Shown here: positions 1 through 64,000 of the stretch, piece by piece | Layout: every line of letters begins with the position of its first letter | How positions within the stretch are numbered: the first letter of the stretch is position 1 | Source: Bryobacterales bacterium | Lineage (GTDB): Bacteria > Acidobacteriota > Terriglobia > Bryobacterales > Bryobacteraceae | Direction: 5' to 3' | Assembly (NCBI GenBank): GCA_027452065.1 | Contig: DAIDHC010000144.1 | Coordinates: forward strand, 1-64,000 | DNA: 64,000 nucleotides | Translations under genes and position numbers: made by a program | Notes under the pieces: model-generated | What the model saw: only the letters and a program-made list of their open reading frames with translations | Databases searched by the model: none | Told to the model about the DNA's origin: nothing

Positions 1-9
1 GCTCGCGGC

Positions 10-2268
10 TCAATGGAGAGGCTGAATCTCGAGTACCTTCTCATTCGTGATGTGATCGAATTCCATTGGATAGCTCGTCCCCAGATAGTATGCACTCCAT
101 TGATCCTTGTAATGCGGAGACAAAATGTGACCGGACTCGCCGACTGTCAGATTATTGAATGAATGATCCCAATCGGAGAGATCGGCGACGAAGCGCATCG
201 AGGGGCCAAGCTTTCCGCTCACCTGTTTGACCGTCGTTGAGGAGCCGCTCATGGCCACGGGACCGATGTTGAAGAATCGGCCGAGCAGAGGAATCTGACC
301 GATAACCGGGTGGGTGATGGAAAGACTGTGGAACTGTCCATAATCCCAGCGACCCGGATTACCGCCCTGGAGGTTCCGCCCCTCGGCGAGGGCGGCAGAC
401 AGTGCATCGAGCAGGGCCTTATTCTTGTCCGCGAACCATCCTTTGGCGCCCGATGCGAGAATATTCTCGACTACGGCGGGCGACATCTCATAATCGTAGA
501 AACGGCCGCTACGCGGTGATGCGCTTTCGGCGAGGAGATAGCGAAGGCGCTGGTAAACCAACGTCGTAACCATCGGTGCGGCCATGCCGATTTCCATCTG
601 TCCGTTCCAGCGCCGAAGCACCTCGACTGCCTCGGCCAAGTCAGTGCCGGCGGGGCGGCGCGCGTCGTAAGCGGCGACAACTTGATGCGCTATGAAGTCG
701 CAGAACGGAGAGTAGACGTCCTTTTCTACGGTGAGCATTTCCTCCGGCTTCCATCGGGCGCGTAAATTCAGCAGATCGCGAATCTGATTCGAACGGTATG
801 GAGGCGAGAACTCTCCCCCTACCCGAAACGAATAGGTCGCGGGAAAGGGATTCTGGTTTGCCGTTACGATGATGCCACCTGAGGGGTTATAAAAGGACGG
901 TAGCTGCGCAAAGGGAATATAGCCCGCCCATTCGAACTTGCCGGAACTCCCGTCCAGAATCAGGTCGCCATCAAAGCCGCGGCGGACCGGCAGTTGTCCC
1001 GTGGCATGATAACCGATGTTGCCATCAGTATCCGCGTATACGAAATTCTGAGCCGGACCGGGAAACCGCTCCAGAGCAGCCGTGAACTCAGCCCAGTTCG
1101 ACGCGCGGTCAATGTCCAGAAAGGGGAATTGAAACAGATTGGATTCGGCAGCGGTCCATCGCAACGAGACGTAGCGATGGCCGTCCTGAAGAAATAAGGG
1201 CCCGTGGCGCGTCACCCATTGCTGAAAAAGCACCGGCTTGGCGCCCCGCACGGGAATCAACTCGCGCTCGAGGATTGCTTGTTCCTGGCGTCCTTCGAAT
1301 TCGTAACGCCCTGTCTTGGGATCAATCTTCTCGGCATAGAGGTCCTGGACGTCGTAGCCAAGATTCGTGACTCCCCATGCGATACGGCGGTTGTGTCCAA
1401 TGATTACGGCCGGGATGCCGGGCAAGGAAACTCCAATAACATCCAGGCCGGCGGCTTTTAAGTGAACTTGGTACCAGGTCGCCGGAATCGAGTAATCCAG
1501 ATGGGGATCGTTCGCCAAAAGCGGCTTCCCGGTTGCAGAGTGCTCGCCGGAAACTACCCAGGCGTTGGATCCCGGCTGAAACTCACGTCCGGTGCGAACA
1601 GGGAAGAGTTGATTCACTTTGTCCGCATCTCCCGCAGTTGTCATGGTTTGCTTTTGCAACTCATCCCGCCAGGTCGTCGTTAGGGTTACGAACATTTGAA
1701 GCGAACAGAGGATGGAGTCGGTAGGAGTCCAGGGACGCGGCTGATAGCCGAGAAGGTGAAATTCCAGCGGCAGACGATCGTGACGCCGTTGGATATAGAA
1801 ATTGACGCCCCGAGCGTACGCCTCGAGCGCATCCTTGTCGGCCTGCGGAAGGTTCTTGAAATGCTCAACGGCCAGGCGGCGCAGACGGAGACTGCGTGAT
1901 TGCCGGTCGACCTGCAGCGTCGCCGGGCCGATGATCTCTGAGAGTTCACCTGCTGCGAGTCTGCGAAGAGCGTCCATCTGCCAAAGACGATCCTGTGCGG
2001 TCACGTAACCCTGCAGGAATAGTGCGTCCTGCCACGTGGCGGCTTCAATGTGCGGCACGCCGCGCTGATCGTGAATAACGCGGGCGGCCGCGGACACGGG
2101 GGCGGCGATGCTGCCTGAGGTTCGCGGCAGCGGCCGATAGGCATAGTGGTACACCGCGAGCAGTATCAGCAGCACGAAAATGGCTATGCTGGCATTGAGG
2201 ACTTTCACCAATCTTCCGTTGCGCACTGGGACGATTCTATCCAAATGCCGAATCGATGTTTGCGCCAA
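10..2268 (-). CDS. Penicillin acylase family protein (Ntn hydrolase)
   Basis: Probable amide hydrolase of the penicillin G/cephalosporin/AHL acylase family, which matures by self-cleavage so that a serine becomes the N-terminal nucleophile of the beta chain. The residues GSNAWVVSG place that serine at about residue 234 (220 if the GTG at 2226 is the start). Further family marks are NDPHL just after it and TANQNPFP later. A hydrophobic segment at residues 25-42 (IFVLLILLAVYHYAY) looks like a signal anchor, so it should act at or outside the membrane. At 752 residues its length fits the family. The start is a TTG at 2268; the GTG at 2226 is an alternative, and neither has a convincing ribosome site. 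The substrate cannot be read from sequence; N-acyl amides or acyl-homoserine lactones are possible. Confidence 0.88.
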   Translation of the reverse strand: MAQTSIRHLDRIVPVRNGRLVKVLNASIAIFVLLILLAVYHYAYRPLPRTSGSIAAPVSAAARVIHDQRGVPHIEAATWQDALFLQGYVTAQDRLWQMDALRRLAAGELSEIIGPATLQVDRQSRSLRLRRLAVEHFKNLPQADKDALEAYARGVNFYIQRRHDRLPLEFHLLGYQPRPWTPTDSILCSLQMFVTLTTTWRDELQKQTMTTAGDADKVNQLFPVRTGREFQPGSNAWVVSGEHSATGKPLLANDPHLDYSIPATWYQVHLKAAGLDVIGVSLPGIPAVIIGHNRRIAWGVTNLGYDVQDLYAEKIDPKTGRYEFEGRQEQAILERELIPVRGAKPVLFQQWVTRHGPLFLQDGHRYVSLRWTAAESNLFQFPFLDIDRASNWAEFTAALERFPGPAQNFVYADTDGNIGYHATGQLPVRRGFDGDLILDGSSGKFEWAGYIPFAQLPSFYNPSGGIIVTANQNPFPATYSFRVGGEFSPPYRSNQIRDLLNLRARWKPEEMLTVEKDVYSPFCDFIAHQVVAAYDARRPAGTDLAEAVEVLRRWNGQMEIGMAAPMVTTLVYQRLRYLLAESASPRSGRFYDYEMSPAVVENILASGAKGWFADKNKALLDALSAALAEGRNLQGGNPGRWDYGQFHSLSITHPVIGQIPLLGRFFNIGPVAMSGSSTTVKQVSGKLGPSMRFVADLSDWDHSFNNLTVGESGHILSPHYKDQWSAYYLGTSYPMEFDHITNEKVLEIQPLH

Positions 2269-2336
2269 GCCTCAGCCGTCGTTCGAATGGATGTCGGCGG
2301 GACCGCGTTCCTGAGAGCGCCACGCTGGGCGTTTGA

Positions 2337-3671
2337 ATGACTCTGAGATTTCTCATCCTGCTGCTCATTCTCGCAGTGAACGCGTTTTTCGCAGCGGCTG
2401 AAGTCGCGTTGATCTCGGCCCGAAAGTCGAGGTTGCGGACCCTCGCCGATCGGGGCAACGTGGCCGCAATGGCCGCGCAGACGCTACTCGCGCATCCGGC
2501 CCGGCTTCTGTCAGCGACCCAGGTCGGTGTCACGATCGCGAGCCTTGGACTGGGCTGGGCGGGTGAAGACACATTGTTCACCATTCTCTCCGGCCTGGCG
2601 CGGCCGTTGGTGACTCCTCACACGGCGATGTTCTGGCACGGAGCGGCATTCGGCTTGGCATTTCTCGCGATCAGTTATGGCCACGTGGTTTTGGGTGAAG
2701 TCGTGCCGAAGAATCTGGCCATCGCCAAAGCGGAGCGTCTCGCACTGCTTGTCGCGCCTCCGCTTCTCGTTTTTCAGCGCGTTTCGGCGCCATTCGTGCT
2801 AGTGCTGGAACGCTCGTCGGCTACGATCTCACGTTGGCTGGGATCGCGCGGCGGGCACAGTGGTGGCCACTCAGCCGAAGAATTGAGGTTCATCATCAGC
2901 CTCAGCCGTCACGAAGGACACTTGCGCCATTTTGAGGAGGACGCTATTCAGGGACTCCTCGAATTGCAGAACGTTTCTGCGCGGGAGATCATGGTGCCGA
3001 GAAACTCCATCGTCTCGGTATCAGCCGATTCGAGTCTCGACAGCGTGTTGACGCTGCTTCGTACCCATAAACATACGCGGCTCCCGGTCTTCGAACGCGA
3101 TCCCGAACATATTATCGGTTACCTCCATTCGAAGGATCTATTGCGGGTATGGCAGGAGCGGCGAATTGCGAACGAGAAACGGCGCCCGGTGCGTCCGTTT
3201 CGTCTGCAATCTCTGCTCCGAAAGCCACTCGTGGTGCCCGAAAGCAAGCCGCTCAACGAATTGATCGATGCGTTCCGTTCCTTACATACCCACTTGGCTG
3301 TCGTCGTGGACGAATTTGGCACCATCGCGGGCATCGTAACATTCGAGGATGTGCTGGAACAGATCTTTGGCGAGATCGGCGATGAGTACGATCCCCGAGC
3401 GGTTCCGGCTCCGAAAGAGGCAGGCGAAGTTGAAGTGGAAGGCACGACGCTGATTCGCGATCTGGACAACCTTTACGGTATTGAGCTGCCAAGCGATGCG
3501 GGGTTTGAGACGTTGGCGGGATTTCTGCTGGTTCAGCTCGGCTTCATCCCGAAGGGCGGGGAAGTCGTGCAGTGGGGCGGTCATCGTTTCACCATTGTCG
3601 AGATGAGCCGCAATCGCATCGCGAGAGTCCGGATCGAACGGCCGTCCGTGGCCCCACCGTTGAAAGGCTAG
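2337..3671 (+). CDS. CNNM-domain/CBS/CorC hemolysin-family membrane protein
   Basis: Integral membrane protein of the HlyC/CorC (UPF0053, CNNM) family, linked in other bacteria to magnesium or other divalent cation efflux. The N-terminal CNNM domain (residues 1 to about 190) has several membrane spans and the family stretches NAFFAAAEVALISARKSRL and GEVVPKNLAIAKAE. Two CBS domains follow (about 215-340; EIMVPRNSIVSVS, VVDEFGTIAGIVTFEDVLE), then a CorC/HlyC C-terminal domain ending near residue 440. The ATG at 2337 begins directly with the first transmembrane helix. It is divergent from the acylase gene and lies about 70 bases from it, so both promoters must sit in a very short space. The family call is firm; the ion is not known. 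Confidence 0.92.
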   Translation: MTLRFLILLLILAVNAFFAAAEVALISARKSRLRTLADRGNVAAMAAQTLLAHPARLLSATQVGVTIASLGLGWAGEDTLFTILSGLARPLVTPHTAMFWHGAAFGLAFLAISYGHVVLGEVVPKNLAIAKAERLALLVAPPLLVFQRVSAPFVLVLERSSATISRWLGSRGGHSGGHSAEELRFIISLSRHEGHLRHFEEDAIQGLLELQNVSAREIMVPRNSIVSVSADSSLDSVLTLLRTHKHTRLPVFERDPEHIIGYLHSKDLLRVWQERRIANEKRRPVRPFRLQSLLRKPLVVPESKPLNELIDAFRSLHTHLAVVVDEFGTIAGIVTFEDVLEQIFGEIGDEYDPRAVPAPKEAGEVEVEGTTLIRDLDNLYGIELPSDAGFETLAGFLLVQLGFIPKGGEVVQWGGHRFTIVEMSRNRIARVRIERPSVAPPLKG

Positions 3672-3689
3672 GGCCAGCGCCGGCGGCGC

Positions 3690-4319
3690 CTAGAATCCGA
3701 TCGAGGAAAGAAGCTCGGAGGGCCGTTTATCAAAGGCTCGGCAGATCGCCAACAGACTCTCAATGCTCGGCAGGTTGGCGCCGCGCTCGATCGAACTGAT
3801 TTGCGACACGCTCAGTCGGGTGGCGGCAGCAAGATCCTTGAGCGGCCATTCTCTCTCGGTACGCAGCATTTTGACTTTGTGCCCGAGGCGTTCGCGCAAA
3901 CGGTCCTGGTCACTACGGCCGAAGCCGAATTTCTCGACCGCATTCTGCAGCACCTGTCTGAGTTGGGCAAGCGAAAAAGGCTTCGGCATGTAGTCGAATA
4001 CCTTCATCTGAAACGTCGCGCGCATATCCTCCAGCGATGGATAGCCGGTGACGATGATGACGCAAAGGCCTGGTTGAGTGCTAAACAATTGTTCCAGGAC
4101 CTTCTCGCCCCGATATTCACCCATTTTCATATCCAGCAGGACGATGTCGGGCCGGCGCTGTTCAATGCCGTTGAACAGATCGTCGGGGTGGGCGAAGGTT
4201 CGGACCGAATACTGCCCCTCGTCTTTCAGCGTATCTTCGAGATAGGTGCGAAAGTCGGGGTCGTCATCGAGTATCGCGACATCCACAAGTCGAGTTGCAA
4301 TCGGTGTTTCCGGGTTCAT
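3690..4319 (-). CDS. Response regulator with receiver plus XRE-type HTH
   Basis: Two-component response regulator. With the ATG at 4319 as start (209 residues), the receiver has the acidic pair LDDDPDF near residue 20, the phosphoacceptor Asp63 in DIVLLDMKM, Thr91 in IIVTGY and Lys113 in YMPKPF. The output domain (about 144-206) is a Cro/C1-XRE helix-turn-helix, LAAATRLSVSQISSIERG, not the usual winged-helix, LuxR or Fis type. A TTG at 4367, just after the upstream kinase stop, would add 16 residues without domain character. It lies directly downstream of a histidine kinase and an ABC exporter on the same strand. The receiver-XRE architecture is uncommon, and the DNA target cannot be inferred. 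Confidence 0.88.
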   Translation of the reverse strand: MNPETPIATRLVDVAILDDDPDFRTYLEDTLKDEGQYSVRTFAHPDDLFNGIEQRRPDIVLLDMKMGEYRGEKVLEQLFSTQPGLCVIIVTGYPSLEDMRATFQMKVFDYMPKPFSLAQLRQVLQNAVEKFGFGRSDQDRLRERLGHKVKMLRTEREWPLKDLAAATRLSVSQISSIERGANLPSIESLLAICRAFDKRPSELLSSIGF

Positions 4320-4373
4320 GTCGTTGGTTCTCGCCCTTGGTTTCCTTTCATATCCGGTCGACGGCAACCGGTC

Positions 4374-5777
4374 TCAGTGCCGCTGTCCGGCGCCGGAGTT
4401 TTCCTCCGGCCTGCTCACAGGGAGCACGACTTCGAGGCGCGCCCCGCCCCCTTCGCGATTTGTTGCTCCGATCGTTCCGCCATGCTGATTTACGATTCCT
4501 TCCGCCACGGTAAGGCCGAGTCCAGTGCCGCGCGCGTCCAGGCGGGTGGAGACAAACGCCTCAAAAATATCGGGCAGGACTTCCGAGGGAATCCCCGGCC
4601 CGTCGTCCTCCACCGCCACCGCGATGTGCGGGCGTCCATTTCGGAACGTGCGCCGCGAAGCAACGACGATGTGTCCATTCGGTGGAACGGCGTGGAGCGC
4701 GTTGCGAAGCAGGTTTACAAACACTTGGATCAGCCGGTCGCTATTGGCGGTGATGACATCGCCGGACTCCAGGCAATTCCGAAAATTCGCCTGGGACGCG
4801 CGCTCGTCAATGGCAACGAGATTCCACGCTTCGTCCACGAGTGCTCGCAGCGGCACCGGTTCCATGTGATCTTTCCGGACGCGTGCGAATCCAACCAGAC
4901 CTTCGCTGATTGTTCTCAGCCGCTGTGTCACTCGGAGCATGCGCGCCAGCCGCTCGAGCGTATGGGCGTCGGAAGTGGTTTCTGACAGCTTTTCAATCGA
5001 ACCTTGCAGCACTGTCAACGGCGTGTTCAACTCGTGGGCCACGCTGGCGCTGAGCAGGCCAAGGCTGACGAGACGATCCTGAGATTCGAGCAGCTCGTTT
5101 TTTCGGCCAAGGTCTGCGGCGATCTCCTCGACACGTTCGAGTGCGCGCTCCAGTTCATTCTCCCGGTTCCGAAGCTCGCGTACGGTGGCATTCCGGGATT
5201 GCATAATCTGTCCGATCTCGTCCCGGGGGATCAACCAGTCGTCGATGAGTTCGTCCGAACGGTATCCCTGGCGGCTGGCCCGGTCCGCCGCCAGCATCAG
5301 CCGGAGCGGTTGATAGACATAGAACGGCATGATCAAGGTCTCGAGGAGTACGACGGCGACGAGATATGTCGCTGCCAGGACGATGAAGAGATTCAGCCGC
5401 GCTCGCCGGACGAGGTCCATGTAAACAGATGCCGAAGCAGATCGGCTGCCTTCGGTGGACGCCGGGCGCTGGGCCAGCATGACCATATGCCGCTGCTCGG
5501 CGAGGGCCGCCTGGCGCTCGAGCATAGGGATGAGAGCAAAGTAAATCGCCACCGATAAAGCGATAAAGAAGAGGTTATGAAGCACAATCAGCTTGAGCCT
5601 GACCTTTAGGTCGCCGAAAAGCCGCAAGACCGCTCGCGCGCCATGGGCTGGTGTTGGTGTGCCGGCAGGAGTGTGCGGTTCATCGGTGCGGAACATAGGC
5701 AATGGCTTTGGATCGCCTCTATTGTAATCGCCGGGCAGGTGGGCCGAGGGAGTTGCCCCGGGCAGTGGGAAATCCAC
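4374..5777 (-). CDS. Membrane sensor histidine kinase
   Basis: Autophosphorylating sensor kinase, 467 residues. Two transmembrane helices (about 62-84 and 130-155) bracket a short external loop of about 45 residues. A HAMP-like stretch, a coiled coil and the dimerisation domain follow, with the phosphoacceptor His248 in SVAHELNTPL. The ATPase domain ends the protein (DDGPGIP, GTGLGLTVAEGIV). The GTG start at 5777 is supported by GGAGG just upstream and lies 10 bases after the ABC transporter stop. A downstream ATG at 5696 is possible but has no good ribosome site. It is the obvious partner of the receiver-XRE regulator that follows. The small external loop suggests sensing within the membrane or through the neighbouring exporter; this is inference. 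Confidence 0.9.
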   Translation of the reverse strand: MDFPLPGATPSAHLPGDYNRGDPKPLPMFRTDEPHTPAGTPTPAHGARAVLRLFGDLKVRLKLIVLHNLFFIALSVAIYFALIPMLERQAALAEQRHMVMLAQRPASTEGSRSASASVYMDLVRRARLNLFIVLAATYLVAVVLLETLIMPFYVYQPLRLMLAADRASRQGYRSDELIDDWLIPRDEIGQIMQSRNATVRELRNRENELERALERVEEIAADLGRKNELLESQDRLVSLGLLSASVAHELNTPLTVLQGSIEKLSETTSDAHTLERLARMLRVTQRLRTISEGLVGFARVRKDHMEPVPLRALVDEAWNLVAIDERASQANFRNCLESGDVITANSDRLIQVFVNLLRNALHAVPPNGHIVVASRRTFRNGRPHIAVAVEDDGPGIPSEVLPDIFEAFVSTRLDARGTGLGLTVAEGIVNQHGGTIGATNREGGGARLEVVLPVSRPEENSGAGQRH

Positions 5778-5787
5778 GCATCCTCCG

Positions 5788-7638
5788 TCAGGCGCCCGGC
5801 ACAGGAGCCGGCGAGCCGACCCGCCGCGTGTCCTGGTCTTTGTACTGCAGTTGGTAGAGCTTCCAATATATTCCGCGCTTGGCCAATAGCTCCTGATGGG
5901 ATCCCTGTTCGCGAAGCTGCCCCTTGTGCATCACCAGAATTCGGTCGGCGCGTTGAATCGTCGAGAGCCGATGCGCGATGATAATCGAGGTTCTGCCCTC
6001 CACCAGCCGGTCCAGAGCCTCTCGGACCCTCATTTCGGTTTCCGTGTCTACGCTGGAGGTTGCTTCGTCCAGGATTAGGATCGAGGGATTGTGAGCAAGT
6101 GCGCGGGCGAAGCTGATGAGTTGTTTCTGGCCGGTAGAGAATCCGCTGCCTCGTTCGCGGACCGGATGCTCAAAGCGGTCGGGCAGCCGCTCTACATAAT
6201 CAAGCAGATTCACGCGCTCGGCGGCTGCAACCATCGCTTCGTCCGAGATGCCGGTTGTGCCCAGACGGATGTTTGACGCCAGAGTGCCGGTAAAAAGATA
6301 CGGGTCTTGCAGTACGACGCCGAAGCGGCGGCGGAGCTCGTTCAACGAGACCGCACGAACGTCGACGCCGTCGATTCGAATCACGCCTTGACGCACATCG
6401 TAGAAGCGAAGCAGGAGACTGATTAACGTGGTTTTGCCCGCGCCCGTATGTCCAACGACGGCGATCGTCTCGCCTCGGCGGATCTGGAACGAGACGTCGC
6501 GCAGCACCCAGTCGTCGTCCTTGTATGCGAACCACACTCGGTCGAACTCGACGGCCGGCGAGCCTGGATGGGCGGCGATTGTCTCCGCCTTCTCCGGCGA
6601 GACGATCAGCGCCGGCGTGTCAATAAGTTTGAAGATCCTTTCGGCGGCGGCCATCGCGCCCTGCAGGATGTTGTATTTCTCACTAAGGTCCTGAATCGGC
6701 CGGAAGAAACGCAAGCCGTACTGGAAGAACGCGATGAGAATGCCCAGCGAAAGCGCTCCCTGGGAGATCCGGAACCCTCCATAAACCAAAAGCATCGCCA
6801 GCGCCAACATCGATAGAAACTCAACCACCGGATAGAACCAGCCGTAAGCTGTAATGGCGTCTTTATACGCATCCATGTGAGCGCGGTTGATATCGTCAAA
6901 TTGCGTCCGGCTGCGTTGTTCTCGGTTGAACAGTTGCAGCACGGCCATGCCGTTGACGTGTTCCTGGAGATAGGAATTGATCCGTGCGATGGCCACTCGA
7001 ATCCGCCGGTAGCTTGCCTGTACCGTTCGCCGGAAAATCATCGTGACGAAAATCACAGCGGGCATCACGGCAAGCAGGAGTCCTGTGAGGCCCGGGCTCA
7101 AGCGAAGCATCACGGCGATAATGAAGCCGAGCATCAGAAGATCGCCGAGAATCGTGACCAGACCTGAGGAGAACAGATCGTTGAGCGTGTCAACGTCAGT
7201 CGTCACGCGGGTTACCAGGCGGCCGACCGGGTTGTGGTCGTAATAGGAAACGTCGAGCGCTTGAAGTCGCTCCATGATCTGGCGCCGAAGGTCGAACATT
7301 GCCTTTTGTCCGGTCCATTGCATTAGATAACTTTCTGCGAAGTCACAGACGAGAGCGCCGGCGACCGACAGCAAATAGAGGAGCGTGATCTGAGCGAGGC
7401 CGGTCCAAGGATCGGCGGCCAGAAATCCGTCTAAGGGAGTCGCGAATCGTCGTGACGAGGGATCAAGGTACCGGTCCACGGCGAGTTTAGTGAGCAGTGG
7501 CCCGGCAGTCTGGAGGATGGAATTCGCCAGCAGGAAGACCAGGGAGACACCGACCGTCCGCCGGTACGGGCGCATATAGGCGAGCAGGCGCCGCATAAGA
7601 CGGCTGTCGTAGGCTTTGCCGAGAACTTCTTCTTCCAC
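5788..7638 (-). CDS. ABC exporter half-transporter (fused membrane and ATPase domains)
   Basis: MsbA/MdlB-type ABC transporter half, 616 residues, expected to dimerise and export a lipid, peptide or drug-like substrate. The six-helix ABC membrane domain covers about residues 20-320. The ATPase follows with Walker A GHTGAGKTT (about 398), Walker B ILILDEATSSVD, switch histidine IIAHRLST and a signature reading FSTGQ instead of LSGGQ, as in many ABCB-type exporters. The start is GTG at 7638 behind a GGAG. The histidine kinase starts 10 bases after its stop, so exporter, kinase and regulator look co-transcribed. Substrate unknown. Confidence 0.92.
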   Translation of the reverse strand: MEEEVLGKAYDSRLMRRLLAYMRPYRRTVGVSLVFLLANSILQTAGPLLTKLAVDRYLDPSSRRFATPLDGFLAADPWTGLAQITLLYLLSVAGALVCDFAESYLMQWTGQKAMFDLRRQIMERLQALDVSYYDHNPVGRLVTRVTTDVDTLNDLFSSGLVTILGDLLMLGFIIAVMLRLSPGLTGLLLAVMPAVIFVTMIFRRTVQASYRRIRVAIARINSYLQEHVNGMAVLQLFNREQRSRTQFDDINRAHMDAYKDAITAYGWFYPVVEFLSMLALAMLLVYGGFRISQGALSLGILIAFFQYGLRFFRPIQDLSEKYNILQGAMAAAERIFKLIDTPALIVSPEKAETIAAHPGSPAVEFDRVWFAYKDDDWVLRDVSFQIRRGETIAVVGHTGAGKTTLISLLLRFYDVRQGVIRIDGVDVRAVSLNELRRRFGVVLQDPYLFTGTLASNIRLGTTGISDEAMVAAAERVNLLDYVERLPDRFEHPVRERGSGFSTGQKQLISFARALAHNPSILILDEATSSVDTETEMRVREALDRLVEGRTSIIIAHRLSTIQRADRILVMHKGQLREQGSHQELLAKRGIYWKLYQLQYKDQDTRRVGSPAPVPGA

Positions 7639-7879
7639 GAATCTCCAGTGTAGAATTTCGGCGCGGGCCCCTGGGGGAGCGCGTCCTTGGAATTGCCCCT
7701 ATCCGGGACGGAACCGCCTCGGCCTGACGAACAATTCGCCCACAACGCCGCGCGGCGGGAGGACCTCGCGATTCACCGATGTCCGGTCGTTCCGGACAAG
7801 CACGGTGGCATTCCCTGCTCCGTGGCGGGGATGGCGAGGGCTGCCCAAGCGATGAAGGAAGGGCTATTGAGACGCGGCG
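7639..7879. other. Intergenic stretch between carB and the ABC exporter
   Basis: No convincing gene on either strand. It contains a 7-bp inverted repeat TGTCCGG/CCGGACA at 7780-7798 with a 5-base loop. There is no U-run on either strand, so it is not called a terminator. The exporter promoter should lie in the part nearest 7638. Confidence 0.5.
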
Positions 7880-10800
7880 TTATGGTGCGCTCACGCTCCG
7901 GGGCTCCGCGTGAATTTCCTGCAGGCTCCAGACGCGAATCGGATCGCGGCGCCGGCTGGCGACGGCCTCCCCGGCCGCCCGGGCCCCGCTCATGGTCGTG
8001 ATGCACGGGATGCGGCTGGCAACGGCGGCGCGCCGTATCGCTTGTTCATCGGGAAAGCTGCGCCCGCCCGTCGTTGTGTAGATCACCAGTTGAACTGTGC
8101 CGGCCTTGAGCAGATCCACGGCGTTCGGCCGTCCCTCATTGACCTTAAATACGACCTTGCAGTTCAGCCCCGCCGCTTTCAGAATAGCCGCCGTGCCGCG
8201 CGTCGCGTAAAGCGTAAATCCGAACTCGGCAAAGCGCCGTGCAATTTCGGCCGCCGCCGCCTTGTCGCGATCGTTCACGCTCAGAAATACGGCCCCCGTG
8301 TCCGGCAACGGCGTTCCAGCGGCAAGTTGCGCCTTGCCGAACGCTTCGCCGAAGTTCTCGCCCACGCCCATTACTTCGCCGGTCGAACGCATCTCGGGGC
8401 CAAGCGCCGGATCAACTCCCGGAAATTTATTGAACGGGAAGACAGGCGACTTTACGAAGTATTTCCGGGTGCGCAGGACGCCGTCTACGGCGTCGCCGAT
8501 AAGAGGCCGGAAATCGGCAAGCGTCATACCGAGCATCAGCCCGACGGCAATTTTCGGCAGCGGAACGCCGGTGGCCTTGCTGACGTAGGGCACAGTCCGC
8601 GATGCGCGGGGGTTCACCTCGAGCACGTACACCGAGCCGTTCTGAATGGCGTACTGCACGTTCATGAGCCCGATCACCTTCAGCGCCCGCGCCAGCCGCG
8701 TCGTATAATTTCGGATCGTCTCCAGCGTCTGCGGGGAAAGGGAGTGGGGCGGCAGCACACAGGAACTGTCGCCGGAGTGAACGCCGGCTTCTTCAATATG
8801 CTCCATGATGCCGGCGATCAGCACCTCGTGGCCGTCGCAAAGCGCGTCCACGTCCACCTCGGTCGCATCTTCAAGAAAGCGGTCGATCAGGACGGGCCGG
8901 TCGGGCGAGTAGGTCACTGCCTCCCGCATGTATTGGCGAACTGTCTCCTCGTCGTAGGCGATGACCATGGCCCGTCCGCCCAGCACATAGCTCGGCCGAA
9001 CCAGCACCGGGAAGCCAAGCCGCCTTGCCAGGTCGCAGGCCTCCTCGACGCTGGTCGCCGCGCCATTTGCCGGCGACGGAATTCCCAGCTCGTCCAGCAG
9101 GCGGCCGAACAGCTTGCGGTCCTCCGCCAGGTCGATGTCCGCGGGATCGGTGCCGATGATCGGCAGTCCCTGCGCCTTAAGCGAGAGCGCCAGGTTGAGC
9201 GGCGTCTGCCCGCCGAACTGAACAATCACTCCATCGGGTTTCTCGACATCAGCGATGTTCAAAACCTCCTCGAGCGTGAGCGGCTCGAAGTACAGACGGT
9301 CGCTGGTGTCGTAATCCGTCGACACCGTCTCGGGATTGCAGTTCACCATGATCGACTCCCGGGCGAACTCCTGCAATGCAAATGAAGCGTGACAGCAGCA
9401 GTAGTCAAACTCGATCCCTTGTCCGATCCGGTTCGGGCCGCTGCCGAGGATCATCACTTTGGGACGGGAGCTGGGATTGGCTTCGTCCTCGGTCTCGTAG
9501 GAGGAGTACAAGTATGGCGTGAAGCTTTCAAACTCGGCCGCGCATGTGTCCACCCGGTTGAAGACGGCAGTTACGCCAAGCTCACGGCGCCGCTCGCGCA
9601 CGGCAAGCGCGCTCGAGTTCCACAGCCGCCCCAGACGGGAATCGGATACGCCTTCGCGCTTGGCGCGCAGAATGTGCTCTCGGGAAGCTCCCGCCAGGGT
9701 TTCGGCCGCCAGTTCCTTCTCGAACGCGACCGCCTCTTCCATCTGGCGCAGGAACCAAGGATCGATGCCGGTGATGCCGTGGATTTCCTCCACCGGCCAG
9801 CCGCGCTCGAGTGCGAACCATAGATAATCGAGGCGCTCCGGGTTCGGCGTGATCAGCCGGTTCGAGATGAGATTCTCATCCAGCCGGCGCGCGGCGGGTG
9901 CTTTGCCGGTTTCCAGACCGCGGATTCCCTTCGCCAGAGCCTGTTTGAAGGTCCGCCCGATGGCCATCACTTCTCCGACCGACTTCATCTGTGTCCCCAG
10001 CACGGGTTCGGCGCCCGGGAACTTTTCGAATTGCCAGCGCGGAATCTTCACCACCACGTAATCCAGCGTGGGCTCGAAGCAGGCAGGAGTCACTTTCGTG
10101 ATGTCGTTCTTTAACTCGTCGAGCCGGTATCCAACGGCGAGTTTCGCGGCGATCTTGGCGATCGGAAAGCCCGTGGCCTTGGAGGCCAACGCCGAGCTGC
10201 GTGAAACGCGAGGATTCATCTCGACGATCACCATGCGCCCGTCTTCCGGGTTGATTGCAAACTGTACGTTCGAGCCGCCTGTATCGACCCCAATTTCGCG
10301 CAGGCAGCGCAACGCCGCGTCGCGCATCATTTGATACTCGCGGTCAGTCAGTGTCTGCGCCGGTGCCACGGTGATCGAGTCGCCCGTGTGGACACCCATC
10401 GGGTCGAAGTTTTCAATGGAACATACGATGATCGCGTTATCGGCCAGGTCGCGCATCACCTCCAGCTCGAATTCCTTCCAGCCGATGACGCTTTCCTCCA
10501 CCAGGACCTCGTGAACCGGCGAAAGATCGATGCCGCGCTCCAGGATATCCACCAGTTCTTCGCGATTGTAGGCAATGCCGCCGCCCGTGCCGCCCAGCGT
10601 GAAACTCGGACGGAGGATGATCGGATAGCCGATGCGCGAAGCGAACGCGACGCCGTCCTCAACATTGTTCACCAGTTGGGACTGTGTCATATCCAGGCCG
10701 ATCTTCTTCATCGCGTCCTTGAACAGAAGCCGGTCTTCCGCTTTTTTGATGGACTCGATTTTGGCGCCGATCAGTTCCACGCGGTACTTGTCCAGCACGC

Positions 10801-11116
10801 CGGCCTCGGCCAGCGACACGGCCAGATTCAGACCCGTTTGGCCGCCCACCGTAGACAGCAGTGCGTCCGGCCGCTCCCGGCGGATGACCTCGGCGGCGAA
10901 CTCGACGCTCAGCGGCTCGACGTATGTCTTGTCGGCCAGGTCCGGATCGGTCATGATCGTCGCCGGGTTCGAGTTGATCAGGATCGTCTCGAAGCCGTCC
11001 GAGCGGAGCGCCTTGCACGCCTGCGCACCAGAGTAGTCGAACTCGCAAGCCTGTCCAATTACGATCGGACCGGAGCCTACGATGAGAATTCGGTGAAGGT
11101 CTTGACGGCGCGGCAT
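7880..11116 (-). CDS. carB: Carbamoyl-phosphate synthase large subunit
   Basis: Synthetase subunit that makes carbamoyl phosphate from bicarbonate, two ATP and ammonia delivered by CarA, feeding pyrimidine and arginine synthesis in the cytoplasm. At 1078 residues it has the normal length. It has two homologous ATP-grasp halves; the first opens with [20 protein letters not shown]-like sequence and the second repeats it as [20 protein letters not shown]-terminal MGS-type allosteric domain (about 940-1078) is present. The start ATG at 11116 shares its A with the carA stop codon (TGATG), so translation is likely coupled. No missing residues were noticed. Confidence 0.98.
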
Positions 11117-12249
11117 CAGGCTTTCTTGTACTCTTCCATCATTCGTGCGAAGTCATCAAACAGGTAATGCGAATCATGCGGGCCCGGTGCGGCCTCCGGA
11201 TGGTATTGCACGCAGAAGGCCGGGTAGCTCCGGTGGCGGAAGCCTTCGAGCGTCTGGTCGTTCAAATTAATATGCGTGATCTCGGCGCTATTCAAATCGA
11301 GCGACTCCGGATCGACGGCGAAGCCATGGTTGTGCGACGTGATCTCGACCTTGTTCGTCACCCGGTTCAACACCGGGTGGTTGGCGCCCCGATGACCGAA
11401 CTTCAGCTTGTATGTCCTGGCGCCGAGCGCCAGCCCGAGAATCTGGTGCCCGAGGCAGATGCCGAACACCGGCGTCCGGCCCAGAAGTCGGCGCACCTGC
11501 TCGGCCTGGAATTGCAGCGGCTCCGGGTCGCCTGGGCCGTTGGAGAGAAATACGCCGTCTGGTTTCAGCGACAGAATGTCCTCGGCCGTGCTGAGCGCCG
11601 GCATGACGGTTACCCGAGCCCCGGTCTGTACCAGGCGCCTGAGGATGTTGCGTTTAATCCCATAATCCATCGCCACCACGTGGAAGCGCGGAGGGGCGGC
11701 GGCCGCGGAGTGATCGGAGGCGGAAACCACCGCCACCGGCTGATCCCAGTGATACCGTGCCGCCGTACTTACCCTGGTCGCCAGGTCAAGCCCGGCCATG
11801 GGCGCCAGCGCGCGCGCCCGCTCCACCAGCTCGCCCGGTCGCCCTCCGGTGACCGAAAGAACCCCGCGCATCACGCCCCGGGTGCGCAAATGCCGAACCA
11901 GAGCACGTGTGTCGATATTTGAGGCCACGGCAACGCCGCGCTCGGCCAGATAGCGGTCGGCGGATTCGGCCGACCTCCAGTTGCTGGCCACCGGCGAAAA
12001 GTCGCGAACTATCAGTCCTTCGATGAACGGCCGCGCCGATTCCTCATCGTCCGGATTCGCGCCATAGTTGCCGATCTGCGGGTTGGTCAGCACAACGATC
12101 TGCCCGGCGTAAGAGGGATCCGTGAAGATTTCCTGATAACCGGTGATGGAGGTGTTGAAGACAACTTCGCCGGCGCTGTCTCTGGGCGCACCAAAGGCAA
12201 TGCCCTCGAAGACGGTGCCGTCTTCCAGGGCCAGAAGCGCAGTATTCAA
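11116..12249 (-). CDS. carA: Carbamoyl-phosphate synthase small (glutaminase) subunit
   Basis: Glutamine amidotransferase subunit that supplies ammonia to CarB. It has 377 residues, with an N-terminal CPSase small-chain domain and a class I glutaminase domain. The catalytic Cys265 lies in FGICLGHQ, and the His/Glu partners in QYHPEAAPG near residue 350. The start is a TTG at 12249, chosen because no ATG or GTG fits the conserved N-terminus and because GGGAGG lies about 10 bases upstream. The 118-base leader in front is long enough to hold a promoter, but I could not identify one with confidence. Confidence 0.97.
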
Positions 12250-12367
12250 CGGGAATGGACCTCCCGGGTAGGCAGTGGTTGGAACGTATCCGAGGGGGAC
12301 AATCTTTATTGAACCATGAACCGAATGGGCGTAGCAATCGCTTCCGGCCCTTCCCCCGCGGGAATGG

Positions 12368-13483
12368 CTAGTATTTGCGTAGTTCCGCTTCCAGGGCTGT
12401 CAGGCCGCGTTTGACGTAAATCTGCATCAGCCGCTGTTCTTCGGGCGACGGGGAAACCGCTCCCTGCAGCCGCGGATCGGATAGCGCGGGCCGCTCGGGT
12501 ACCCAGACCTTGCCGTCGGCGAATTCCACATTGCTCACGAACCCCGTCATGGCGGCGATGGCCATCGGCGTCCCCTGGCGGCTGGGAAGCCTGAGCGTCA
12601 CGTCCTTCAAGATATCTCTCTGCTCGCCGGGCGCCAGAAATACATCCGAGGGAATCGAGCCCGCCGACAGCTCGCGCCCGCTCGGATCGCGCAGGATCCA
12701 GCCGAGCTCCACCGACCGGACAGTCCGCGAGGACCGGTTGAGCACTTCCAGTTTCGGCGTTCGCGCTTCGTTGCCCGCCACCATCGCCACGCCATCCCGA
12801 GGTTGCACGGGGGCGCCGGGAAGGTCGACGAACGCGAATGCGAGCTCGCGGCCCGGCTCGATATTCGTGGCCCGCCCTCCGTGCAGCACCTGCACGTCCA
12901 GCGCCGGCTGGCCTCCCTGCCGCGCCAGGCTCGCCAGAACAGCCTGCTGAAGCCTCGCCGGCCCTTCGTCGAGCTGCGCCTTGAAGAATTTCCGGTCCCG
13001 CCGCGCCTCCATCTCATACACCAACAGAGACCGCCGCGAGTTCAACCGGTTGGGACCGAAGAAGCTCAAGTCTTCAAACAGCACTCCGTCCAGCCGCACG
13101 CTGACGGCACCGGCACCGGCTGCCTGAACCGGCCTCAGCAACCGCAGATCGATCCGCACCGGAAACGACTCCCCGGGCGGCACGGCCAGGCTCGGAAGCG
13201 TTACGGAGGCCTTCCCGCCGGGCGTCACTTCCTGAGCTTCCACCAGCAGCGTCAGGCCGTGAATACTGCGAGGCGTCAGGTTCCTGAGGGTAAGGGCGGC
13301 ATGCAAGTCCACCACCAGAGCGCTGCCCCGGGTGGTTTCAGTGGAACCGGAGTAATCAGATGCCAGCAGCGCCACCGGGGAGTCGGCGGGAAAATCGATC
13401 TTCGGCAGCGGCAGTGTCGCCGCCCCTGACACCCCGGCCGCACACAAAAGGGCCCCGATGAGCCGCGCCGATTTACTGCTCAT
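12368..13483 (-). CDS. Secreted protein of unknown function in an ECF sigma operon
   Basis: I do not recognise this protein. The 371-residue product starts with a signal peptide (about residues 1-22, hydrophobic core IGALLCAAGVSGAA). What follows reads as beta-rich, with repeated stretches about gains and losses of charge but no catalytic motif. The ATG at 13483 lies 11 bases inside the 3' end of the anti-sigma gene and has an AAGGT six bases upstream, so it is translationally linked to sigma and anti-sigma. That position suggests an exported effector or sensor of this sigma system. Nothing in the sequence defines its activity. Confidence 0.75.
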   Translation of the reverse strand: MSSKSARLIGALLCAAGVSGAATLPLPKIDFPADSPVALLASDYSGSTETTRGSALVVDLHAALTLRNLTPRSIHGLTLLVEAQEVTPGGKASVTLPSLAVPPGESFPVRIDLRLLRPVQAAGAGAVSVRLDGVLFEDLSFFGPNRLNSRRSLLVYEMEARRDRKFFKAQLDEGPARLQQAVLASLARQGGQPALDVQVLHGGRATNIEPGRELAFAFVDLPGAPVQPRDGVAMVAGNEARTPKLEVLNRSSRTVRSVELGWILRDPSGRELSAGSIPSDVFLAPGEQRDILKDVTLRLPSRQGTPMAIAAMTGFVSNVEFADGKVWVPERPALSDPRLQGAVSPSPEEQRLMQIYVKRGLTALEAELRKY

Positions 13484-14111
13484 AATAGACCTTGTTGATC
13501 GTGACCTGGCCCGAATCGGAATCCACGTAGCGGGCGCCGACGGAATCCTGCAAACTCACCGAGACCGTCACCGCGCCGGACGCCACCGGAGCGAGCAGCT
13601 TCAACGCCGCGCCATTCTCGTTCACTGACGGACCTGAAGGCGAGGCTTCAAGAAACACGCCTTCGGGCGTAGCGGCAATCGCCCCGCCCACGCTCCGTCC
13701 GCGGCCATGCACCAGTGTCACCAGGGCACTGCCCAGACGGTTCGCCTCGTCGCGGGGAAAATTCAGGGCCAAACCAGCCGCCAGCAGCAGTGCCGCCGCC
13801 ACCAGCGCCGTTCCCAGGTTCCAGTCAATCCTCCAACGCCGCGCTCGCGGTCTCACCGGCCCCACGCACTCGCCCGCCTCCAACCCGACCCGAATGTTGG
13901 CCGTCATCTCGACGGAGAGCGACTCCCAATCCACGCCCGGAGGCAAGTCCCCGGCGTCCTGCATCGCCCGTTCTCGGCTCCGGACGAATGCCCCCATCTC
14001 GCCCCGGCAGCGTTCGCAGTTGCGGGTATGTGCCCGGAGCAGCCAACGCCTGAAGAATCCCAGGTCGCCTCCGGCCAACAGCGCCAATTCTGCTTCCGTC
14101 GCGTGCCTCAT
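13473..14111 (-). CDS. Membrane anti-sigma factor with ZAS zinc motif
   Basis: Probable anti-sigma factor, 212 residues. The N-terminal cytoplasmic part carries the zinc-binding ZAS motif H-x3-C-x2-C (HTRNCERC, residues 28-35). One transmembrane helix lies near residues 96-113 (LGTALVAAALLLAAGLAL), followed by an outer domain of about 100 residues. It overlaps the sigma gene by 4 bases (ATGA), the usual sign of a sigma/anti-sigma pair, and overlaps the next gene by 11 bases. It should hold the ECF factor inactive at the membrane until an envelope signal arrives; this role is inferred from the family. Confidence 0.82.
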   Translation of the reverse strand: MRHATEAELALLAGGDLGFFRRWLLRAHTRNCERCRGEMGAFVRSRERAMQDAGDLPPGVDWESLSVEMTANIRVGLEAGECVGPVRPRARRWRIDWNLGTALVAAALLLAAGLALNFPRDEANRLGSALVTLVHGRGRSVGGAIAATPEGVFLEASPSGPSVNENGAALKLLAPVASGAVTVSVSLQDSVGARYVDSDSGQVTINKVYYEQ

Positions 14112-14758
14112 GCCGGCTTCCTCTCCAGGTATCGCCGAAACTTGATGCGCGCGTTGGCGATATGGGACCGGACGGTGGCCTTGGAGCAGTTCAGGCGCTC
14201 GGCTACCTCCTCGGCCGGAAGGCCCTCCACGTCGCGCAGCAGCAGGGCCGTCCGCTCGCGCTCGGTCAATACCGCCAGGCCGCGCTCCAGGTGCAGACGC
14301 CGCTCGTCGCGCAACAACGTCTCTTCCGGGCTCTCACCCGACACGTTGGCGCCGCGTTCCATCAGCCGCTCCGACAGCCCATCGGGCAGCGCGTCGATCT
14401 CGCAGAAGTTAACCTTGGCGTGCCGCCGGAGAAAATCGATCGCCGTATTGCTGGCGATTCGCGACAACCAGTGCGCCGCGCGCTCGGCGTCTTTGAGCTG
14501 GTCCCGGCGCTGCAAGGCCTTGATAAATGCTTCTTGTGTAAGGTCTTGCGCGTCCGCCACGTTGCCGACGATGCGGTAAATCAACAGGAAGATCCGGCGC
14601 AGGTTCTCGTTGACAAATCGCGCCTGCTGTTCTTCAGCCCCGGCGGCGGCGTCACAGGAGAATCCTCTGGCGGACTCGCTCATCGTGCTCTCTTCAACGG
14701 CCAGTAGCCCAGCGCCAGCCGCCATCGGTTCCTTCACGGATTGAACCACCCACGCCAT
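14108..14758 (-). CDS. ECF RNA polymerase sigma factor
   Basis: Extracytoplasmic-function sigma factor, 216 residues. Region 2 is recognisable at about 45-115 (GNVADAQDLTQEAFIKAL, AHWLSRIASNTAIDFLRR) and region 4 at about 160-212 (LTERERTALLLRDVEGLP, AERLNCSKATVRSHIANA). The two are joined by a short linker without region 3. The start is set at the ATG at 14758; internal ATGs at residues 12 and 26 are possible, and the latter (14683) is preceded by a GAGAG. It heads a three-gene operon with an anti-sigma factor and a secreted protein. Confidence 0.93.
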   Translation of the reverse strand: MAWVVQSVKEPMAAGAGLLAVEESTMSESARGFSCDAAAGAEEQQARFVNENLRRIFLLIYRIVGNVADAQDLTQEAFIKALQRRDQLKDAERAAHWLSRIASNTAIDFLRRHAKVNFCEIDALPDGLSERLMERGANVSGESPEETLLRDERRLHLERGLAVLTERERTALLLRDVEGLPAEEVAERLNCSKATVRSHIANARIKFRRYLERKPA

Positions 14759-14803
14759 CTCTACAACTCATTGACGTGAACGGCCCCAAAACGTGCAGGC
14801 CGG

Positions 14804-14832
14804 TTGGCCGCTACGTCGCCGGGCGCTATCCT
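14804..14832 (+). promoter_or_regulatory. Candidate sigma-70 promoter of the thiolase gene
   Basis: TTGGCC (14804-14809), a 17-base spacer and TATCCT (14827-14832). The last base of the -10 box is only 8 bases before the ATG at 14841, so the transcript would be leaderless or nearly so. This is consistent with the absence of a ribosome-binding site in front of that ATG. Confidence 0.35.
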
Positions 14833-14840
14833 GATTGTAT

Positions 14841-16001
14841 ATGAGACCCGTCGCCATTATGGGCATTGGAAAGACAGCGTTCGGCGCTTTTCCCGACCGG
14901 GACCTGCGTTCCCTGGCGGTCGAAGCCGGCGCCAAGGCTCTCGAGAACGCCGCCGCCCGCCCCGCTCAGATCGAGGCCTTCTATCTCGGAAATTTCGCGG
15001 GCCCCTCCTTCACCGGACAAAACCACCTGGCTCCCCTGATCGCCTCGGCCCTGGGCCTGAATGGCGTTCCGGCAACTCGCTTCGAGGCCGCCTGCGCTTC
15101 CAGCGGTTCCGCCTTTTTCCACGCCGTCTCGGCCGTTGCTTCCGGGCTTTACGACGTCGTCCTGGCTGAGGGAGTCGAAAAAATGACCAGCCAGACTACG
15201 CCGAAAGTCACGGAAATCCTTGCCGGAGCCGGAGATTTAAGCGGCGAGGTAAAGGCTGGAGCGACCTTCCCGGCCCTGTTCGCCATGATCGCCCGCCGCC
15301 ACATGTACGAATACGGCACCACGCGCGAGCACCTGGCCGCCGTCGCCGTGAAGAACCACGCCAACGGCGCCAAAAACCCGGCCGCGCACATGCGCAAGGT
15401 CATTACCCTGGAGCAGGCGCTGGCCGGAAAACCCGTTTCCGACCCCCTCACCGTGTACGATTGTTCGCTGGTCAGTGACGGCGCCGCCGCCGTGCTCATC
15501 GCTCCCCTGGAACGGGCATCCGAGTTCACGGCGAAACCCGTCCGGGTTCTCGGCGTGGCGCAGACCTCCGACGTCGTCGCGCTCGACGAGAAAGACGACA
15601 TCACCACCTTTCAAGCCGTCCGCTCGGCCGCACAAAAAGCCTACCGGATGGCCGGACTCAAACCCTCCGACATCGGGTTCGCCGAAGTGCATGATTGTTT
15701 CACCATCGCTGAAATTATTGCAATTGAAGATCTTGGCTTCGTTTCGAAAGGGGAAGGCGGACCTTTCTCCCTGGCCGGCAACACTTGCGTCCGCGGCTCG
15801 ATGCCGATAAACGCCAGCGGCGGGCTGAAGTCCAAGGGTCACCCGGTGGGCGCTACCGGTGTCGGTCAGATCTGCGACCTGGTCCAACAGATCCGCGGCG
15901 AGGCGGGCGAGCGCCAGGTCAAGCGCAGTCACGTCGGACTGGCGCAGAACCTGGGCGGCTCCGGCGCCACTTGCGTAGTGACTATCCTGGGGGCGGCATG
16001 A
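14841..16001 (+). CDS. Thiolase family protein (SCP2/acetyl-CoA acetyltransferase type)
   Basis: Thiolase-fold enzyme, 386 residues from the ATG at 14841 (a TTG at 14835 would add two). The nucleophile is probably Cys85 in EAACASSGSAF. Further marks are VHDCFTIAE and GHPVGATG, the latter carrying the catalytic His. The C-terminal GG-rich strand reads NLGGSGATCVV and lacks the CIGGG signature of classical biosynthetic thiolases. This places it with the SCP2/archaeal-type group, which often works with a DUF35 OB-fold partner; a DUF35-like gene overlaps its end by 4 bases. The acyl-CoA substrate is unknown. Confidence 0.9.
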   Translation: MRPVAIMGIGKTAFGAFPDRDLRSLAVEAGAKALENAAARPAQIEAFYLGNFAGPSFTGQNHLAPLIASALGLNGVPATRFEAACASSGSAFFHAVSAVASGLYDVVLAEGVEKMTSQTTPKVTEILAGAGDLSGEVKAGATFPALFAMIARRHMYEYGTTREHLAAVAVKNHANGAKNPAAHMRKVITLEQALAGKPVSDPLTVYDCSLVSDGAAAVLIAPLERASEFTAKPVRVLGVAQTSDVVALDEKDDITTFQAVRSAAQKAYRMAGLKPSDIGFAEVHDCFTIAEIIAIEDLGFVSKGEGGPFSLAGNTCVRGSMPINASGGLKSKGHPVGATGVGQICDLVQQIRGEAGERQVKRSHVGLAQNLGGSGATCVVTILGAA

Positions 16002-16228
16002 ACGCGGCGAAGACACTTACCACGGCCACCGTCTACACCGAAACGGTTGTCTACTCCCCGCCCGAGCAGTACGCCGCCGAGGCGCCGTATCAAATCGCCA
16101 TCCTGAACCTTCCCGAAGGGGGGCGGCTAACGGCAAGGATTCTGGGAGACAGGGTCGTCATCGGCGACGACGTCGAGTTCCTCGAGTCTCGAAACGGCGT
16201 GTCCTGTTTCCGCAAGCGTCTCCCCTGA
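15998..16228 (+). CDS. Short OB-fold (DUF35-like) partner of the thiolase
   Basis: A 76-residue protein whose ATG overlaps the thiolase stop (ATGA, 4 bases), so the two are translated as a pair. The stretch APYQIAILNLPEGGRLTARI followed by GDRVVIGDDVEF matches the OB-fold half of DUF35 proteins, which bind acyl-CoA or bridge thiolase subunits. Most DUF35 proteins carry an N-terminal rubredoxin-like zinc ribbon with four cysteines. This one has a single cysteine and no ribbon. Function is inferred from coupling and fold likeness. Confidence 0.72.
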   Translation: MNAAKTLTTATVYTETVVYSPPEQYAAEAPYQIAILNLPEGGRLTARILGDRVVIGDDVEFLESRNGVSCFRKRLP

Positions 16229-16364
16229 CGTCCCGCTCCCGCGCCGGCCCGCCATCCGGTTCGCCCTCGTAATGCGTCACAAACGCCGGGCAGCGGCCTG
16301 TTTCCTCGGCTTTCCTTCTGCTCCCGTTTGCGCGACAATGCGAATGGTGCGGGACGTTTCTAAA

Positions 16365-16913
16365 ATGCGAATATCTCTATTTCTTTCATTCACTTTGGCG
16401 CTCGTTGCGCTGCCCGGATTTGCCGCGCGGAGCGCTCTCTCTGTCCTCGACGGCACGGTGGAAAAAATCGACGCCGGTGCCAAGACCATCGTGGTCAAGA
16501 CCGCCGATGGCGCCGAACACACGTTTCACTTCCTCGATCGAACGGCAGTCCACGGCGGCAAAGCGATGGCCGCCGCCGGCAAGGAGACCCTTCATGGTTT
16601 GAATGAAGGGACCCACGTGGCCGTGCACTACACCACGCGCGGCGCCGTCGATACGGCGGATGAGATCGATCACCTGGGCCAGGACGGTCTGAAGACCAGC
16701 GAGGGCACGATCAAGCAAATTGACCGTGGTGCAAAAACGATGACCATATCCGCCGCTGACGGCACCGAGCAGACCTTCCGCCTGACCGGACGAGCGGCTG
16801 CGGATACGGCCAAAGACATTGGCAAAGATACCGGAAAGGCGGCAAAGGTGACCGTTTACTACACCGAGGACGCAGGCAAGAAGGTCGTCCACTTCTTCAA
16901 GGAAGGCGCCTGA
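16365..16913 (+). CDS. Secreted protein with two tandem copies of a small beta domain
   Basis: Unrecognised exported protein, 182 residues from the ATG at 16365, chosen because a typical signal peptide (MRISLFLSFTLALVALPGFA) begins there. The mature part contains two related units of about 70-80 residues. The first opens DGTVEKIDAGAKTIVVKTAD and the second EGTIKQIDRGAKTMTISAAD, each followed by GxEHTF/GTEQTF and ending in a V-x-V-(H/Y)-Y-T strand. The pattern suggests a duplicated small beta-barrel. The CAP-domain gene follows 33 bases downstream on the same strand. Confidence 0.75.
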   Translation: MRISLFLSFTLALVALPGFAARSALSVLDGTVEKIDAGAKTIVVKTADGAEHTFHFLDRTAVHGGKAMAAAGKETLHGLNEGTHVAVHYTTRGAVDTADEIDHLGQDGLKTSEGTIKQIDRGAKTMTISAADGTEQTFRLTGRAAADTAKDIGKDTGKAAKVTVYYTEDAGKKVVHFFKEGA

Positions 16914-16946
16914 GGCCGCAAACAGGCGCGGCGGGCTGAATCCTCC

Positions 16947-17450
16947 ATGCGGCGTTCGATCTTCATCGCGGGGCTGCTCCTGTGGGCCGCCGGCGGCCAC
17001 GCCCAATGGCGGCACTTCGGCGACGCCTCGAATCCTTCGCCCGCCCGCCAGATGCTCGCCGCCCACAATGCGATACGCGCCCGGCTCGGCCTGCCCGCGC
17101 TCCGCTGGTCCGACAGCCTCGCCGCCTATGCGCAGCAGTGGGCTGGGAATCTGGCCGCTTCGGGAAAACTGGAGCACCATTCCCACCCGCGTTACGGCGA
17201 GAACCTTTTCATGATCAGCGGCGATCAAGCCTCCGCGACGCCGTCCCGCGTTGTCTCCGATTGGGCCGCCGAGGTTCGCAGTTACGATTATTCGACGAAC
17301 TCCTGCCGAAGCGTCTGCGGTCACTACACGCAGATTGTGTGGCGTCAGACGGAGGAAGTCGGCTGCGGCGTGGCGCGCGGCCGCGGCGACGAAGTCTGGG
17401 TCTGCGAATACAACCCTCCCGGCAATGTCATCGGCCAGCAGCCGTATTGA
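16947..17450 (+). CDS. Secreted CAP-domain (SCP/PR-1-like) protein
   Basis: Exported 167-residue protein. A signal peptide (about 1-19) is followed by a single CAP domain with nearly eukaryote-like PR-1 signatures: the opening LAAHNAIRARLGLPALRW, GHYTQIVW (CAP1) and CEYNPPGN (CAP2). The cavity His/Glu residues are present (H in HSHPRYGEN, E in GEN, H in GHYTQ). Four cysteines could form two disulfides, consistent with export. Bacterial CAP proteins have no settled role; sterol or lipid binding and protease-like roles have been proposed for the family. It ends 15 bases from a convergent gene. Confidence 0.9.
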   Translation: MRRSIFIAGLLLWAAGGHAQWRHFGDASNPSPARQMLAAHNAIRARLGLPALRWSDSLAAYAQQWAGNLAASGKLEHHSHPRYGENLFMISGDQASATPSRVVSDWAAEVRSYDYSTNSCRSVCGHYTQIVWRQTEEVGCGVARGRGDEVWVCEYNPPGNVIGQQPY

Positions 17451-17465
17451 CGCGCTCGGGATACG

Positions 17466-17930
17466 CTATTTCAGCAGAATGACGTAGCCATCGCCGGCGT
17501 AATGCAACACGAGCATCGGCTTGCCCGCCTCGGCGCCCTCGACCCTTCCGTAGACAACCGCCCAACGGTCGTAATCGGGAGTGCCGAACGGATATGCCCG
17601 CAGCCGTGTGTGCTGGCGGGCGAGCTGAATCTTTTCGGCGAGCGATGGCGCCTCCACTGCGAATGCCGCCGGCAGCCTCGGACCGTTTGCGTGATCGAGC
17701 ACCAGCTTCAGCACCGCCGGCGTCCCCTGGTGGGAGTAATCGCAGTTGTCTTCCTCGATCGAGCGGCCGGTGGTGCGGAACGAATAGCGCCCGACCACTG
17801 CCACCGCCTGCCCTTCGAAGGTCTTGAGCCCGGCAGCGATCTCACAGACCGTCGCCGGACGCACAGAGGGCTCGGCTGCGCGCAGGGCAAGAGCGGTCGA
17901 CAGCATCACGAGCAGGGCGGATGGTCTCAT
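17466..17930 (-). CDS. Small secreted protein, unknown function
   Basis: A 154-residue product with a signal peptide (about 1-19, cleavage after ALRA). The rest reads CEIAAGLKTFEGQAVAVVGR, then a Gly/Tyr-rich middle, and VVYGRVEG near the end, which suggests an OB-like beta barrel. Two cysteines remain after export and could pair. No family is recognised with confidence. The ATG at 17930 lacks a close ribosome site; AAAGGAG occurs about 27 bases upstream, too far to be usual. It lies 81 bases downstream of the TolC gene on the same strand and may be read through from the efflux operon. Confidence 0.7.
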   Translation of the reverse strand: MRPSALLVMLSTALALRAAEPSVRPATVCEIAAGLKTFEGQAVAVVGRYSFRTTGRSIEEDNCDYSHQGTPAVLKLVLDHANGPRLPAAFAVEAPSLAEKIQLARQHTRLRAYPFGTPDYDRWAVVYGRVEGAEAGKPMLVLHYAGDGYVILLK

Positions 17931-18011
17931 TATGTAAAGTCAGCGAGGCTTCTCCTTTAGACCCTCGCGCCACCAGCCCCGTTTCACCGATCTTCGCCGG
18001 CACGTGGCCCT

Positions 18012-19916
18012 TTACATCCGGCCGCTTCTGGCGGCCGGAAGGCTGACGCCGTTGTCATCGAGAATGGACCCGGTGGCGCGCTCCAGAGCCGCTTTGGCCT
18101 TCGCGTAGGCCCCCTTGGCCGCCACCTCCGTCGACCGCGCCTGAGCAAGGTAGCTCTCATACTGGATGACGAAGAACGACGTCGAAGCCCCCTCGGAGAA
18201 CTTGAGCTGCTCGATTTCGAGCGACTGTTCCTGAAGCTTCCGGGTCTTTACCGCCGCCAGATAAGAAGCCCGCGACCGGCGCATCGCAATGATGGCGTCC
18301 TCCACCTCGAGTTGCACCTGATTCCGCAGTTGCCGCTCCCGCACCTGGGATTGCCGGAGTTGGATCTGGTCGCGGACCGCATCGGCCTGGGCGACCCGGT
18401 TGCGCAGCGGCAGGATGACGTTGATCCCGATTCCGTACGTTGGGTTTTTCCGGGTGGCGATCTGATCGAGCACCGTACCGTAGCCGCCGATCTGGGCTGG
18501 GTTGGGAGTGCCCGCCGGCGGAAACGGAGTTCCCGCCAGACCGTTGTTTTCGGCGATCCCGACCAGGTCCACCTCAGGCCGGAGATTGTTGTTCGATCCC
18601 TGAAGGCTGAGCTCGGAATTGTTCACTTGGAGGCCGGCCTGCGCCAGGTCGGGCCGCTGGCGGTAGGCTTGCGCCAGAAGCTGTTCGATGGGTCCGGTCT
18701 GGTCGGTCTCAGGTACGTCCAGCGTGTCGGTCGGGATAATGTGGGCCGCGCGTACTTCGGGGTCCTCATTGCCCCGTTTGGTCAACGAGTTCTTGAGAAT
18801 CGCTTCCTGCTCTTCCAGAACGCCCCGGGAGTTGATCAGGTCCTGCTCGGCCGCCGATACCTCGGCTTCCGCGCGAGTCAGCTCCACCGGCGCCAGAGTT
18901 CCCTCGTTCACCTCCGCCTGCGTGTCCTCGTACAACTTGTGGGCGAACGCCAGGGTGTCTTGCTTCACCTTTGCGTCTTCGGTGAGTGTCACCAGATCCG
19001 TGTAAAGCCGCATCACTCCGTACACCGTTTCGATCAACTGCTGGCGGAATAACAGATCGGTGATTCGCTTCTCGTTTTTGGCAATGCGGATGAACCGCCG
19101 ATTCACAGCCGGCCCAAAGCCGCGCAGCAGCGGTTGCGAGACGGTCAGCGCCAGATTTGACGTTATATAGGGGTTGTAAAGATTGTGAAGCGAATTGTAC
19201 TCCTGGTTGGTGTTATTGAAAGCCAGGTTCACCTGGGTGCCTGTGCCGAAGCCCTGAGTGTAGCCGGCGTTGCCATTCTGGATGTCGCCCGCCAGCACGG
19301 GAACCCCGGCCACGAAGTTGTTGATCTCGGGCGTGGACTGATGCAGCCAGTTGTAGTTGGCTGTAACGGTCGGGTCGTATGTGGGGAGCGCGGGCCCGTT
19401 GGAAAGGGGCAGGGAACCGAGCACCGAGAGGTTGCTTTGAGGCTCGCCCAGCGCCGCCAACTCGAGGGCGTTCGAGGCCACTGACGTGCCCGGCGTGGCC
19501 GCCGTCGCGGTGTTGGTGATCAGAGGGCTCGATGGGCCGCCGGTCCCGGCAGGCGGTTCGGCGATCGTGTAGTTGATCCCCCGCAAAAGGCCGCCCCCTT
19601 TGCTGCGCAGCAGTTCTGTGTCGGCGAGCGGGTAGGCGTAACGGTCCAGTTCGATGTCCAGGTTGTTCTCGATCGCCAGTGCCACGGCATCGGTCAGGGA
19701 CAGATAGAGATTGCCGGCCCGAAGCAGGTCGTGGAGCCGGGTCGAATTGACGAACTGGGTGGGGGATACCGAACGGGTCGAGTATGGTCCTAGCAGCCAG
19801 CCTGGCGACGGTGTCTCAACCGATACGGAAGGCATCTGGGTATCCTGACCGGCGGCGGCCGGACCGGCTGCCAGCGCGCCGGAAAGACACACGGCAAGTA
19901 TTCGTTTGGTCATCAT
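18012..19916 (-). CDS. TolC-family outer membrane efflux channel
   Basis: Outer membrane component of the RND pump, about 634 residues. I start it at the paired ATGs at 19916/19913, where a clean signal peptide begins (MTKRILAVCLSGALAAGPAA). A longer frame to 20009 would overlap the adaptor gene. The body has two OEP repeats: long alpha-helical, Ala/Gln/Arg-rich stretches (LAFAHKLYEDTQAEVNEGTL, RNRVAQADAVRDQIQLRQS) separated by strands. A Pro/Asn/Gly-rich insertion at about residues 110-230 is longer than in classical TolC. It is third in the operon after permease and adaptor, 17 bases after the adaptor stop. Confidence 0.9.
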   Translation of the reverse strand: MMTKRILAVCLSGALAAGPAAAGQDTQMPSVSVETPSPGWLLGPYSTRSVSPTQFVNSTRLHDLLRAGNLYLSLTDAVALAIENNLDIELDRYAYPLADTELLRSKGGGLLRGINYTIAEPPAGTGGPSSPLITNTATAATPGTSVASNALELAALGEPQSNLSVLGSLPLSNGPALPTYDPTVTANYNWLHQSTPEINNFVAGVPVLAGDIQNGNAGYTQGFGTGTQVNLAFNNTNQEYNSLHNLYNPYITSNLALTVSQPLLRGFGPAVNRRFIRIAKNEKRITDLLFRQQLIETVYGVMRLYTDLVTLTEDAKVKQDTLAFAHKLYEDTQAEVNEGTLAPVELTRAEAEVSAAEQDLINSRGVLEEQEAILKNSLTKRGNEDPEVRAAHIIPTDTLDVPETDQTGPIEQLLAQAYRQRPDLAQAGLQVNNSELSLQGSNNNLRPEVDLVGIAENNGLAGTPFPPAGTPNPAQIGGYGTVLDQIATRKNPTYGIGINVILPLRNRVAQADAVRDQIQLRQSQVRERQLRNQVQLEVEDAIIAMRRSRASYLAAVKTRKLQEQSLEIEQLKFSEGASTSFFVIQYESYLAQARSTEVAAKGAYAKAKAALERATGSILDDNGVSLPAARSGRM

Positions 19917-19932
19917 CGCGCTCTGGGCTAAA

Positions 19933-21339
19933 CTACTTCCTCGGTGCTTTGGGAGTTTCTTTGGCGGCGAGAGGCATCGGGCGCACCCGCGCGCCATCGC
20001 GAACATCATCGCTCGGATTCACCACCACCATGTCGCCGTTCCGCAGGCCGCTCAACACCTCAACGCGATCGCCGAAATCGCGGCCCACATCGATCTTCTG
20101 ATAACGGACGATGTGATCGGGGCCGACCACGGCAGCCTGCGTGCCGCTGGCGCGCACCACCATCGCGTCACCTGGAATCAGCAGCGGGGGATCTTTGCGG
20201 ATACTGTTCAGATCGACCAGGGCGTACATTCCGGGCAAAAGCGAGCCGTCGGGATTCGCCGCCTGAACTTCGGTGAGCATCGTACGGCTGGACGGGTCCA
20301 GCGCGCTGGCCACGCGGGTCACTTTGGCCGGAACCCTGCGCCCCTGAAGGTCCGCGATGGTGAGCACGGCAGGCTGGCCGGCATGAATGTCCGGCGCGTT
20401 GCCCTGCGGAACGCTCACATATGTCCGGAGAATATTGGTCTGAGCGATGCGGAACAACAGTGTCGTGCCGGTGCTGATCAGCGCCCCCACATCGACGTTC
20501 CTCACCGTAATCACGCCCGAGAAAGGCGCGCGCACTTTTTCAAACCCCTGCAGTTCCTGCAAGCGGCCCAGGTTGGCCTGGGCGGCCGAGGCGTTGGCCC
20601 GTGCGGCCGAGATGGCCTTGTCCAGAGCCTGAAGGTTGGCCACCTGCGCTTGGTATTGGGCCTGATACTGGTCGTTCTCCTGCAGCGATACCGCGCCCTT
20701 GGCCACCAGATGCGACCAGCGCCGGGCCGTCACCTCCGCGAGTGCCTCGTTAGCCTTGCCCTGCGCGTAGTTTGAATTCGCCTGCTCGAGCGCCGCCAGG
20801 GCCTGCTGAAGCGCCGCCGAGGCTTGCCGCACCTGCTGGTCGAGATCCGGCGCGTCGATATCGGCCAGAATCTGGCCCGCCACAACGCGATCGCCAATGT
20901 CGACGTAACGGCGCTTGACGTAGCCGTCGGCCCGCGCCAGCACCGGCGCCTCGGTCAACGCCTGAATATTTCCCGGCAGCACCAGCTCGCTCTTCGCCGC
21001 GGACGGCACGGCCGTCACGACGCTTACCGCGGGCACGGCCCGCTGCCGCGCTAGGGCTTCGGACTCGATTTCGGCCTGCCGCCCGCGGCGCGGCAGATAT
21101 CCCACAATGAAGGCGGCCGCTACCGCCAGCGTGCACACGACGGCGATCAACCACAGCGCCGTCCGCGAGGGATGGGGCGGCTTGGCGCCACCGTGCGCCG
21201 TGTGCTGGCCCGGCTGGCCTTTCTGCTGCTCGATAAGCTGCCGCTTCAGATCCTCGATCTCCTTGAGCAGCCGGCCTTCGCTGGTCTCCACCAGGATCAT
21301 TTCTTCGGATTCGCTTTTGTTGGATTCGGTGTGCCGCAT
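19933..21339 (-). CDS. RND efflux periplasmic adaptor subunit (MFP)
   Basis: Membrane fusion protein linking the inner-membrane pump to TolC, 468 residues. A cytoplasmic N-terminus of about 60 residues includes an amphipathic stretch (LLKEIEDLKRQLIEQQKG), longer than in AcrA types. One membrane anchor follows (LWLIAVVCTLAVAAAFIVGY), then a biotinyl-lipoyl-like domain (ADGYVKRRYVDIGDRVVAGQ), a long helical hairpin rich in Ala/Gln, and beta-barrel and membrane-proximal domains. It starts 10 bases after the permease stop. The N-terminal coiled segment is an unusual addition. Confidence 0.93.
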   Translation of the reverse strand: MRHTESNKSESEEMILVETSEGRLLKEIEDLKRQLIEQQKGQPGQHTAHGGAKPPHPSRTALWLIAVVCTLAVAAAFIVGYLPRRGRQAEIESEALARQRAVPAVSVVTAVPSAAKSELVLPGNIQALTEAPVLARADGYVKRRYVDIGDRVVAGQILADIDAPDLDQQVRQASAALQQALAALEQANSNYAQGKANEALAEVTARRWSHLVAKGAVSLQENDQYQAQYQAQVANLQALDKAISAARANASAAQANLGRLQELQGFEKVRAPFSGVITVRNVDVGALISTGTTLLFRIAQTNILRTYVSVPQGNAPDIHAGQPAVLTIADLQGRRVPAKVTRVASALDPSSRTMLTEVQAANPDGSLLPGMYALVDLNSIRKDPPLLIPGDAMVVRASGTQAAVVGPDHIVRYQKIDVGRDFGDRVEVLSGLRNGDMVVVNPSDDVRDGARVRPMPLAAKETPKAPRK

Positions 21340-21348
21340 ATTGGTCGG

Positions 21349-24300
21349 TTAGGCGAAATTAATCTCAGATTCGGGCATGCCCTCGCGCTCTTCTTCTTCG
21401 ATCTGACGCTCGTGATCGATCGGTGGCTTGGTGCGGAGATAGCTGTAAATGATCGGTACGACGAACAATGTGGTGATCGTCGCCAGCATCAGCCCGCCGA
21501 TCACCGCCCTGCCCAGAGGCGCGTTCTGCTCGCCGCCCTCGCCCAGCCCCAGCGCCATCGGCAGCATGCCCAGCATCATGGCGGTAGCCGTCATCAGGAC
21601 CGGACGCACGCGCGTGAAGCCCGCCGACAGAGCCGCCTCGCGGGCGTTCTTGCCCTCGGCCCGCTCGTCGTTGGCGAAGACAACCATCAGAATGCTGTTT
21701 GCCGTGGCCACGCCGATGCACATGATCGCCCCCATCAGCGACGGCACGCTCAGCGTAGTCTGGGTCAGAAACAGCATCCAGAGAATCCCGGCCAGAGCCC
21801 CCGGCAGCGCGGTGAGAATGATGAACGGATCCACCCAGGACTGGAAGTTTACTGCCATCAGAAGATAAACCAGAACAACCGCGAACAGCATGCCGAGGCC
21901 AAGCCGGAAGAATGATTGCTCCATCGTGGACATCTGGCCTCGCAGCGTCAGTGTCACCCCGCGCGGCAGATGAGGAGTGGCGTCGCGGACAATCTTTTCC
22001 ACGTCCGCGCCCACACCGCCCAGGTCGCGGCGGTCCACATTGGCGTAAATGTCGAACACCGGCTGGACGTTGTAGTGGCTGACCACCGCCGGCGCGTAGC
22101 CGCGTTGGACCGTCACCAGATTGGACAGCAACTGCGTCTTGGCGGGCGTCGATCCGGGGTTGCCGTACGCGTTGGTGTTCGCGCTCGGAGCCGTGCCCAC
22201 CGACGAGTTCGTCATGTTTCCGACGCCCGCCATCGAGCCCGGTGTATTGCTCATCACCGCCGTTCCCGAAGGTCCGATTGGCGTCCGAAGCAGCTTGTCG
22301 AGCGAATCGATCTTGTACTGGGGCGTCTGAACGGCCACAAAATAATTCACCCCGTTGGCCCAGTTCAACCACTGGTTCGGGGCCACCTGGCCGCTCGAGC
22401 TGAGCGAGATCAGCATGCTGCTGGTGACGTCGCGTTGCGTCAGCCCCAGCTCTTCGGCCCGGCTTCGATCCACATTGAGCCGGAACTCCGGATAGTCGAC
22501 CACCTGTTGAATATGCACGTCGGCGGCTCCGGCGACGCGCTTGATCCGAGCCTCGAGCTGGCGGGCGATTTTGTAGTTGACGTCGGCGTCGCGGCCCACC
22601 ACCTGAAGATCAATCGGCGCCGGCAGGCCGAAATTCAGGATCTGATTCGTAATGTTGGCGGCTTCGAAGAAGAACGTGTAGCTGGGAAACTGCTCGTTCA
22701 GCCGCTTCCGGAGCGCCACCGTATATTGCGCGATCGGCCCGTGATTTTCCGGCTTGAGCGAGATCAGAATATCGCCGTCGCCGTTGGTGATCGTGGCCGT
22801 GTCGCCGAAGGCGAGATTGAAGCCGCCGTTCGGCAGGCCGATATTGTCGATGATGGTGTCAATCTCGCCGGGCGGAATCACCTGCCGGATTTCGTTCTCT
22901 ACGGCCGCGAAATCGACCTCCGCCTGCTCGAGACGCGTTCCCGACGGCGGACGCACATGGAGCCGCATCTGGCCGGAGTCGACCGTCGGGAAGAAGTCCC
23001 GGCCCACCATCGCCGCCAGTCCAAGCGATGCAACCGAAAACACCCCGAACACGATCAGCACCAGCGCCCGATGATCCAGTGCCCAGTCGAGCAATCCGGT
23101 ATAGCGGAACCGCATCCGCTCAAACCGCCGGTTGAACCCGTAGTGCGCCATCCAGATCGGTCCCTTACCTCCCGCGGACTCGCCGTGCTCGCCGCGCCGG
23201 TAAAGCTCCACTTCGGGCTTCAGCAGATAGTGAACCATCGTCGGGATCAGGGTCCGCGACAGCAAATAGGAGGCGAGCATGGCGAACACCACCGCCAGCG
23301 CCAGCGGAGTGAAAAGAAATTTCGCGGCCCCGGTCAGAAGCAGTACCGGAACGAACACGATGCAGATCGACAACGTCGATACGAACGCCGGCACGGCGAT
23401 CTGGTGGGCGCCGTCGAGAACCGCCCGCACCAGCGGCTTCTTCATGCCCATGTTGCGGTGCGTGTTCTCAATCTCCACCGTTGCGTCGTCGACGAGAATG
23501 CCGACCGCCAGCGCCATTCCGCCCAGGGTCATGACATTGATCGTCTCCCCCATCAGCGACAGCACGATGAGCGAGGTGAGAATGGACAACGGAATCGAGA
23601 TACACACGATCAGCGTGCTGCGCCAGCTTCCCAAAAACAACAGAATCATCACGCCGGTCAGCGCCGCGGCGATCGTCGCCTCCCGAACCACGCCGCCGAT
23701 GGCCGCGCGCACGAATATGGACTGGTCAAACAGCGGCGTCACTTTCAGAGCCGGAGGCAGTCCGGCGACGATCTTCGGTAGTGCAGCCTTCACCCGGTTG
23801 ACGATCGACAGCGTGGACGCCTTCCCGTTCTTCAGCACGGTGAGCAGCGCCCCGCGGGATCCGTTCGTACGGACGATGTTCGTCTGCACCGCGAAGCCGT
23901 CGCGGATCTGCGCCACGTCCTTCATGTACACCGTCGCCCCATTCACCGTCTTCACCGGCAGGTCGTTCATCTGCTCCACCAGCGTCGGGCTTCCATTGAT
24001 CTTCACCTGGTACTCGATGTCGGCCAGTTTCGCCGTTCCCGCGGGAATGATCAGATTCTGGTTGTTCAGCGCGTTGGAAATGTCCAGCGGAGAAAGCTGC
24101 TTCGCATAGAGCTGGTCCAGGTTCAGATCGACCATCACCTGGCGCGACTTGCCTCCGTACGGTCCCGGAATGGCCGCGCCCTGAACGGTGGCAAGCTGCG
24201 TCCGTATGAAATTCATCCCCAAATCGTAAAGCTGCTGCTCGCTCAGAGTCTTGCTCGAAAGACCGAGCTGGATAATCGGCACGCTCGATGCGTCGTATTT

Positions 24301-24690
24301 CAGTATGTTCGGGGGAAACGTGCCCGGCGGCACCACGCGAAGGATGGTCTGCGAAATCGCCGTTACCTGCGCCACCGCCATGTCGATGCTCACCTTCGGC
24401 TGGAAGAACACCCGCACCACCGACACGCCGCCATAGGACTGGCTCTCGATGTGTTCGATATCGTTTACCGTTGTCGTCATCGCCCGCTCGAAGATGGTCA
24501 CCATCCGCTTCTCCATCTCCTCCGGCGCCAGTCCCGGATACAGCCAGACGATGCTGACCACCGGTATGTCGATGTACGGGAAAATATCCACGGGCATCGT
24601 GATAATGGAGACCGTGCCGAGGATGGCGATGAGCAGGGCCATCACAACGAAGGTATAAGGACGGCGGAGAGCGAGACGAACTATCCACAT
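21349..24690 (-). CDS. RND efflux inner-membrane permease
   Basis: Proton-driven RND exporter of the AcrB/hydrophobe-amphiphile type, 1113 residues with twelve expected membrane helices. The proton-relay pair is present in helix 4 (ALAVGILVDDATVEIENTH). The N-terminus (RLALRRPYTFVVMALLIAI) and the late stretch LGEGGEQNAPLGRAVIGGL are typical. It is about 60-80 residues longer than usual, largely because of a Ser/Gly/Asn/Thr-rich insert at about residues 801-852 in the second periplasmic domain. It is the first gene of the pump operon, 170 bases downstream of the NarL-type regulator, with repeat boxes in that gap. Substrate unknown. Confidence 0.95.
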   Translation of the reverse strand: MWIVRLALRRPYTFVVMALLIAILGTVSIITMPVDIFPYIDIPVVSIVWLYPGLAPEEMEKRMVTIFERAMTTTVNDIEHIESQSYGGVSVVRVFFQPKVSIDMAVAQVTAISQTILRVVPPGTFPPNILKYDASSVPIIQLGLSSKTLSEQQLYDLGMNFIRTQLATVQGAAIPGPYGGKSRQVMVDLNLDQLYAKQLSPLDISNALNNQNLIIPAGTAKLADIEYQVKINGSPTLVEQMNDLPVKTVNGATVYMKDVAQIRDGFAVQTNIVRTNGSRGALLTVLKNGKASTLSIVNRVKAALPKIVAGLPPALKVTPLFDQSIFVRAAIGGVVREATIAAALTGVMILLFLGSWRSTLIVCISIPLSILTSLIVLSLMGETINVMTLGGMALAVGILVDDATVEIENTHRNMGMKKPLVRAVLDGAHQIAVPAFVSTLSICIVFVPVLLLTGAAKFLFTPLALAVVFAMLASYLLSRTLIPTMVHYLLKPEVELYRRGEHGESAGGKGPIWMAHYGFNRRFERMRFRYTGLLDWALDHRALVLIVFGVFSVASLGLAAMVGRDFFPTVDSGQMRLHVRPPSGTRLEQAEVDFAAVENEIRQVIPPGEIDTIIDNIGLPNGGFNLAFGDTATITNGDGDILISLKPENHGPIAQYTVALRKRLNEQFPSYTFFFEAANITNQILNFGLPAPIDLQVVGRDADVNYKIARQLEARIKRVAGAADVHIQQVVDYPEFRLNVDRSRAEELGLTQRDVTSSMLISLSSSGQVAPNQWLNWANGVNYFVAVQTPQYKIDSLDKLLRTPIGPSGTAVMSNTPGSMAGVGNMTNSSVGTAPSANTNAYGNPGSTPAKTQLLSNLVTVQRGYAPAVVSHYNVQPVFDIYANVDRRDLGGVGADVEKIVRDATPHLPRGVTLTLRGQMSTMEQSFFRLGLGMLFAVVLVYLLMAVNFQSWVDPFIILTALPGALAGILWMLFLTQTTLSVPSLMGAIMCIGVATANSILMVVFANDERAEGKNAREAALSAGFTRVRPVLMTATAMMLGMLPMALGLGEGGEQNAPLGRAVIGGLMLATITTLFVVPIIYSYLRTKPPIDHERQIEEEEREGMPESEINFA

Positions 24691-24714
24691 AAGGTTTTAT
24701 TCAAGACAACGATG

Positions 24715-24764
24715 CTATACGGCGTCCCACTCCGGGCGGACAGGGTCCGTATAGAGCTATAGAG
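24715..24764. promoter_or_regulatory. Candidate operator: repeated TATAG boxes before the RND operon
   Basis: CTATACGG (24715-24722) and CCGTATAG (24747-24754) form a perfect 8-bp inverted repeat with a 24-base spacer. TATAGAG occurs twice as a direct repeat, at 24750-24756 and 24758-24764, with a period of 8. The block begins 25 bases upstream of the RND permease start and lies between it and the gene for the NarL-type regulator. It could be that regulator's binding site; this is inference. Confidence 0.4.
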
Positions 24765-24860
24765 TCATTCCAGCCGGGGAACGAATCGTATTTCTATGTT
24801 CGCGCAAAACAATAAAACTAAAATGACACTCCCGGCCCAGTTGTTGATAGCTCTTTCGGG

Positions 24861-25496
24861 CTATGGTTGTAGGTGAATGATTCCACGCTGGATCGCGGCC
24901 GTCGCGGCCTGCGTCCGGTCCTCCACGCCGAGCTTGCTGAGAATGCTCTTCACGTGGTTCTTCACCGTGTACTCGGCGATATTCAGCGTATAGCCGATCT
25001 GCTTATTGCTCAGCCCGTCGACGATCAGTTTCAATACGTCGAGTTCCCGGACACTGAGGTCGGGGCGGGGAAGTTGGTTCGCCAGGGCGGCCGCCACAAA
25101 CGACGGCAGGTATCGCTGGCCGGAATGCACGGCGCGAATCGCCCGCAGCAGATCGTCGTGCAGCACGTCTTTGGTCAGATACGACTGAACCCCGGCCAGC
25201 AGCGCGCGGCGGATGTCCTCATCGCCGGAAAACGTGCTGATGGCGACGATTTTTGCGTGGGGAAACTCCCGGCGTATGGCGCCGGCCGCCTCGATTCCCG
25301 TGAGCACCGGCATCCGGACGTCGAGCAGCGTCACGTCAGGCTGGTGGGCGCGGTGGAGTTCCACGGCCTGCTGCCCGTTGGTGGCCTCGGCAATCACCGT
25401 CATGTCGGGCTGGGCATTTACGATGGCTCCGATGCCGACGCGGGCAATGAGGTGATCCTCGGCGATCAGGATGCGGATCGGCTGGCCGGAGCTCAT
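24861..25496 (-). CDS. NarL/LuxR-family response regulator
   Basis: DNA-binding response regulator, 211 residues. The receiver domain has acidic pocket residues AEDH at 12-15, phosphoacceptor Asp59 in VTLLDVRMP and Lys109 in YLTKDV. A LuxR-type HTH lies at about 140-205 (LSVRELDVLKLIVDGLSNKQ, TVKNHVKSILSKLGVEDR). Its ATG overlaps the stop of the preceding propeller kinase by 4 bases (ATGA), so the two are a cognate pair. The RND efflux operon lies 170 bases downstream and is the natural regulatory target, as is often the case for such pairs. Confidence 0.95.
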   Translation of the reverse strand: MSSGQPIRILIAEDHLIARVGIGAIVNAQPDMTVIAEATNGQQAVELHRAHQPDVTLLDVRMPVLTGIEAAGAIRREFPHAKIVAISTFSGDEDIRRALLAGVQSYLTKDVLHDDLLRAIRAVHSGQRYLPSFVAAALANQLPRPDLSVRELDVLKLIVDGLSNKQIGYTLNIAEYTVKNHVKSILSKLGVEDRTQAATAAIQRGIIHLQP

Positions 25497-28444
25497 GACA
25501 AAGGAACGCTTACTTCAATGTGGGTGCCGAAGCCGGGTTTGCTCGACAGTTGCAGTTCGCCGCCCAGGCGCGCGGCGCGCTCCCGCATGCCCAGAAGGCC
25601 GAAATGCCCGTCCAGAGCCGAAAATACGCCGGACGGCTCGAAACCGCTGCCATCATCCTCCACGCGCAACAGGAGGGAACGCGGCTCCATCTGAAGCCGG
25701 ATGGAGATGTTCCGCGCCCCGGAGTGTTTCAAGGCGTTGGTAACCGCTTCCTGCGCGATGCGCATCAGGTGCTGCTCAACGTCCTCCGGCAGCTTTTGGC
25801 TCTCTCCGGCCACGTCGAGACGCACGGTGGTGGGCGAACCGGCCGTCCATTGCCGCGCCGCCTGTGCCAGCGCCGCCGGCAAGTCACGTTGTTCGAGCGC
25901 CGACGCCCGCAGATCCATCACCGACCGGCGCGCCTCGGTCAGGCTGTGGCGGGCCATTTTGCGCGCCAGATCCAGATTCCGCCGCGCCGAGGCCAGATCC
26001 GATTGCATCGCCATCGCAATAGCGTCCAGAAGGTTCGAAATGCCCACAAACCCCTGTGCCAAAGTGTCGTGAACCTCGCGCGCCAGCCGCACCCGCTCCT
26101 CCAGCACCAGCGAAAACCGGCCCCGTATCTGGCGCAGGCGAAGCTGATAGATCCCGTACATGGCCGCCAGAGCTGCGGCCGCGCAGAGCCAGAGAAAACT
26201 GGCTTTTTCGTAGAAATGGGGCAGAACGGCGAAGGAAAACGAAGTCTCCGTTGAGACTCCGCCCGGCAGGCTCGCCTCCACCAGGAAGCGGTAATTCCCG
26301 TGCGGCAGACTGTTGTAGTTGATCACCCGCCGGTTCACGGCACGCACCCAATCGTGGTCCAGGCCGTCCAGCCTGTAGTCGTAGTGCACGCGCTCGGGAG
26401 CCGTCAGATGGATGCCGGTGTAGCGGAACTGGATCCGCCCGGCCCCCGGCGGCAGCTCGGCCGGACGCGTGAAGTCGACCTGGCGGCCATCGGCGCTCAC
26501 GTCCACCAGATGCACGATGGGCGCCGGCTCCGGACGCTTCGCCCCTCCCGGCCCGATGACGGCGAGGCCGCGCGAGGTGGGAAACCATAAGCGCCCGTCG
26601 CTCGATCGCGTGCCGCCGCCCCCGGCCGGATACCCCGGCGCGCACTGAGCGCTGCGCAGCCCGTCGTCCGGACCGTAGCTCACCGGCGTCAACGCGCGCA
26701 GCCGTCCGCCGGCAAAAGCCGCCAGCTCGGCCTTCGATACGCGGCATATGCCCCGCGTCGTGCTCAGCCACAGCGAGCCCCGCCCGTCGTCCTCGATATG
26801 CGACACGTTGTCCGACAACAGCCCGTCCCGTGCCGTAAATCGCGAAAATACGCCATCGCGCAGCCGTGCGAGCCCGCCGCCGAACGTGCCCACCCAGAGC
26901 GCTCCCTCCGGGTCCGGATACAGCGACCGGATCTGGTCGCTGCCGAGCCCATCGGCCGTTGTTAGCAACGTGGCGCGGCCGTCCCGGATTCGCCACAAAC
27001 CCTGGCCGTAGGTTCCCGCCCAGACGGTTCCCGGTCCACCCTCGCTCAGCACAACGGCTGCATTGTTGAGCAGCGCGCCCCCTGGCACCACCTGAGTCCA
27101 CCGCCCTCCCTCCAGCATCTGAACGCCGCCCGGTGAGGCCGTCCACAGCCGCCCCTGCCGGTCCTCGAGCGCGTCGAAGACAATCGGCCTGCCCAGCCCG
27201 TCTGGAACGCTGATCTTCGTGAAGCGCCCATGGCGGAGAACCCCTAAGCCGCCGCGCGTAGCCAGCAGCAGCTCCCCTTTCCGCGTCTCACGAATCGAGA
27301 AGATTTCGTTCGAGGGCAGCCCGTTGGCCTCCGACAGCACTCGATAGGCCCCGGGACGGAAGTCCACCAGTCCGCTGTCGTGGTAGCCCACCCAGATGTG
27401 GCCTTCGCGGTCTTGGTGTACCGCCAGCGGCTGGTCGCTCGGCAGTCCCTCCGCCCGCCCATACATCGTGAACCGTGCGTCGCGGAATCGGTTCAATCCG
27501 CCGTTCATCCCCACCCACAGATTGCCCTCGCGATCCTCGAGAAGGCACCGTACCCAGTCCCGGTCGTGCTCGCCGTCCAGGATCGGAGCGGTAAATCGGC
27601 CGTGTTCAAACCGGCTCAGCCCGGCGTTGGTTCCCGCCCAAAGATTGCCGTCGCGGTCCTGGCCAAGCGCGCGAACCAGGTCGTCCGGAAGCCCGTCGCG
27701 CGTCGTGTACAGGCGCTGGGCCCCCGACGGCGAGCGGGACAGCAGTCCTTTGCTGCCGGCGATCCACAGCGTATCGCTACGATCGGCAAACATCGTGAGG
27801 ATGATGTCCCCGGCCAGGCTCGGAGAACCCGGTACTGCGACAAATCGTCCGCCACTCCGCTTCAGGAGCCCGCCGTATCCCGCCACCCAAAGAACGTGGT
27901 GGCTGTCCTCGGCCAGAGCCCGCACCGCCTCCAGCGGACGAAGCTGGGAGAGCGGATAGTTGACGAACTTTCCGTCACGGAAGCGGCTCAGCAGAACGCC
28001 CGCAGCGATCCAGAGCGATCCGTCCGAGGTTTGGCAGAGCGCGGTGACGACATTGTCGGCAAGACCGTCGCGGGTTGTGTAGGTGACGAACCGGCCGTCG
28101 CGATAAAGCGTCAGTCCGTTCGAGGTGCCGATCCAGAGACCCCCGCCGCGCGCGGCCAGCAGCGCCGTGATCGAGTTGGTGGGAAGGCCGCCGGGCTGGC
28201 GCGTGAAAGTGACAAACTCGTAGCCGTCAAAGCGCGCCAGTCCTTCGTCGGTACCCAGCCAGAGAAAGCCGTCCGCCGTCTGAGCCAGCGCGCGAATCGT
28301 GTCCTGGGGCAGTCCCTGCTGCTGTGTCCACACCGTCCGCGTGTATTGGGTGAGGGACTTTCCCGGATCGAGAGCGAGCATCGGGACGCCGAAGGCCACG
28401 ACGGCGGCCGCTAGCGAAACAATTCGACGCGGCGCGGTAAACAT
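25493..28444 (-). CDS. Propeller sensor histidine kinase (Reg_prop/Y_Y_Y/HisKA_3)
   Basis: One-piece sensor kinase, 983 residues. After a signal segment, about 700 residues form two-component-regulator propeller repeats of roughly 40-45 residues, with recurring patterns such as LAQTADGFLWLGTDEGLARF and FEDRDGNLWVGT-like units. A Y_Y_Y domain precedes one membrane helix (ASFLWLCAAAALAAMYGIYQ). The cytoplasmic part has a HisKA_3 dimerisation domain with His792 in AREVHDTLAQGF and a HATPase domain ending in GFGTHIEVSVP. Unlike hybrid kinases of Bacteroides it has no receiver or HTH; a separate NarL-type regulator overlaps its end. The periplasmic propeller probably senses an extracellular ligand, often a glycan in related proteins. 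Confidence 0.93.
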   Translation of the reverse strand: MFTAPRRIVSLAAAVVAFGVPMLALDPGKSLTQYTRTVWTQQQGLPQDTIRALAQTADGFLWLGTDEGLARFDGYEFVTFTRQPGGLPTNSITALLAARGGGLWIGTSNGLTLYRDGRFVTYTTRDGLADNVVTALCQTSDGSLWIAAGVLLSRFRDGKFVNYPLSQLRPLEAVRALAEDSHHVLWVAGYGGLLKRSGGRFVAVPGSPSLAGDIILTMFADRSDTLWIAGSKGLLSRSPSGAQRLYTTRDGLPDDLVRALGQDRDGNLWAGTNAGLSRFEHGRFTAPILDGEHDRDWVRCLLEDREGNLWVGMNGGLNRFRDARFTMYGRAEGLPSDQPLAVHQDREGHIWVGYHDSGLVDFRPGAYRVLSEANGLPSNEIFSIRETRKGELLLATRGGLGVLRHGRFTKISVPDGLGRPIVFDALEDRQGRLWTASPGGVQMLEGGRWTQVVPGGALLNNAAVVLSEGGPGTVWAGTYGQGLWRIRDGRATLLTTADGLGSDQIRSLYPDPEGALWVGTFGGGLARLRDGVFSRFTARDGLLSDNVSHIEDDGRGSLWLSTTRGICRVSKAELAAFAGGRLRALTPVSYGPDDGLRSAQCAPGYPAGGGGTRSSDGRLWFPTSRGLAVIGPGGAKRPEPAPIVHLVDVSADGRQVDFTRPAELPPGAGRIQFRYTGIHLTAPERVHYDYRLDGLDHDWVRAVNRRVINYNSLPHGNYRFLVEASLPGGVSTETSFSFAVLPHFYEKASFLWLCAAAALAAMYGIYQLRLRQIRGRFSLVLEERVRLAREVHDTLAQGFVGISNLLDAIAMAMQSDLASARRNLDLARKMARHSLTEARRSVMDLRASALEQRDLPAALAQAARQWTAGSPTTVRLDVAGESQKLPEDVEQHLMRIAQEAVTNALKHSGARNISIRLQMEPRSLLLRVEDDGSGFEPSGVFSALDGHFGLLGMRERAARLGGELQLSSKPGFGTHIEVSVPLS

Positions 28445-28461
28445 GATGCGAGCGAAGGTGC

Positions 28462-28494
28462 CTCCGGCAAACCGCCCTTGAGGCGCTGCCGGAG
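28462..28494 (-). promoter_or_regulatory. Leader hairpin upstream of the propeller kinase
   Basis: CTCCGGCA (28462-28469) pairs with TGCCGGAG (28487-28494), and within it CGCC (28473-28476) pairs with GGCG (28482-28485) around a five-base loop. On the minus strand this stem ends 17 bases before the kinase ATG, and its proximal arm contributes to a GGAGG. The hairpin could mask ribosome access. No gene upstream on the plus strand would use it as a terminator. Confidence 0.4.
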
Positions 28495-28541
28495 CTTCTT
28501 TCCTATATTTTACAATGCGCCGCGGACCACGGCCGCCCTGG

Positions 28542-30494
28542 TCACGCTCGATTGGTCAACACCAGGGTCTCTGACGGCGGCAGGTCTCGTATCGCCACAA
28601 AGGCGCAGCCGTCGCGGAATTGAACCGCAATCAGCGACCCGGCCGCATTCCCACCGGAGTACGACGCGCCGATCGCCGCCTGGGCGGAGTTGGCCAGAAC
28701 GCGGAAAAACGGCGCCGCCCCTCCCCACGGACTCCCCGGCGCATCGGCCGCGTTCAGCGCGGCATCTACGACCACGTCGCCGCCGCGTGCTTCCACGCCG
28801 TTGGTGTTCACCACGCACAACACCTCCTCGTCGTCGAGAATTCGCGACCAGGCGGCAAGCTCTCCGGCCGCGGACGGCGAAAACGGCGCCCCGAAGTTGG
28901 AGATCGGGCGCTGATACTGGCGCCCCACCCGCAGAGCGGGCGAGGAAGCGCGCACCTGCGCCAGCGCGGCTATGCGCACGTACGCCGGCGCTCCTGGCCG
29001 AAAGCAGTGGGCGCCGGTGGTGCCGCAAGGTCCGAAGCCCGGCAGCGAGCCGTCGAATCCGCCCGGGCCCGCCGCAAGACCCGCCAGGCCGGACTTGCGC
29101 GGATGCTCCGGCCCGAACATCGCCTCACGAAGGTACGTGTCCGTGCCGCCCCAACCCGGCAGCCACTGCTGCTGGCCTGGCTCGCCTCCCGTCAGTCCCT
29201 GCTCGGTGCCCGAATAGATGCAGGGAATGCCGAGGCTCAAAAGTTGGATCGCGACTCCTGCGGCAACCTGGTGATCGTTGGAGGCGCCGAAGGAGAACCG
29301 GATCTTCTCGCCCCACACATGGTCGTGATCGTCCAGCACCGTCACCCGCCGGCTGCTGCTGTTGCGATGAGAACCGAGGTCGTCGTCCCAAAGTTTCACC
29401 AGATCGAAATACTCCGCGGCCGGCGCCAGGCCCTTGGCCACCGCGCGCAAGGCGATGCGCGTCTGCCCCAGATCGAGCGTCGCGTCCAGGTTGCTGCCCA
29501 ATACTTCCAGATAGCGGTCCGCATTGCTGTCGTCGCCGGCAACCTCACCCACCAGAAAAAAATTGGCCTTTCCGATGCCCGCGGCAAACTCTTTTATCGT
29601 TCCGCAGAAATTGCGCCCGGTGTCCTCGGGCACGTGCTTGAGTGTGTCAATACGGAAACCGTCGCAGTCGGTCAGCGCGATCCAATATTTGTAGCAGCGG
29701 GAAACGTCGTTGAGCGCGGGTGTCCCGTCGTAGTTGACCTTGCGGTCGCCTACGAAATCGGTCCGCCGAAACTCGGCATGGGGATCGTCGATGCCGCCCG
29801 CTCCGAGGTCGCCCTCGCCGGCGCGGGTGTAGTAGTCTTCGCTCTGCATCTCGGCGGGCCACACGCCGGTGTCGGCGTCTCCGATGTTGTTTGCCAGATC
29901 GCCTGTCCGGTTCCGCCACGGCCCCTTGGCGTAAAACGACGGCCACGGCAAGTACGGCGGCTGGTCCTCTCCGTTGGCGTAGATCCAGTTGTCGCTGGTG
30001 TGGTTGAACACGATATCCAACAGCACCCGTATCCCCCTCTCATGGGCCTGCTCCACCAGGTTCACCAGATCTGCGCGGCTGCCGAGCCGCGGATCAACTT
30101 CCAGGAAGTCCTGAATTGCGTAGCCGTGGTAGCTGTCCCAGTGGGTTCGTTGTTTGAAGACAGGACCGACCCACAGCGTCGTGGCGCCGAGGCCGCGGAT
30201 ATAATCCAGCTTCGAGGCCGCACCGGCCAGCGTGCCGCCCTGATAGCGCCCGCCTCCCGATGCCGCCCACGCGTCCCATCGAAAGCCCGCCGGGCGGTGC
30301 GCCTCCGGGTTCGTGGGATCGAACAACGGCCGGCTCGCTTCGCGCCCGTCGCTGAACCGGTCCGGCAAGAAGAAATAAATGATCTCGTCACGCCAGTCGG
30401 CCGGCGAAGGATAGCCGGCGGTCCGGCGCGGCAACGGAACGGGACGAATCGAGTCCGGCCGTGGGTTGGACAGGATCGAGGTGGCGAAGCCCAT
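28542..30494 (-). CDS. Alpha-amylase family glycoside hydrolase (GH13)
   Basis: Retaining alpha-glucan hydrolase or transferase, 650 residues, with the full GH13 triad: nucleophile Asp283 in GFRIDTLKHV, acid/base Glu317 in LVGEVAGDD and Asp391 in VLDDHDHVWG. The region I histidine is in LLDIVFNHT. The TIM barrel is followed by a C-terminal beta-sandwich (about 540-650). The N-terminus begins the catalytic domain early (EIIYFFLPDRFSDG) with no clear signal peptide, suggesting cytoplasmic action on imported maltodextrins; exact specificity is uncertain. The ATG at 30494 has a near-perfect AAGGAGGT six bases upstream. The gene is divergent from the OYE gene. Confidence 0.92.
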   Translation of the reverse strand: MGFATSILSNPRPDSIRPVPLPRRTAGYPSPADWRDEIIYFFLPDRFSDGREASRPLFDPTNPEAHRPAGFRWDAWAASGGGRYQGGTLAGAASKLDYIRGLGATTLWVGPVFKQRTHWDSYHGYAIQDFLEVDPRLGSRADLVNLVEQAHERGIRVLLDIVFNHTSDNWIYANGEDQPPYLPWPSFYAKGPWRNRTGDLANNIGDADTGVWPAEMQSEDYYTRAGEGDLGAGGIDDPHAEFRRTDFVGDRKVNYDGTPALNDVSRCYKYWIALTDCDGFRIDTLKHVPEDTGRNFCGTIKEFAAGIGKANFFLVGEVAGDDSNADRYLEVLGSNLDATLDLGQTRIALRAVAKGLAPAAEYFDLVKLWDDDLGSHRNSSSRRVTVLDDHDHVWGEKIRFSFGASNDHQVAAGVAIQLLSLGIPCIYSGTEQGLTGGEPGQQQWLPGWGGTDTYLREAMFGPEHPRKSGLAGLAAGPGGFDGSLPGFGPCGTTGAHCFRPGAPAYVRIAALAQVRASSPALRVGRQYQRPISNFGAPFSPSAAGELAAWSRILDDEEVLCVVNTNGVEARGGDVVVDAALNAADAPGSPWGGAAPFFRVLANSAQAAIGASYSGGNAAGSLIAVQFRDGCAFVAIRDLPPSETLVLTNRA

Positions 30495-30563
30495 CGGAAG
30501 ACCTCCTTACCGAAGCCTTTCCACCGGAGGCCGGCGGCCGGTTCCCCTGGCGGTCGCTACACA

Positions 30564-30579
30564 CCTGTATCGTAACAGG
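30564..30579. promoter_or_regulatory. Inverted repeat in the GH13/OYE divergent promoter region
   Basis: CCTGT-ATCGTA-ACAGG, a 16-base inverted repeat in the middle of the 172-base divergent region. Its centre reads TATCGT on the plus strand and TACGAT on the minus strand, either of which could serve as a weak -10 box. It could be an operator; no protein is assigned. Confidence 0.3.
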
Positions 30580-30666
30580 GTGGCGGCTGCACGGACGCGC
30601 CCTTCGCCGAAGAAACAAGGCGCGCGGCCCGCTTCTGCCGCATCCCATAGGAGAGAAGCCCCCACG

Positions 30667-31746
30667 ATGACAGATCAGTCCCATCTCTTTCGCCCGCTGA
30701 CGCTGCGCGGGTTGACGCTCAAGAACCGGATTGTGGTTTCCCCGATGTGCCAGTACAGCGCCGTCGACGGCGTCGCCGACGATTGGCACCTGGTGCACTT
30801 GGGAAGCCGCGCCGCCGGAGGCGCTGGTCTTGTCTTCGTCGAGGCTACCGCCGTAACCCCGGAGGGGAGGATCAGTCCCCTCGATATGGGGCTCTGGAAC
30901 GATCGGCAGGGCGAGGCTCTGGCGCGGGTCGCCCGGTTCATCGAGCGCATGAACGCCGCGCCTGCCATCCAACTGGCCCACGCCGGACGCAAAGGAAGCT
31001 GCCTTCCGCCGGTGCAGGGCGGCGGACGCTTGAAAACGGAAGCCGAAGGCGGTTGGACGGTCGTGGCGCCCAGCGCGATTCCATTCCGCGAGGGCGATCC
31101 GCCGCCTCACGCTCTCGATGAGCGGGAGATCGCCTTCGTTCAGGAAGCCTTCGTGGACGCCGCCCGCCGCGCGGTTACCGCTGGATTTCGAATCATCGAG
31201 ATTCATGCCGCGCACGGCTATCTGCTGCACGAGTTCCTCTCGCCTCTATCCAACCAGCGGACCGATGGCTATGGCGGCGCGCTTGAGAATCGCATGCGGA
31301 TGCTCCTCGAAACGGCCCGCCGTGTACGCGCCGCCATCCCTGACTCCATGCCACTCTTCGTCCGAATCTCTGCCACCGATTGGGTGGAGGGCGGCTGGGA
31401 TCTCCCGCAGTCGGTAAGTCTGGCGCGGGCACTGCGTCCACTGGGAATTGATCTCATCGATTGTTCCAGCGGAGCGCTTGTCCCGTACGCCAGGATTCCC
31501 GCCGCGCCGGGCTTTCAGGTTCCCTTCGCCGAAGCGATCCGGCGCGAGGCTGGCATCGCCACCGGCGCCGTGGGCTTGATCACCGAACCCTCCCAGGCCG
31601 AGGAGATTCTCGCCGCGGGCCGCGCCGATCTCGTCTTCCTGGCGCGGGAAATGCTGCGCCAGCCTTATTGGGCCCTCGGCGCCGCTCAAACGCTCGGCGC
31701 GCCGCAGGACTGGCCCCAGCAGTACGGCTACGCCGTTCGCCGTTGA
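30667..31746 (+). CDS. NADH:flavin oxidoreductase, OYE family (YqjM-type)
   Basis: FMN-dependent ene-reductase, 359 residues from the ATG at 30667, which has GGAGAG upstream. It matches the YqjM subgroup: Cys28 and Tyr30 in SPMCQYS correspond to the modulating Cys and Tyr of that class. LAHAGRKGS and HAAHGYLLHEFLSPLSNQRT carry the substrate-binding histidines, and GYGGALENR follows. It reduces activated C=C bonds in enals, enones or xenobiotics; the natural substrate is unknown. It ends 10 bases from the convergent sortilin-like gene. Confidence 0.95.
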   Translation: MTDQSHLFRPLTLRGLTLKNRIVVSPMCQYSAVDGVADDWHLVHLGSRAAGGAGLVFVEATAVTPEGRISPLDMGLWNDRQGEALARVARFIERMNAAPAIQLAHAGRKGSCLPPVQGGGRLKTEAEGGWTVVAPSAIPFREGDPPPHALDEREIAFVQEAFVDAARRAVTAGFRIIEIHAAHGYLLHEFLSPLSNQRTDGYGGALENRMRMLLETARRVRAAIPDSMPLFVRISATDWVEGGWDLPQSVSLARALRPLGIDLIDCSSGALVPYARIPAAPGFQVPFAEAIRREAGIATGAVGLITEPSQAEEILAAGRADLVFLAREMLRQPYWALGAAQTLGAPQDWPQQYGYAVRR

Positions 31747-31756
31747 CCGCCGCTCA

Positions 31757-34690
31757 CTATTTCAATGCGTCAATCCGCCGCGCCGCATCTTCATAGAGCG
31801 CGTAGGCTGCCGCTGTCGGCCGGCGGTCGGCGCTTTCCACGACGCCCAGCACCGCGGTCAGATCGCGCTCGGCTGCGGCGCAGACGCGCAGGCTCTGCGC
31901 ATCGCCCGGCCGATGCTTGATCGCCTCGCATTCGCGCATCTTCTCGGAGGCCTTCAGTCCCAGCGATAACTGTTCGTTCAAGTCCGCCGCCGACGCGTGG
32001 GAGCGCGGATCCATCCGCACCGTCAGCGGCTGGGAGTACGTCACGCCATTCACCGTCAGGCGCACGTCGTAGGTGCCCGCCAGCACCAGAGGCCCTCCGC
32101 CAAATCCCGAAAATTCGGCCTCTTCGTCGTCGGATTGGCCCGGCGGCGGGTAACGCAGATCCCACACGAAGCGATTCATGCCCGCCCGCGCCGTGAGTCC
32201 TGCCGGCGCCGGCCGCCAGATCGCGGCGATCGGCATCGGGCGCTCCGGCGGCGCAGCTTTCCGCTCACTCGAGAAATGCCTCACCAGCTTGCCCGTGGCG
32301 TCGTAGATCTCCAGCTTCACTCCTCCCGCCGGCGCCGTTTTCAGATAGTAATCAATCAGCGCTCCACTCGGCGGGTTCTTTGCCTGCGGCATCTCCGGGG
32401 GCAGGGGCGTGCCGGGAAAGCGTTCCGGGTTCAGGCGAACCGCCGCCGAAGGCGAGTACAGCAGCGCCGGCGCGGAGGCGTTATCCGGCTCGGCCTGCCT
32501 CAGGGCGCTGATGTCGTCCAGAACCCAGAATGCGCGGCCGTGCGTGGCGATGGCAATGTCGCCGGAATGGATCGCCAGGTCACGCACCGATACCACCGGC
32601 AGGTTGAGCTGCAGCGGCTGCCAGTGATCGCCGTCATCAAACGATACCGCCACTCCCTTCTCCGTGCCCACGAACAGCAGTCCCCGCCGCACCGAATCCT
32701 CGCGAACCGCATTCAGAAACGCCGGTGCGGCAAGGCCTTCGGCAATCAGCGTCCAGCTCTTTCCTGAATCGCGCGTCCGGTACAGATAAGGACGATAATC
32801 GTCCAGACGATGCCGGTCAATGGCCGCGTAGGCCACCGCGGCATCGAAGTGCGACGCTTCGATCATGGTGACTTTGCTCCAGGGTGTCAGCCCCGGCGGC
32901 GTCACGTTTTGCCAGGTCTTTCCCCCGTCATGCGTCACATGGATGAGCCCGCTGTCGCTACCGGTCCAGATCTCGCCGGCCTCGAGCGGTGACGGAGCGA
33001 TGGTGTAGATCACGCCGTAGCCCCTCTGGCGTGCGTTGTCGATCGTGAGCGGTGCCGCGGCCGCCGCATCCTTGCTCGTCTTCCGCTCGTCGCCCGTCAG
33101 GTCCGGGCTGATCTCCTTCCAACTCAACCCTCCGTCGTTGGAGCGCAGCAGGCACTGAGCGCCGAAATACAAAGCGTTGGGCTCGGCCGGCGAAAAGACC
33201 AGCGGCGAAGTCCACGTGAAACGGTATTTGCGCTGCGCGATCTCCGTTCCAAACGAAAACGCCGGCCAGGGTGAAATGTTGTGCGCCTGCGAGGTGCGGC
33301 GGTCGATGCGGACCAGGCCGCCGTACGTGTTGCCGGCATATACGATGTTCGGGTCGCGCGGGTCGGGCGCTATGTAACCGCTCTCTCCACCGCCGGCCGT
33401 AAACCAGTCTCTTTCGTTGATTTCGTTGTGATCGGTCCGCACCGGAATTCCCACTGCACCGCTGTCCTGCTGCGAGCCATAAAGGTTGTAGGGGAATTGA
33501 GTGTCGGTGACGACGTGGTAGAACTGCCCTGTCGGCTGGTTGTACCAGCTTGACCACGTCCGCCCCCGATTCAGGCTGATCGTCACGCCCTGATCGGTGC
33601 CCAGTACCATGCGCTCCGGGTTCATGGGGTCGATCCAAAGCTGGTGATAATCGTCGCCGCCTGGTGCGCCGCGCAGCACATCCCACGTCTTGCCCGCGTC
33701 GGTGGAGCGCATCAGCGCCACGTTCGGCGCGTAAACCACATCCGGATTGGCGGGGTCGGCCGTGATCCCGGAAAAGTACCAGGCGCGGCTGGTGATTCGC
33801 GGATCCGCTCCCGCCAGCGTCCATGTGCCGCCACCGTCGTCGGATCGGTACACTCCAGCCGGCTTGGCGTCAATGAGCGCATAAACACGCGAGCCCTTGG
33901 CGGTGGCGACTCCGGCGCGGCCCCAATCGCCGGCCGGCAGGCCATTGCCCGAAATCTGGCTCCACGTGTCTCCCCCGTCCGCGGATTTGTAAAGCCCGCT
34001 GCCCGGCCCCTCCGCCGGCGGATACATGCTCCACGGCGTGCGCCGCGCCCGCCACAACGTCGCGTAGAGGATACGGGAATTGTCCGGCGCCATCGCGATG
34101 TCCGCCGCCCCGACGTCCGGCCCGCGGTCCAGCACCTTCGTCCAGGATTTGCCCCCATCGCGGCTCCGGTACACGCCCCGCTCCTCGTTCGGCCCGTATG
34201 CGTGGCCCAGCACGGCGGCATAAACCACGTCGGCGTTCGCCGGGTCCACGACGATCCGGCTGATCTGGCCCGAGTCCCGCAGGCCAACGTTGCTCCAGGT
34301 CTGCCCGCCGTCATCCGATTTGTACATCCCGTCGCCAAAGCCGATGTCGGATCGTATATCCGCCTCGCCCGAGCCCGCATAAATTACATTCGGCTTCGAC
34401 GGCGCCACGGCGATGGCTCCGATCGAGGCAATATCCTCGGCGTCAAACACCGGAGACCATACCACCCCTGCATCCGTGGTCTTCCACACGCCGCCTCCCA
34501 CGGCGCCGAAGTAAAACGTCCTTCCATCCCCCGGTACCCCGCTCACTGCAATGGCCCGGCCGCCCCGGAATGGACCGATCAGTCTCCACGATAGTCCGTT
34601 GAACAACTGCGGTGGAAGGGCGGCGGATTGGGCGGCCGTCGCCAGGACCAACAGCGCGGCAAAATGCGAGGCGGCTTGGATCTGCTTCAT
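31757..34690 (-). CDS. Secreted sortilin/BNR-repeat propeller protein (copy 1)
   Basis: Exported beta-propeller protein of about 977 residues, often annotated as glycosyl hydrolase or VPS10-like. I start it at the ATG at 34690 because a signal peptide begins there and AAGGAG stands upstream. At least eight Asp-box motifs (S/T-x-D-x-G-x-T/S-W) are readable: SDDGGQTW, SRDGGKSW, SADGGDTW, SDDGGGTW, STDAGKTW, SNDGGLSW, THDGGKTW, TRDSGKSW. A C-terminal domain of about 250 residues (MNRFVWDLRYPPPGQ) follows. It is clearly paralogous to the gene at 38010-41054. No catalytic residues are obvious. It is divergent from an S9 peptidase gene, which hints at a joint extracellular role. Confidence 0.85.
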   Translation of the reverse strand: MKQIQAASHFAALLVLATAAQSAALPPQLFNGLSWRLIGPFRGGRAIAVSGVPGDGRTFYFGAVGGGVWKTTDAGVVWSPVFDAEDIASIGAIAVAPSKPNVIYAGSGEADIRSDIGFGDGMYKSDDGGQTWSNVGLRDSGQISRIVVDPANADVVYAAVLGHAYGPNEERGVYRSRDGGKSWTKVLDRGPDVGAADIAMAPDNSRILYATLWRARRTPWSMYPPAEGPGSGLYKSADGGDTWSQISGNGLPAGDWGRAGVATAKGSRVYALIDAKPAGVYRSDDGGGTWTLAGADPRITSRAWYFSGITADPANPDVVYAPNVALMRSTDAGKTWDVLRGAPGGDDYHQLWIDPMNPERMVLGTDQGVTISLNRGRTWSSWYNQPTGQFYHVVTDTQFPYNLYGSQQDSGAVGIPVRTDHNEINERDWFTAGGGESGYIAPDPRDPNIVYAGNTYGGLVRIDRRTSQAHNISPWPAFSFGTEIAQRKYRFTWTSPLVFSPAEPNALYFGAQCLLRSNDGGLSWKEISPDLTGDERKTSKDAAAAAPLTIDNARQRGYGVIYTIAPSPLEAGEIWTGSDSGLIHVTHDGGKTWQNVTPPGLTPWSKVTMIEASHFDAAVAYAAIDRHRLDDYRPYLYRTRDSGKSWTLIAEGLAAPAFLNAVREDSVRRGLLFVGTEKGVAVSFDDGDHWQPLQLNLPVVSVRDLAIHSGDIAIATHGRAFWVLDDISALRQAEPDNASAPALLYSPSAAVRLNPERFPGTPLPPEMPQAKNPPSGALIDYYLKTAPAGGVKLEIYDATGKLVRHFSSERKAAPPERPMPIAAIWRPAPAGLTARAGMNRFVWDLRYPPPGQSDDEEAEFSGFGGGPLVLAGTYDVRLTVNGVTYSQPLTVRMDPRSHASAADLNEQLSLGLKASEKMRECEAIKHRPGDAQSLRVCAAAERDLTAVLGVVESADRRPTAAAYALYEDAARRIDALK

Positions 34691-34775
34691 GGGACTCCTT
34701 CCATTCATGGCGCGGCGGGCGGGGACGCGAAAACCAGCTTTCCACGATAGCGCATTTCTGCCCGGCCTCGGGCCG

Positions 34776-34787
34776 TATAATGTCGCA
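34776..34787 (+). promoter_or_regulatory. Consensus -10 box of a probably leaderless S9 peptidase mRNA
   Basis: TATAAT at 34776-34781 ends six bases before the ATG at 34788, so transcription would start at or next to the start codon. No ribosome site is present. The matching -35 region is weak. Confidence 0.5.
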
Positions 34788-36788
34788 ATGCTGAAGTTCA
34801 CCGCATTCCTGTTGTCGACCCTCGCCTGCCTGAGTGCCGGCGCGCGCACTCCGACCATTGTCGAGTCGCTCAGCATGAAGCAACCCATGTCGGCTCGCAT
34901 CTCCCCCGACGGCAAGTACGTCGCCTACGTGCTTCAGGAAACCGACTGGGAGGATAACGAGTTCGTGCCCCGCGTCTGGATCGCCTCGGTCGAGACCGGG
35001 AAGAGCTTCGCACTGACCGGCGGCCGGAAAGCGAGCACCAGCCCGAAATGGTCGCCGGACTCCAGGCGCATCGCCTTCCTGTCGGACCGCGACGGGAAGA
35101 ATCAGATCTTTCTGATCTCACCCACGGGCGGCGAGGCATCCCGCTTGACCGATGTCGAAGGCGGAGTCACGGCCTTCGAATGGTCGCCCGGCGGCACGGT
35201 GATCGCATACACGGCGCACGAGCCGGAAACGAAGTCGGAGAAGGATCGCAAGGACACCTACGGCGAGTTTTTCATCGTGAATCACGACTACCAGCGGCTG
35301 CATTTGTGGAGCGTGAAAGCGCCCGAAGAGCTTCCGGCCGATCCCAAGCAGCGGCCGAAACCCGAGGAATTGACCACTGGCGACGAGTTCAGCGTGGGCA
35401 GTTTCGCGTGGTCGCCAAACGGCCGCAGCATCGCTTTCGACGCCGCGCGCGATCCCGACCTCAGCTCCCAGGGAACATCCCGCATCTATGTCCTCGACAT
35501 CGCCGACAAGCACGTCAGAATGCTCGTCGACGCCGGCGGCCCGCATGAGGGGCCCCGCTGGTCTCCCGACGGCCGCCAAATTGCCTACATGACCGCAAAC
35601 GGCGCGCGCTATTACTATTACGCCAATCGCCGCATCGCCATCGTTCCCGCCGAGGGCGGTACTCCGCGGGTTGTGACGCAAAAGTTCGACGAGGACCCGG
35701 CGCTGATCGACTGGGGTCCGGACGGCCTCTACTTCACCGGACTTCACGAAACATCCGCCCACTTGTTCCGTCTCAATCCCGATTCGCTCCAGATCGATCG
35801 CCTCACCACCCCGGACAGCTTCGTCCTCGGCGACGCCTCCTTCACCTCCGATCACTCGGCAATGGCCGGCATCGGCGCCATGCCAAATCAATTCGCCGAG
35901 GTCTGTGTGTCGCCGGTCAAGTCGTTCTCGCCGCACCCGCTCACCAGCCTCGCCGCCCAGTGGAAGGACTTCACACTCACCAGGCGCGAAGTCGTCCACT
36001 GGAAGTCCGCCGACGGCACCCCTATCCAGGGCGTGCTGGTGAAACCTGCCGATTATGTTCCCGGCCGCCGCTATCCGCTACTGGTCGTCATCCACGGCGG
36101 CCCCACCGGCGTCGACCGCCCTGTTCCCAGGGCCGACCGCTACTATCCGATCGAGATGTTCGCCGCCAAGGGCGCGCTGGTTCTGCAGCCGAACTATCGC
36201 GGCTCGGCCGGCTACGGGGAAGCTTTCCGCTCCCTCAACGTCCGCAATCTCGGCCTCGGCGATTATCAGGACGTCATCTCCGGCGTTGACTCGCTCGTGG
36301 CCAGCGGCATCGTGGATCGCGACCGCGTCGGGGCCATGGGATGGAGCGAAGGCGGCTACATCTCCGCCTTCATCACGACCTACAGCGACCGGTTTCGCGC
36401 CGTCTCTGCCGGCGCCGGTATCTCCGACTGGATGACCTACTACGTCAACACCGACATCCACCCTTTCACACGCCAATACCTTCTTGCCACTCCCTGGAGC
36501 GACCCCGACATCTACCGGAAGACTTCGCCCATCACATACGTCAATCAAGCGAAGACTCCCACCCTGATTCAACACGGCGATCAGGACAAGCGGGTTCCTC
36601 CGCCCGATTCCTTCGAGCTCTATCAGGCGCTCAGGGACCGCGGCGTACCCGTGAAGCTGATTCTCTACAAAGGCTTCGGCCATCCCATCACCAAGCCCAA
36701 GCAGCAGCGCGCCGTCATGCAGCACAACTACGACTGGTTCAGTCAATACATCTGGGGCGAACAGGTCGTCTCCGAAGCCGGGAATTAG
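34788..36788 (+). CDS. S9-family prolyl oligopeptidase-like peptidase
   Basis: Secreted serine peptidase, 666 residues from the ATG at 34788, where a signal peptide starts (MLKFTAFLLSTLACLSAG). An N-terminal beta-propeller of about 370 residues has WD/PD40-like repeats (ISPDGKYVAYVL, KWSPDSRRIAFLSDRDGK). The C-terminal alpha/beta hydrolase has the catalytic triad Ser520 (GWSEGG), Asp600 (HGDQDKRVPP) and His632 (GFGHPI). It resembles acyl-aminoacyl or dipeptidyl peptidases and should trim peptides outside the cytoplasm. It is divergent from sortilin-like copy 1 across 97 bases. The family is certain; the exact cleavage preference is not. Confidence 0.94.
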   Translation: MLKFTAFLLSTLACLSAGARTPTIVESLSMKQPMSARISPDGKYVAYVLQETDWEDNEFVPRVWIASVETGKSFALTGGRKASTSPKWSPDSRRIAFLSDRDGKNQIFLISPTGGEASRLTDVEGGVTAFEWSPGGTVIAYTAHEPETKSEKDRKDTYGEFFIVNHDYQRLHLWSVKAPEELPADPKQRPKPEELTTGDEFSVGSFAWSPNGRSIAFDAARDPDLSSQGTSRIYVLDIADKHVRMLVDAGGPHEGPRWSPDGRQIAYMTANGARYYYYANRRIAIVPAEGGTPRVVTQKFDEDPALIDWGPDGLYFTGLHETSAHLFRLNPDSLQIDRLTTPDSFVLGDASFTSDHSAMAGIGAMPNQFAEVCVSPVKSFSPHPLTSLAAQWKDFTLTRREVVHWKSADGTPIQGVLVKPADYVPGRRYPLLVVIHGGPTGVDRPVPRADRYYPIEMFAAKGALVLQPNYRGSAGYGEAFRSLNVRNLGLGDYQDVISGVDSLVASGIVDRDRVGAMGWSEGGYISAFITTYSDRFRAVSAGAGISDWMTYYVNTDIHPFTRQYLLATPWSDPDIYRKTSPITYVNQAKTPTLIQHGDQDKRVPPPDSFELYQALRDRGVPVKLILYKGFGHPITKPKQQRAVMQHNYDWFSQYIWGEQVVSEAGN

Positions 36789-36816
36789 TCAAAGCGCAGC
36801 CCGGGGCGAGCCGCAC

Positions 36817-37971
36817 TCACCCGCTCACGCTCCGCCGCTTTTCCCAACCGGGCCGAAAGAGCGGCAGAAAATTCTCCTGCCTGTAAGGGTGCCGGGCAAT
36901 CTCGTCCAGGTTCAAATCGATGCCCAGGCCCGGCCGCTCGGGTATCTCGATGTAACCATCCACAACTTCGACCGGATTCGTCACAATGCTCTTTTCCCAC
37001 GGCTCGTTGAACTCGTCGAAAATCTCGTGAATGAAAAAGTTCGGCGCCGATGCGTTGAGCTGCACACACGCCGCCGAGCACACCGGCCCCTGCGCGCTAT
37101 GGGGCGCGATCATTCCCAGGTGCGCGTCCACCATGTCGCAGATCTTCCGCGTTGCGAAAAGCCCGCCCAGGTTCAGCGGCTCCGGTTGCAGGATCATCAC
37201 CGCGTCGTGCTTGAGAAGCTCGGCGAACTCCTGTTTGGTCGAGAAGCTCTCGCCCGTCGCCACCGGCACCGGGCTTCGTCTGGCGACCTCCACCAGTCCC
37301 GCGACGTTCGTATGCGGAACCGGCTCCTCAAACCACGCCGGCCGCAGCGGCGCCATGGCGTTGGCAAACTCGATCGCCGCCGCCGGATGAAAACGGCAGT
37401 GGCCCTCTATCAGCAGATCCACCGCGTCTCCCACCGCCGATCGCACCGCGCGGATGATATCCAGGCTCAGGTCGAATTCATACCGTGGCAGGGTGCGCCA
37501 GTTGCTCCCGAACGGATCGAACTTCAACGCCGTATAACCTCGTGCGGCGACCGCGGCGGCCTTGGAAGCGAAATCTTCCGGCGTCCGCGGACCCCGGTAC
37601 CATCCGTTCGCATACGCCCGCAGCTTTCCGTGACAACGCCCGCCCCACAGGTTATATACCGGCTGATTGCACGCCTTCCCGATAATGTCCCAACAGGCGA
37701 TCTCCACCGCCGCCACGGCGCACATCTGAATCTGGCTGCCCCACGAATACACGTCCCGGATCATACGCTGGCTGATGGTCTCCACCTGAAACGGATCCAT
37801 GCCCAGGATCAGCGGCTTGAGCTCGTGGATGGCGCACTCCACGGTTTTCGCGAATGCGTTCAGCGTCCCCTCGCCGATCCCATGTATGCCCTCGTCGGTA
37901 TTGACCCGCACAAACAGCCAGTTCTTCCACGGATTGCCCGCGATGTAGGTATCAATGCTGGTGATTTTCAT
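36817..37971 (-). CDS. Enolase-superfamily acid-sugar dehydratase-like protein
   Basis: Mandelate racemase/muconate lactonising family member, 384 residues. Metal ligands are Glu189, Glu215 (FEEPVP) and Glu241 (GES). Lys150 and Asp152 sit in LKFDPF. His191 (EGHCRF) and His290 (APHSAQGP) match in position the two catalytic histidines of galactonate-type dehydratases, so dehydration of a sugar acid is the best guess. Racemase activity is less likely, as there is no KxK. It starts 38 bases after the stop of sortilin-like copy 2 on the same strand. The sugar acid is unknown. Confidence 0.88.
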   Translation of the reverse strand: MKITSIDTYIAGNPWKNWLFVRVNTDEGIHGIGEGTLNAFAKTVECAIHELKPLILGMDPFQVETISQRMIRDVYSWGSQIQMCAVAAVEIACWDIIGKACNQPVYNLWGGRCHGKLRAYANGWYRGPRTPEDFASKAAAVAARGYTALKFDPFGSNWRTLPRYEFDLSLDIIRAVRSAVGDAVDLLIEGHCRFHPAAAIEFANAMAPLRPAWFEEPVPHTNVAGLVEVARRSPVPVATGESFSTKQEFAELLKHDAVMILQPEPLNLGGLFATRKICDMVDAHLGMIAPHSAQGPVCSAACVQLNASAPNFFIHEIFDEFNEPWEKSIVTNPVEVVDGYIEIPERPGLGIDLNLDEIARHPYRQENFLPLFRPGWEKRRSVSG

Positions 37972-38009
37972 GACGCGATCTTTTCAGTATCGCCGCTCGC
38001 GGCCCCTGC

Positions 38010-41000
38010 TCAGGGAATCCGCCCCCGCAGCCCGTTCCACGCGCTCAGCAGCCGGTCGAGCTCGCTCTTCAGCGATGCGGCGGCGGCCTGCACCTGCCTG
38101 GTAGGCGCGGCGTCGGCGCCATTCACGATTTCCAGCACCGCCGCCAGTTCGCTGTTCAGGCGCATCAGGCCCGGCGCCCCGCCGGCCCGCCTCCCTCCGC
38201 CCGCGCCTTCGAGCGCCGCCAACTGCGTCTCGATCGCCCTCGCATCCGCCGCCTTCCCCGGCAGGCGCTTCCTCGCCGCGCGCACTTCCTCGAGCGCCTG
38301 AACGTCTCGCCCCATCCACTCGCAGATCTCTGACGCCAGCGTCGCCTGAAGGCGCAGGTCCGCCGCCGGAGTTTCCACCCGAGGGTCCATCTTCACCGTC
38401 AACGCGCGGCTGTACGTTTTGCCGTCGACCATGAGCTTCACCGTGTACCGGCCCGGCATTGCCGCCGGCCCCTGCGGATATCGTGGTGTATCTCCGGCAA
38501 TCGCCGATATCGGATACTCGGTCCGCAACGCCCGCGGTTCCGGCCCGTGCAGGTCCCACACGAACCGATGCATTCCCGCCGATGCCGCCAGTGGCAAACT
38601 CCGGCGCACCCAGTACAAAGGCGCGTTCATCTCCTGGCCCAGCGCCTTCATGTCCGGCTCCGGTTTGTCGGTGCTTTCAAAGCGCCGGATGACATGCCCC
38701 TGGGTATCGGAAATCTCCAGTGCCACCGCTCCCCCGGCCGCCCGCGGAAGCCAGTAATCAATCACCGCGCCGTCGGGCGGATTTTGTCCCGCTGGTTCCT
38801 CCGGCGGCAAGGGAGTGTCCGTGTTCTGGCTCCGGCGAACCCGATAGGCGACTTCGGGCTCGAACAAAAACGCACCTCGCTCCGCCGCTGCCTCCGTCGC
38901 CTGCCTCAGCGGTGTAATGTCGTCGAGAATCCAGAAGCCGCGGCCATGCGTTCCCGCCACCAGGTCGTCTCCGTGAATGACAATGTCCCGCACCGAAGTC
39001 GGCGGCATGTTCAGCTTCAGCGGCAGCCACTGTTGGCCGTCATCGAACGACACGTAGGCCGCGCGCTCCGTGGCCGCGAACAACAATCCCCGCCGCGACG
39101 GATCCTCGCGCACCGCGTTCACCGGTTCGTCGTCCGGCAGTCCACTGGTGATCCGTTTCCACGTCTTGCCCCCGTCAACGGTCCGATAAATGTAGGGATG
39201 CAGGTCGTCCAGCCGGAAGCGGTTCACCGCGGCGTACGCCGTGCCGGCGTCGAAATGCGAGGCCTCAATCAGTGACACCTTGCTCCAAGCCGTCACTTCC
39301 GGCGGCGTCACGTCGCTCCAGTGCGCTCCCCCGTCAGTGGTCACGTGGATCAACCCGTCGTCAGTGCCCGCCCAGATCTTTTTCCCATCCAGAGGTGACG
39401 GCGCAATCGTGTAAATGACGCCTCGCCTGCGCCGGTCCCGCTTCGCAGCCTCATCCCGGAACACGCCCACCGGCGCCGGTACGTCCCAACGCTCGCGGCT
39501 CAGGTCCGGGCTGATGATGCTCCAGTGATGTCCTCCGTCGACGGTCTTGAAAAGCACATTACCCGCCAGGTAAAGCGTGTGCGGGTCGGTCGGGGAAAAC
39601 AACACCGGCGCCGTGCGGAGAAAACGGTACGCAGCGTCTGCCAGTACCACCGGACCGACATCCTGCACCATCCCCGTTGCCTCGTCATAGCGCGTTAGCT
39701 TGCCGCCGAAAACGACCCCCGGATGCAGCGGATCCGGCGCGACATACCCGTACTCCTCAACGCCCACCGGATGCCAGTCCCGGACCGTGATCTCGCCGGA
39801 ATCTCCCCGGCTGCGCACTGCCGCCGAGCCGCTCTCCTGCTGTCCTCCATAGACCCAGTAGGGAAACCGGTTGTCCGTGCTCACGTGATAGAACTGTGCC
39901 GTCGGCTGGTTGTACCATGAGCTCCACGTCTCGCCGCCGTTGACGCTGATCGTTGCTCCCTGGTCGCTCGCCAGGAGAATGATCCGCGGATTCCGCGGGT
40001 TGATCCAAATGGTGTGATAATCGTCCCCGCCGGGGGCTCCTTTGACCGCCGTGAACGTCATCCCGCCGTCGGTCGAACGGTAGGTGGACGTGTTCGCCAC
40101 GTAAACCACATCGGGATTCGTCGGATCCACGCGAACGCCGGCGAAGTCGTTGCCGCGGCCCCACAATCGCGTCTCCGCGTTCACCCGCTTCCATGTGCTG
40201 CCCGCGTCATCGGACCGGTACAACCCGCCGTCGCGCGCGCTCACCAGCGCATAGATCCGATTGCCGTCGCTCGGAGCCACGCCGATCCCGATGCGCCCCA
40301 GTCCCCGCTCGAATCCTGGCAGCCCGCCGCGAAGCTGCGTCCAGGTCGCTCCGCCGTCAGACGACCGGTACAGCCCGCTGCCTGCGCCCTGGTATTCCCC
40401 GTTCTCCCACGGACCCTGCCGCGCCTCCCACAACACCGCATAAACGATGTCCGGATTCTTCGGGTCGAAGGCCAGATCCACCGCTCCGGTATTCTCGCCG
40501 CGATAAAGAATTCGCGTCCAGGTCGCTCCTCCGTCGTTCGAGCGGAACACACCGCGCTCTTCATTCGGCCCGTAGGGGTGGCCCAGCACCGCCGCAAACA
40601 CCCTCCGGGCATCGTGCGGGTCCACCAGCAGCGCCGCAATCTGCTGGCCCTCCCGCAAGCCGAGGTGCTGCCACGTCCCTCCCGCATCGTCGGACCGGTA
40701 AATTCCATCGCCGACCGACAAGTCCGGCCGCTGTAGTCCCTCGCCGCTTCCCGCGTACACGACATCGGGCTTCGACGGCGCCACTGCCAACGCCCCGATC
40801 GATCCCGTCGGCTGCGCGTCGAACACCGGCTTCCACACGCGCCCGTAGTCCGTGGTCTTCCAAACCCCTCCATTCACCGCGCCGATGTAGAACACGTTCG
40901 GCTTACCCGGCACGCCCGCCGCCGCCACCGTGCGGCCTCCGCGGAACGGCCCGATCATGCGCCAGCGCATCCCGGAGTAGAGATCAGGCGACAGATCGCG

Positions 41001-41054
41001 AGGCAGAGCCGTGAAACTGGCGAAAAAAAATACGAGGGCGGTCAATCGGCGCAA
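38010..41054 (-). CDS. Secreted sortilin/BNR-repeat propeller protein (copy 2)
   Basis: Second propeller exoprotein, about 1014 residues. I place the start at the TTG at 41054, preceded at five bases by AGGAG and followed by a signal segment (RLTALVFFFASFTALP); a TTG at 41075 is the other option. The opening SGMRWRMIGPFRGGRTVAAA matches copy 1 (NGLSWRLIGPFRGGRAIAVS), and Asp-box motifs (SDDAGGTW, SNDGGATW, SSDGGATW, TVDGGHHW, TTDGGAHW) recur throughout. The C-terminal domain differs more, and adds a helical, Arg/Ala-rich end. The neighbours are an acid-sugar dehydratase-like gene downstream and a VWA protein upstream. Confidence 0.85.
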   Translation of the reverse strand: MRRLTALVFFFASFTALPRDLSPDLYSGMRWRMIGPFRGGRTVAAAGVPGKPNVFYIGAVNGGVWKTTDYGRVWKPVFDAQPTGSIGALAVAPSKPDVVYAGSGEGLQRPDLSVGDGIYRSDDAGGTWQHLGLREGQQIAALLVDPHDARRVFAAVLGHPYGPNEERGVFRSNDGGATWTRILYRGENTGAVDLAFDPKNPDIVYAVLWEARQGPWENGEYQGAGSGLYRSSDGGATWTQLRGGLPGFERGLGRIGIGVAPSDGNRIYALVSARDGGLYRSDDAGSTWKRVNAETRLWGRGNDFAGVRVDPTNPDVVYVANTSTYRSTDGGMTFTAVKGAPGGDDYHTIWINPRNPRIILLASDQGATISVNGGETWSSWYNQPTAQFYHVSTDNRFPYWVYGGQQESGSAAVRSRGDSGEITVRDWHPVGVEEYGYVAPDPLHPGVVFGGKLTRYDEATGMVQDVGPVVLADAAYRFLRTAPVLFSPTDPHTLYLAGNVLFKTVDGGHHWSIISPDLSRERWDVPAPVGVFRDEAAKRDRRRRGVIYTIAPSPLDGKKIWAGTDDGLIHVTTDGGAHWSDVTPPEVTAWSKVSLIEASHFDAGTAYAAVNRFRLDDLHPYIYRTVDGGKTWKRITSGLPDDEPVNAVREDPSRRGLLFAATERAAYVSFDDGQQWLPLKLNMPPTSVRDIVIHGDDLVAGTHGRGFWILDDITPLRQATEAAAERGAFLFEPEVAYRVRRSQNTDTPLPPEEPAGQNPPDGAVIDYWLPRAAGGAVALEISDTQGHVIRRFESTDKPEPDMKALGQEMNAPLYWVRRSLPLAASAGMHRFVWDLHGPEPRALRTEYPISAIAGDTPRYPQGPAAMPGRYTVKLMVDGKTYSRALTVKMDPRVETPAADLRLQATLASEICEWMGRDVQALEEVRAARKRLPGKAADARAIETQLAALEGAGGGRRAGGAPGLMRLNSELAAVLEIVNGADAAPTRQVQAAAASLKSELDRLLSAWNGLRGRIP

Positions 41055-41124
41055 GCTGGCTCCTGGCGGAAGCAAAATAGAACGCCATTCTACGCCAAAC
41101 CAGCCTCGCGAAGCTTGCCCCGCC

Positions 41125-42180
41125 TCAGCGGTAGTAGCCGTGCCGCGCTCTCACCACCACCGCACCCTCCCGCCGCGCCGCTTCCGCTGTCAGCCTCACT
41201 TTCAGCTCACAGTACGTGCCCGCGGGCCTCTCTTCCGAGGGCCGGAACCCGATGCTGTAGCGCGTCCGCAGCAGGTCGATCAACTCCGCCAGCCGCCAGC
41301 CGATGTCCTCTTTGTTGGCCTTCACCACCACACCGCCCGTTTCGTCGGCGTAATGGAAAACGTCCCCCGGCGGAAATTTCTTGCGTACCGGCGCCATCAT
41401 CGGATTCTTCGAATCCATCACCGTCATGAAGTTCGAGAGCGCGCTTCTGGCCAGCAGGCTGCACACCACCGAGCCCGTGCCGTCAAGTTCCCGCATGGCG
41501 TCGGCCTCGCTGTGCAACTGCCCGGCCGGCACGCTCTGGCCGTGTTCTCTCCTCGTACCCTCTGAGGGAACGTTTGGAACATTGTCGGTCAGCCACACGA
41601 TCACGCGCCGGTTGTTCGGCGGCGACGAACGCCCCAATTCAGCGGCCGCCTGAAACACGCCCTCGTTGAAGAACGCCGCCTCCGCGCTCTTCATCCGGCT
41701 GGCCGCGGCGATCGCCGCCGCCACACGCTTGTGGTCCCGCGTGAATCCGCTGACAAGCTTCGCCGACGCTGAATACACCATCACCGCTGCCTCGTCGGAG
41801 GGCTTCAGATGCTCCAGCGCCTTCAGCGCTCCCGAGGCCAGCGGCTTCAGCACCGGCCGCACGCTATCGGTCAGGTCAACCAGGAAAATGACCGACAGCG
41901 GCAGCGAGTTCTGGCTGAAATAGGTGATCTCCTGCGGCACCCCGTCTTCCAGAATGTCGAAGTCGCGCCGTTCCAAATGGTCCAGCGGACGCCCCGAGAC
42001 CAGCCCCGCCTCGGCCCCCTGTCCGCCCTTCTGCTTGCCCGCCGGCAGCACCTGCGCATCCACCATGACCAACTCGACCTGCGAGCGAAAATAGGCCTGC
42101 ACGTGCCCGGAGATCGGCGCCTGCGCCGCCGCCGCTACGCCCCACAGCCATACTGCCGCCGCTTTTCCCGCTCGATTCAC
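41125..42180 (-). CDS. VWFA-related acidobacterial-type protein
   Basis: Exported von Willebrand A-domain protein, 351 residues, of the type common in Acidobacteriota. A signal peptide (about 1-20) is followed by an N-terminal segment with LERRDFDILEDGVPQEITYF, characteristic of this group, and then the VWA fold. The metal-site motif reads DLTDS, with Thr in place of the first Ser of DxSxS. Such proteins probably mediate metal-dependent protein contacts; the partner is unknown. The start is a GTG at 42180 without a clear ribosome site. Confidence 0.85.
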   Translation of the reverse strand: MNRAGKAAAVWLWGVAAAAQAPISGHVQAYFRSQVELVMVDAQVLPAGKQKGGQGAEAGLVSGRPLDHLERRDFDILEDGVPQEITYFSQNSLPLSVIFLVDLTDSVRPVLKPLASGALKALEHLKPSDEAAVMVYSASAKLVSGFTRDHKRVAAAIAAASRMKSAEAAFFNEGVFQAAAELGRSSPPNNRRVIVWLTDNVPNVPSEGTRREHGQSVPAGQLHSEADAMRELDGTGSVVCSLLARSALSNFMTVMDSKNPMMAPVRKKFPPGDVFHYADETGGVVVKANKEDIGWRLAELIDLLRTRYSIGFRPSEERPAGTYCELKVRLTAEAARREGAVVVRARHGYYR

Positions 42181-42233
42181 TTACATCGTGGGACGCGCCC
42201 GGACCGCCCACCGGTTTCGCCGGCGGCGTTCCC

Positions 42234-42737
42234 TTAATACCGGTATTCGGCCGGCGTGATGCCCTTCAAACGCAGATACACGATGCACTGGCCCCGGTGA
42301 TGCGTCGTGTGATCCATGGCGAAATAAATCACTCCCATCCCCGTCATCGTCCCATCCGGCGTCTTGTACGACTTCTCCAACGCCGCCGGCGTCGCCTTTT
42401 CTACCGCCTGAATGCTGTAGTCGAACGACTTCGTGAGAAGAGCGACGACCGTCGCCTTGTCGAAGTTCGCCGGCTTTGCAATTGTCGGCTTCCCTCCGCT
42501 CAGCAGCGACAGAAAATAACCGTTCGCCGTGGCAATGTGCGCCATCTGCTCGCCAAAGCTCATCTCGGCCGGATTCGGTTTGAAGTTGTACGCCTCCGCC
42601 GGCATCTGTTCGGCGATTGCCAGCGTGTATTCCTTCGACGTTTTCCAGTGTTTTGCCAGCTCCTCGGTGACGTCGGAAGCCAGCGCCGCGGGAACAGTCA
42701 TAAAGCACACCGCGGCCGCACAAGTGAGCATTCTCAT
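42234..42737 (-). CDS. Exported DinB-family protein
   Basis: DinB/YfiT-like four-helix protein, 167 residues from the ATG at 42737, chosen because AGGAG lies seven bases upstream. Metal-binding histidines typical of the fold are visible: H in EQMAHIA, and HTTHH in FAMDHTTHHRGQ. It begins with a signal peptide (MRMLTCAAAVCFMTVPAALA). This is unlike most DinB thiol-transferase homologues, which are cytoplasmic. Activity is unknown; thiol- or metal-dependent transfer is the family precedent. Confidence 0.85.
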   Translation of the reverse strand: MRMLTCAAAVCFMTVPAALASDVTEELAKHWKTSKEYTLAIAEQMPAEAYNFKPNPAEMSFGEQMAHIATANGYFLSLLSGGKPTIAKPANFDKATVVALLTKSFDYSIQAVEKATPAALEKSYKTPDGTMTGMGVIYFAMDHTTHHRGQCIVYLRLKGITPAEYRY

Positions 42738-42842
42738 TTTTCTTCTCCTGTTCGTCATTTGCGATCTTCAGGTTAAACGGAAATTTCGTGTTTGTCCAAC
42801 TCCGGGCCTATTTGTTAGCGTAGTAAGTTACTCCTTTTCTAT

Positions 42843-44207
42843 ATGAACGTATCCATCATCGGCACGGGCTACGTGGGCCTCACCACAGGCGTCTGCCTTG
42901 CCTATCTCGGTCATAAGGTGAAATGCCTCGATACCGATGCGCGTAAAGTCGATTTGCTGAAATCGGGCGGTACGCCTATCTTTGAGCCCTATCTGCCCGA
43001 GCTCATCGCTCAATCGAGCGCCAATCTCTGCTTCACTACCGACTATTCGGTCGCCATTCCCGGCGCCGACGTGGTCTTTATCGCCGTCGGCACTCCGCCT
43101 TCGCGCGACGGCAGTCCCGATCTTCAATTCGTACGCGCCGCCGCCGAAGGCATCGGCCGCCACTTTGACGGCGAACACATGGTGGTGGTCAATAAGTCCA
43201 CCGTTCCCATCGGCAGCGGAAACTGGGTTGGTTCTCTGGTCCGCGAATCTTTCGCCGCCCATCATAACCAGAAGTCGGATCACCGTTTCTCCGTCGCCTC
43301 GAACCCGGAGTTTCTCCGCGAGGGCACCGCGCTCCACGACAGCCTCTATCCGGACCGCGTGGTCATTGGCTCCGACGATCCGCGCTCGCTTGAGGTGCTC
43401 TACCGGCTCTATCGCCCGCTTCTCGACCAAACCTTCCCCGCGCCCTCATTCCTGCCCCGTCCTGAAGCGCTCGGCGCCGTACCCCTGGTCTCCACCGACC
43501 TCGCTTCGGCCGAGCTGATCAAGTATGCAGCCAACGCCTTCCTGGCTCTGAAAATCAGCTACATCAATGAAATCGGGCAGATCGCCGAACGCGTTGGAGC
43601 CAATATCCAACAGGTCGCCAAAGGTATCGGCCTCGACGCCCGCATCGGCAATCGCTTCCTTCAGGCAGGCATCGGTTGGGGAGGCTCCTGTTTCGGCAAG
43701 GACACCTCCGCGCTTGTCTCCACCGCCGCCGAATACGGCCTCAGCCTTCCCATCGTCGAAGCTGCCCGCCGGGTCAACCGGCGCCAGCGCGACCTCGTCG
43801 TCGATAAACTCCTCGCCGAACTCAAAATCCTGAAGGGCCGCACCATCGGCCTGCTCGGCCTTGCGTTTAAACCCAACACCGACGACCTGCGCGAAGCTCC
43901 GGCTCTCGATATCGCCCGAAGCCTCGTCGACCGTGGCTGCAAAGTCAAGGCTCACGACCCCGTTGCCCTCGATCGCTTCCGTGCCGTCCACTCCGATCTC
44001 GGTGTCATCTGCTGCGCTGAGCCCGAGTCGGTGGCCGAAGGCGCCGACGCCATCGTGCTCGTCACCGAATGGCAGGAATACCGCGAGTTGAACTGGCAGG
44101 ACATCGGCGAGCGCATGCGCACACGCATCGTCCTTGACGGCCGGTATGCTCTGGACCGGGCCCGTCTCGAGGGCTTCGGCTTCCGATACCTGGCCATCGC
44201 CGGCTGA
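42843..44207 (+). CDS. ugd: UDP-glucose 6-dehydrogenase
   Basis: NAD-dependent oxidation of UDP-glucose to UDP-glucuronate for polysaccharide synthesis, 454 residues. The Rossmann motif GTGYVGLTTG lies at residues 7-16, the catalytic Cys283 in GWGGSCFGKD, and the C-terminal binding domain includes GLAFKPNTDDLREAPALD. The length and motifs are those of bacterial Ugd/TuaD. A glycosyltransferase starts four bases after its stop, so the pair probably works in exopolysaccharide or envelope glycan assembly. GDP-mannose dehydrogenase is excluded by the overall likeness but not formally. Confidence 0.95.
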   Translation: MNVSIIGTGYVGLTTGVCLAYLGHKVKCLDTDARKVDLLKSGGTPIFEPYLPELIAQSSANLCFTTDYSVAIPGADVVFIAVGTPPSRDGSPDLQFVRAAAEGIGRHFDGEHMVVVNKSTVPIGSGNWVGSLVRESFAAHHNQKSDHRFSVASNPEFLREGTALHDSLYPDRVVIGSDDPRSLEVLYRLYRPLLDQTFPAPSFLPRPEALGAVPLVSTDLASAELIKYAANAFLALKISYINEIGQIAERVGANIQQVAKGIGLDARIGNRFLQAGIGWGGSCFGKDTSALVSTAAEYGLSLPIVEAARRVNRRQRDLVVDKLLAELKILKGRTIGLLGLAFKPNTDDLREAPALDIARSLVDRGCKVKAHDPVALDRFRAVHSDLGVICCAEPESVAEGADAIVLVTEWQEYRELNWQDIGERMRTRIVLDGRYALDRARLEGFGFRYLAIAG

Positions 44208-44211
44208 GTCC

Positions 44212-45510
44212 GTGAGCCCTCCGGCCGCTGTCCGGCGCGTCTATTATCTTGCCGCACACGGTGGCTACTCCGGCCAGTCCGTCCCATTGGGCGGGGGCGC
44301 GGCAGTCTGCGAAATGCTGCTCGAAGAGTGGCGCCGCACCCGCCCCTTCGACGTCCAACTGGTGAGCCCCGCCATCCTCGGTCCCCGCGCTCCCTCGGCC
44401 CGCGACCTCGTCTCTTTCGGCGAGCGCGAATACGCCCGCTTCTGCCGCGAGTTCTCCGCCGCCGCCACCGCCGAAGTCCTCCGCCACGACCCCGCCGGCG
44501 CCGTTGTCCTCGTCAATGACGTCTCCGAGGGCCCGGATTTTCCCCGTCTCGCCGCCGCCGGCTTCCCCATCGTCACCATTTACCACGTCGACGTCGTCGC
44601 CTACGTCGCCGCCATCTACGGCCGTTCGCTCCTCGCGCCCGAGACGCTCGCGCGCTGGTACCGCCGCCTCCGCGCGTCGCCGCTCTCCCGCGTCCTTCCC
44701 TCCATGGCTGCGCTCGTCTTCGAACAGCAGGAAAACAGCCTCCGCTTCTCTCGCGCCGCCGTCGTGCCCTCCGAGGCCATGCGCGGCATCATGGGCCGTT
44801 GCTACCCCGGCCTTCCCGACGGCCGCATCCAGGTCCTGCCCTGGGGAGTACCCGGCGAGGTTCCCCCGCCGTCCGAGACCGCGGCGGCGGCGCGTCTTCT
44901 CCGCGCCGAATTCGGCGTCCCCGACGATGCCCGCGTCCTCCTCACCCTGAGCCGCATCTCACCCGAAAAAGGCCAGGATCTCCTGCTCGAAGCTCTGATC
45001 GAATCCGAACGCCGCTCCCAAGGCCCCTCCCAACCGCTTTGGCTCTTCATCTGCGGCGAAGCCGCCTACATGCAAGGCCGCCGCTTCCTCGATCGCCTTC
45101 ACGCACTCGCCGCCCGTCTCCGGCGCACCCGTGTCGTCTTCCCCGGCTACGTCTCCGGCCTCCGCAAACACGCCTTCTTCGCTCTCGCCGATCTTTACGT
45201 TTTCCCCTCGCGCCACGAGAGTTACGGCTTGACTCTGATCGAGGCTCTCCGCGCCGGCTGTCCCGCTCTCTGTCTTGATCACCACGGTGCGCGCGCAGTT
45301 ATGCGTCCGGAGTTCGGACCCCTCGTGCCCATCGGGAGCCGTCGCGAAACCATCCGCGGCCTCCGCGACGCCCTCGCCTCGCTGCTGGCCCGCCCTGACG
45401 ACCGCCGCCGCATGGGCGAGGCTGCAAGCCTTTGGGCCCGCGGCCAGACCTTTTCCGCCGCCGCCTCTGCCCTCGCGCGTCTTCTCAACCGTTACGGCGC
45501 CGGCTCGTGA
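44212..45510 (+). CDS. GT4-family glycosyltransferase
   Basis: Retaining nucleotide-sugar glycosyltransferase of GT-B fold, 432 residues from the GTG at 44212, four bases after the ugd stop. Typical marks are LTLSRISPEKGQDLLLEAL and the E-x7-E motif in HESYGLTLIEALRAGCPALC. The N-terminal half has YYLAAHGGYSGQSVPLGGGA, a donor- or acceptor-side loop. Glucuronate transfer is suggested by coupling to ugd but not shown. Its 3' end overlaps the convergent DUF1080 gene by 19 bases. Confidence 0.9.
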   Translation: MSPPAAVRRVYYLAAHGGYSGQSVPLGGGAAVCEMLLEEWRRTRPFDVQLVSPAILGPRAPSARDLVSFGEREYARFCREFSAAATAEVLRHDPAGAVVLVNDVSEGPDFPRLAAAGFPIVTIYHVDVVAYVAAIYGRSLLAPETLARWYRRLRASPLSRVLPSMAALVFEQQENSLRFSRAAVVPSEAMRGIMGRCYPGLPDGRIQVLPWGVPGEVPPPSETAAAARLLRAEFGVPDDARVLLTLSRISPEKGQDLLLEALIESERRSQGPSQPLWLFICGEAAYMQGRRFLDRLHALAARLRRTRVVFPGYVSGLRKHAFFALADLYVFPSRHESYGLTLIEALRAGCPALCLDHHGARAVMRPEFGPLVPIGSRRETIRGLRDALASLLARPDDRRRMGEAASLWARGQTFSAAASALARLLNRYGAGS

Positions 45511-46313
45511 ATCTCGCGGATCCAGATATTGCGGAAACGCACCGGATGATCGTGATCCTGGAGCAGTAACGGCATCTTCTCGGCGTGCGGCCGATACGGC
45601 GGCCGGCCCATGTACGTCGTCGGTCCGGTCAAAACGCAGTTGTCCTGGATCAGCACCCCGTTGTGAAACACCGTTTCCGAGGCCGGCCGCAGAATCTTGC
45701 CGTCCGCCGAAAACCGCGGCCCGTGAAAAACGATATCGTAAATCTGCCACTCGCCCGGCGGCCGGCTGGCGTTCGCCAGGGGAGGGAACTGCGCGTAAAT
45801 CGCCCCCGCCTGCCCGTCGGCGTACGTCTTGCTGTTGTAGGAATCCAGCACCTGCAGCTCATACATCGACATCAGATACACGCCGCTGTTTCCGCGGTCC
45901 TGATCCTGGCCGTGCGGCGGATTCGGCGTCGCCCACTCCACGTGCAACTGGCAGTCGCCGAATGACTGCTTGGTCCGAATGTCGCCCTTGCCCGGCTCCG
46001 TCGCGAAATATCCGTCACGTACTTCCCAAGTAGGCGCTCCGCCGTGTGCCCCTTCCCACTGCGACAAATCCCCGCGTCCGAACAACACCACCGCGTCCGA
46101 CGGCGCAGTGCCGGCCTTGGCGTCGGTGCTTGCCGTCCCCGGCGTCACCATCACCGCCATGGGACGGCTCCGGTCGCTGACTTTCCATTTCGGGCTGACG
46201 TGTGTCGCATACGGTTGACCCACGTCCTGTGCCGCACCAACACCGCAAAAAGCCAACCATCCGGCCGCCGCCGCGCCCGCCACCCAACTCATTCCAGAAC
46301 GTTTTGTGAACAT
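45492..46313 (-). CDS. Secreted DUF1080 (3-keto-disaccharide hydrolase-like) protein
   Basis: Exported beta-jelly-roll protein, 273 residues from the ATG at 46313, with a signal segment (SWVAGAAAAGWLAFCGVGAAQ). The DUF1080 core is readable: VVLFGRGDLSQWEG, WEVRDGYFATEPGKGDIRTK, NSGVYLMSMYELQVLDSYN and RPPYRPHAEKMPLLLQDHDH. Members of this domain family hydrolyse 3-keto-glycosides or bind sugars. An upstream ATG at 46358 is less likely because it would precede the signal segment with charged residues. Its 3' end lies inside the convergent glycosyltransferase gene. Confidence 0.88.
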   Translation of the reverse strand: MFTKRSGMSWVAGAAAAGWLAFCGVGAAQDVGQPYATHVSPKWKVSDRSRPMAVMVTPGTASTDAKAGTAPSDAVVLFGRGDLSQWEGAHGGAPTWEVRDGYFATEPGKGDIRTKQSFGDCQLHVEWATPNPPHGQDQDRGNSGVYLMSMYELQVLDSYNSKTYADGQAGAIYAQFPPLANASRPPGEWQIYDIVFHGPRFSADGKILRPASETVFHNGVLIQDNCVLTGPTTYMGRPPYRPHAEKMPLLLQDHDHPVRFRNIWIREIHEPAP

Positions 46314-46375
46314 ATTGATTTTCTCGATCCTTGATCGCCTGGAGAATTGTATCAGCACCGGCCGTCTACCGGCGT

Positions 46376-48532
46376 TCAGCCGCCCGGGCGGATCTCCATC
46401 GATTGCAGAAACACTCCCAGCGGCCGCCTGTCCCCGGAAAGCCCCAATTCCGCGGGCGACCTCGCATTCTCGATCCGCAGCGAAATCACAGCCAGCGTTC
46501 CCTTGATCGCCCCGCCCGGAATGACCGCCTCCTCGTTCTCGATCTCAAATCCCCCCCGCATCCGCCACACCGCCGCTTCGGTATCCCCGGCCATCACGTG
46601 CACCTTCACCGCCGGCCGCCGCACCAGCGTCCGAAGCGCCGCCTCGAGCCTCAGCGGCTGTCCGGGCGCCACCGTAAACACCAGCTTTGCCTCCGGCCCT
46701 AGCGTCCACGTGCCGGCGGTCTCCGCTCCGCCCCAACCCGATAGCTCGTATGGCTCCGCGTTGCCGCCGGTTCGAAAGTTGAGAATCCCATCCGCCGGCA
46801 GCGCCAGCCTCTCCGCCAGCATTCCCTTCGTCGCTCGCGCGTTCAGCCACCGCCCTGAGGTGAAGTCGGCCGCGCACATCCCGTCCAGCAAATTTTCGCG
46901 CATTGCATATTGCGCCACCCGCGCCTCATAACCTTGTCCGAAGTCGCCCAGGTTCCACCCCGGCGGCTGCCATCCGCTGTATCCGTTCACCGTCGCCACA
47001 CCCCGCTCGGCAGCCAGCATCATCGCGTCCACTTCGCCGATCACCGGAACCTCCGGCCGCCGCGGATGCAGCGCGAAGAAGTCCCGGCAGCCCGCCGGAG
47101 CCGCGCCCAGCCGGCCCAAAAACGCGTTCTCATCAAACCGGTTCATGCGCCCGATGTCGTATGAGTTGACCTGCTCGGCCACCAGCGCCACCGCCACCAC
47201 CACCGCCGCCGCGCGCCGGCCTTTCCTCCGCAGCCAGTCGGCGGCCAGAGCACACATCACGATCAGAGCAAGCGACACCAGCCAGTTCACCCGCCCCGGC
47301 GCCCGGATCCCTTTCGCCCCCGGCACCACGTGATACACCACCCACCACCACGAATGAATCCCCACCCGGACGGTCAACACGTACAGCGCCGCGCTCGTCA
47401 AGCCCAGAACGACCAACGCCTTCGCCATTCGCCCGTTTTCGGTTTCCCTTTTCGCCTTCCCTCGCAGCCATCGGCGCAGCGCCATGGCCCAGGCCGCCGC
47501 GGCAATCAGAACCATCAGCGGCGTCAATCCCGCCCAGGACTCGCCGTCCAACGGCACCCGCCTCCGGTAAAATTCGCCCAGCGTCCCGCCCCAGACCAGA
47601 TTGCTCGTTCCCACGTCGAACATGTCGTTCCACTGCTTCATGAACTCAAACGCCGCCGGGTAGTCCCTCCCGCCTGTCTGCCGCAGCGCCGGCAAGTACA
47701 CGTAGAGGAATGGCGCCATCCAGATGAGAAACGCCAGCGCTGCGATCCCGGCATCGACTGCCACCGCCCGCCATCGCTGCCGCATCAGCGGGCTCTCTCC
47801 GGGCCGCAGCTTTGTGAGAATCAGCCAGATCACGCCTCCGGCTCCCGCGCCCAGAATGGCGAAGAATCCGACGTAGAACGAGCTGAATATCGTCCCTCCC
47901 AACAGAAACGCCGCCGCGCACAACGACCATCGCGCCCGCGTCCGTCTACCCCGGAAGCGCCCTTCGCCATAGTCGTACACCAGCCACGCCATCACCGGCA
48001 GCACCGACATCATCCACAACTGCGGATGCCCCGAAGTGGTAACCGAAATGTTGGCCAGCGTGAAAGCGCTCGCGCCGGCCACCGCCGGCCCCATCGATAC
48101 ACCGAGCTTCCCCCGCAACAGCATGTACAGCGCGGCGAAGCCCAGCAGCTTTACCGCAATCAGCGTACACTCAAACGACAGATACGGATCGAAACCGAGA
48201 ATGCGGCCCGCCGCGAACAACGGAGCATAGAGGAATAACGTCTCGCTGTATCCGAGCACGCCATGATAGGGAGCGAAATAATTCGGATCGCGCACCGCGG
48301 CCAGCCCCCGCGCCGCCGACAGCCAGTGTTCCAGGATCACGATGCAAAAACGGGCGTCCCCGACATCGCCGTCGATGTGGGCTCCGCCGGTAAAAAGGAA
48401 CGAGCGGAACAGATACATCACCGAGCCGGCCGCCGCTCCCGCCGCAACTGCGATCTCTCTCGCTCTCCCCGCCTGCCCAGCGCCCGCGCGTCGCTCAGGC
48501 ATGGGGGACGTTTGTGTCTTTGCGCTTTTCAT
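46376..48532 (-). CDS. Polytopic membrane protein, GT-C/YfhO-like
   Basis: Large membrane protein of about 718 residues with at least ten hydrophobic segments and a C-terminal soluble domain of about 200 residues that looks beta-rich. The first external loop contains HIDGDVGDARF, acidic residues in the place where GT-C glycosyltransferases keep their catalytic Asp. I infer a lipid-linked-sugar transferase or YfhO-type role. The start is uncertain: ATGs at 48532, 48502, 48553 or 48613 are possible, none with a strong ribosome site. The BtuF-like gene diverges from the region in front. Confidence 0.65.
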   Translation of the reverse strand: MKSAKTQTSPMPERRAGAGQAGRAREIAVAAGAAAGSVMYLFRSFLFTGGAHIDGDVGDARFCIVILEHWLSAARGLAAVRDPNYFAPYHGVLGYSETLFLYAPLFAAGRILGFDPYLSFECTLIAVKLLGFAALYMLLRGKLGVSMGPAVAGASAFTLANISVTTSGHPQLWMMSVLPVMAWLVYDYGEGRFRGRRTRARWSLCAAAFLLGGTIFSSFYVGFFAILGAGAGGVIWLILTKLRPGESPLMRQRWRAVAVDAGIAALAFLIWMAPFLYVYLPALRQTGGRDYPAAFEFMKQWNDMFDVGTSNLVWGGTLGEFYRRRVPLDGESWAGLTPLMVLIAAAAWAMALRRWLRGKAKRETENGRMAKALVVLGLTSAALYVLTVRVGIHSWWWVVYHVVPGAKGIRAPGRVNWLVSLALIVMCALAADWLRRKGRRAAAVVVAVALVAEQVNSYDIGRMNRFDENAFLGRLGAAPAGCRDFFALHPRRPEVPVIGEVDAMMLAAERGVATVNGYSGWQPPGWNLGDFGQGYEARVAQYAMRENLLDGMCAADFTSGRWLNARATKGMLAERLALPADGILNFRTGGNAEPYELSGWGGAETAGTWTLGPEAKLVFTVAPGQPLRLEAALRTLVRRPAVKVHVMAGDTEAAVWRMRGGFEIENEEAVIPGGAIKGTLAVISLRIENARSPAELGLSGDRRPLGVFLQSMEIRPGG

Positions 48533-48699
48533 CGGGCAGTGCGCGGCGCTCATTCCCGGCCGGATGCCGTCTCGGCCGATCCGTCGACCTCGGCCGGTGC
48601 GCATGCCGGACATCGCCGCGTCCCGGCTCCGCGCGCCATCTTCGAGCCTACCAGAGCCGCCTCGCCCGCCCCGCGCCCCGGCGCCGCCCGGAGGATGTG

Positions 48700-49632
48700 A
48701 TGCCCCGCATCGTCTCCCTCATCGCCAGCGCCACCGAGATCATCCACGCCCTCGGCCTCGGCCGTTTCCAGGTCGGCCGCTCCCACGAGTGCGATTTCCC
48801 CCCCGGCGTCATTCGTATTCCTGTCTGTACCCGTCCCACCTTCGCCGTCGACGGCGACAGCGCCCAAATCGACAGCCAGGTCAAGGACAAACTCCGCAAC
48901 GCCGCTTCGCTTTACGAGATCTTCCCGGAAACTCTCGAGGGACTCTTCCCGACGCACATCGTCACCCAATCCCAGTGCAAGGTGTGCGCCGTCAACCTTG
49001 AGGAAGTCCGCCGCGCTCTCTCCAAAGCCGTCACCACACACCCGGTCGTCATTGCGCTCGAGCCCAACTCGCTCGCCGACATCTGGTCCGGAATTCTCGA
49101 AATCGCCCGCTCCTGCGGCTACACCGAGCGCGGTGTTGAGCTGATCGAATCTCTCCGGCGCGACATCTCCGCCGTCTCGCTCCGCGCCGGCGCCGCCACC
49201 CGTCCGCGCGTCGCCTGCATCGAGTGGCACGAGCCGCTCATGGCCGCAGGCAACTGGACCCCCGAACTCATCCAATTTGCCGGCGGCAACGATCTGTTCG
49301 GAAGCCCCGGTCGCCACTCGCCCACTCTGTCCTGGCAGGAACTCGCCGAGGCCGATCCCGACGTCATCATTACCGCCCCCTGCGGCTTCGATATGCGGCG
49401 CACTCAGGCTGAGATGTATTGGCTGACCTCGCGCCCGGAATGGAGCCGTCTTCGCGCCGTCACTGAGAACCGCGTCTTTCTCGCCGATGGCAACCAGTAT
49501 TTCAATCGCCCCGGCCCACGCGTGGTTGAGTCGCTCCGCGCGCTCGCAGAAATGCTCCATCCAGACCTGTTCGAGCCCACCCTCGAAACGATAGCCTGGC
49601 GCCGCTGGAACGCCGTACCCCCCGCCGTCTAG
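48700..49632 (+). CDS. BtuF-like cobalamin/iron-siderophore-binding protein without signal peptide
   Basis: Periplasmic-binding-protein fold of the BtuF/FepB group, 310 residues, started at the ATG at 48700 because GGAGG lies five bases upstream. The opening RIVSLIASATEIIHALGLG and late VFLADGNQYFNRPGPRVVES are typical of cobalamin-binding homologues. There is no signal peptide or lipobox, and no permease or ATPase gene stands nearby. It may be cytoplasmic or use an unusual export route. It carries a Cys pair in SQCKVCAVN. Ligand unproven. Confidence 0.85.
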   Translation: MPRIVSLIASATEIIHALGLGRFQVGRSHECDFPPGVIRIPVCTRPTFAVDGDSAQIDSQVKDKLRNAASLYEIFPETLEGLFPTHIVTQSQCKVCAVNLEEVRRALSKAVTTHPVVIALEPNSLADIWSGILEIARSCGYTERGVELIESLRRDISAVSLRAGAATRPRVACIEWHEPLMAAGNWTPELIQFAGGNDLFGSPGRHSPTLSWQELAEADPDVIITAPCGFDMRRTQAEMYWLTSRPEWSRLRAVTENRVFLADGNQYFNRPGPRVVESLRALAEMLHPDLFEPTLETIAWRRWNAVPPAV

Positions 49633-49654
49633 ACCCGCTCGCCGCGCAGCCCTC

Positions 49655-51130
49655 TTACTCTGTCGTGGGCAGACTCGGCGGGGGCCCCGGCCGCGGCGCT
49701 TTCGACGGGTGCCCCTTTACCGGGGGCTCCGGCGGAGCCGGCGGTTCCGGAATCGGAGTCAGTGCCTCCGCGCCACCCTTCCGCACCGTGATGCTCCCCC
49801 GGTCCGTTGTCAGCCGCATCGACGGCCCGCCGCCCGAAACCCCGGTGATCGATCCGCCATCGCCCAGTTCGCTCATCTTCATCGGAGCGCCGTACTCTTC
49901 GTGCACCTCGCCATGGTCGGTCTGCGCCTTCAGGTCGTACCGCGCTCCCTCCGGCAGGCTCAGATCGATATCGCCCGAATGCGTCCTCACATCCAGCTTC
50001 GGCATCGCCCCGCCGCCCGGCCGCAGATCCACGTCGCCCCGGTCCAGCGTCAGGTCCAGCGCCTGCGTGAAGGCCGAAATCTCGATGTCCCGCGACCGCG
50101 CGTTTACCACCATCGGCCCCACCACGTTGTTGGCCACCAGGTCGCCCGGCGACATCCGGATCTCGCCCGGCAGCTTCGCCACCTTCAGCTCCGTCTGCGC
50201 CCCGTCGAACCGCAGCGGCTGCGCCAGCTTGCGGAATTGCAACTGCCCCGTGTAGGTCCCTTCCAGATTCACCTGGCCCAGGATATTTTCCAGCTCCACG
50301 TCCTGGCCCCGCCCCCGGATGTCCACCGTCCCTTTTACATTCACCGCCCGCACAATGTCGCTCCGCCTCAGATCCACCCGTGCGTTCCCGCCGATGTCCT
50401 GCAGCCGCACGCCCGCGTTGTCGCTGTCGATGTCCACGCTGCCGTCCACCGTCCGCACGTCAAAGTCCCCGAAGCGCCCATGGCACTCGATGCTCGCTCC
50501 CCGCGGCAAAGTGATGTCCAGATCGTGGCTCACCCGCATGCGGTCGTTCGCCTTGTCCTGGTTCAGCCGGACAATTACCTCGTTGTCCTTGCCCGTCACC
50601 ACCTCGAGCGGCGTCTGCTGGTCGGCCGTGTCCGCGTCCCGGCGCTGCATCGCCCGGATCGTTTTCCGCCCCGCTACCTGGATCTTATCCGCGTTGTCCA
50701 CACCGGTGATCCGCGCGCTGCCGCGAAAGTTTTCCAGAATCAGCTTCGGCGTCTTCCCGCACGCCTTTTCCACCGGCGCCAGCGGATAATCGAACGGCTC
50801 GCCGAAATCCACCACCAGCCCGCGCAGCGCCCGCCCGTCCGGGAACCAGCCGTGGTAATGCCGCGCCGCCCACATCCCCGATCCCACCAGGAACAGGAAC
50901 GTCACCAGCACCCACTCCCCGCCCGATACCCCGCTCCGCGGCAACGGCCGCGAATTCGCCGCCAGGTAAAATATCTCCAGCAGCCTCAGCCCGCCCCAGG
51001 CCACCAGCAAAAACGGCCAGTAGGTCGAGACCACGTCCATCACCGGGATCTCCGGCCAGACGTTGTGCAGGAGGAACAGCACTCCCAGCCCGATCAGAAT
51101 CAGCGGCGCCACTATCGATCCCCGTCTCAT
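49655..51130 (-). CDS. LiaF-like membrane protein with DUF4097-type beta-helix domain
   Basis: A 491-residue protein, last gene of the 53-kb ECF operon. Its N-terminus carries a LiaI/LiaF-like membrane hairpin (LILIGLGVLFLLHNVWP, then YWPFLLVAWGGLRLLEIF) and a third helix near 72-90. From about residue 130 it is a DUF4097-like series of short beta repeats (KIQVAGRK, FDVRTVDGSVDIDSDNAG, GTVDIRGRGQDVEL, DIDLSLPEG). It ends in a Pro-rich tail (PEPPAPPEPPVKGHP). Its ATG overlaps the previous stop by 4 bases. The domain type is linked elsewhere to envelope stress sensing; the role here is inferred. Confidence 0.78.
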   Translation of the reverse strand: MRRGSIVAPLILIGLGVLFLLHNVWPEIPVMDVVSTYWPFLLVAWGGLRLLEIFYLAANSRPLPRSGVSGGEWVLVTFLFLVGSGMWAARHYHGWFPDGRALRGLVVDFGEPFDYPLAPVEKACGKTPKLILENFRGSARITGVDNADKIQVAGRKTIRAMQRRDADTADQQTPLEVVTGKDNEVIVRLNQDKANDRMRVSHDLDITLPRGASIECHGRFGDFDVRTVDGSVDIDSDNAGVRLQDIGGNARVDLRRSDIVRAVNVKGTVDIRGRGQDVELENILGQVNLEGTYTGQLQFRKLAQPLRFDGAQTELKVAKLPGEIRMSPGDLVANNVVGPMVVNARSRDIEISAFTQALDLTLDRGDVDLRPGGGAMPKLDVRTHSGDIDLSLPEGARYDLKAQTDHGEVHEEYGAPMKMSELGDGGSITGVSGGGPSMRLTTDRGSITVRKGGAEALTPIPEPPAPPEPPVKGHPSKAPRPGPPPSLPTTE

Positions 51131-51357
51131 TGCGGCCCTCCCGGATACGCCTGCCCATACCCTGCCGGCGGAGGCGGACTCGCCGGCCTCACCGCGATCT
51201 CCAGCAGCTTCATGAACCCGAAAACGATGATCAACACCGGCCAGGTCTGCCGGAATCCGTACGGCCCGAAGTGGTCCAGCGCCGCCAGCGCGCCCACCGT
51301 CATCAGCATCACCGGCCCCCGGATGGCCCGTATCAATGCCGCTGTCTTAAGACTCAC
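51127..51357 (-). CDS. Small two-helix membrane protein (LiaI/LiaF-like hairpin)
   Basis: A 76-residue protein starting at the GTG at 51357, with GGAGG six bases upstream. It consists almost entirely of the membrane hairpin GPVMLMTVGALAALDHFG ... WPVLIIVFGFMKLLEIAV plus a short Pro/Gly tail. The hairpin is the same module as in both neighbours. It overlaps the gene before by 11 bases and the gene after by 4. No catalytic residues are present, so a structural or regulatory membrane subunit is likely. Confidence 0.75.
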   Translation of the reverse strand: MSLKTAALIRAIRGPVMLMTVGALAALDHFGPYGFRQTWPVLIIVFGFMKLLEIAVRPASPPPPAGYGQAYPGGPQ

Positions 51358-52051
51358 GCTGCACCTCCGAAGCCCTCCCGTTGCCCGGCTCCGGCCCCGC
51401 GACCCGCTCGTACAGCATGTAGGCACCCAGCCCGATCAGTCCGATCGGCCAGTACCGCACGATCTGGCTGAAGTGGAGAACATCCAGATTGTTCAGCAAA
51501 AACAGCACCCCAAACGCGATCAGCACCAGCGGGCCTGCCGGAAACCGCCTCCGGTCGCCGTGCAGCGGCACAAGGCTCGAAAACTCATCCACCGGAATCC
51601 CGGTCTGTCTCCGCCGCGCCGTGTGGTAGGCCTCAAAGGCCATGTAGAAGATCCACACTCCGATCAGCATCCCGAACACCGGCTCGAACCCGCCCGCCGA
51701 GTCCGAGCTCACTATGCTGATCAGCACTCCCAGCACAATCACGTGAACCAGGCCCTTCACGTACTGCCCGTTGTAAATCGCCCCCACGCCCGGGATCAGC
51801 CCCAGCAGAAACGCCAGCCCCGGCGACGCTCCGGCGTCGGCCAGCGGCACTCCCGCCGGAGGTGCCGGCGCCGTATAGGGCGACTGGTAGGGAGACTCAT
51901 CTCCGCCCCCTGGCCGTCCGCCGGCCGCGGGCACGTGCTGTTCACAATAAACCGCACCTCCTTCCACCCGCCGGCAAATCTCGCACAACGGCGTCCCGCA
52001 GTTCCTGCAATAGGCGATCGCCGCCGCTTCCGGATGTTTTGCACAGTTCAT
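51347..52051 (-). CDS. B-box zinc-finger membrane protein
   Basis: A 234-residue protein from the ATG at 52051, with GGGAGGGG upstream. The N-terminus is a B-box-like zinc finger: Cys3, His6, Cys15, Cys18, Cys23, Cys26, Cys36 and His39. A Pro/Tyr-rich linker follows, then two to three membrane helices (LAFLLGLIPGVGAIYNGQYV, LVHVIVLGVLISIV, FGMLIGVWIFYMAF), and a LiaI/LiaF-like hairpin at about 172-215 (GPLVLIAFGVLFLLNNLD, WPIGLIGLGAYML). A B-box finger joined to this membrane unit inside an ECF operon suggests a link between cytoplasmic signal and envelope; this is inference. Confidence 0.78.
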   Translation of the reverse strand: MNCAKHPEAAAIAYCRNCGTPLCEICRRVEGGAVYCEQHVPAAGGRPGGGDESPYQSPYTAPAPPAGVPLADAGASPGLAFLLGLIPGVGAIYNGQYVKGLVHVIVLGVLISIVSSDSAGGFEPVFGMLIGVWIFYMAFEAYHTARRRQTGIPVDEFSSLVPLHGDRRRFPAGPLVLIAFGVLFLLNNLDVLHFSQIVRYWPIGLIGLGAYMLYERVAGPEPGNGRASEVQRES

Positions 52052-52638
52052 TGTTTTCCCCTCCCGTCCGATCCGTTCCCGGCGGCGCCGTTTTCGCCCG
52101 AGCGTGGCGCCGCCTGGTCCTGCTCCGTCCATTCCTTCAGCCGCGACTGAATCTCGATCACCAGCCGCAGATTGTCGTAATATTTCACCGCACGATCCCA
52201 ACTCCGGTGCGCGCGGTCGTCCAGCGCGCTCCATACCTTTACCGGATCCAGGTCCGAGGGCTTCAATTGCCTCGGCTGGATGCCGGCGAACTTGAAAATC
52301 ATCGAGAACGAAAGAATCGTCATCGCCATTCCCATCGCATACCGCGGCGACAACAGCGGTCCCAGCCACCCGCCCCGCAGCCGGCGCCACCAGCCCCGGT
52401 CTTTCTGCCTCCCCAGGTCCCGCCCCGGGATGTGATGGAGAATCCGCGTCAGCAGCTCGGCCGGCGGGTCGGCCGGCGCCGCCCGCTCCATGAACGCCAC
52501 CGCGCTCCGCACTTCCGCCCACGTCTCGCTGCAACGGCCGCAGCCGGCCAGGTGCTCTTCCACCGCCTCGCGCCCGGCCGCCGGCAGCGCCCCGTCCAGG
52601 TAGTCGCACAACAGGATTTCGATTTCGGCGCAGCTCAT
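52048..52638 (-). CDS. ZAS-type anti-sigma factor
   Basis: Probable anti-sigma factor, 196 residues, overlapping the sigma gene by 4 bases. It has a zinc-binding H-x3-C-x2-C in EHLAGCGRC (about residues 28-36). It carries one membrane segment (about 101-116, MGMAMTILSFSMIFKF), followed by about 80 mostly charged residues. It should sequester the sigma factor at the membrane. The outer part lacks any recognised sensor domain, so the signal may come from the membrane proteins encoded next. Confidence 0.82.
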   Translation of the reverse strand: MSCAEIEILLCDYLDGALPAAGREAVEEHLAGCGRCSETWAEVRSAVAFMERAAPADPPAELLTRILHHIPGRDLGRQKDRGWWRRLRGGWLGPLLSPRYAMGMAMTILSFSMIFKFAGIQPRQLKPSDLDPVKVWSALDDRAHRSWDRAVKYYDNLRLVIEIQSRLKEWTEQDQAAPRSGENGAAGNGSDGRGKQ

Positions 52639-53213
52639 AACCGCACCCCCTGCCGCTTCAGAAAGCGGGCCAACTCCGCCCGTCCCCGGTTCAGCCGCGA
52701 CTTCACCGTTCCCTCCGGCACGTTCAGCACGCTCGCGATTTCTTTATATTCCAACTCTTCCAGATCGCGCAAAATCACCGTCTCGCGCAACTCCGGCGAC
52801 AGCTTCCCCAGCGCCTGCTGCAAGACTTCGCTCGCCTCCCGGCCCGCCAGGATCCCGTCTGTCCGCCCGATCGACGCCGTTTTCTCCTCCAGCGCCTGAA
52901 GCTGGTCTTCAATCGAGTCCGTCGCCCGGTCGTGCCGCGTCCTCCGGTAATGGTCAATCAGCAGATTCCGCGTCAGCCGCGACAGCCACACCGCAAACGT
53001 GCCTTCGCCCGACCGGAAGCTCCGCAGGTTCTTGAACACCCGCAGAAATACTTCCTGCGTCAGGTCCTGCGCCTCGGAGTCCTTGCTCGTGAAACGGTAG
53101 CAGATGGAGTAAACCCGCCGCGTGTGGGACTTCACCAGGTCCTCCCACGCCATCTCTTCTCCCTTGAGGCACCGTTCTACCAATTGGGCATCAGCATCCA
53201 AGCGATCCCCCAT
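52635..53213 (-). CDS. ECF RNA polymerase sigma factor
   Basis: ECF sigma factor of about 192 residues from the ATG at 53213; an upstream start at 53294 would add 27 residues rich in Thr/Val with no conserved character. Region 2 covers YSICYRFTSKDSEAQDLTQE and FAVWLSRLTRNLLIDHYRR. Region 4 covers LSPELRETVILRDLEELEYK and VLNVPEGTVKSRLNRGRAEL. It is first in a run of five genes joined by 4- to 11-base overlaps. A GGAAC-N16-CGGT pattern lies just upstream and could be a self-regulated promoter. Confidence 0.92.
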   Translation of the reverse strand: MGDRLDADAQLVERCLKGEEMAWEDLVKSHTRRVYSICYRFTSKDSEAQDLTQEVFLRVFKNLRSFRSGEGTFAVWLSRLTRNLLIDHYRRTRHDRATDSIEDQLQALEEKTASIGRTDGILAGREASEVLQQALGKLSPELRETVILRDLEELEYKEIASVLNVPEGTVKSRLNRGRAELARFLKRQGVRL

Positions 53214-53229
53214 CCCCGTGCTCACAGAC

Positions 53230-53254
53230 ACCGTCCCGGGTCGCACCCAGTTCC
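53230..53254 (-). promoter_or_regulatory. Candidate ECF-type autoregulatory promoter
   Basis: On the minus strand GGAAC (53254-53250) is followed after 16 bases by CGGT (53233-53230), then the sigma ATG 16 bases further. GGAAC is the usual -35 core of ECF promoters, and the spacing is right. The -10 part is less conserved. If the longer sigma start at 53294 were used, the site would fall inside coding sequence. Confidence 0.3.
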
Positions 53255-53509
53255 AGGTTGCCGTTCTCGCCGTGACTGTTGCCGCCGTTGCCATCGGAGT
53301 CCGTCCTGAGCATCTGCCGGAAGCCTCGGGCCGGCGATCGCCGCCGGATCTCTCTCGCAGTAGGCTTCCAACAGGGAAAACGTAGATTTATCATGAGAAG
53401 TTCGCCCGGAACGCAGCTTTCCTCCGGTTCGACGTCCGAAGATATGTCTAGATAGTGTACACAGATCCCCGGCGGTCCGCGCCGGGACGCCCAGAGCCAG
53501 GAGATTCAC
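53255..53509. other. Divergent intergenic stretch before the ECF operon and flippase gene
   Basis: No gene supported. It contains the palindrome GTGTACAC at 53455-53462 and an AGGAG at 53499-53503 just before the flippase reading frame. The 81 bases nearest the sigma gene could be coding if the longer sigma start is used. Confidence 0.45.
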
Positions 53510-54553
53510 ATCCCTTCTCCCAAAGCCGTACGCCTGATCGCGGTGGCCGCCGTGCTGGCCGCGCTCCTCGCCTTTGCCGCCTGGCGCCTCCATTCCGGCC
53601 ATTTCGACTGGAGCCGCTTTGCCGACTCGTTCCGCGGCCTCCGCTGGCCCTGGTTTGTCCTCGCCATCCTCCTCATTTTTCTCTCCTATTGGGGCCGCGC
53701 CCTGCGCTGGGAGGTCATGCTTCGCCCACTCTGCCGCAACGCGTCTCTCCTGGGCCTGTTTCGCGCCACTGTGATCGGTTTCGCAGCCGTCGTCCTGCTC
53801 GGCCGCCCCGGCGAGATCGTCCGCCCTTATCTGATCGCCACCCGCCAGGGCGTCAGCTTCCCCTCCCAAATGGCCGCCTGGCTGCTCGAACGCATCCTCG
53901 ACCTCCTCATGGTTCTGGCGCTGTTCGGCTTCGCCCTCGCCGTCGTCCCCGCCTCCCGCCTCCACCTCGGCCCGGGCCTGCAATTCGTCTTCCGCGCCGG
54001 CGGCTACCTCTGCGCCGCCATCGGCGCCCTCTGCGTCGCCCTCCTGCTCGGCTTCCGTCACTTCGCCTCCCAGGCCCAGGACCGCATCGCCGCCGCGCTC
54101 ACCTTCCTTCCGGCTCGCTTTCAGGACCGCATCCGCGCCCTGGTTTCCGCTTTCGCCGACGGCATGACCACCACCGGAGACGCCAGCTATTTCCGCCTTC
54201 TCATCGCCTACAGCCTGCTGGAATGGGCAATACTAATTGCTGCAACATTTTGTTTTTTCAAAGCGATACCGGCAACATCTCATTTCTCACTTTCGCAAGT
54301 GACCGTCTTCCAGGGACTGGTCTCCTTCGGTGGCGCCGTCCAGGTGCCCGGCATCGGCGGCGGCTTCCAGGTTGCTTCCATCCTGGTCCTTTCCGAGGTC
54401 TTCGGCCTCCCAGTCGAGACCTCGTCCGGCATCTCGCTCCTGCTGTGGGCCGCCTTCTATCTACCGGTCATTCCGGCCGGGCTGGTCTTGGGCTTTCGAG
54501 AAGGCGTAGAATGGAATAAAATCAAGCAAATACGGGAGAACATGAATGTATGA
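53510..54553 (+). CDS. Flippase-like membrane protein (UPF0104/LPG synthase TM family)
   Basis: Polytopic protein of the UPF0104 family, whose membrane part is shared with lysylphosphatidylglycerol synthase, with about eight membrane helices. Conserved family marks are FLSYWGRALRWEVMLRP, LGRPGEIVRPYLIA, AAWLLERILDLLMVLAL and FGGAVQVPGIGGGFQVASIL. The soluble lysine transferase is absent. The 5' end is odd: AGGAG lies six bases before ATC at 53510, while the first ordinary start is GTG at 53543 with no ribosome site. Length is 336 residues from the GTG, 347 from the ATC. Its stop overlaps the nrdR ATG by 4 bases. Confidence 0.82.
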   Translation: MPSPKAVRLIAVAAVLAALLAFAAWRLHSGHFDWSRFADSFRGLRWPWFVLAILLIFLSYWGRALRWEVMLRPLCRNASLLGLFRATVIGFAAVVLLGRPGEIVRPYLIATRQGVSFPSQMAAWLLERILDLLMVLALFGFALAVVPASRLHLGPGLQFVFRAGGYLCAAIGALCVALLLGFRHFASQAQDRIAAALTFLPARFQDRIRALVSAFADGMTTTGDASYFRLLIAYSLLEWAILIAATFCFFKAIPATSHFSLSQVTVFQGLVSFGGAVQVPGIGGGFQVASILVLSEVFGLPVETSSGISLLLWAAFYLPVIPAGLVLGFREGVEWNKIKQIRENMNV

Positions 54554-55011
54554 CTTGTCCCTTCTGCGGCCGTAAGGAAGATCGCGTCATCGACTCCCGG
54601 GAAAGCAAAGAGGGCGATACCGTCCGCCGCCGCCGCCAATGTCTGGCCTGCGAACGCCGCTTTACCACCTACGAACGTACAGACGAAATCCCCTACATGG
54701 TCGTCAAAAAGGATGGGAGGAGGGAAAAGTTCGATCGCCAGAAGGTCCTGAACGGCCTTCTCAAAGCGTGCGAAAAACGGCCTGTCAGTATGGCGAAACT
54801 GGCCGAGGTGGTCGATGAAGTAGAGAGTAAGCTTTCAGACAATCCGGATCGGGAGATGTCGACTCGGGACATCGGGAGTGCGTTGATGGACCGGCTTCGG
54901 ACGATCGACAAGATCGCCTATGTCCGGTTCGCCTCGGTCTACCGCGACTTCCAGGATGTCGAGACATTCCTCGATGAACTCAGGAATCTGGTCATCCAAA
55001 AACGTTCCTGA
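54550..55011 (+). CDS. nrdR: Transcriptional repressor NrdR
   Basis: Repressor of ribonucleotide reductase genes, 153 residues. The N-terminal zinc ribbon has Cys3/Cys6 (MTCPFCG) and Cys31/Cys34 (CLACERR), followed by FTTYER and an ATP-cone domain (MVVKKDGRREKFDRQKVLNG) that senses ATP/dATP. Length and motif order are standard. It is translationally coupled by a 4-base overlap (ATGA) to the flippase-like gene. The rpoD gene lies 256 bases downstream with its own promoter. Confidence 0.97.
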   Translation: MTCPFCGRKEDRVIDSRESKEGDTVRRRRQCLACERRFTTYERTDEIPYMVVKKDGRREKFDRQKVLNGLLKACEKRPVSMAKLAEVVDEVESKLSDNPDREMSTRDIGSALMDRLRTIDKIAYVRFASVYRDFQDVETFLDELRNLVIQKRS

Positions 55012-55085
55012 GCGGCCGTCCGGCCTCGAAAGCTTGAAGTTTCTTTGTAACCAATGGCGAATGGAAACATCTTTTAAATAGAGAC

Positions 55086-55114
55086 TTAACTTGAGTTCGC
55101 TTCGATGCTATAAT
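55086..55114 (+). promoter_or_regulatory. Sigma-70 promoter of rpoD
   Basis: TTAACT (55086-55091, 4 of 6 to consensus), a 17-base spacer and a perfect TATAAT (55109-55114). A TG one base upstream of the -10 gives an extended -10 element. Transcription should begin near 55121, leaving a leader of about 147 bases. Confidence 0.7.
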
Positions 55115-55236
55115 CGAGGCAGCGTTCGGCCGGAGTTTCCTTCGCGAAGAAAAGATGGAGTGTGTCTGGTAAGGCTGAGCGGGTTTTTCGGTCTCAAGTG
55201 TCAGACAATGCAGTGCCGGCTGGATGCGGCTGCGCC

Positions 55237-55262
55237 CCTCGCACTGGCGAGGTAAGGTGATC
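55237..55262 (+). promoter_or_regulatory. Hairpin and extended ribosome site before rpoD
   Basis: CCTCGC (55237-55242) pairs with GCGAGG (55247-55252) around ACTG. AGGTGATC follows at 55255-55262, eight bases complementary to the 16S 3' end, five bases before the GTG start. The ribosome site decides the start, and the adjacent stem may tune translation. Confidence 0.5.
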
Positions 55263-55267
55263 AATCA

Positions 55268-56800
55268 GTGGACCATTTCGAAGATCAATTTCTAGGCGAC
55301 AATCACGGTGCCCTGGGCATCCCGTTCGACGAGGAACCCGGGTTCTTCCATCCCGAGGAGCCCGCCGAGGGTGAAGAGTTCCATGGCCAACCGGTCGTGG
55401 AAGAGTCGATTTACACCGACGATCCCGTGCGGGTTTACCTGCGCGAGATGGGCGCCGTACCACTGCTCACCCGCGAGGGCGAGGTCGACCTGGCAAGGCG
55501 CATGGAGCGCGGCAAGCTCCGCATGCAGAAAGCCATCAGCCGCTCCGCTCTGGTCCAGTTGATGATTGTAGAAATCGCCGAGGGCATCCGCCACGGCTCG
55601 CTCGAGCTCGATAATTACGCCGATCTCGGCGATGTCGAGGAGGGCAGCCCCGCCGATGCCAAGCGCCAGGGCGAAGTCCGCCAGCAGTTCGGCGATGTCG
55701 TCGTCCTCCACAAGAAGCTGCAGCAGCTTCAGGAGAAGCTCAACGCCGTCGCCCTCAGCAACAAGAAGATCCGCCGCCGTTGGATCGGCAAGCTGAATCG
55801 GGCTAAGGTCGAACTGTCCCAGGCCATCCGCCGCATACCTTTTCTCACCCTCCAGTGGAAGCTGTACGGCAAGGAAATCGAACGCGCCGTCGAGGAGATT
55901 AATCATCTCGACGCCGAGCTTCGCCGGCTCGAAGAGCGCGGCGGCGCCCCGGCCCAGGGCCGCATCCGCGAGCTCCGCCGCGAAATCAAAAAGCGCGAAG
56001 CCGTCGCCGGCGCCCCGCTGGCCGACCTCAAGCACAGCCTCTCGGTCATCCGCCACGGCGAAATCGAGGCCGAGCGCGCCAAGAAGGACCTCGTCGAGGC
56101 CAACCTCCGCCTGGTTGTCTCCGTCGCCAAAAAGTACGTCAATCGCGGCCTCCACCTCCTCGACCTCATCCAGGAGGGCAATATCGGCCTCATGCGCGCC
56201 GCCGACAAGTTCGAATACCGCCGCGGCTACAAGTTCTCCACCTACGCCACCTGGTGGATCCGCCAGGCCATCACGCGCGCCATCGCCGATCAGTCCCGCA
56301 CCATTCGCATCCCGGTGCACATGAACGAGAGCATGAACAAGTTCCTGCGCGCCACCCGCGAGCTCGAAAAGGAACTCGGCCGCGCTCCCACCAACGACGA
56401 AATCGGCCGCCGCATGGACATCCCGGTCGAGAAGGTCCAGAAGCTCAAGACCATCTCCCGCGACCCCGTATCGCTCGAAACCCCGGTCGGCCGCGACGGC
56501 GAGTCCGCCCTCGGCGACCTCATCGAAGACCGCTGGGTCGGCTCCCCGGTCGACGCCGTCATCGATTCCAACGTCCGCGACGAAACCGCCAATATCCTCA
56601 AAACCCTCTCCCCCAAGGAGGAGAAGGTCATCCGCCTGCGCTTCGGGATCGGCTGCGAGCGCGAGCACACTCTCGAGGAAATCGGCCAGGAGTTCGACGT
56701 CACCCGCGAGCGCATTCGCCAGATCGAAGCCAAGGCTCTGCGCCAGCTTCGCTCTCCCGAGCGCGCCCGGCATCTCCGGGCTCTGCTGGCCGCCCGCTAA
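55268..56800 (+). CDS. rpoD: Primary RNA polymerase sigma factor
   Basis: Housekeeping sigma-70 factor, 510 residues from GTG 55268. Region 1.2 begins [21 protein letters not shown] charged, helical non-conserved region of about 200 residues comes next. Regions 2.1-2.4 follow ([40 protein letters not shown]), then 3 ([13 protein letters not shown]) and 4.2 ([20 protein letters not shown]). The length, with short region 1.1, fits a primary factor of this phylum. It is transcribed from its own promoter and followed by an intrinsic terminator. Confidence 0.96.
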
Positions 56801-56823
56801 ATCCCTTTCTTCCGCTCCCTGTG

Positions 56824-56857
56824 CCGGCCGGACACCCAGTCCGGCCGGTTGCTTTTT
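56824..56857 (+). terminator. Intrinsic terminator after rpoD
   Basis: A perfect 10-bp stem CCGGCCGGAC/GTCCGGCCGG (56824-56833 with 56839-56848) around ACCCA, followed by TTGCTTTTT. Confidence 0.85.
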
Positions 56858-56877
56858 GCGCCCGATTCTTCGCCCAC

Positions 56878-56911
56878 AAAAAAATCGCCGGGTGTCTCAT
56901 GAACACCCGGC
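56878..56911 (-). terminator. Intrinsic terminator after the coiled-coil gene
   Basis: On the minus strand CCGGGTGT/ACACCCGG (56911-56904 with 56896-56889) with a 7-base loop, followed after CG and one A by a run of T (56885-56878). It faces the rpoD terminator and serves the gene at 57026-57898. Confidence 0.8.
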
Positions 56912-57025
56912 TCAGTTTACAGAATGGGCTCGACTGCCCGGACGGGAACGAGGTCAACCACCCGGACGAAAAACAGTACAATCACCGGCGCGATTTTCTT
57001 ATCGCCCGGCGCCGCACGCCCCCCG

Positions 57026-57898
57026 CTAGTTCCGCGACTGCTGGACCTTCGGCGTCGCCAGGTAGCCGGAAATCATATTCTTTTCCACGGAGTTCACCAC
57101 CAGTTCATACGGCTGGCGCGCTTTGGAAACGTAGAACTGCAGCGGCTCGTTGACCGTGCGGTCCTTCTTCTCCACTTTCTTGTCGTCGGCCGTCAGCTCG
57201 ATCGTGAACCGGTTGTGCTTGGGATCGGACTTCTTGAGCTGCACCAATACGTCGCCCACCTTCTGCGGCGCCTTGGCCTTGGTGATCTTAAATTCGAAAT
57301 AGTTCCGCTCGCCCAGCGCCTTCAGCGCCGCCAGTTCCTTGCCGTTGGTGGCGATCAGGCCGCTCTGCACGTTCAAGTCGCCATTGGTGCGCTTCAAATC
57401 GGCGATCGTCTTTTCCAACTGCGATTTCGTCGACGCCACGTCGGTCTTCACCCCACTCACTTCGGTGTTCACCGCCGAAATCTGCGTGTCGGCCGACTGC
57501 TTCACTTCGGAAAGCTGCGATTTCATCAGCGCCTGCTGCTGCGCCTGCGCCGCTTCGAGCTGCACCCGCGTGGCCTCAATGCTCTTCAGCGCCGTGTCCT
57601 TGGCCTGCCCGGCCGCCTGCGCCGCTTGCTTGCGCTGCTCTTCGAGCTTGTGCTGCAGCGCCTCCACGTTGCGGCGGTTCGTCTGATACGTCACCGAGGA
57701 CGCCTCCCGCACCTTGGCGATTTCCTCAATCAGCGCGTCCCGGGTCTTGCCCATGTCCGTGCGCATATGATCCAACTGCACGTAAAGAAAAACAATCGCC
57801 CCCGCTAGAACCGCGATCAGCGCGCCCAGCACCATCGGCACTTTCGATCCAGAGCCGTTCACCGGCGCAGCCGGACTCGTAGGTGTCTCGCTCAGCAT
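57026..57898 (-). CDS. Membrane-anchored coiled-coil protein, unknown function
   Basis: A 290-residue protein with AAAGGAG seven bases before the ATG at 57898. A short N-terminus is followed by one membrane helix (about 20-45, VPMVLGALIAVLAGAIVFLY), a long coiled coil rich in Gln/Ala/Glu (about 50-190) and a C-terminal domain of about 90 residues with alternating Lys-rich strands (NYFEFKITKAKAPQKVGDV, HNRFTIELTADDKKVEKKD). It has its own terminator. No family name is certain. The build suggests an envelope spacer or scaffold. Confidence 0.75.
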   Translation of the reverse strand: MLSETPTSPAAPVNGSGSKVPMVLGALIAVLAGAIVFLYVQLDHMRTDMGKTRDALIEEIAKVREASSVTYQTNRRNVEALQHKLEEQRKQAAQAAGQAKDTALKSIEATRVQLEAAQAQQQALMKSQLSEVKQSADTQISAVNTEVSGVKTDVASTKSQLEKTIADLKRTNGDLNVQSGLIATNGKELAALKALGERNYFEFKITKAKAPQKVGDVLVQLKKSDPKHNRFTIELTADDKKVEKKDRTVNEPLQFYVSKARQPYELVVNSVEKNMISGYLATPKVQQSRN

Positions 57899-58004
57899 TT
57901 CAGAGCTCCTTTTCGAAAAACGGGGGTCCGCCTGGACCTCCCTACTTACAATTCAAGCACAGACCGTGCTAATTCGATGGATGGTCGAGCCCCAAGGTGG
58001 GGTT

Positions 58005-59327
58005 TCACAAATCGACGCCCACTCCGCGCCGCGGCCGGTTTTCCCGGATCGCCATGGTGTCCTGCAACGGCTCGGAGTCGCACTCCACCGCGATCGTCGT
58101 TACCGGATCGTCCGGAGCCGCCGCCGGCAATCCCTGAAACTCTACCCGGAATTCGGTCTGCTCGAACGACACCTGCCTGCCGCTGGCCAGCAGCCGCGCC
58201 GACTTCACCTTGCTCGTCAACCCGCCGATCGACACCGTCTCCCCCGGCCAGAAGTGAACGTGCACGTACAGCGTGTTCCCCTTCCGCGTGAAGTTGGCGA
58301 AGGCCGACCGCTTCACCTGGCACGGCTCAATGTCATATACCGACGTCCCGTTCCGCTGCATCCACTGCCCGGTCCGCGTGAGAATCTCCACCGACTCCTC
58401 GGGAATCGATCCGTCGGCCCGCGGCCCGATGTTCAACAGATAATTGCCGCCGTCCCTCGCGCAGGTGATCACGTTCCGCACGATCGTTTTCGGCGTCTTC
58501 CAGTCGTCGTCGGTCCTCTGGTAGCCCCAACTGTCGTTCATCGTCATACAGGCTTCCCAGGAATGGTTCTTCGCCGCCTCGATGTGCTGTTCCGGCGTCG
58601 AGAAATCCTCCGGCAGGCCCGAACGGTTGTTGATGATGATCTCCGGCTGCAGCTCCCTCACCATCCGGTTCATCTTCGCCGACTCCCAGCCCTCCGGCGT
58701 CAGCGGCCAGTTCACGTCGTACCACAGCACGTCCAGCTTGCCGTAGTTCGTGCACAGCTCCCGCACCAGTCCCTGCGTGTAGTCCACAAACCGCCGCCGC
58801 GCCGCTTCATCGTGGGCGCAGCGGGCGCCATCCGGATGGTGCCAGTCCATCAGCGAGTAGTAGAAGCCCACTCTCAGCCCTTCGCTCCTCGCCGCTTCGA
58901 CGAACTCCGCCACCAGGTCTCGCCCGCAGGCCTGCTTGGCCGCGCAGTAGTTGGTGAGCTTCGTATTCCACAGGCAGAATCCCTCGTGATGCTTGGTCGT
59001 CATCACCATGTACTTCTGTCCGGCCGCCTTGGCCAGCTTCGCCCAGGCCCGCGCGGCGTTGGGCTCCGGCTGGAAACGCTTGGCCAGCAGTTCGTACTCC
59101 GCCACCGGGATGCCCTCGTTCTCCATCGCCCACTCGTGCCGCCCCAGCACGCTGTACAGGCCCCAGTGAATGAACATGCCGAAGCGCGCCTCGTGCCACC
59201 AGCGCATCCTCGCCGCCTCGTCCGTGCCGCCGCCCGCCGCCTGCGGAGACGCGTAACCGGAAGCCAGCGACGCGCCGGCCCCCATCAGCGCCATCCAGGC
59301 GCGCCGGGATAGTTGAGAATCTTCCAT
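58005..59327 (-). CDS. Secreted alpha-L-fucosidase (GH29)
   Basis: Retaining fucosidase, 440 residues from the ATG at 59327, chosen because a signal-like segment begins there (SRRAWMALMGAGASLASG). SRRAW resembles a twin-arginine start but lacks the full motif. GH29 marks are RFGMFIHWGLYSVLGRHEWA, KHHEGFCLWNTKLTNY and the nucleophile Asp in DVLWYDVNWP. The C-terminal beta-sandwich continues to the end. It should release fucose from plant or microbial glycans outside the cytoplasm. Its start lies 16 bases from the divergent methyltransferase start. Confidence 0.92.
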   Translation of the reverse strand: MEDSQLSRRAWMALMGAGASLASGYASPQAAGGGTDEAARMRWWHEARFGMFIHWGLYSVLGRHEWAMENEGIPVAEYELLAKRFQPEPNAARAWAKLAKAAGQKYMVMTTKHHEGFCLWNTKLTNYCAAKQACGRDLVAEFVEAARSEGLRVGFYYSLMDWHHPDGARCAHDEAARRRFVDYTQGLVRELCTNYGKLDVLWYDVNWPLTPEGWESAKMNRMVRELQPEIIINNRSGLPEDFSTPEQHIEAAKNHSWEACMTMNDSWGYQRTDDDWKTPKTIVRNVITCARDGGNYLLNIGPRADGSIPEESVEILTRTGQWMQRNGTSVYDIEPCQVKRSAFANFTRKGNTLYVHVHFWPGETVSIGGLTSKVKSARLLASGRQVSFEQTEFRVEFQGLPAAAPDDPVTTIAVECDSEPLQDTMAIRENRPRRGVGVDL

Positions 59328-59343
59328 GCGGGCGCATTCTATC

Positions 59344-60021
59344 ATGAGCTTCATGACCTCCTGGGCCGTCCGTTCGATCCAGCCCGAACTGCTCGACGAC
59401 GCTCCCGAGCCCGACCGCGGCGCCAGCCTCGGCGATCTCACCCGCATCAACCGCTTTCTCGGCGGCCACTTCGTCCTCCGCCGCCTCCTCGCCGGCTACC
59501 TCCGCCCGGCCGACGCCTTCTCGCTCCTCGACGTCGGCGCCGGCTCGGGCGACATGGCCGCCGCCATCGCCCGCGCATACCCGAACGCCCGCATCGTCAG
59601 CCTCGACCTCCAGACCCGCCACCTCGTTGCAGCCCCGCCGCCGCGCGTAGCCGCCGATGCCTTCCAACTCCCCTTCGCTCCCGCCAGCTTCGACTTCGTC
59701 TTCTGCTCGCTCTTCCTCCACCACTTCTCCGACGACCGCGTCGTCGCCCTGCTCGCCTCCTTCCACCGCCTCGCCCGCCGCGCCGTCCTCGTCATCGACC
59801 TCGACCGCCAGCGCGCCGCCTTCCGCTTCATCCCCGCCACCCGCTGGCTGTTCGGCTGGAATCGCATCACTCTCCACGACGCCCCGGTCTCGGTCCGCGC
59901 GTCTTTCCGCCGGCATGAACTCGCCGCTCTCGCCCGAAGCGCCGGCCTGGCGCACGCCGTTGTCCGCCGCCACCATCCCTGGTTCCGCCTCAGCCTTGCC
60001 GCCCCGGCGCCCCGTCCCTGA
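59344..60021 (+). CDS. Class I SAM-dependent methyltransferase
   Basis: A 225-residue methyltransferase of the UbiE/Methyltransf_11-like group. Motif I is LLDVGAGSGDMAAAIARAYP, the acidic loop is IVSLDL, and motif post-II reads FDFVFCSLFLHHFSDDRVVA. The start is the ATG at 59344 or 59353; neither has a ribosome site. It is divergent from the fucosidase gene by 16 bases and followed after six bases by the YfhO gene. The position suggests modification of a lipid or glycan intermediate; the substrate is unknown. Confidence 0.85.
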   Translation: MSFMTSWAVRSIQPELLDDAPEPDRGASLGDLTRINRFLGGHFVLRRLLAGYLRPADAFSLLDVGAGSGDMAAAIARAYPNARIVSLDLQTRHLVAAPPPRVAADAFQLPFAPASFDFVFCSLFLHHFSDDRVVALLASFHRLARRAVLVIDLDRQRAAFRFIPATRWLFGWNRITLHDAPVSVRASFRRHELAALARSAGLAHAVVRRHHPWFRLSLAAPAPRP

Positions 60022-60027
60022 ACCGCC

Positions 60028-62166
60028 ATGTTCCAACACCGCGCCGTGCTCCCCTTCGCTCTCCTCCTGTTCAGCTATCTGTTCTTCCTCGAATACCTGC
60101 CGCCCGTGCGCGCCGTCCACATCCCCTACGACCTCGAGGGCTACCATTACTCGCTCGCGAATTATGCATTCCAGGCACTCCGCTCCGGCCGCTTTCCCCA
60201 ATGGGATCCCACGCAATACTGCGGCATGCCCTTCGCCGCCAACGTCAACGCCGCCCTCTTCTATCCCCCGTTGTGGCTGCTCTACCTGGCAAGCTGGCGC
60301 CACCGCCATCTCCCCTTCGCCGGACTCGAAATCCTCACCCTGGCCCACGTCCCGCTCGCCTTTCTACTCTGCTTCGGCTGGCTGCGGGGAAGGGCTCTGG
60401 CGCCCCTGGCCGCTGTCTTCGGCGCCGGCGTCTTCGCCTTCAGCGGCTACCTGCTGCTCCAACTCCAGCACTTCGGCCTGGTCTGCGGCTACGCCTGGCT
60501 ACCTCTCGGTCTCGTTGGGATCGACCGTGCCGTCGCCGAACGCCATTGGCGCCCGCTCTGGCGCCTCGCCGCCGCCTCCGCCCTCTGTTTCCTCGCCGGT
60601 TACACACCGTTCTGGGTCGCCTTCGCTGCCATCGCGCTCGCCTACTCGCTTGCCGGCCCATGGCGCGCGCGCGCCGCCGCCGGCGTTCTCGGCGCTCTCG
60701 CCGTCTCGCTTCTTCTCTCGCTTGTCCAATTGCTTCCCGCCCTCGAGCTCACGCGCCTCAAGCAATCCGCGGTCTCCTACGGCGCGGGAATCCGCGACCC
60801 TCTGTTCTACCTTTCGTATCTGGCGCCGAATTTCTTCAATTTCAGCCTGCGCGCCGACGTGCACACCAACTTCGGCAAGGAATATCTCTACCTCGGCGCG
60901 CCCGCCGTTTTCGGACTCCTCTGCCTTCTGCGCCGGCACACGGTCCGCGATCTGCTGCCGTCGCTCGCCGTCGCGCTTCTCTGCCTCGCCGTCGTCACCA
61001 ACCCCTTCGATCTGATCTGGAAAAGCATCGAACATTCGGTGTTCCTCAGGCACGTCCTCCGCTCCTACTACTTCCTCGGTGGACTCACTTTGGCTGCCGC
61101 CTCGCTTTCCGCGGCCGGCATCGACGACTTTCTCCGCCGCCGCGCCCGTCCTGTGCCGCCCTGGCTGGCCCTCACCTCGCTCGCCGCCCTCGCCCTTTGG
61201 TCGCTGCGTCTCCTGGGCGCCTGGCTTCCTTCGGGGGCCGGCTTCGCCTTCGGCCCCGCTTCGTTCCTCGACCCCGCCGTGATGCTGGTTTTGTTCGCCC
61301 TCGGCCTCTCCTGTCTCCGCGGCCAACAGTCTCTCCTCCGCACGGCGCTCGCCGCCGCGCTCGTCCTCGCCACCGGCGTCGATTACAAAGTCTTCGGCAC
61401 CAGCAAGCGCTTCAATGCCGCCCCGGGCGCCACCACCGCCTTTGACGCCACCGTGTTTCCGGCTCTCAACCCGGACGTCTTCCAGCAGTTCAAGGCTCAC
61501 CCCGCCTACCGCATCGCCCTCGATCCCGATGGCGGTCCTCAGTCCTGGGAACTCCGCCATTTCGCCCTTCCGACGCCGCAGGGCATGGACCCGTTCCTCT
61601 CCCGGCGCTATGAGGAGCTCACGCGCACCTTCGCCACCTACAACCTGCCCTGGCGGTTCGTCCTCGATCCGGCCAACCAGCCCGCCCTGCGCCTGCTCGG
61701 CGTCCGCTACTTCATCACCTCCGTCGATGGACCTCAGTTGTCCGCCCTGGCGGCCTCACCTTCCTTCCGTCTGCTCGATCCCTCGCCGGACTACTACAAG
61801 GTGTTCGAGCTGATCCCGTCTGAACCCGCCTTCGGCATCGACTCCTCCGACGCCTCCGCGCGCGCCGCGTGCCTCGATTGGCTGCCGGAGCGCCGCTCCT
61901 TCCTCACCCGCTCTTCGATCCCCGCGCGCTTTCATCTCAGCGAACAGTTTTACCCCGGCTGGCGCGCCTCCATCGACGGCGTCAGCGTTCCGATCCAGCC
62001 TTGGAGCGGCGCCTTCCAGGCCGTCGATGTGCCCGCCGGAGAGCACCGCGTGCAGTTCCGCTTCGCCTCGGTCTCGCTCGCCGCGGGCGCCGCCGGCAGC
62101 TTGCTCTCCCTCGTCATCTTGGGCGCCGCTCTCTTCGTCACCCGCTCCCGCCGCAAGCTAGACTAG
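60028..62166 (+). CDS. YfhO-family membrane protein
   Basis: Large polytopic protein, 712 residues, with about eleven membrane helices and an extracytoplasmic C-terminal domain ending in one more helix. YfhO signatures are GRFPQWDPTQYCGMPFAANV near the N-terminus and LSEQFYPGWRASIDGVSV near the C-terminus. Members are implicated in glycosylation of lipoteichoic acid and related polymers; here the acceptor is unknown. It starts six bases after the methyltransferase stop and precedes another multi-helix protein. Confidence 0.9.
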   Translation: MFQHRAVLPFALLLFSYLFFLEYLPPVRAVHIPYDLEGYHYSLANYAFQALRSGRFPQWDPTQYCGMPFAANVNAALFYPPLWLLYLASWRHRHLPFAGLEILTLAHVPLAFLLCFGWLRGRALAPLAAVFGAGVFAFSGYLLLQLQHFGLVCGYAWLPLGLVGIDRAVAERHWRPLWRLAAASALCFLAGYTPFWVAFAAIALAYSLAGPWRARAAAGVLGALAVSLLLSLVQLLPALELTRLKQSAVSYGAGIRDPLFYLSYLAPNFFNFSLRADVHTNFGKEYLYLGAPAVFGLLCLLRRHTVRDLLPSLAVALLCLAVVTNPFDLIWKSIEHSVFLRHVLRSYYFLGGLTLAAASLSAAGIDDFLRRRARPVPPWLALTSLAALALWSLRLLGAWLPSGAGFAFGPASFLDPAVMLVLFALGLSCLRGQQSLLRTALAAALVLATGVDYKVFGTSKRFNAAPGATTAFDATVFPALNPDVFQQFKAHPAYRIALDPDGGPQSWELRHFALPTPQGMDPFLSRRYEELTRTFATYNLPWRFVLDPANQPALRLLGVRYFITSVDGPQLSALAASPSFRLLDPSPDYYKVFELIPSEPAFGIDSSDASARAACLDWLPERRSFLTRSSIPARFHLSEQFYPGWRASIDGVSVPIQPWSGAFQAVDVPAGEHRVQFRFASVSLAAGAAGSLLSLVILGAALFVTRSRRKLD

Positions 62167-62214
62167 ACACTTGCCCCGCCACGCCGCCATCCCGCCCGAG
62201 GCCGCCCGCCGCCC

Positions 62215-64000
62215 ATGAAACCGGTCTTCTACGCCCTGTTTGGAGCCCTGTTCACGGCCGGTCTCTCGCTCACCCTCGGCCGTCTTCTCCTGGCCCGCGT
62301 CCGCCTCCATCTTTTCCGCGCCGAGGAGTGGCTCTTCGCTTATCTGCTCGGCTCGGCCTCGCTCAGCCTCACCGTCTTCGCCCTCGCCGCTCTCCAGGTC
62401 TTTCACAAAGGCGTCCTGCTCGCTCTCGCCGCAGCCGCCGTTGTCGCCGCCTGGCGCACCCACGCCTTCCGCTCCGCCGCGCAGCCCGCCCCGCCGCTGC
62501 CGCGCTTCTGGCGCTGGTTTTTCCTGGCCGCCTTCTGGGCTTACGCGGTCCTCTATTTTCCTTACGCTCTTGCGCCCGAGATGAGCCCCGACGGCGCCAC
62601 TTACCACCTCGGCTTCGTCTCCCAGCTCTATCGCCTCCACGGCTTCCGGCTCATCACCACCGATTTTTACAAGAACATGCCCGCCGGCCTCGAAATGCTC
62701 TTCCTGGCCGCGTTCTCCTACGGCAAACACTCCGCGGCCGCGCTCGTCCACCTTCAGTTCCTGCTCGTTCTTCCCTGGCTCATCGTCAGCTTCGGCCGCC
62801 GGTTTCAATACCCCGCCGCCGCCGTCTTTGCCGCTCTCGCCGTGCTCTGTTGCCCGGTGGCGGGCATGGACGCCACCAGCGCCTATGTCGATGCCGGCCT
62901 CGCCGCCTGTGTCTTCGGCGTCTTCTACCTGCTGGAAATCTGGCGCGGCGAGCGCGACCCCCGTTTACTTGCCGCCGCCGGCGCGCTGGCCGGCTTCGCC
63001 TTCTCCATTAAATACACCGGCGCCCTGATACTCCTGTACGCCCTGCTTGCCGCCGCCTGGACTCTGCGCCGCTCTCTCCCGCACCCACTCCGCTACTCCG
63101 TTTCCCGCCTCTCCCTCGCCCTCATCTGGATCCTCCCCTGGACCGTCAAAAGCTGGCTCGCCGTCGGCAATCCGCTCACGCCTTTCTTCGATTCGCTCTT
63201 CCCCAATCCCTACGTCCACATCTCGTTCCTCGCCGACTGGTCGCACCTGCTCACCCACTACGGCATCACCAATTACGCTCAGCTTCCCTGGGAGCTCTGC
63301 GTCCGCGGCGAGCGCGTCTCCGGCGTCATCGGGCCCCTGTTCCTCCTCGCCCCGCTCGCCCTCGCCGCGCTCCGCTCCTCCCTCGGCCGCCGCATTCTCC
63401 TCGCCGGCGCCTTCGCCGCCCTCCCCTACGCGGGCAACATCGACCCCCGCTTCCTTCTCCCCGCGCTGCCTTTCGTCTCGCTCGCCCTTGGCATGGTGCT
63501 CTCCAGCCTCCATCCGGCCGCCGCCGCCCTCCCTCTGGCCGCCTCGCTCGTCCTCTCGCTGCCCGTCGCCACGCCCCTCTACACGTTTCCCTACACCTGG
63601 CGGCTCGACTCCAACTGGCCCTGGAGCGCCGCTCTCCGACGCGTCCCCGAAGGCATCTGGCTCTACCAACACTTCCCCGGCTACCGCACCGACATCCTGA
63701 TCGAGCGAAACGTCCCGCCGGGCGAGCCGGTCTACTCCCTCTTCCAGGCCGCCGAGGCCTACACCTCGCGCGACATCCTCGTCTCCTATCAATCCGGCCC
63801 CAGCGAGGTGCTCAAGGACGCCATCTTCTCCGCCGTCACCTCCACCTGGCAGCCCGCTCTCCGCATGCGCTTTGCCTTCGCTCCGCGCACTCTCTCGCGC
63901 CTTCGCCTTGTGCAAACCGCCGCCGCCCCCGGCGAGCAGTGGAGCATCAACGAAATCCGCCTCAGCTCCGGCGGCCGCGAAATTCTTCCCGGCTCCTCCT
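62215..64000 (+). CDS. GT-C-like polytopic membrane protein, truncated by the window end
   Basis: Open reading frame from the ATG at 62215 with no stop before 64000, at least 595 residues. About ten hydrophobic segments are seen. The first long loop carries LAPEMSPDGATYHLGFVS, acidic residues in the GT-C catalytic position, and FSIKYTGALILLYALLAAAW follows the pattern of GT39/PMT-like proteins. The C-terminal end (INEIRLSSGGREILPGS) resembles a discoidin-type strand. It follows the YfhO gene by 48 bases. Confidence 0.8.
   Translation, partial: MKPVFYALFGALFTAGLSLTLGRLLLARVRLHLFRAEEWLFAYLLGSASLSLTVFALAALQVFHKGVLLALAAAAVVAAWRTHAFRSAAQPAPPLPRFWRWFFLAAFWAYAVLYFPYALAPEMSPDGATYHLGFVSQLYRLHGFRLITTDFYKNMPAGLEMLFLAAFSYGKHSAAALVHLQFLLVLPWLIVSFGRRFQYPAAAVFAALAVLCCPVAGMDATSAYVDAGLAACVFGVFYLLEIWRGERDPRLLAAAGALAGFAFSIKYTGALILLYALLAAAWTLRRSLPHPLRYSVSRLSLALIWILPWTVKSWLAVGNPLTPFFDSLFPNPYVHISFLADWSHLLTHYGITNYAQLPWELCVRGERVSGVIGPLFLLAPLALAALRSSLGRRILLAGAFAALPYAGNIDPRFLLPALPFVSLALGMVLSSLHPAAAALPLAASLVLSLPVATPLYTFPYTWRLDSNWPWSAALRRVPEGIWLYQHFPGYRTDILIERNVPPGEPVYSLFQAAEAYTSRDILVSYQSGPSEVLKDAIFSAVTSTWQPALRMRFAFAPRTLSRLRLVQTAAAPGEQWSINEIRLSSGGREILPGSS

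Follow-up and report, generated by a model that had tools for sequence, protein, structure and literature searches.

Two predicted secreted tandem Asp-box propellers with conserved charged residues at a Bryobacterales locus

The window analyzed here is a stretch of 64,000 nucleotides from a soil-type Bryobacterales bacterium (contig DAIDHC010000144.1). Four genes were found between positions 31757 and 41054, as first annotated: a propeller gene (PROP1), a gene for an S9 peptidase, a dehydratase-like gene, and a second propeller gene (PROP2) (Table 1). They do not form a single unit: PROP1 and the S9 gene diverge, and the dehydratase-like gene follows PROP2 after 38 bases. Upstream of this pair are genes for a VWA protein (70 bases) and a DinB-like protein (53 bases). 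The open reading frame listed for PROP1 extends to 34915 and overlaps the start of the divergent S9 gene; the ATG at 34690 is the likely start of PROP1. PROP2 probably starts with a TTG that has GGAG ahead of it. Signal peptides, judged by eye, suggest that the S9 peptidase and both propellers are secreted, and none was seen on the same inspection in the dehydratase-like protein. Scans for promoters and terminators gave site numbers close to those in shuffled sequences; the Rfam search returned no matches and the tRNA search no tRNAs.

Table 1. Features of the locus. Residue numbers are those of PROP2 unless stated; domains are those of a predicted model.
Feature	Position	Strand	Remarks
Reg_prop sensor histidine kinase	25493..28444	-	GH13 and OYE genes between kinase and PROP1 here
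PROP1, predicted secreted tandem Asp-box propeller	31757..34690	-	977 aa; 'GGGES' subfamily
Divergent gap between PROP1 and S9 gene	34691..34787		97 bases
S9 peptidase, predicted secreted	34788..36788	+	666 aa; Ser/Asp/His motifs intact; genome-specific neighbor
Enolase-superfamily (MR/MLE) protein, acid-sugar-dehydratase-like	36817..37971	-	384 aa
PROP2, predicted secreted tandem Asp-box propeller	38010..41054	-	'VEEYG' subfamily; TTG start proposed
PROP2 C-terminal helices	38025..38366	-	model residues ~881-994
PROP2 Ig-like beta sandwich	38367..38873	-	model residues ~712-880
PROP2 second seven-bladed propeller	38901..39911	-	model residues ~366-702; boundaries by eye
E418 codon, second-propeller start	39753..39755	-	E or D in 82/83 homologues; PROP1 E436
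PROP2 first seven-bladed propeller	39912..40970	-	model residues ~13-365; boundaries by eye
D348 codon, blade 7 top loop	39963..39965	-	D in 83/83 homologues; PROP1 D366
D329 codon, blade 7 top loop	40020..40022	-	D in 82/83 homologues; PROP1 D347
E89 codon, blade 2 top loop	40740..40742	-	E in 81/83 homologues; PROP1 E109
VWA protein	41125..42180	-	upstream of PROP2
DinB-like protein	42234..42758	-	directly upstream of PROP2 in congeners

Across 938 aligned positions PROP1 and PROP2 share 51% identity, which bears out their first description as paralogues. The opening and the abundant Asp boxes on which that description relied are also present: the copies begin with NGLSWRLIGPFRGGR and SGMRWRMIGPFRGGR, and each contains 11 Asp boxes (means of 0.14 and 0.16 in shuffled sequences). 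Both have Pfam matches to Sortilin-Vps10 and BNR. In the PROP2 model the boxes lie between the third and fourth strands of the blades, which places the protein among the Asp-box β-propellers in the broad sense. Asp boxes are described as structural and facing away from active sites (PMC2716378), so their number is uninformative on ligand binding. In the tree, PROP1 clusters with the second copy of locus L025 and with L081 and L083, whereas PROP2 falls among 40 further rows that span several phyla (support 100/100). At L025, in another acidobacterium, both propeller types stand side by side. The sequences thus point to old sister genes of two old subfamilies, and a recent local tandem duplication is ruled out by the tree. 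Of 60 candidate propellers, set A1 kept 45, after near-relatives or fragments (15) had been removed by hand; A3 held 28 and A4 36 of these 45.

The structure predicted with good confidence for PROP2 (pLDDT 90.2, pTM 0.90) consists of two tandem seven-bladed propellers, followed by an Ig-like domain and then a tail of helices. Its best whole-length structural matches are GH74 proteins (VIA Z 28-31 over residues 4-702; Foldseek 1.8e-28), mostly over ~590-610 residues with an rmsd of 5-6 Å, too loose to fix the angle between the propellers. For the C-terminal domain no match was found by Foldseek at a threshold of 0.001, the best VIA match (Z 8.1) being Ig-like, and neither program gave a clear match for the C-terminal helices.

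GH74 xyloglucanases and OXG-RCBH (2cn2, 6p2k, 1sqj) share with the modeled protein the two tandem seven-bladed Asp-box propellers (Z ~30), and a sequence profile search with the propellers also retrieves GH74. The PROP proteins differ in adding the Ig-like domain and helices, and their identity to GH74 is ~14-22%. The column aligned with the first catalytic Asp of GH74 (D in 2cn2, A in the mutant 2cn3) holds N, V, or T in 45 sequences; it was acidic in none of these 45 and, in the larger set, in none of 83 homologues. For the second catalytic Asp (D465 of OXG-RCBH), the second-propeller profile aligned to the first GH74 propeller only, and the candidate loop is shorter there. GH74 membership was rejected on the absence of the mapped catalytic Asp. 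The best profile match was 3b7f (YP_299179.1), a seven-bladed Asp-box propeller annotated 'glycosyl hydrolase, BNR repeat'; it is a single propeller of 394 residues, described as uncharacterised (PMC2716378), whereas the PROP proteins are double propellers. The top NCBIfam match of both copies, the F510_1955 family glycosylhydrolase (NF045728), is a model of 246 positions and was scored at 155 and 164 bits, below its curated cut-off of 175. Despite the Pfam matches, a sortilin-like receptor was rejected on blade number and cysteines: Sortilin/Vps10 receptors are ten-bladed, the PROP2 model has 7+7 blades, and the copies contain 3 and 1 cysteines, which does not fit the 10CC domain. A Sortilin-Vps10 match is simply listed, for a different, peptidase-like protein, in PMC9936825. 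No functional study of the propeller family was found in the limited literature collection searched, and what is in print may differ.

The two copies share a set of conserved charges. In PROP2 these are R25, D63, E89, R93, H143, R151, R238, R284, D329, and D348, on the face of the first propeller where function usually resides. Among charges that at least 85% of the 83 sequences retain, 10 lie in the top loops of this propeller and none in its bottom 1-2 loops; in its bottom 3-4 loops the only such charge is the structural Asp of the Asp box. The difference between top and bottom is borderline (10/108 vs. 0/44, Fisher p = 0.064), and overall conservation of the top loops (0.61) is not above that of the strands (0.65). 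Position 391 is acidic (E or D) in 82 of the 83 sequences, and D348, D329, E89, E/D418, and E/D391 are all retained in PROP1 and PROP2. These charges likely belong to a catalytic or binding pocket, in which the conserved residues would meet. The label 'glycosyl hydrolase' had earlier been said to have no visible catalytic support. This agrees with the loss of the mapped GH74 Asp, but the wording was too strong because several carboxylates on the usual functional face are near-universal.

The dehydratase-like protein clearly belongs to the enolase superfamily (Pfam); the isofunctional models for galactonate and gluconate dehydratase gave 312.8 bits (cut-off 750) and 263 bits (cut-off 311). PROP2 adjoins the dehydratase gene in all three congeneric genomes (in one across a contig end), and the kinase gene is directly downstream of PROP1 in all three; the two blocks occur together only in the present genome. 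The congeneric loci L148 and L159 gave no match to the VWA protein. Near the 80 PROP2 relatives and the 20 PROP1 relatives the dehydratase was not found at any locus, which limits the acid-sugar link to the genus. Among 124 flanking ORFs of wider relatives, mainly epimerase/RmlD and polyA polymerase families were found, which we read as synteny of related loci. The same tally contained S9 in 3 ORFs, a figure that is not blind because the S9 ORF of L035 was inserted by hand. The 124 ORFs were taken from 221 picked (nearest per side, gap <2 kb, at least 160 aa), excluding the near-duplicate loci L013, L059, and L067; the picker, based on the longest non-overlapping ORFs, is crude and mis-picked within the window's own S9 gene. 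As a general observation from the congener comparison, the gene order of one genome can give the impression of a system where there is none.

The intact triad first reported for the peptidase was confirmed by the motifs GWSEGG (518), HGDQDKRV (596), and GFGHPI (629) and by the Peptidase_S9 match (1.9e-53, 181.6 bits), which place it in family S9 with an α/β-hydrolase domain. The propellers had been proposed to bind peptides or glycans or to present them to the hydrolases, and another possibility is that they are partners of this peptidase, binding it or its substrates. A distant Asp-box match to the propellers is the dispase autolysis-inducing protein, DAIP (5fzp, 6fhp), whose chain is ~340 residues and whose similarity is weak; going by its name, it is an earlier case in which a propeller acts on a peptidase. 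Of 80 loci of PROP2 relatives, 9 have an S9 gene no more than 10 kb away, about fivefold over the ~1.7 expected (Poisson p 7e-5, with shared descent ignored and two different score thresholds used). The expectation rests on hand-made sums (215 matches, 147.3 Mb, ~1.17 Mb of flank) for 31 genomes. These were reached from 32 of the 80 loci, a choice made by hand and mainly for complete flanks, with every S9-bearing locus included except L052; the observed count covers all 80. Weak S9 HMM rows (L030, L075, and opposite-strand frames in L079 and L043) were excluded, as were phmmer matches of L004, L065, L066, and L068 to the whole S9 protein that were absent from the domain HMM results. Close S9 neighbors were found at L022, L035, L052, and L076, and another propeller/S9 pair at C58 in the same genome. 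Against such a partnership, S9 stands beside either propeller in none of the three congeners, whose best matches to the peptidase are just 28-32% identical, and within 10 kb in 1 of 20 loci of PROP1 relatives. In the 12 genomes of the order that carry propellers, just 4 of the 69 match rows have an S9 gene within that distance, and orientations also vary among loci. Co-occurrence is above chance but far from the rule, and the link fails because the congeners carry no S9 gene there. A partnership of the DAIP/dispase kind appears improbable, and the S9 gene is most likely a chance neighbor.

The reading we favor, to which we give an even chance, is that PROP1 and PROP2 are exported double propellers whose task is to bind a glycan outside the cell and probably also to cleave it, with catalytic residues that differ from those of GH74. 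The exported proteins would combine a tandem seven-bladed, GH74-like Asp-box scaffold with the Ig-like domain and the helices behind it. Top-face loops of the first propeller that carry conserved Arg, His, Asp, and Glu would form a charged pocket. More conserved carboxylates lie where the two propellers join, and the glycan held in the pocket may itself be charged. The copies, which diverged long ago, would probably have different substrates; within the genus, PROP2 would be paired with the cytosolic acid-sugar-dehydratase-like gene and PROP1 with the sensor kinase. That the proteins are true GH74 xyloglucanases is very improbable, since the closest fold and sequence profile matches to that family are offset by the low identity and the non-acidic catalytic column. 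A rather more tenable possibility, though still on the unlikely side, is that, as first suggested, they are not enzymes and serve for binding or as a scaffold, keeping glycans or peptides at the cell surface, the charges being a recognition site only. Such a role would suit the lost GH74 Asp, the non-enzymatic relatives retrieved in the profile search (HCF136/Ycf48 and sortilin), and C-terminal parts that could mediate attachment; yet near-invariant carboxylates in several top loops across phyla go beyond what a loose binding face would need.

Returning to the favored glycan-cleaving reading, a bolder and doubtful extension is that the 'Sortilin/BNR' exoproteins form a glycosidase family of their own. 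Their catalytic carboxylates would have moved to other blades (E89, D329, and D348, with E/D418 across the cleft), and a cluster of conserved arginines would serve for action on carboxylated or otherwise charged glycans. In this genus the products of PROP2 would then go to a co-expressed acid-sugar dehydratase, while PROP1 would generate what the neighboring sensor kinase detects. The proposed charged pocket is the one testable lead at this locus, and its conserved residues offer a direct route to asking whether such proteins are enzymes.

The propeller family is common, annotated under names such as glycosyl hydrolase or sortilin, and uncharacterised. Orthologues of PROP2 with 53-70% identity were found in Acidobacteriota, Ignavibacteriota, Armatimonadota, Eremiobacterota/Vulcanimicrobiota, and Planctomycetota. 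Relatives of PROP2 were found in 12 of 41 sampled genomes of the order, with up to 22 match rows per genome, and close relatives of PROP1 in 41 of 119 genomes sampled from the phylum.

PROP1 and PROP2, the two secreted Asp-box double propellers of the window, are probably an exported pair of GH74-shaped proteins that bind or cleave glycans with a putative pocket of their own. Both genes were found where the first-pass annotation had placed them, together with genes for an S9 peptidase and an enolase-superfamily protein resembling acid-sugar dehydratases. Eleven Asp boxes were found in each propeller, against averages of 0.14-0.16 in shuffles, and the two share 51% identity over 938 positions. 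Signal peptides, judged by eye, are apparent on both propellers and the peptidase. The four genes are not one unit. The PROP1 and S9 genes are divergent across a 97-base gap, and the S9 gene is convergent with a minus-strand row of DinB-like, VWA, PROP2, and dehydratase-like genes (gaps of 53, 70, and 38 bases). Promoter and terminator scans gave no clear excess over shuffles.

Features of the window
Feature	Position	Strand
Reg_prop sensor histidine kinase	25493-28444	
PROP1	31757-34690	minus
S9 peptidase	34788-36788	plus
Enolase-superfamily protein (dehydratase-like)	36817-37971	minus
PROP2	38010-41054	minus
VWA protein (acidobacterial TIGR03436 domain)	41125-42180	minus
3-keto-disaccharide hydrolase domain protein	45492-46358	
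ORF, 745 aa	46379-48613	
ORF, 745 aa	49913-52147	
ORF, 493 aa	55295-56773	

The predicted fold of PROP2 (AlphaFold2, alignment of 45 relatives; pLDDT 90.2, pTM 0.90) matches GH74 xyloglucanases over its whole length (VIA Z 28-31, rmsd 5-6 A, mostly 590-610 residues; Foldseek 1.8e-28). Single seven-bladed WD40 propellers reach about equal Z but cover one half of PROP2, so the GH74 likeness rests on the covered length. For the C-terminal third, the model predicts an Ig-like sandwich, matched best by PorU (Z 8.1) and also by FlgD and PorZ, and helices, the latter with no clear match in Foldseek or VIA.

In the YARADIGG loop, an Asp of the GH74 structure 2cn2 is replaced by Ala in 2cn3. This Asp, which we take to be a GH74 catalytic residue, aligns to a column with no acidic residue in the 45 relatives or in a wider set of 83 sequences (identity down to 27%). 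For the second GH74 catalytic Asp (D465 in OXG-RCBH), the profile of the second propeller aligned to the first propeller of GH74 alone, in which the loop expected to carry an Asp is shorter. In the set of 83, charged residues present in at least 85% of sequences were found in top loops of the first propeller (R25, D63, E89, R93, H143, R151, R238, R284, D329, and D348), at a strand start (H331), within a strand (R264), and before the first blade (R16). On the bottom side, the Asp-box aspartates are conserved, and the 1-2 loops hold no conserved charge in the 83 sequences. Asp boxes have a structural role and point away from active sites (PMC2716378). With loop classes assigned by hand from the strand list of the predicted model, the top-loop enrichment (10/108 vs. 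0/44) is suggestive, not proven, because p = 0.064. The most constant positions include D348 (83/83), D329, Q390, E/D391, and E/D418 (82 each), and E89 (81); all are retained in PROP1, with Asp at 391.

The propellers had also been proposed to present substrates to the neighboring hydrolases; joint work with the S9 peptidase is unlikely, and the comparison with three other genomes of the genus settles this question. The dehydratase gene follows PROP2 in all three, on one contig in two (L148, L150); in the third it adjoins a PROP2-like stretch running off the contig end (L149), most of PROP2 lying on another contig (L159). In L148 and L159, the genes upstream of PROP2 encode DinB, UDP-glucose dehydrogenase, a glycosyltransferase, and a 3-keto-disaccharide hydrolase. 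PROP1 is found at a different locus in these genomes, immediately followed by a Reg_prop sensor histidine kinase gene (L155, L156, L158). No full S9 gene was found beside the propellers in the congener loci examined: the sole S9 HMM row above 20 bits (63 bits, L148) is more than 7 kb from the dehydratase gene. In the congeners, the S9 of the window has best matches of 28-32% identity; one of 66% was found in another genus (L154). These gene orders therefore indicate that the window joins two blocks separate in relatives, with S9 at the junction.

Among wider relatives, a strong S9 domain was found within 10 kb flanks of 9/80 PROP2-type loci, where about 1.7 were expected (215 matches in 147.3 Mb, 31 of the genomes behind these loci; p = 7e-5, with shared descent left out of account and two different thresholds combined), and at 1/20 PROP1-type loci. 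Within the order, 4/69 match rows in 12 propeller-bearing genomes lie within 10 kb of S9, two of them being the window's pair. A second propeller and S9 pair was found on another contig of the window's own genome (L081, 6999-9212 and 12441-15647, about 3 kb apart). The dehydratase and the sensor kinase are better partner leads than S9; each of these links was seen only within the genus, and no dehydratase relatives were found in the 80 PROP2-type or 20 PROP1-type loci.

The PROP1/PROP2 duplication is old and the family distribution is patchy. PROP1, the second copy of L025, and the own-genome paralogues L081 and L083 separate from PROP2 and 40 other rows with 100/100 support. PROP2 orthologues (53-70% identity) occur in several phyla. 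Matches were found in 12/41 sampled genomes of the order, with up to 22 rows per genome, and close PROP1 relatives in 41/119 of the phylum. Annotation of this family is widespread; no functional description was found in the open-access literature searched. In another acidobacterium, PROP2-type and PROP1-type genes stand in direct tandem (L025, 9962-16669).

In the window, GH13 amylase and OYE genes lie between the kinase and PROP1. The VWA gene, between DinB and PROP2, has no match in L148 or L159. Genes for UDP-glucose dehydrogenase and a glycosyltransferase lie near the 3-keto-disaccharide hydrolase gene, and this sugar-handling setting is kept in congeners. At 1e-8, Pfam matched none of the three ORFs; a congener (L148) holds a relative of the first at 37% identity.
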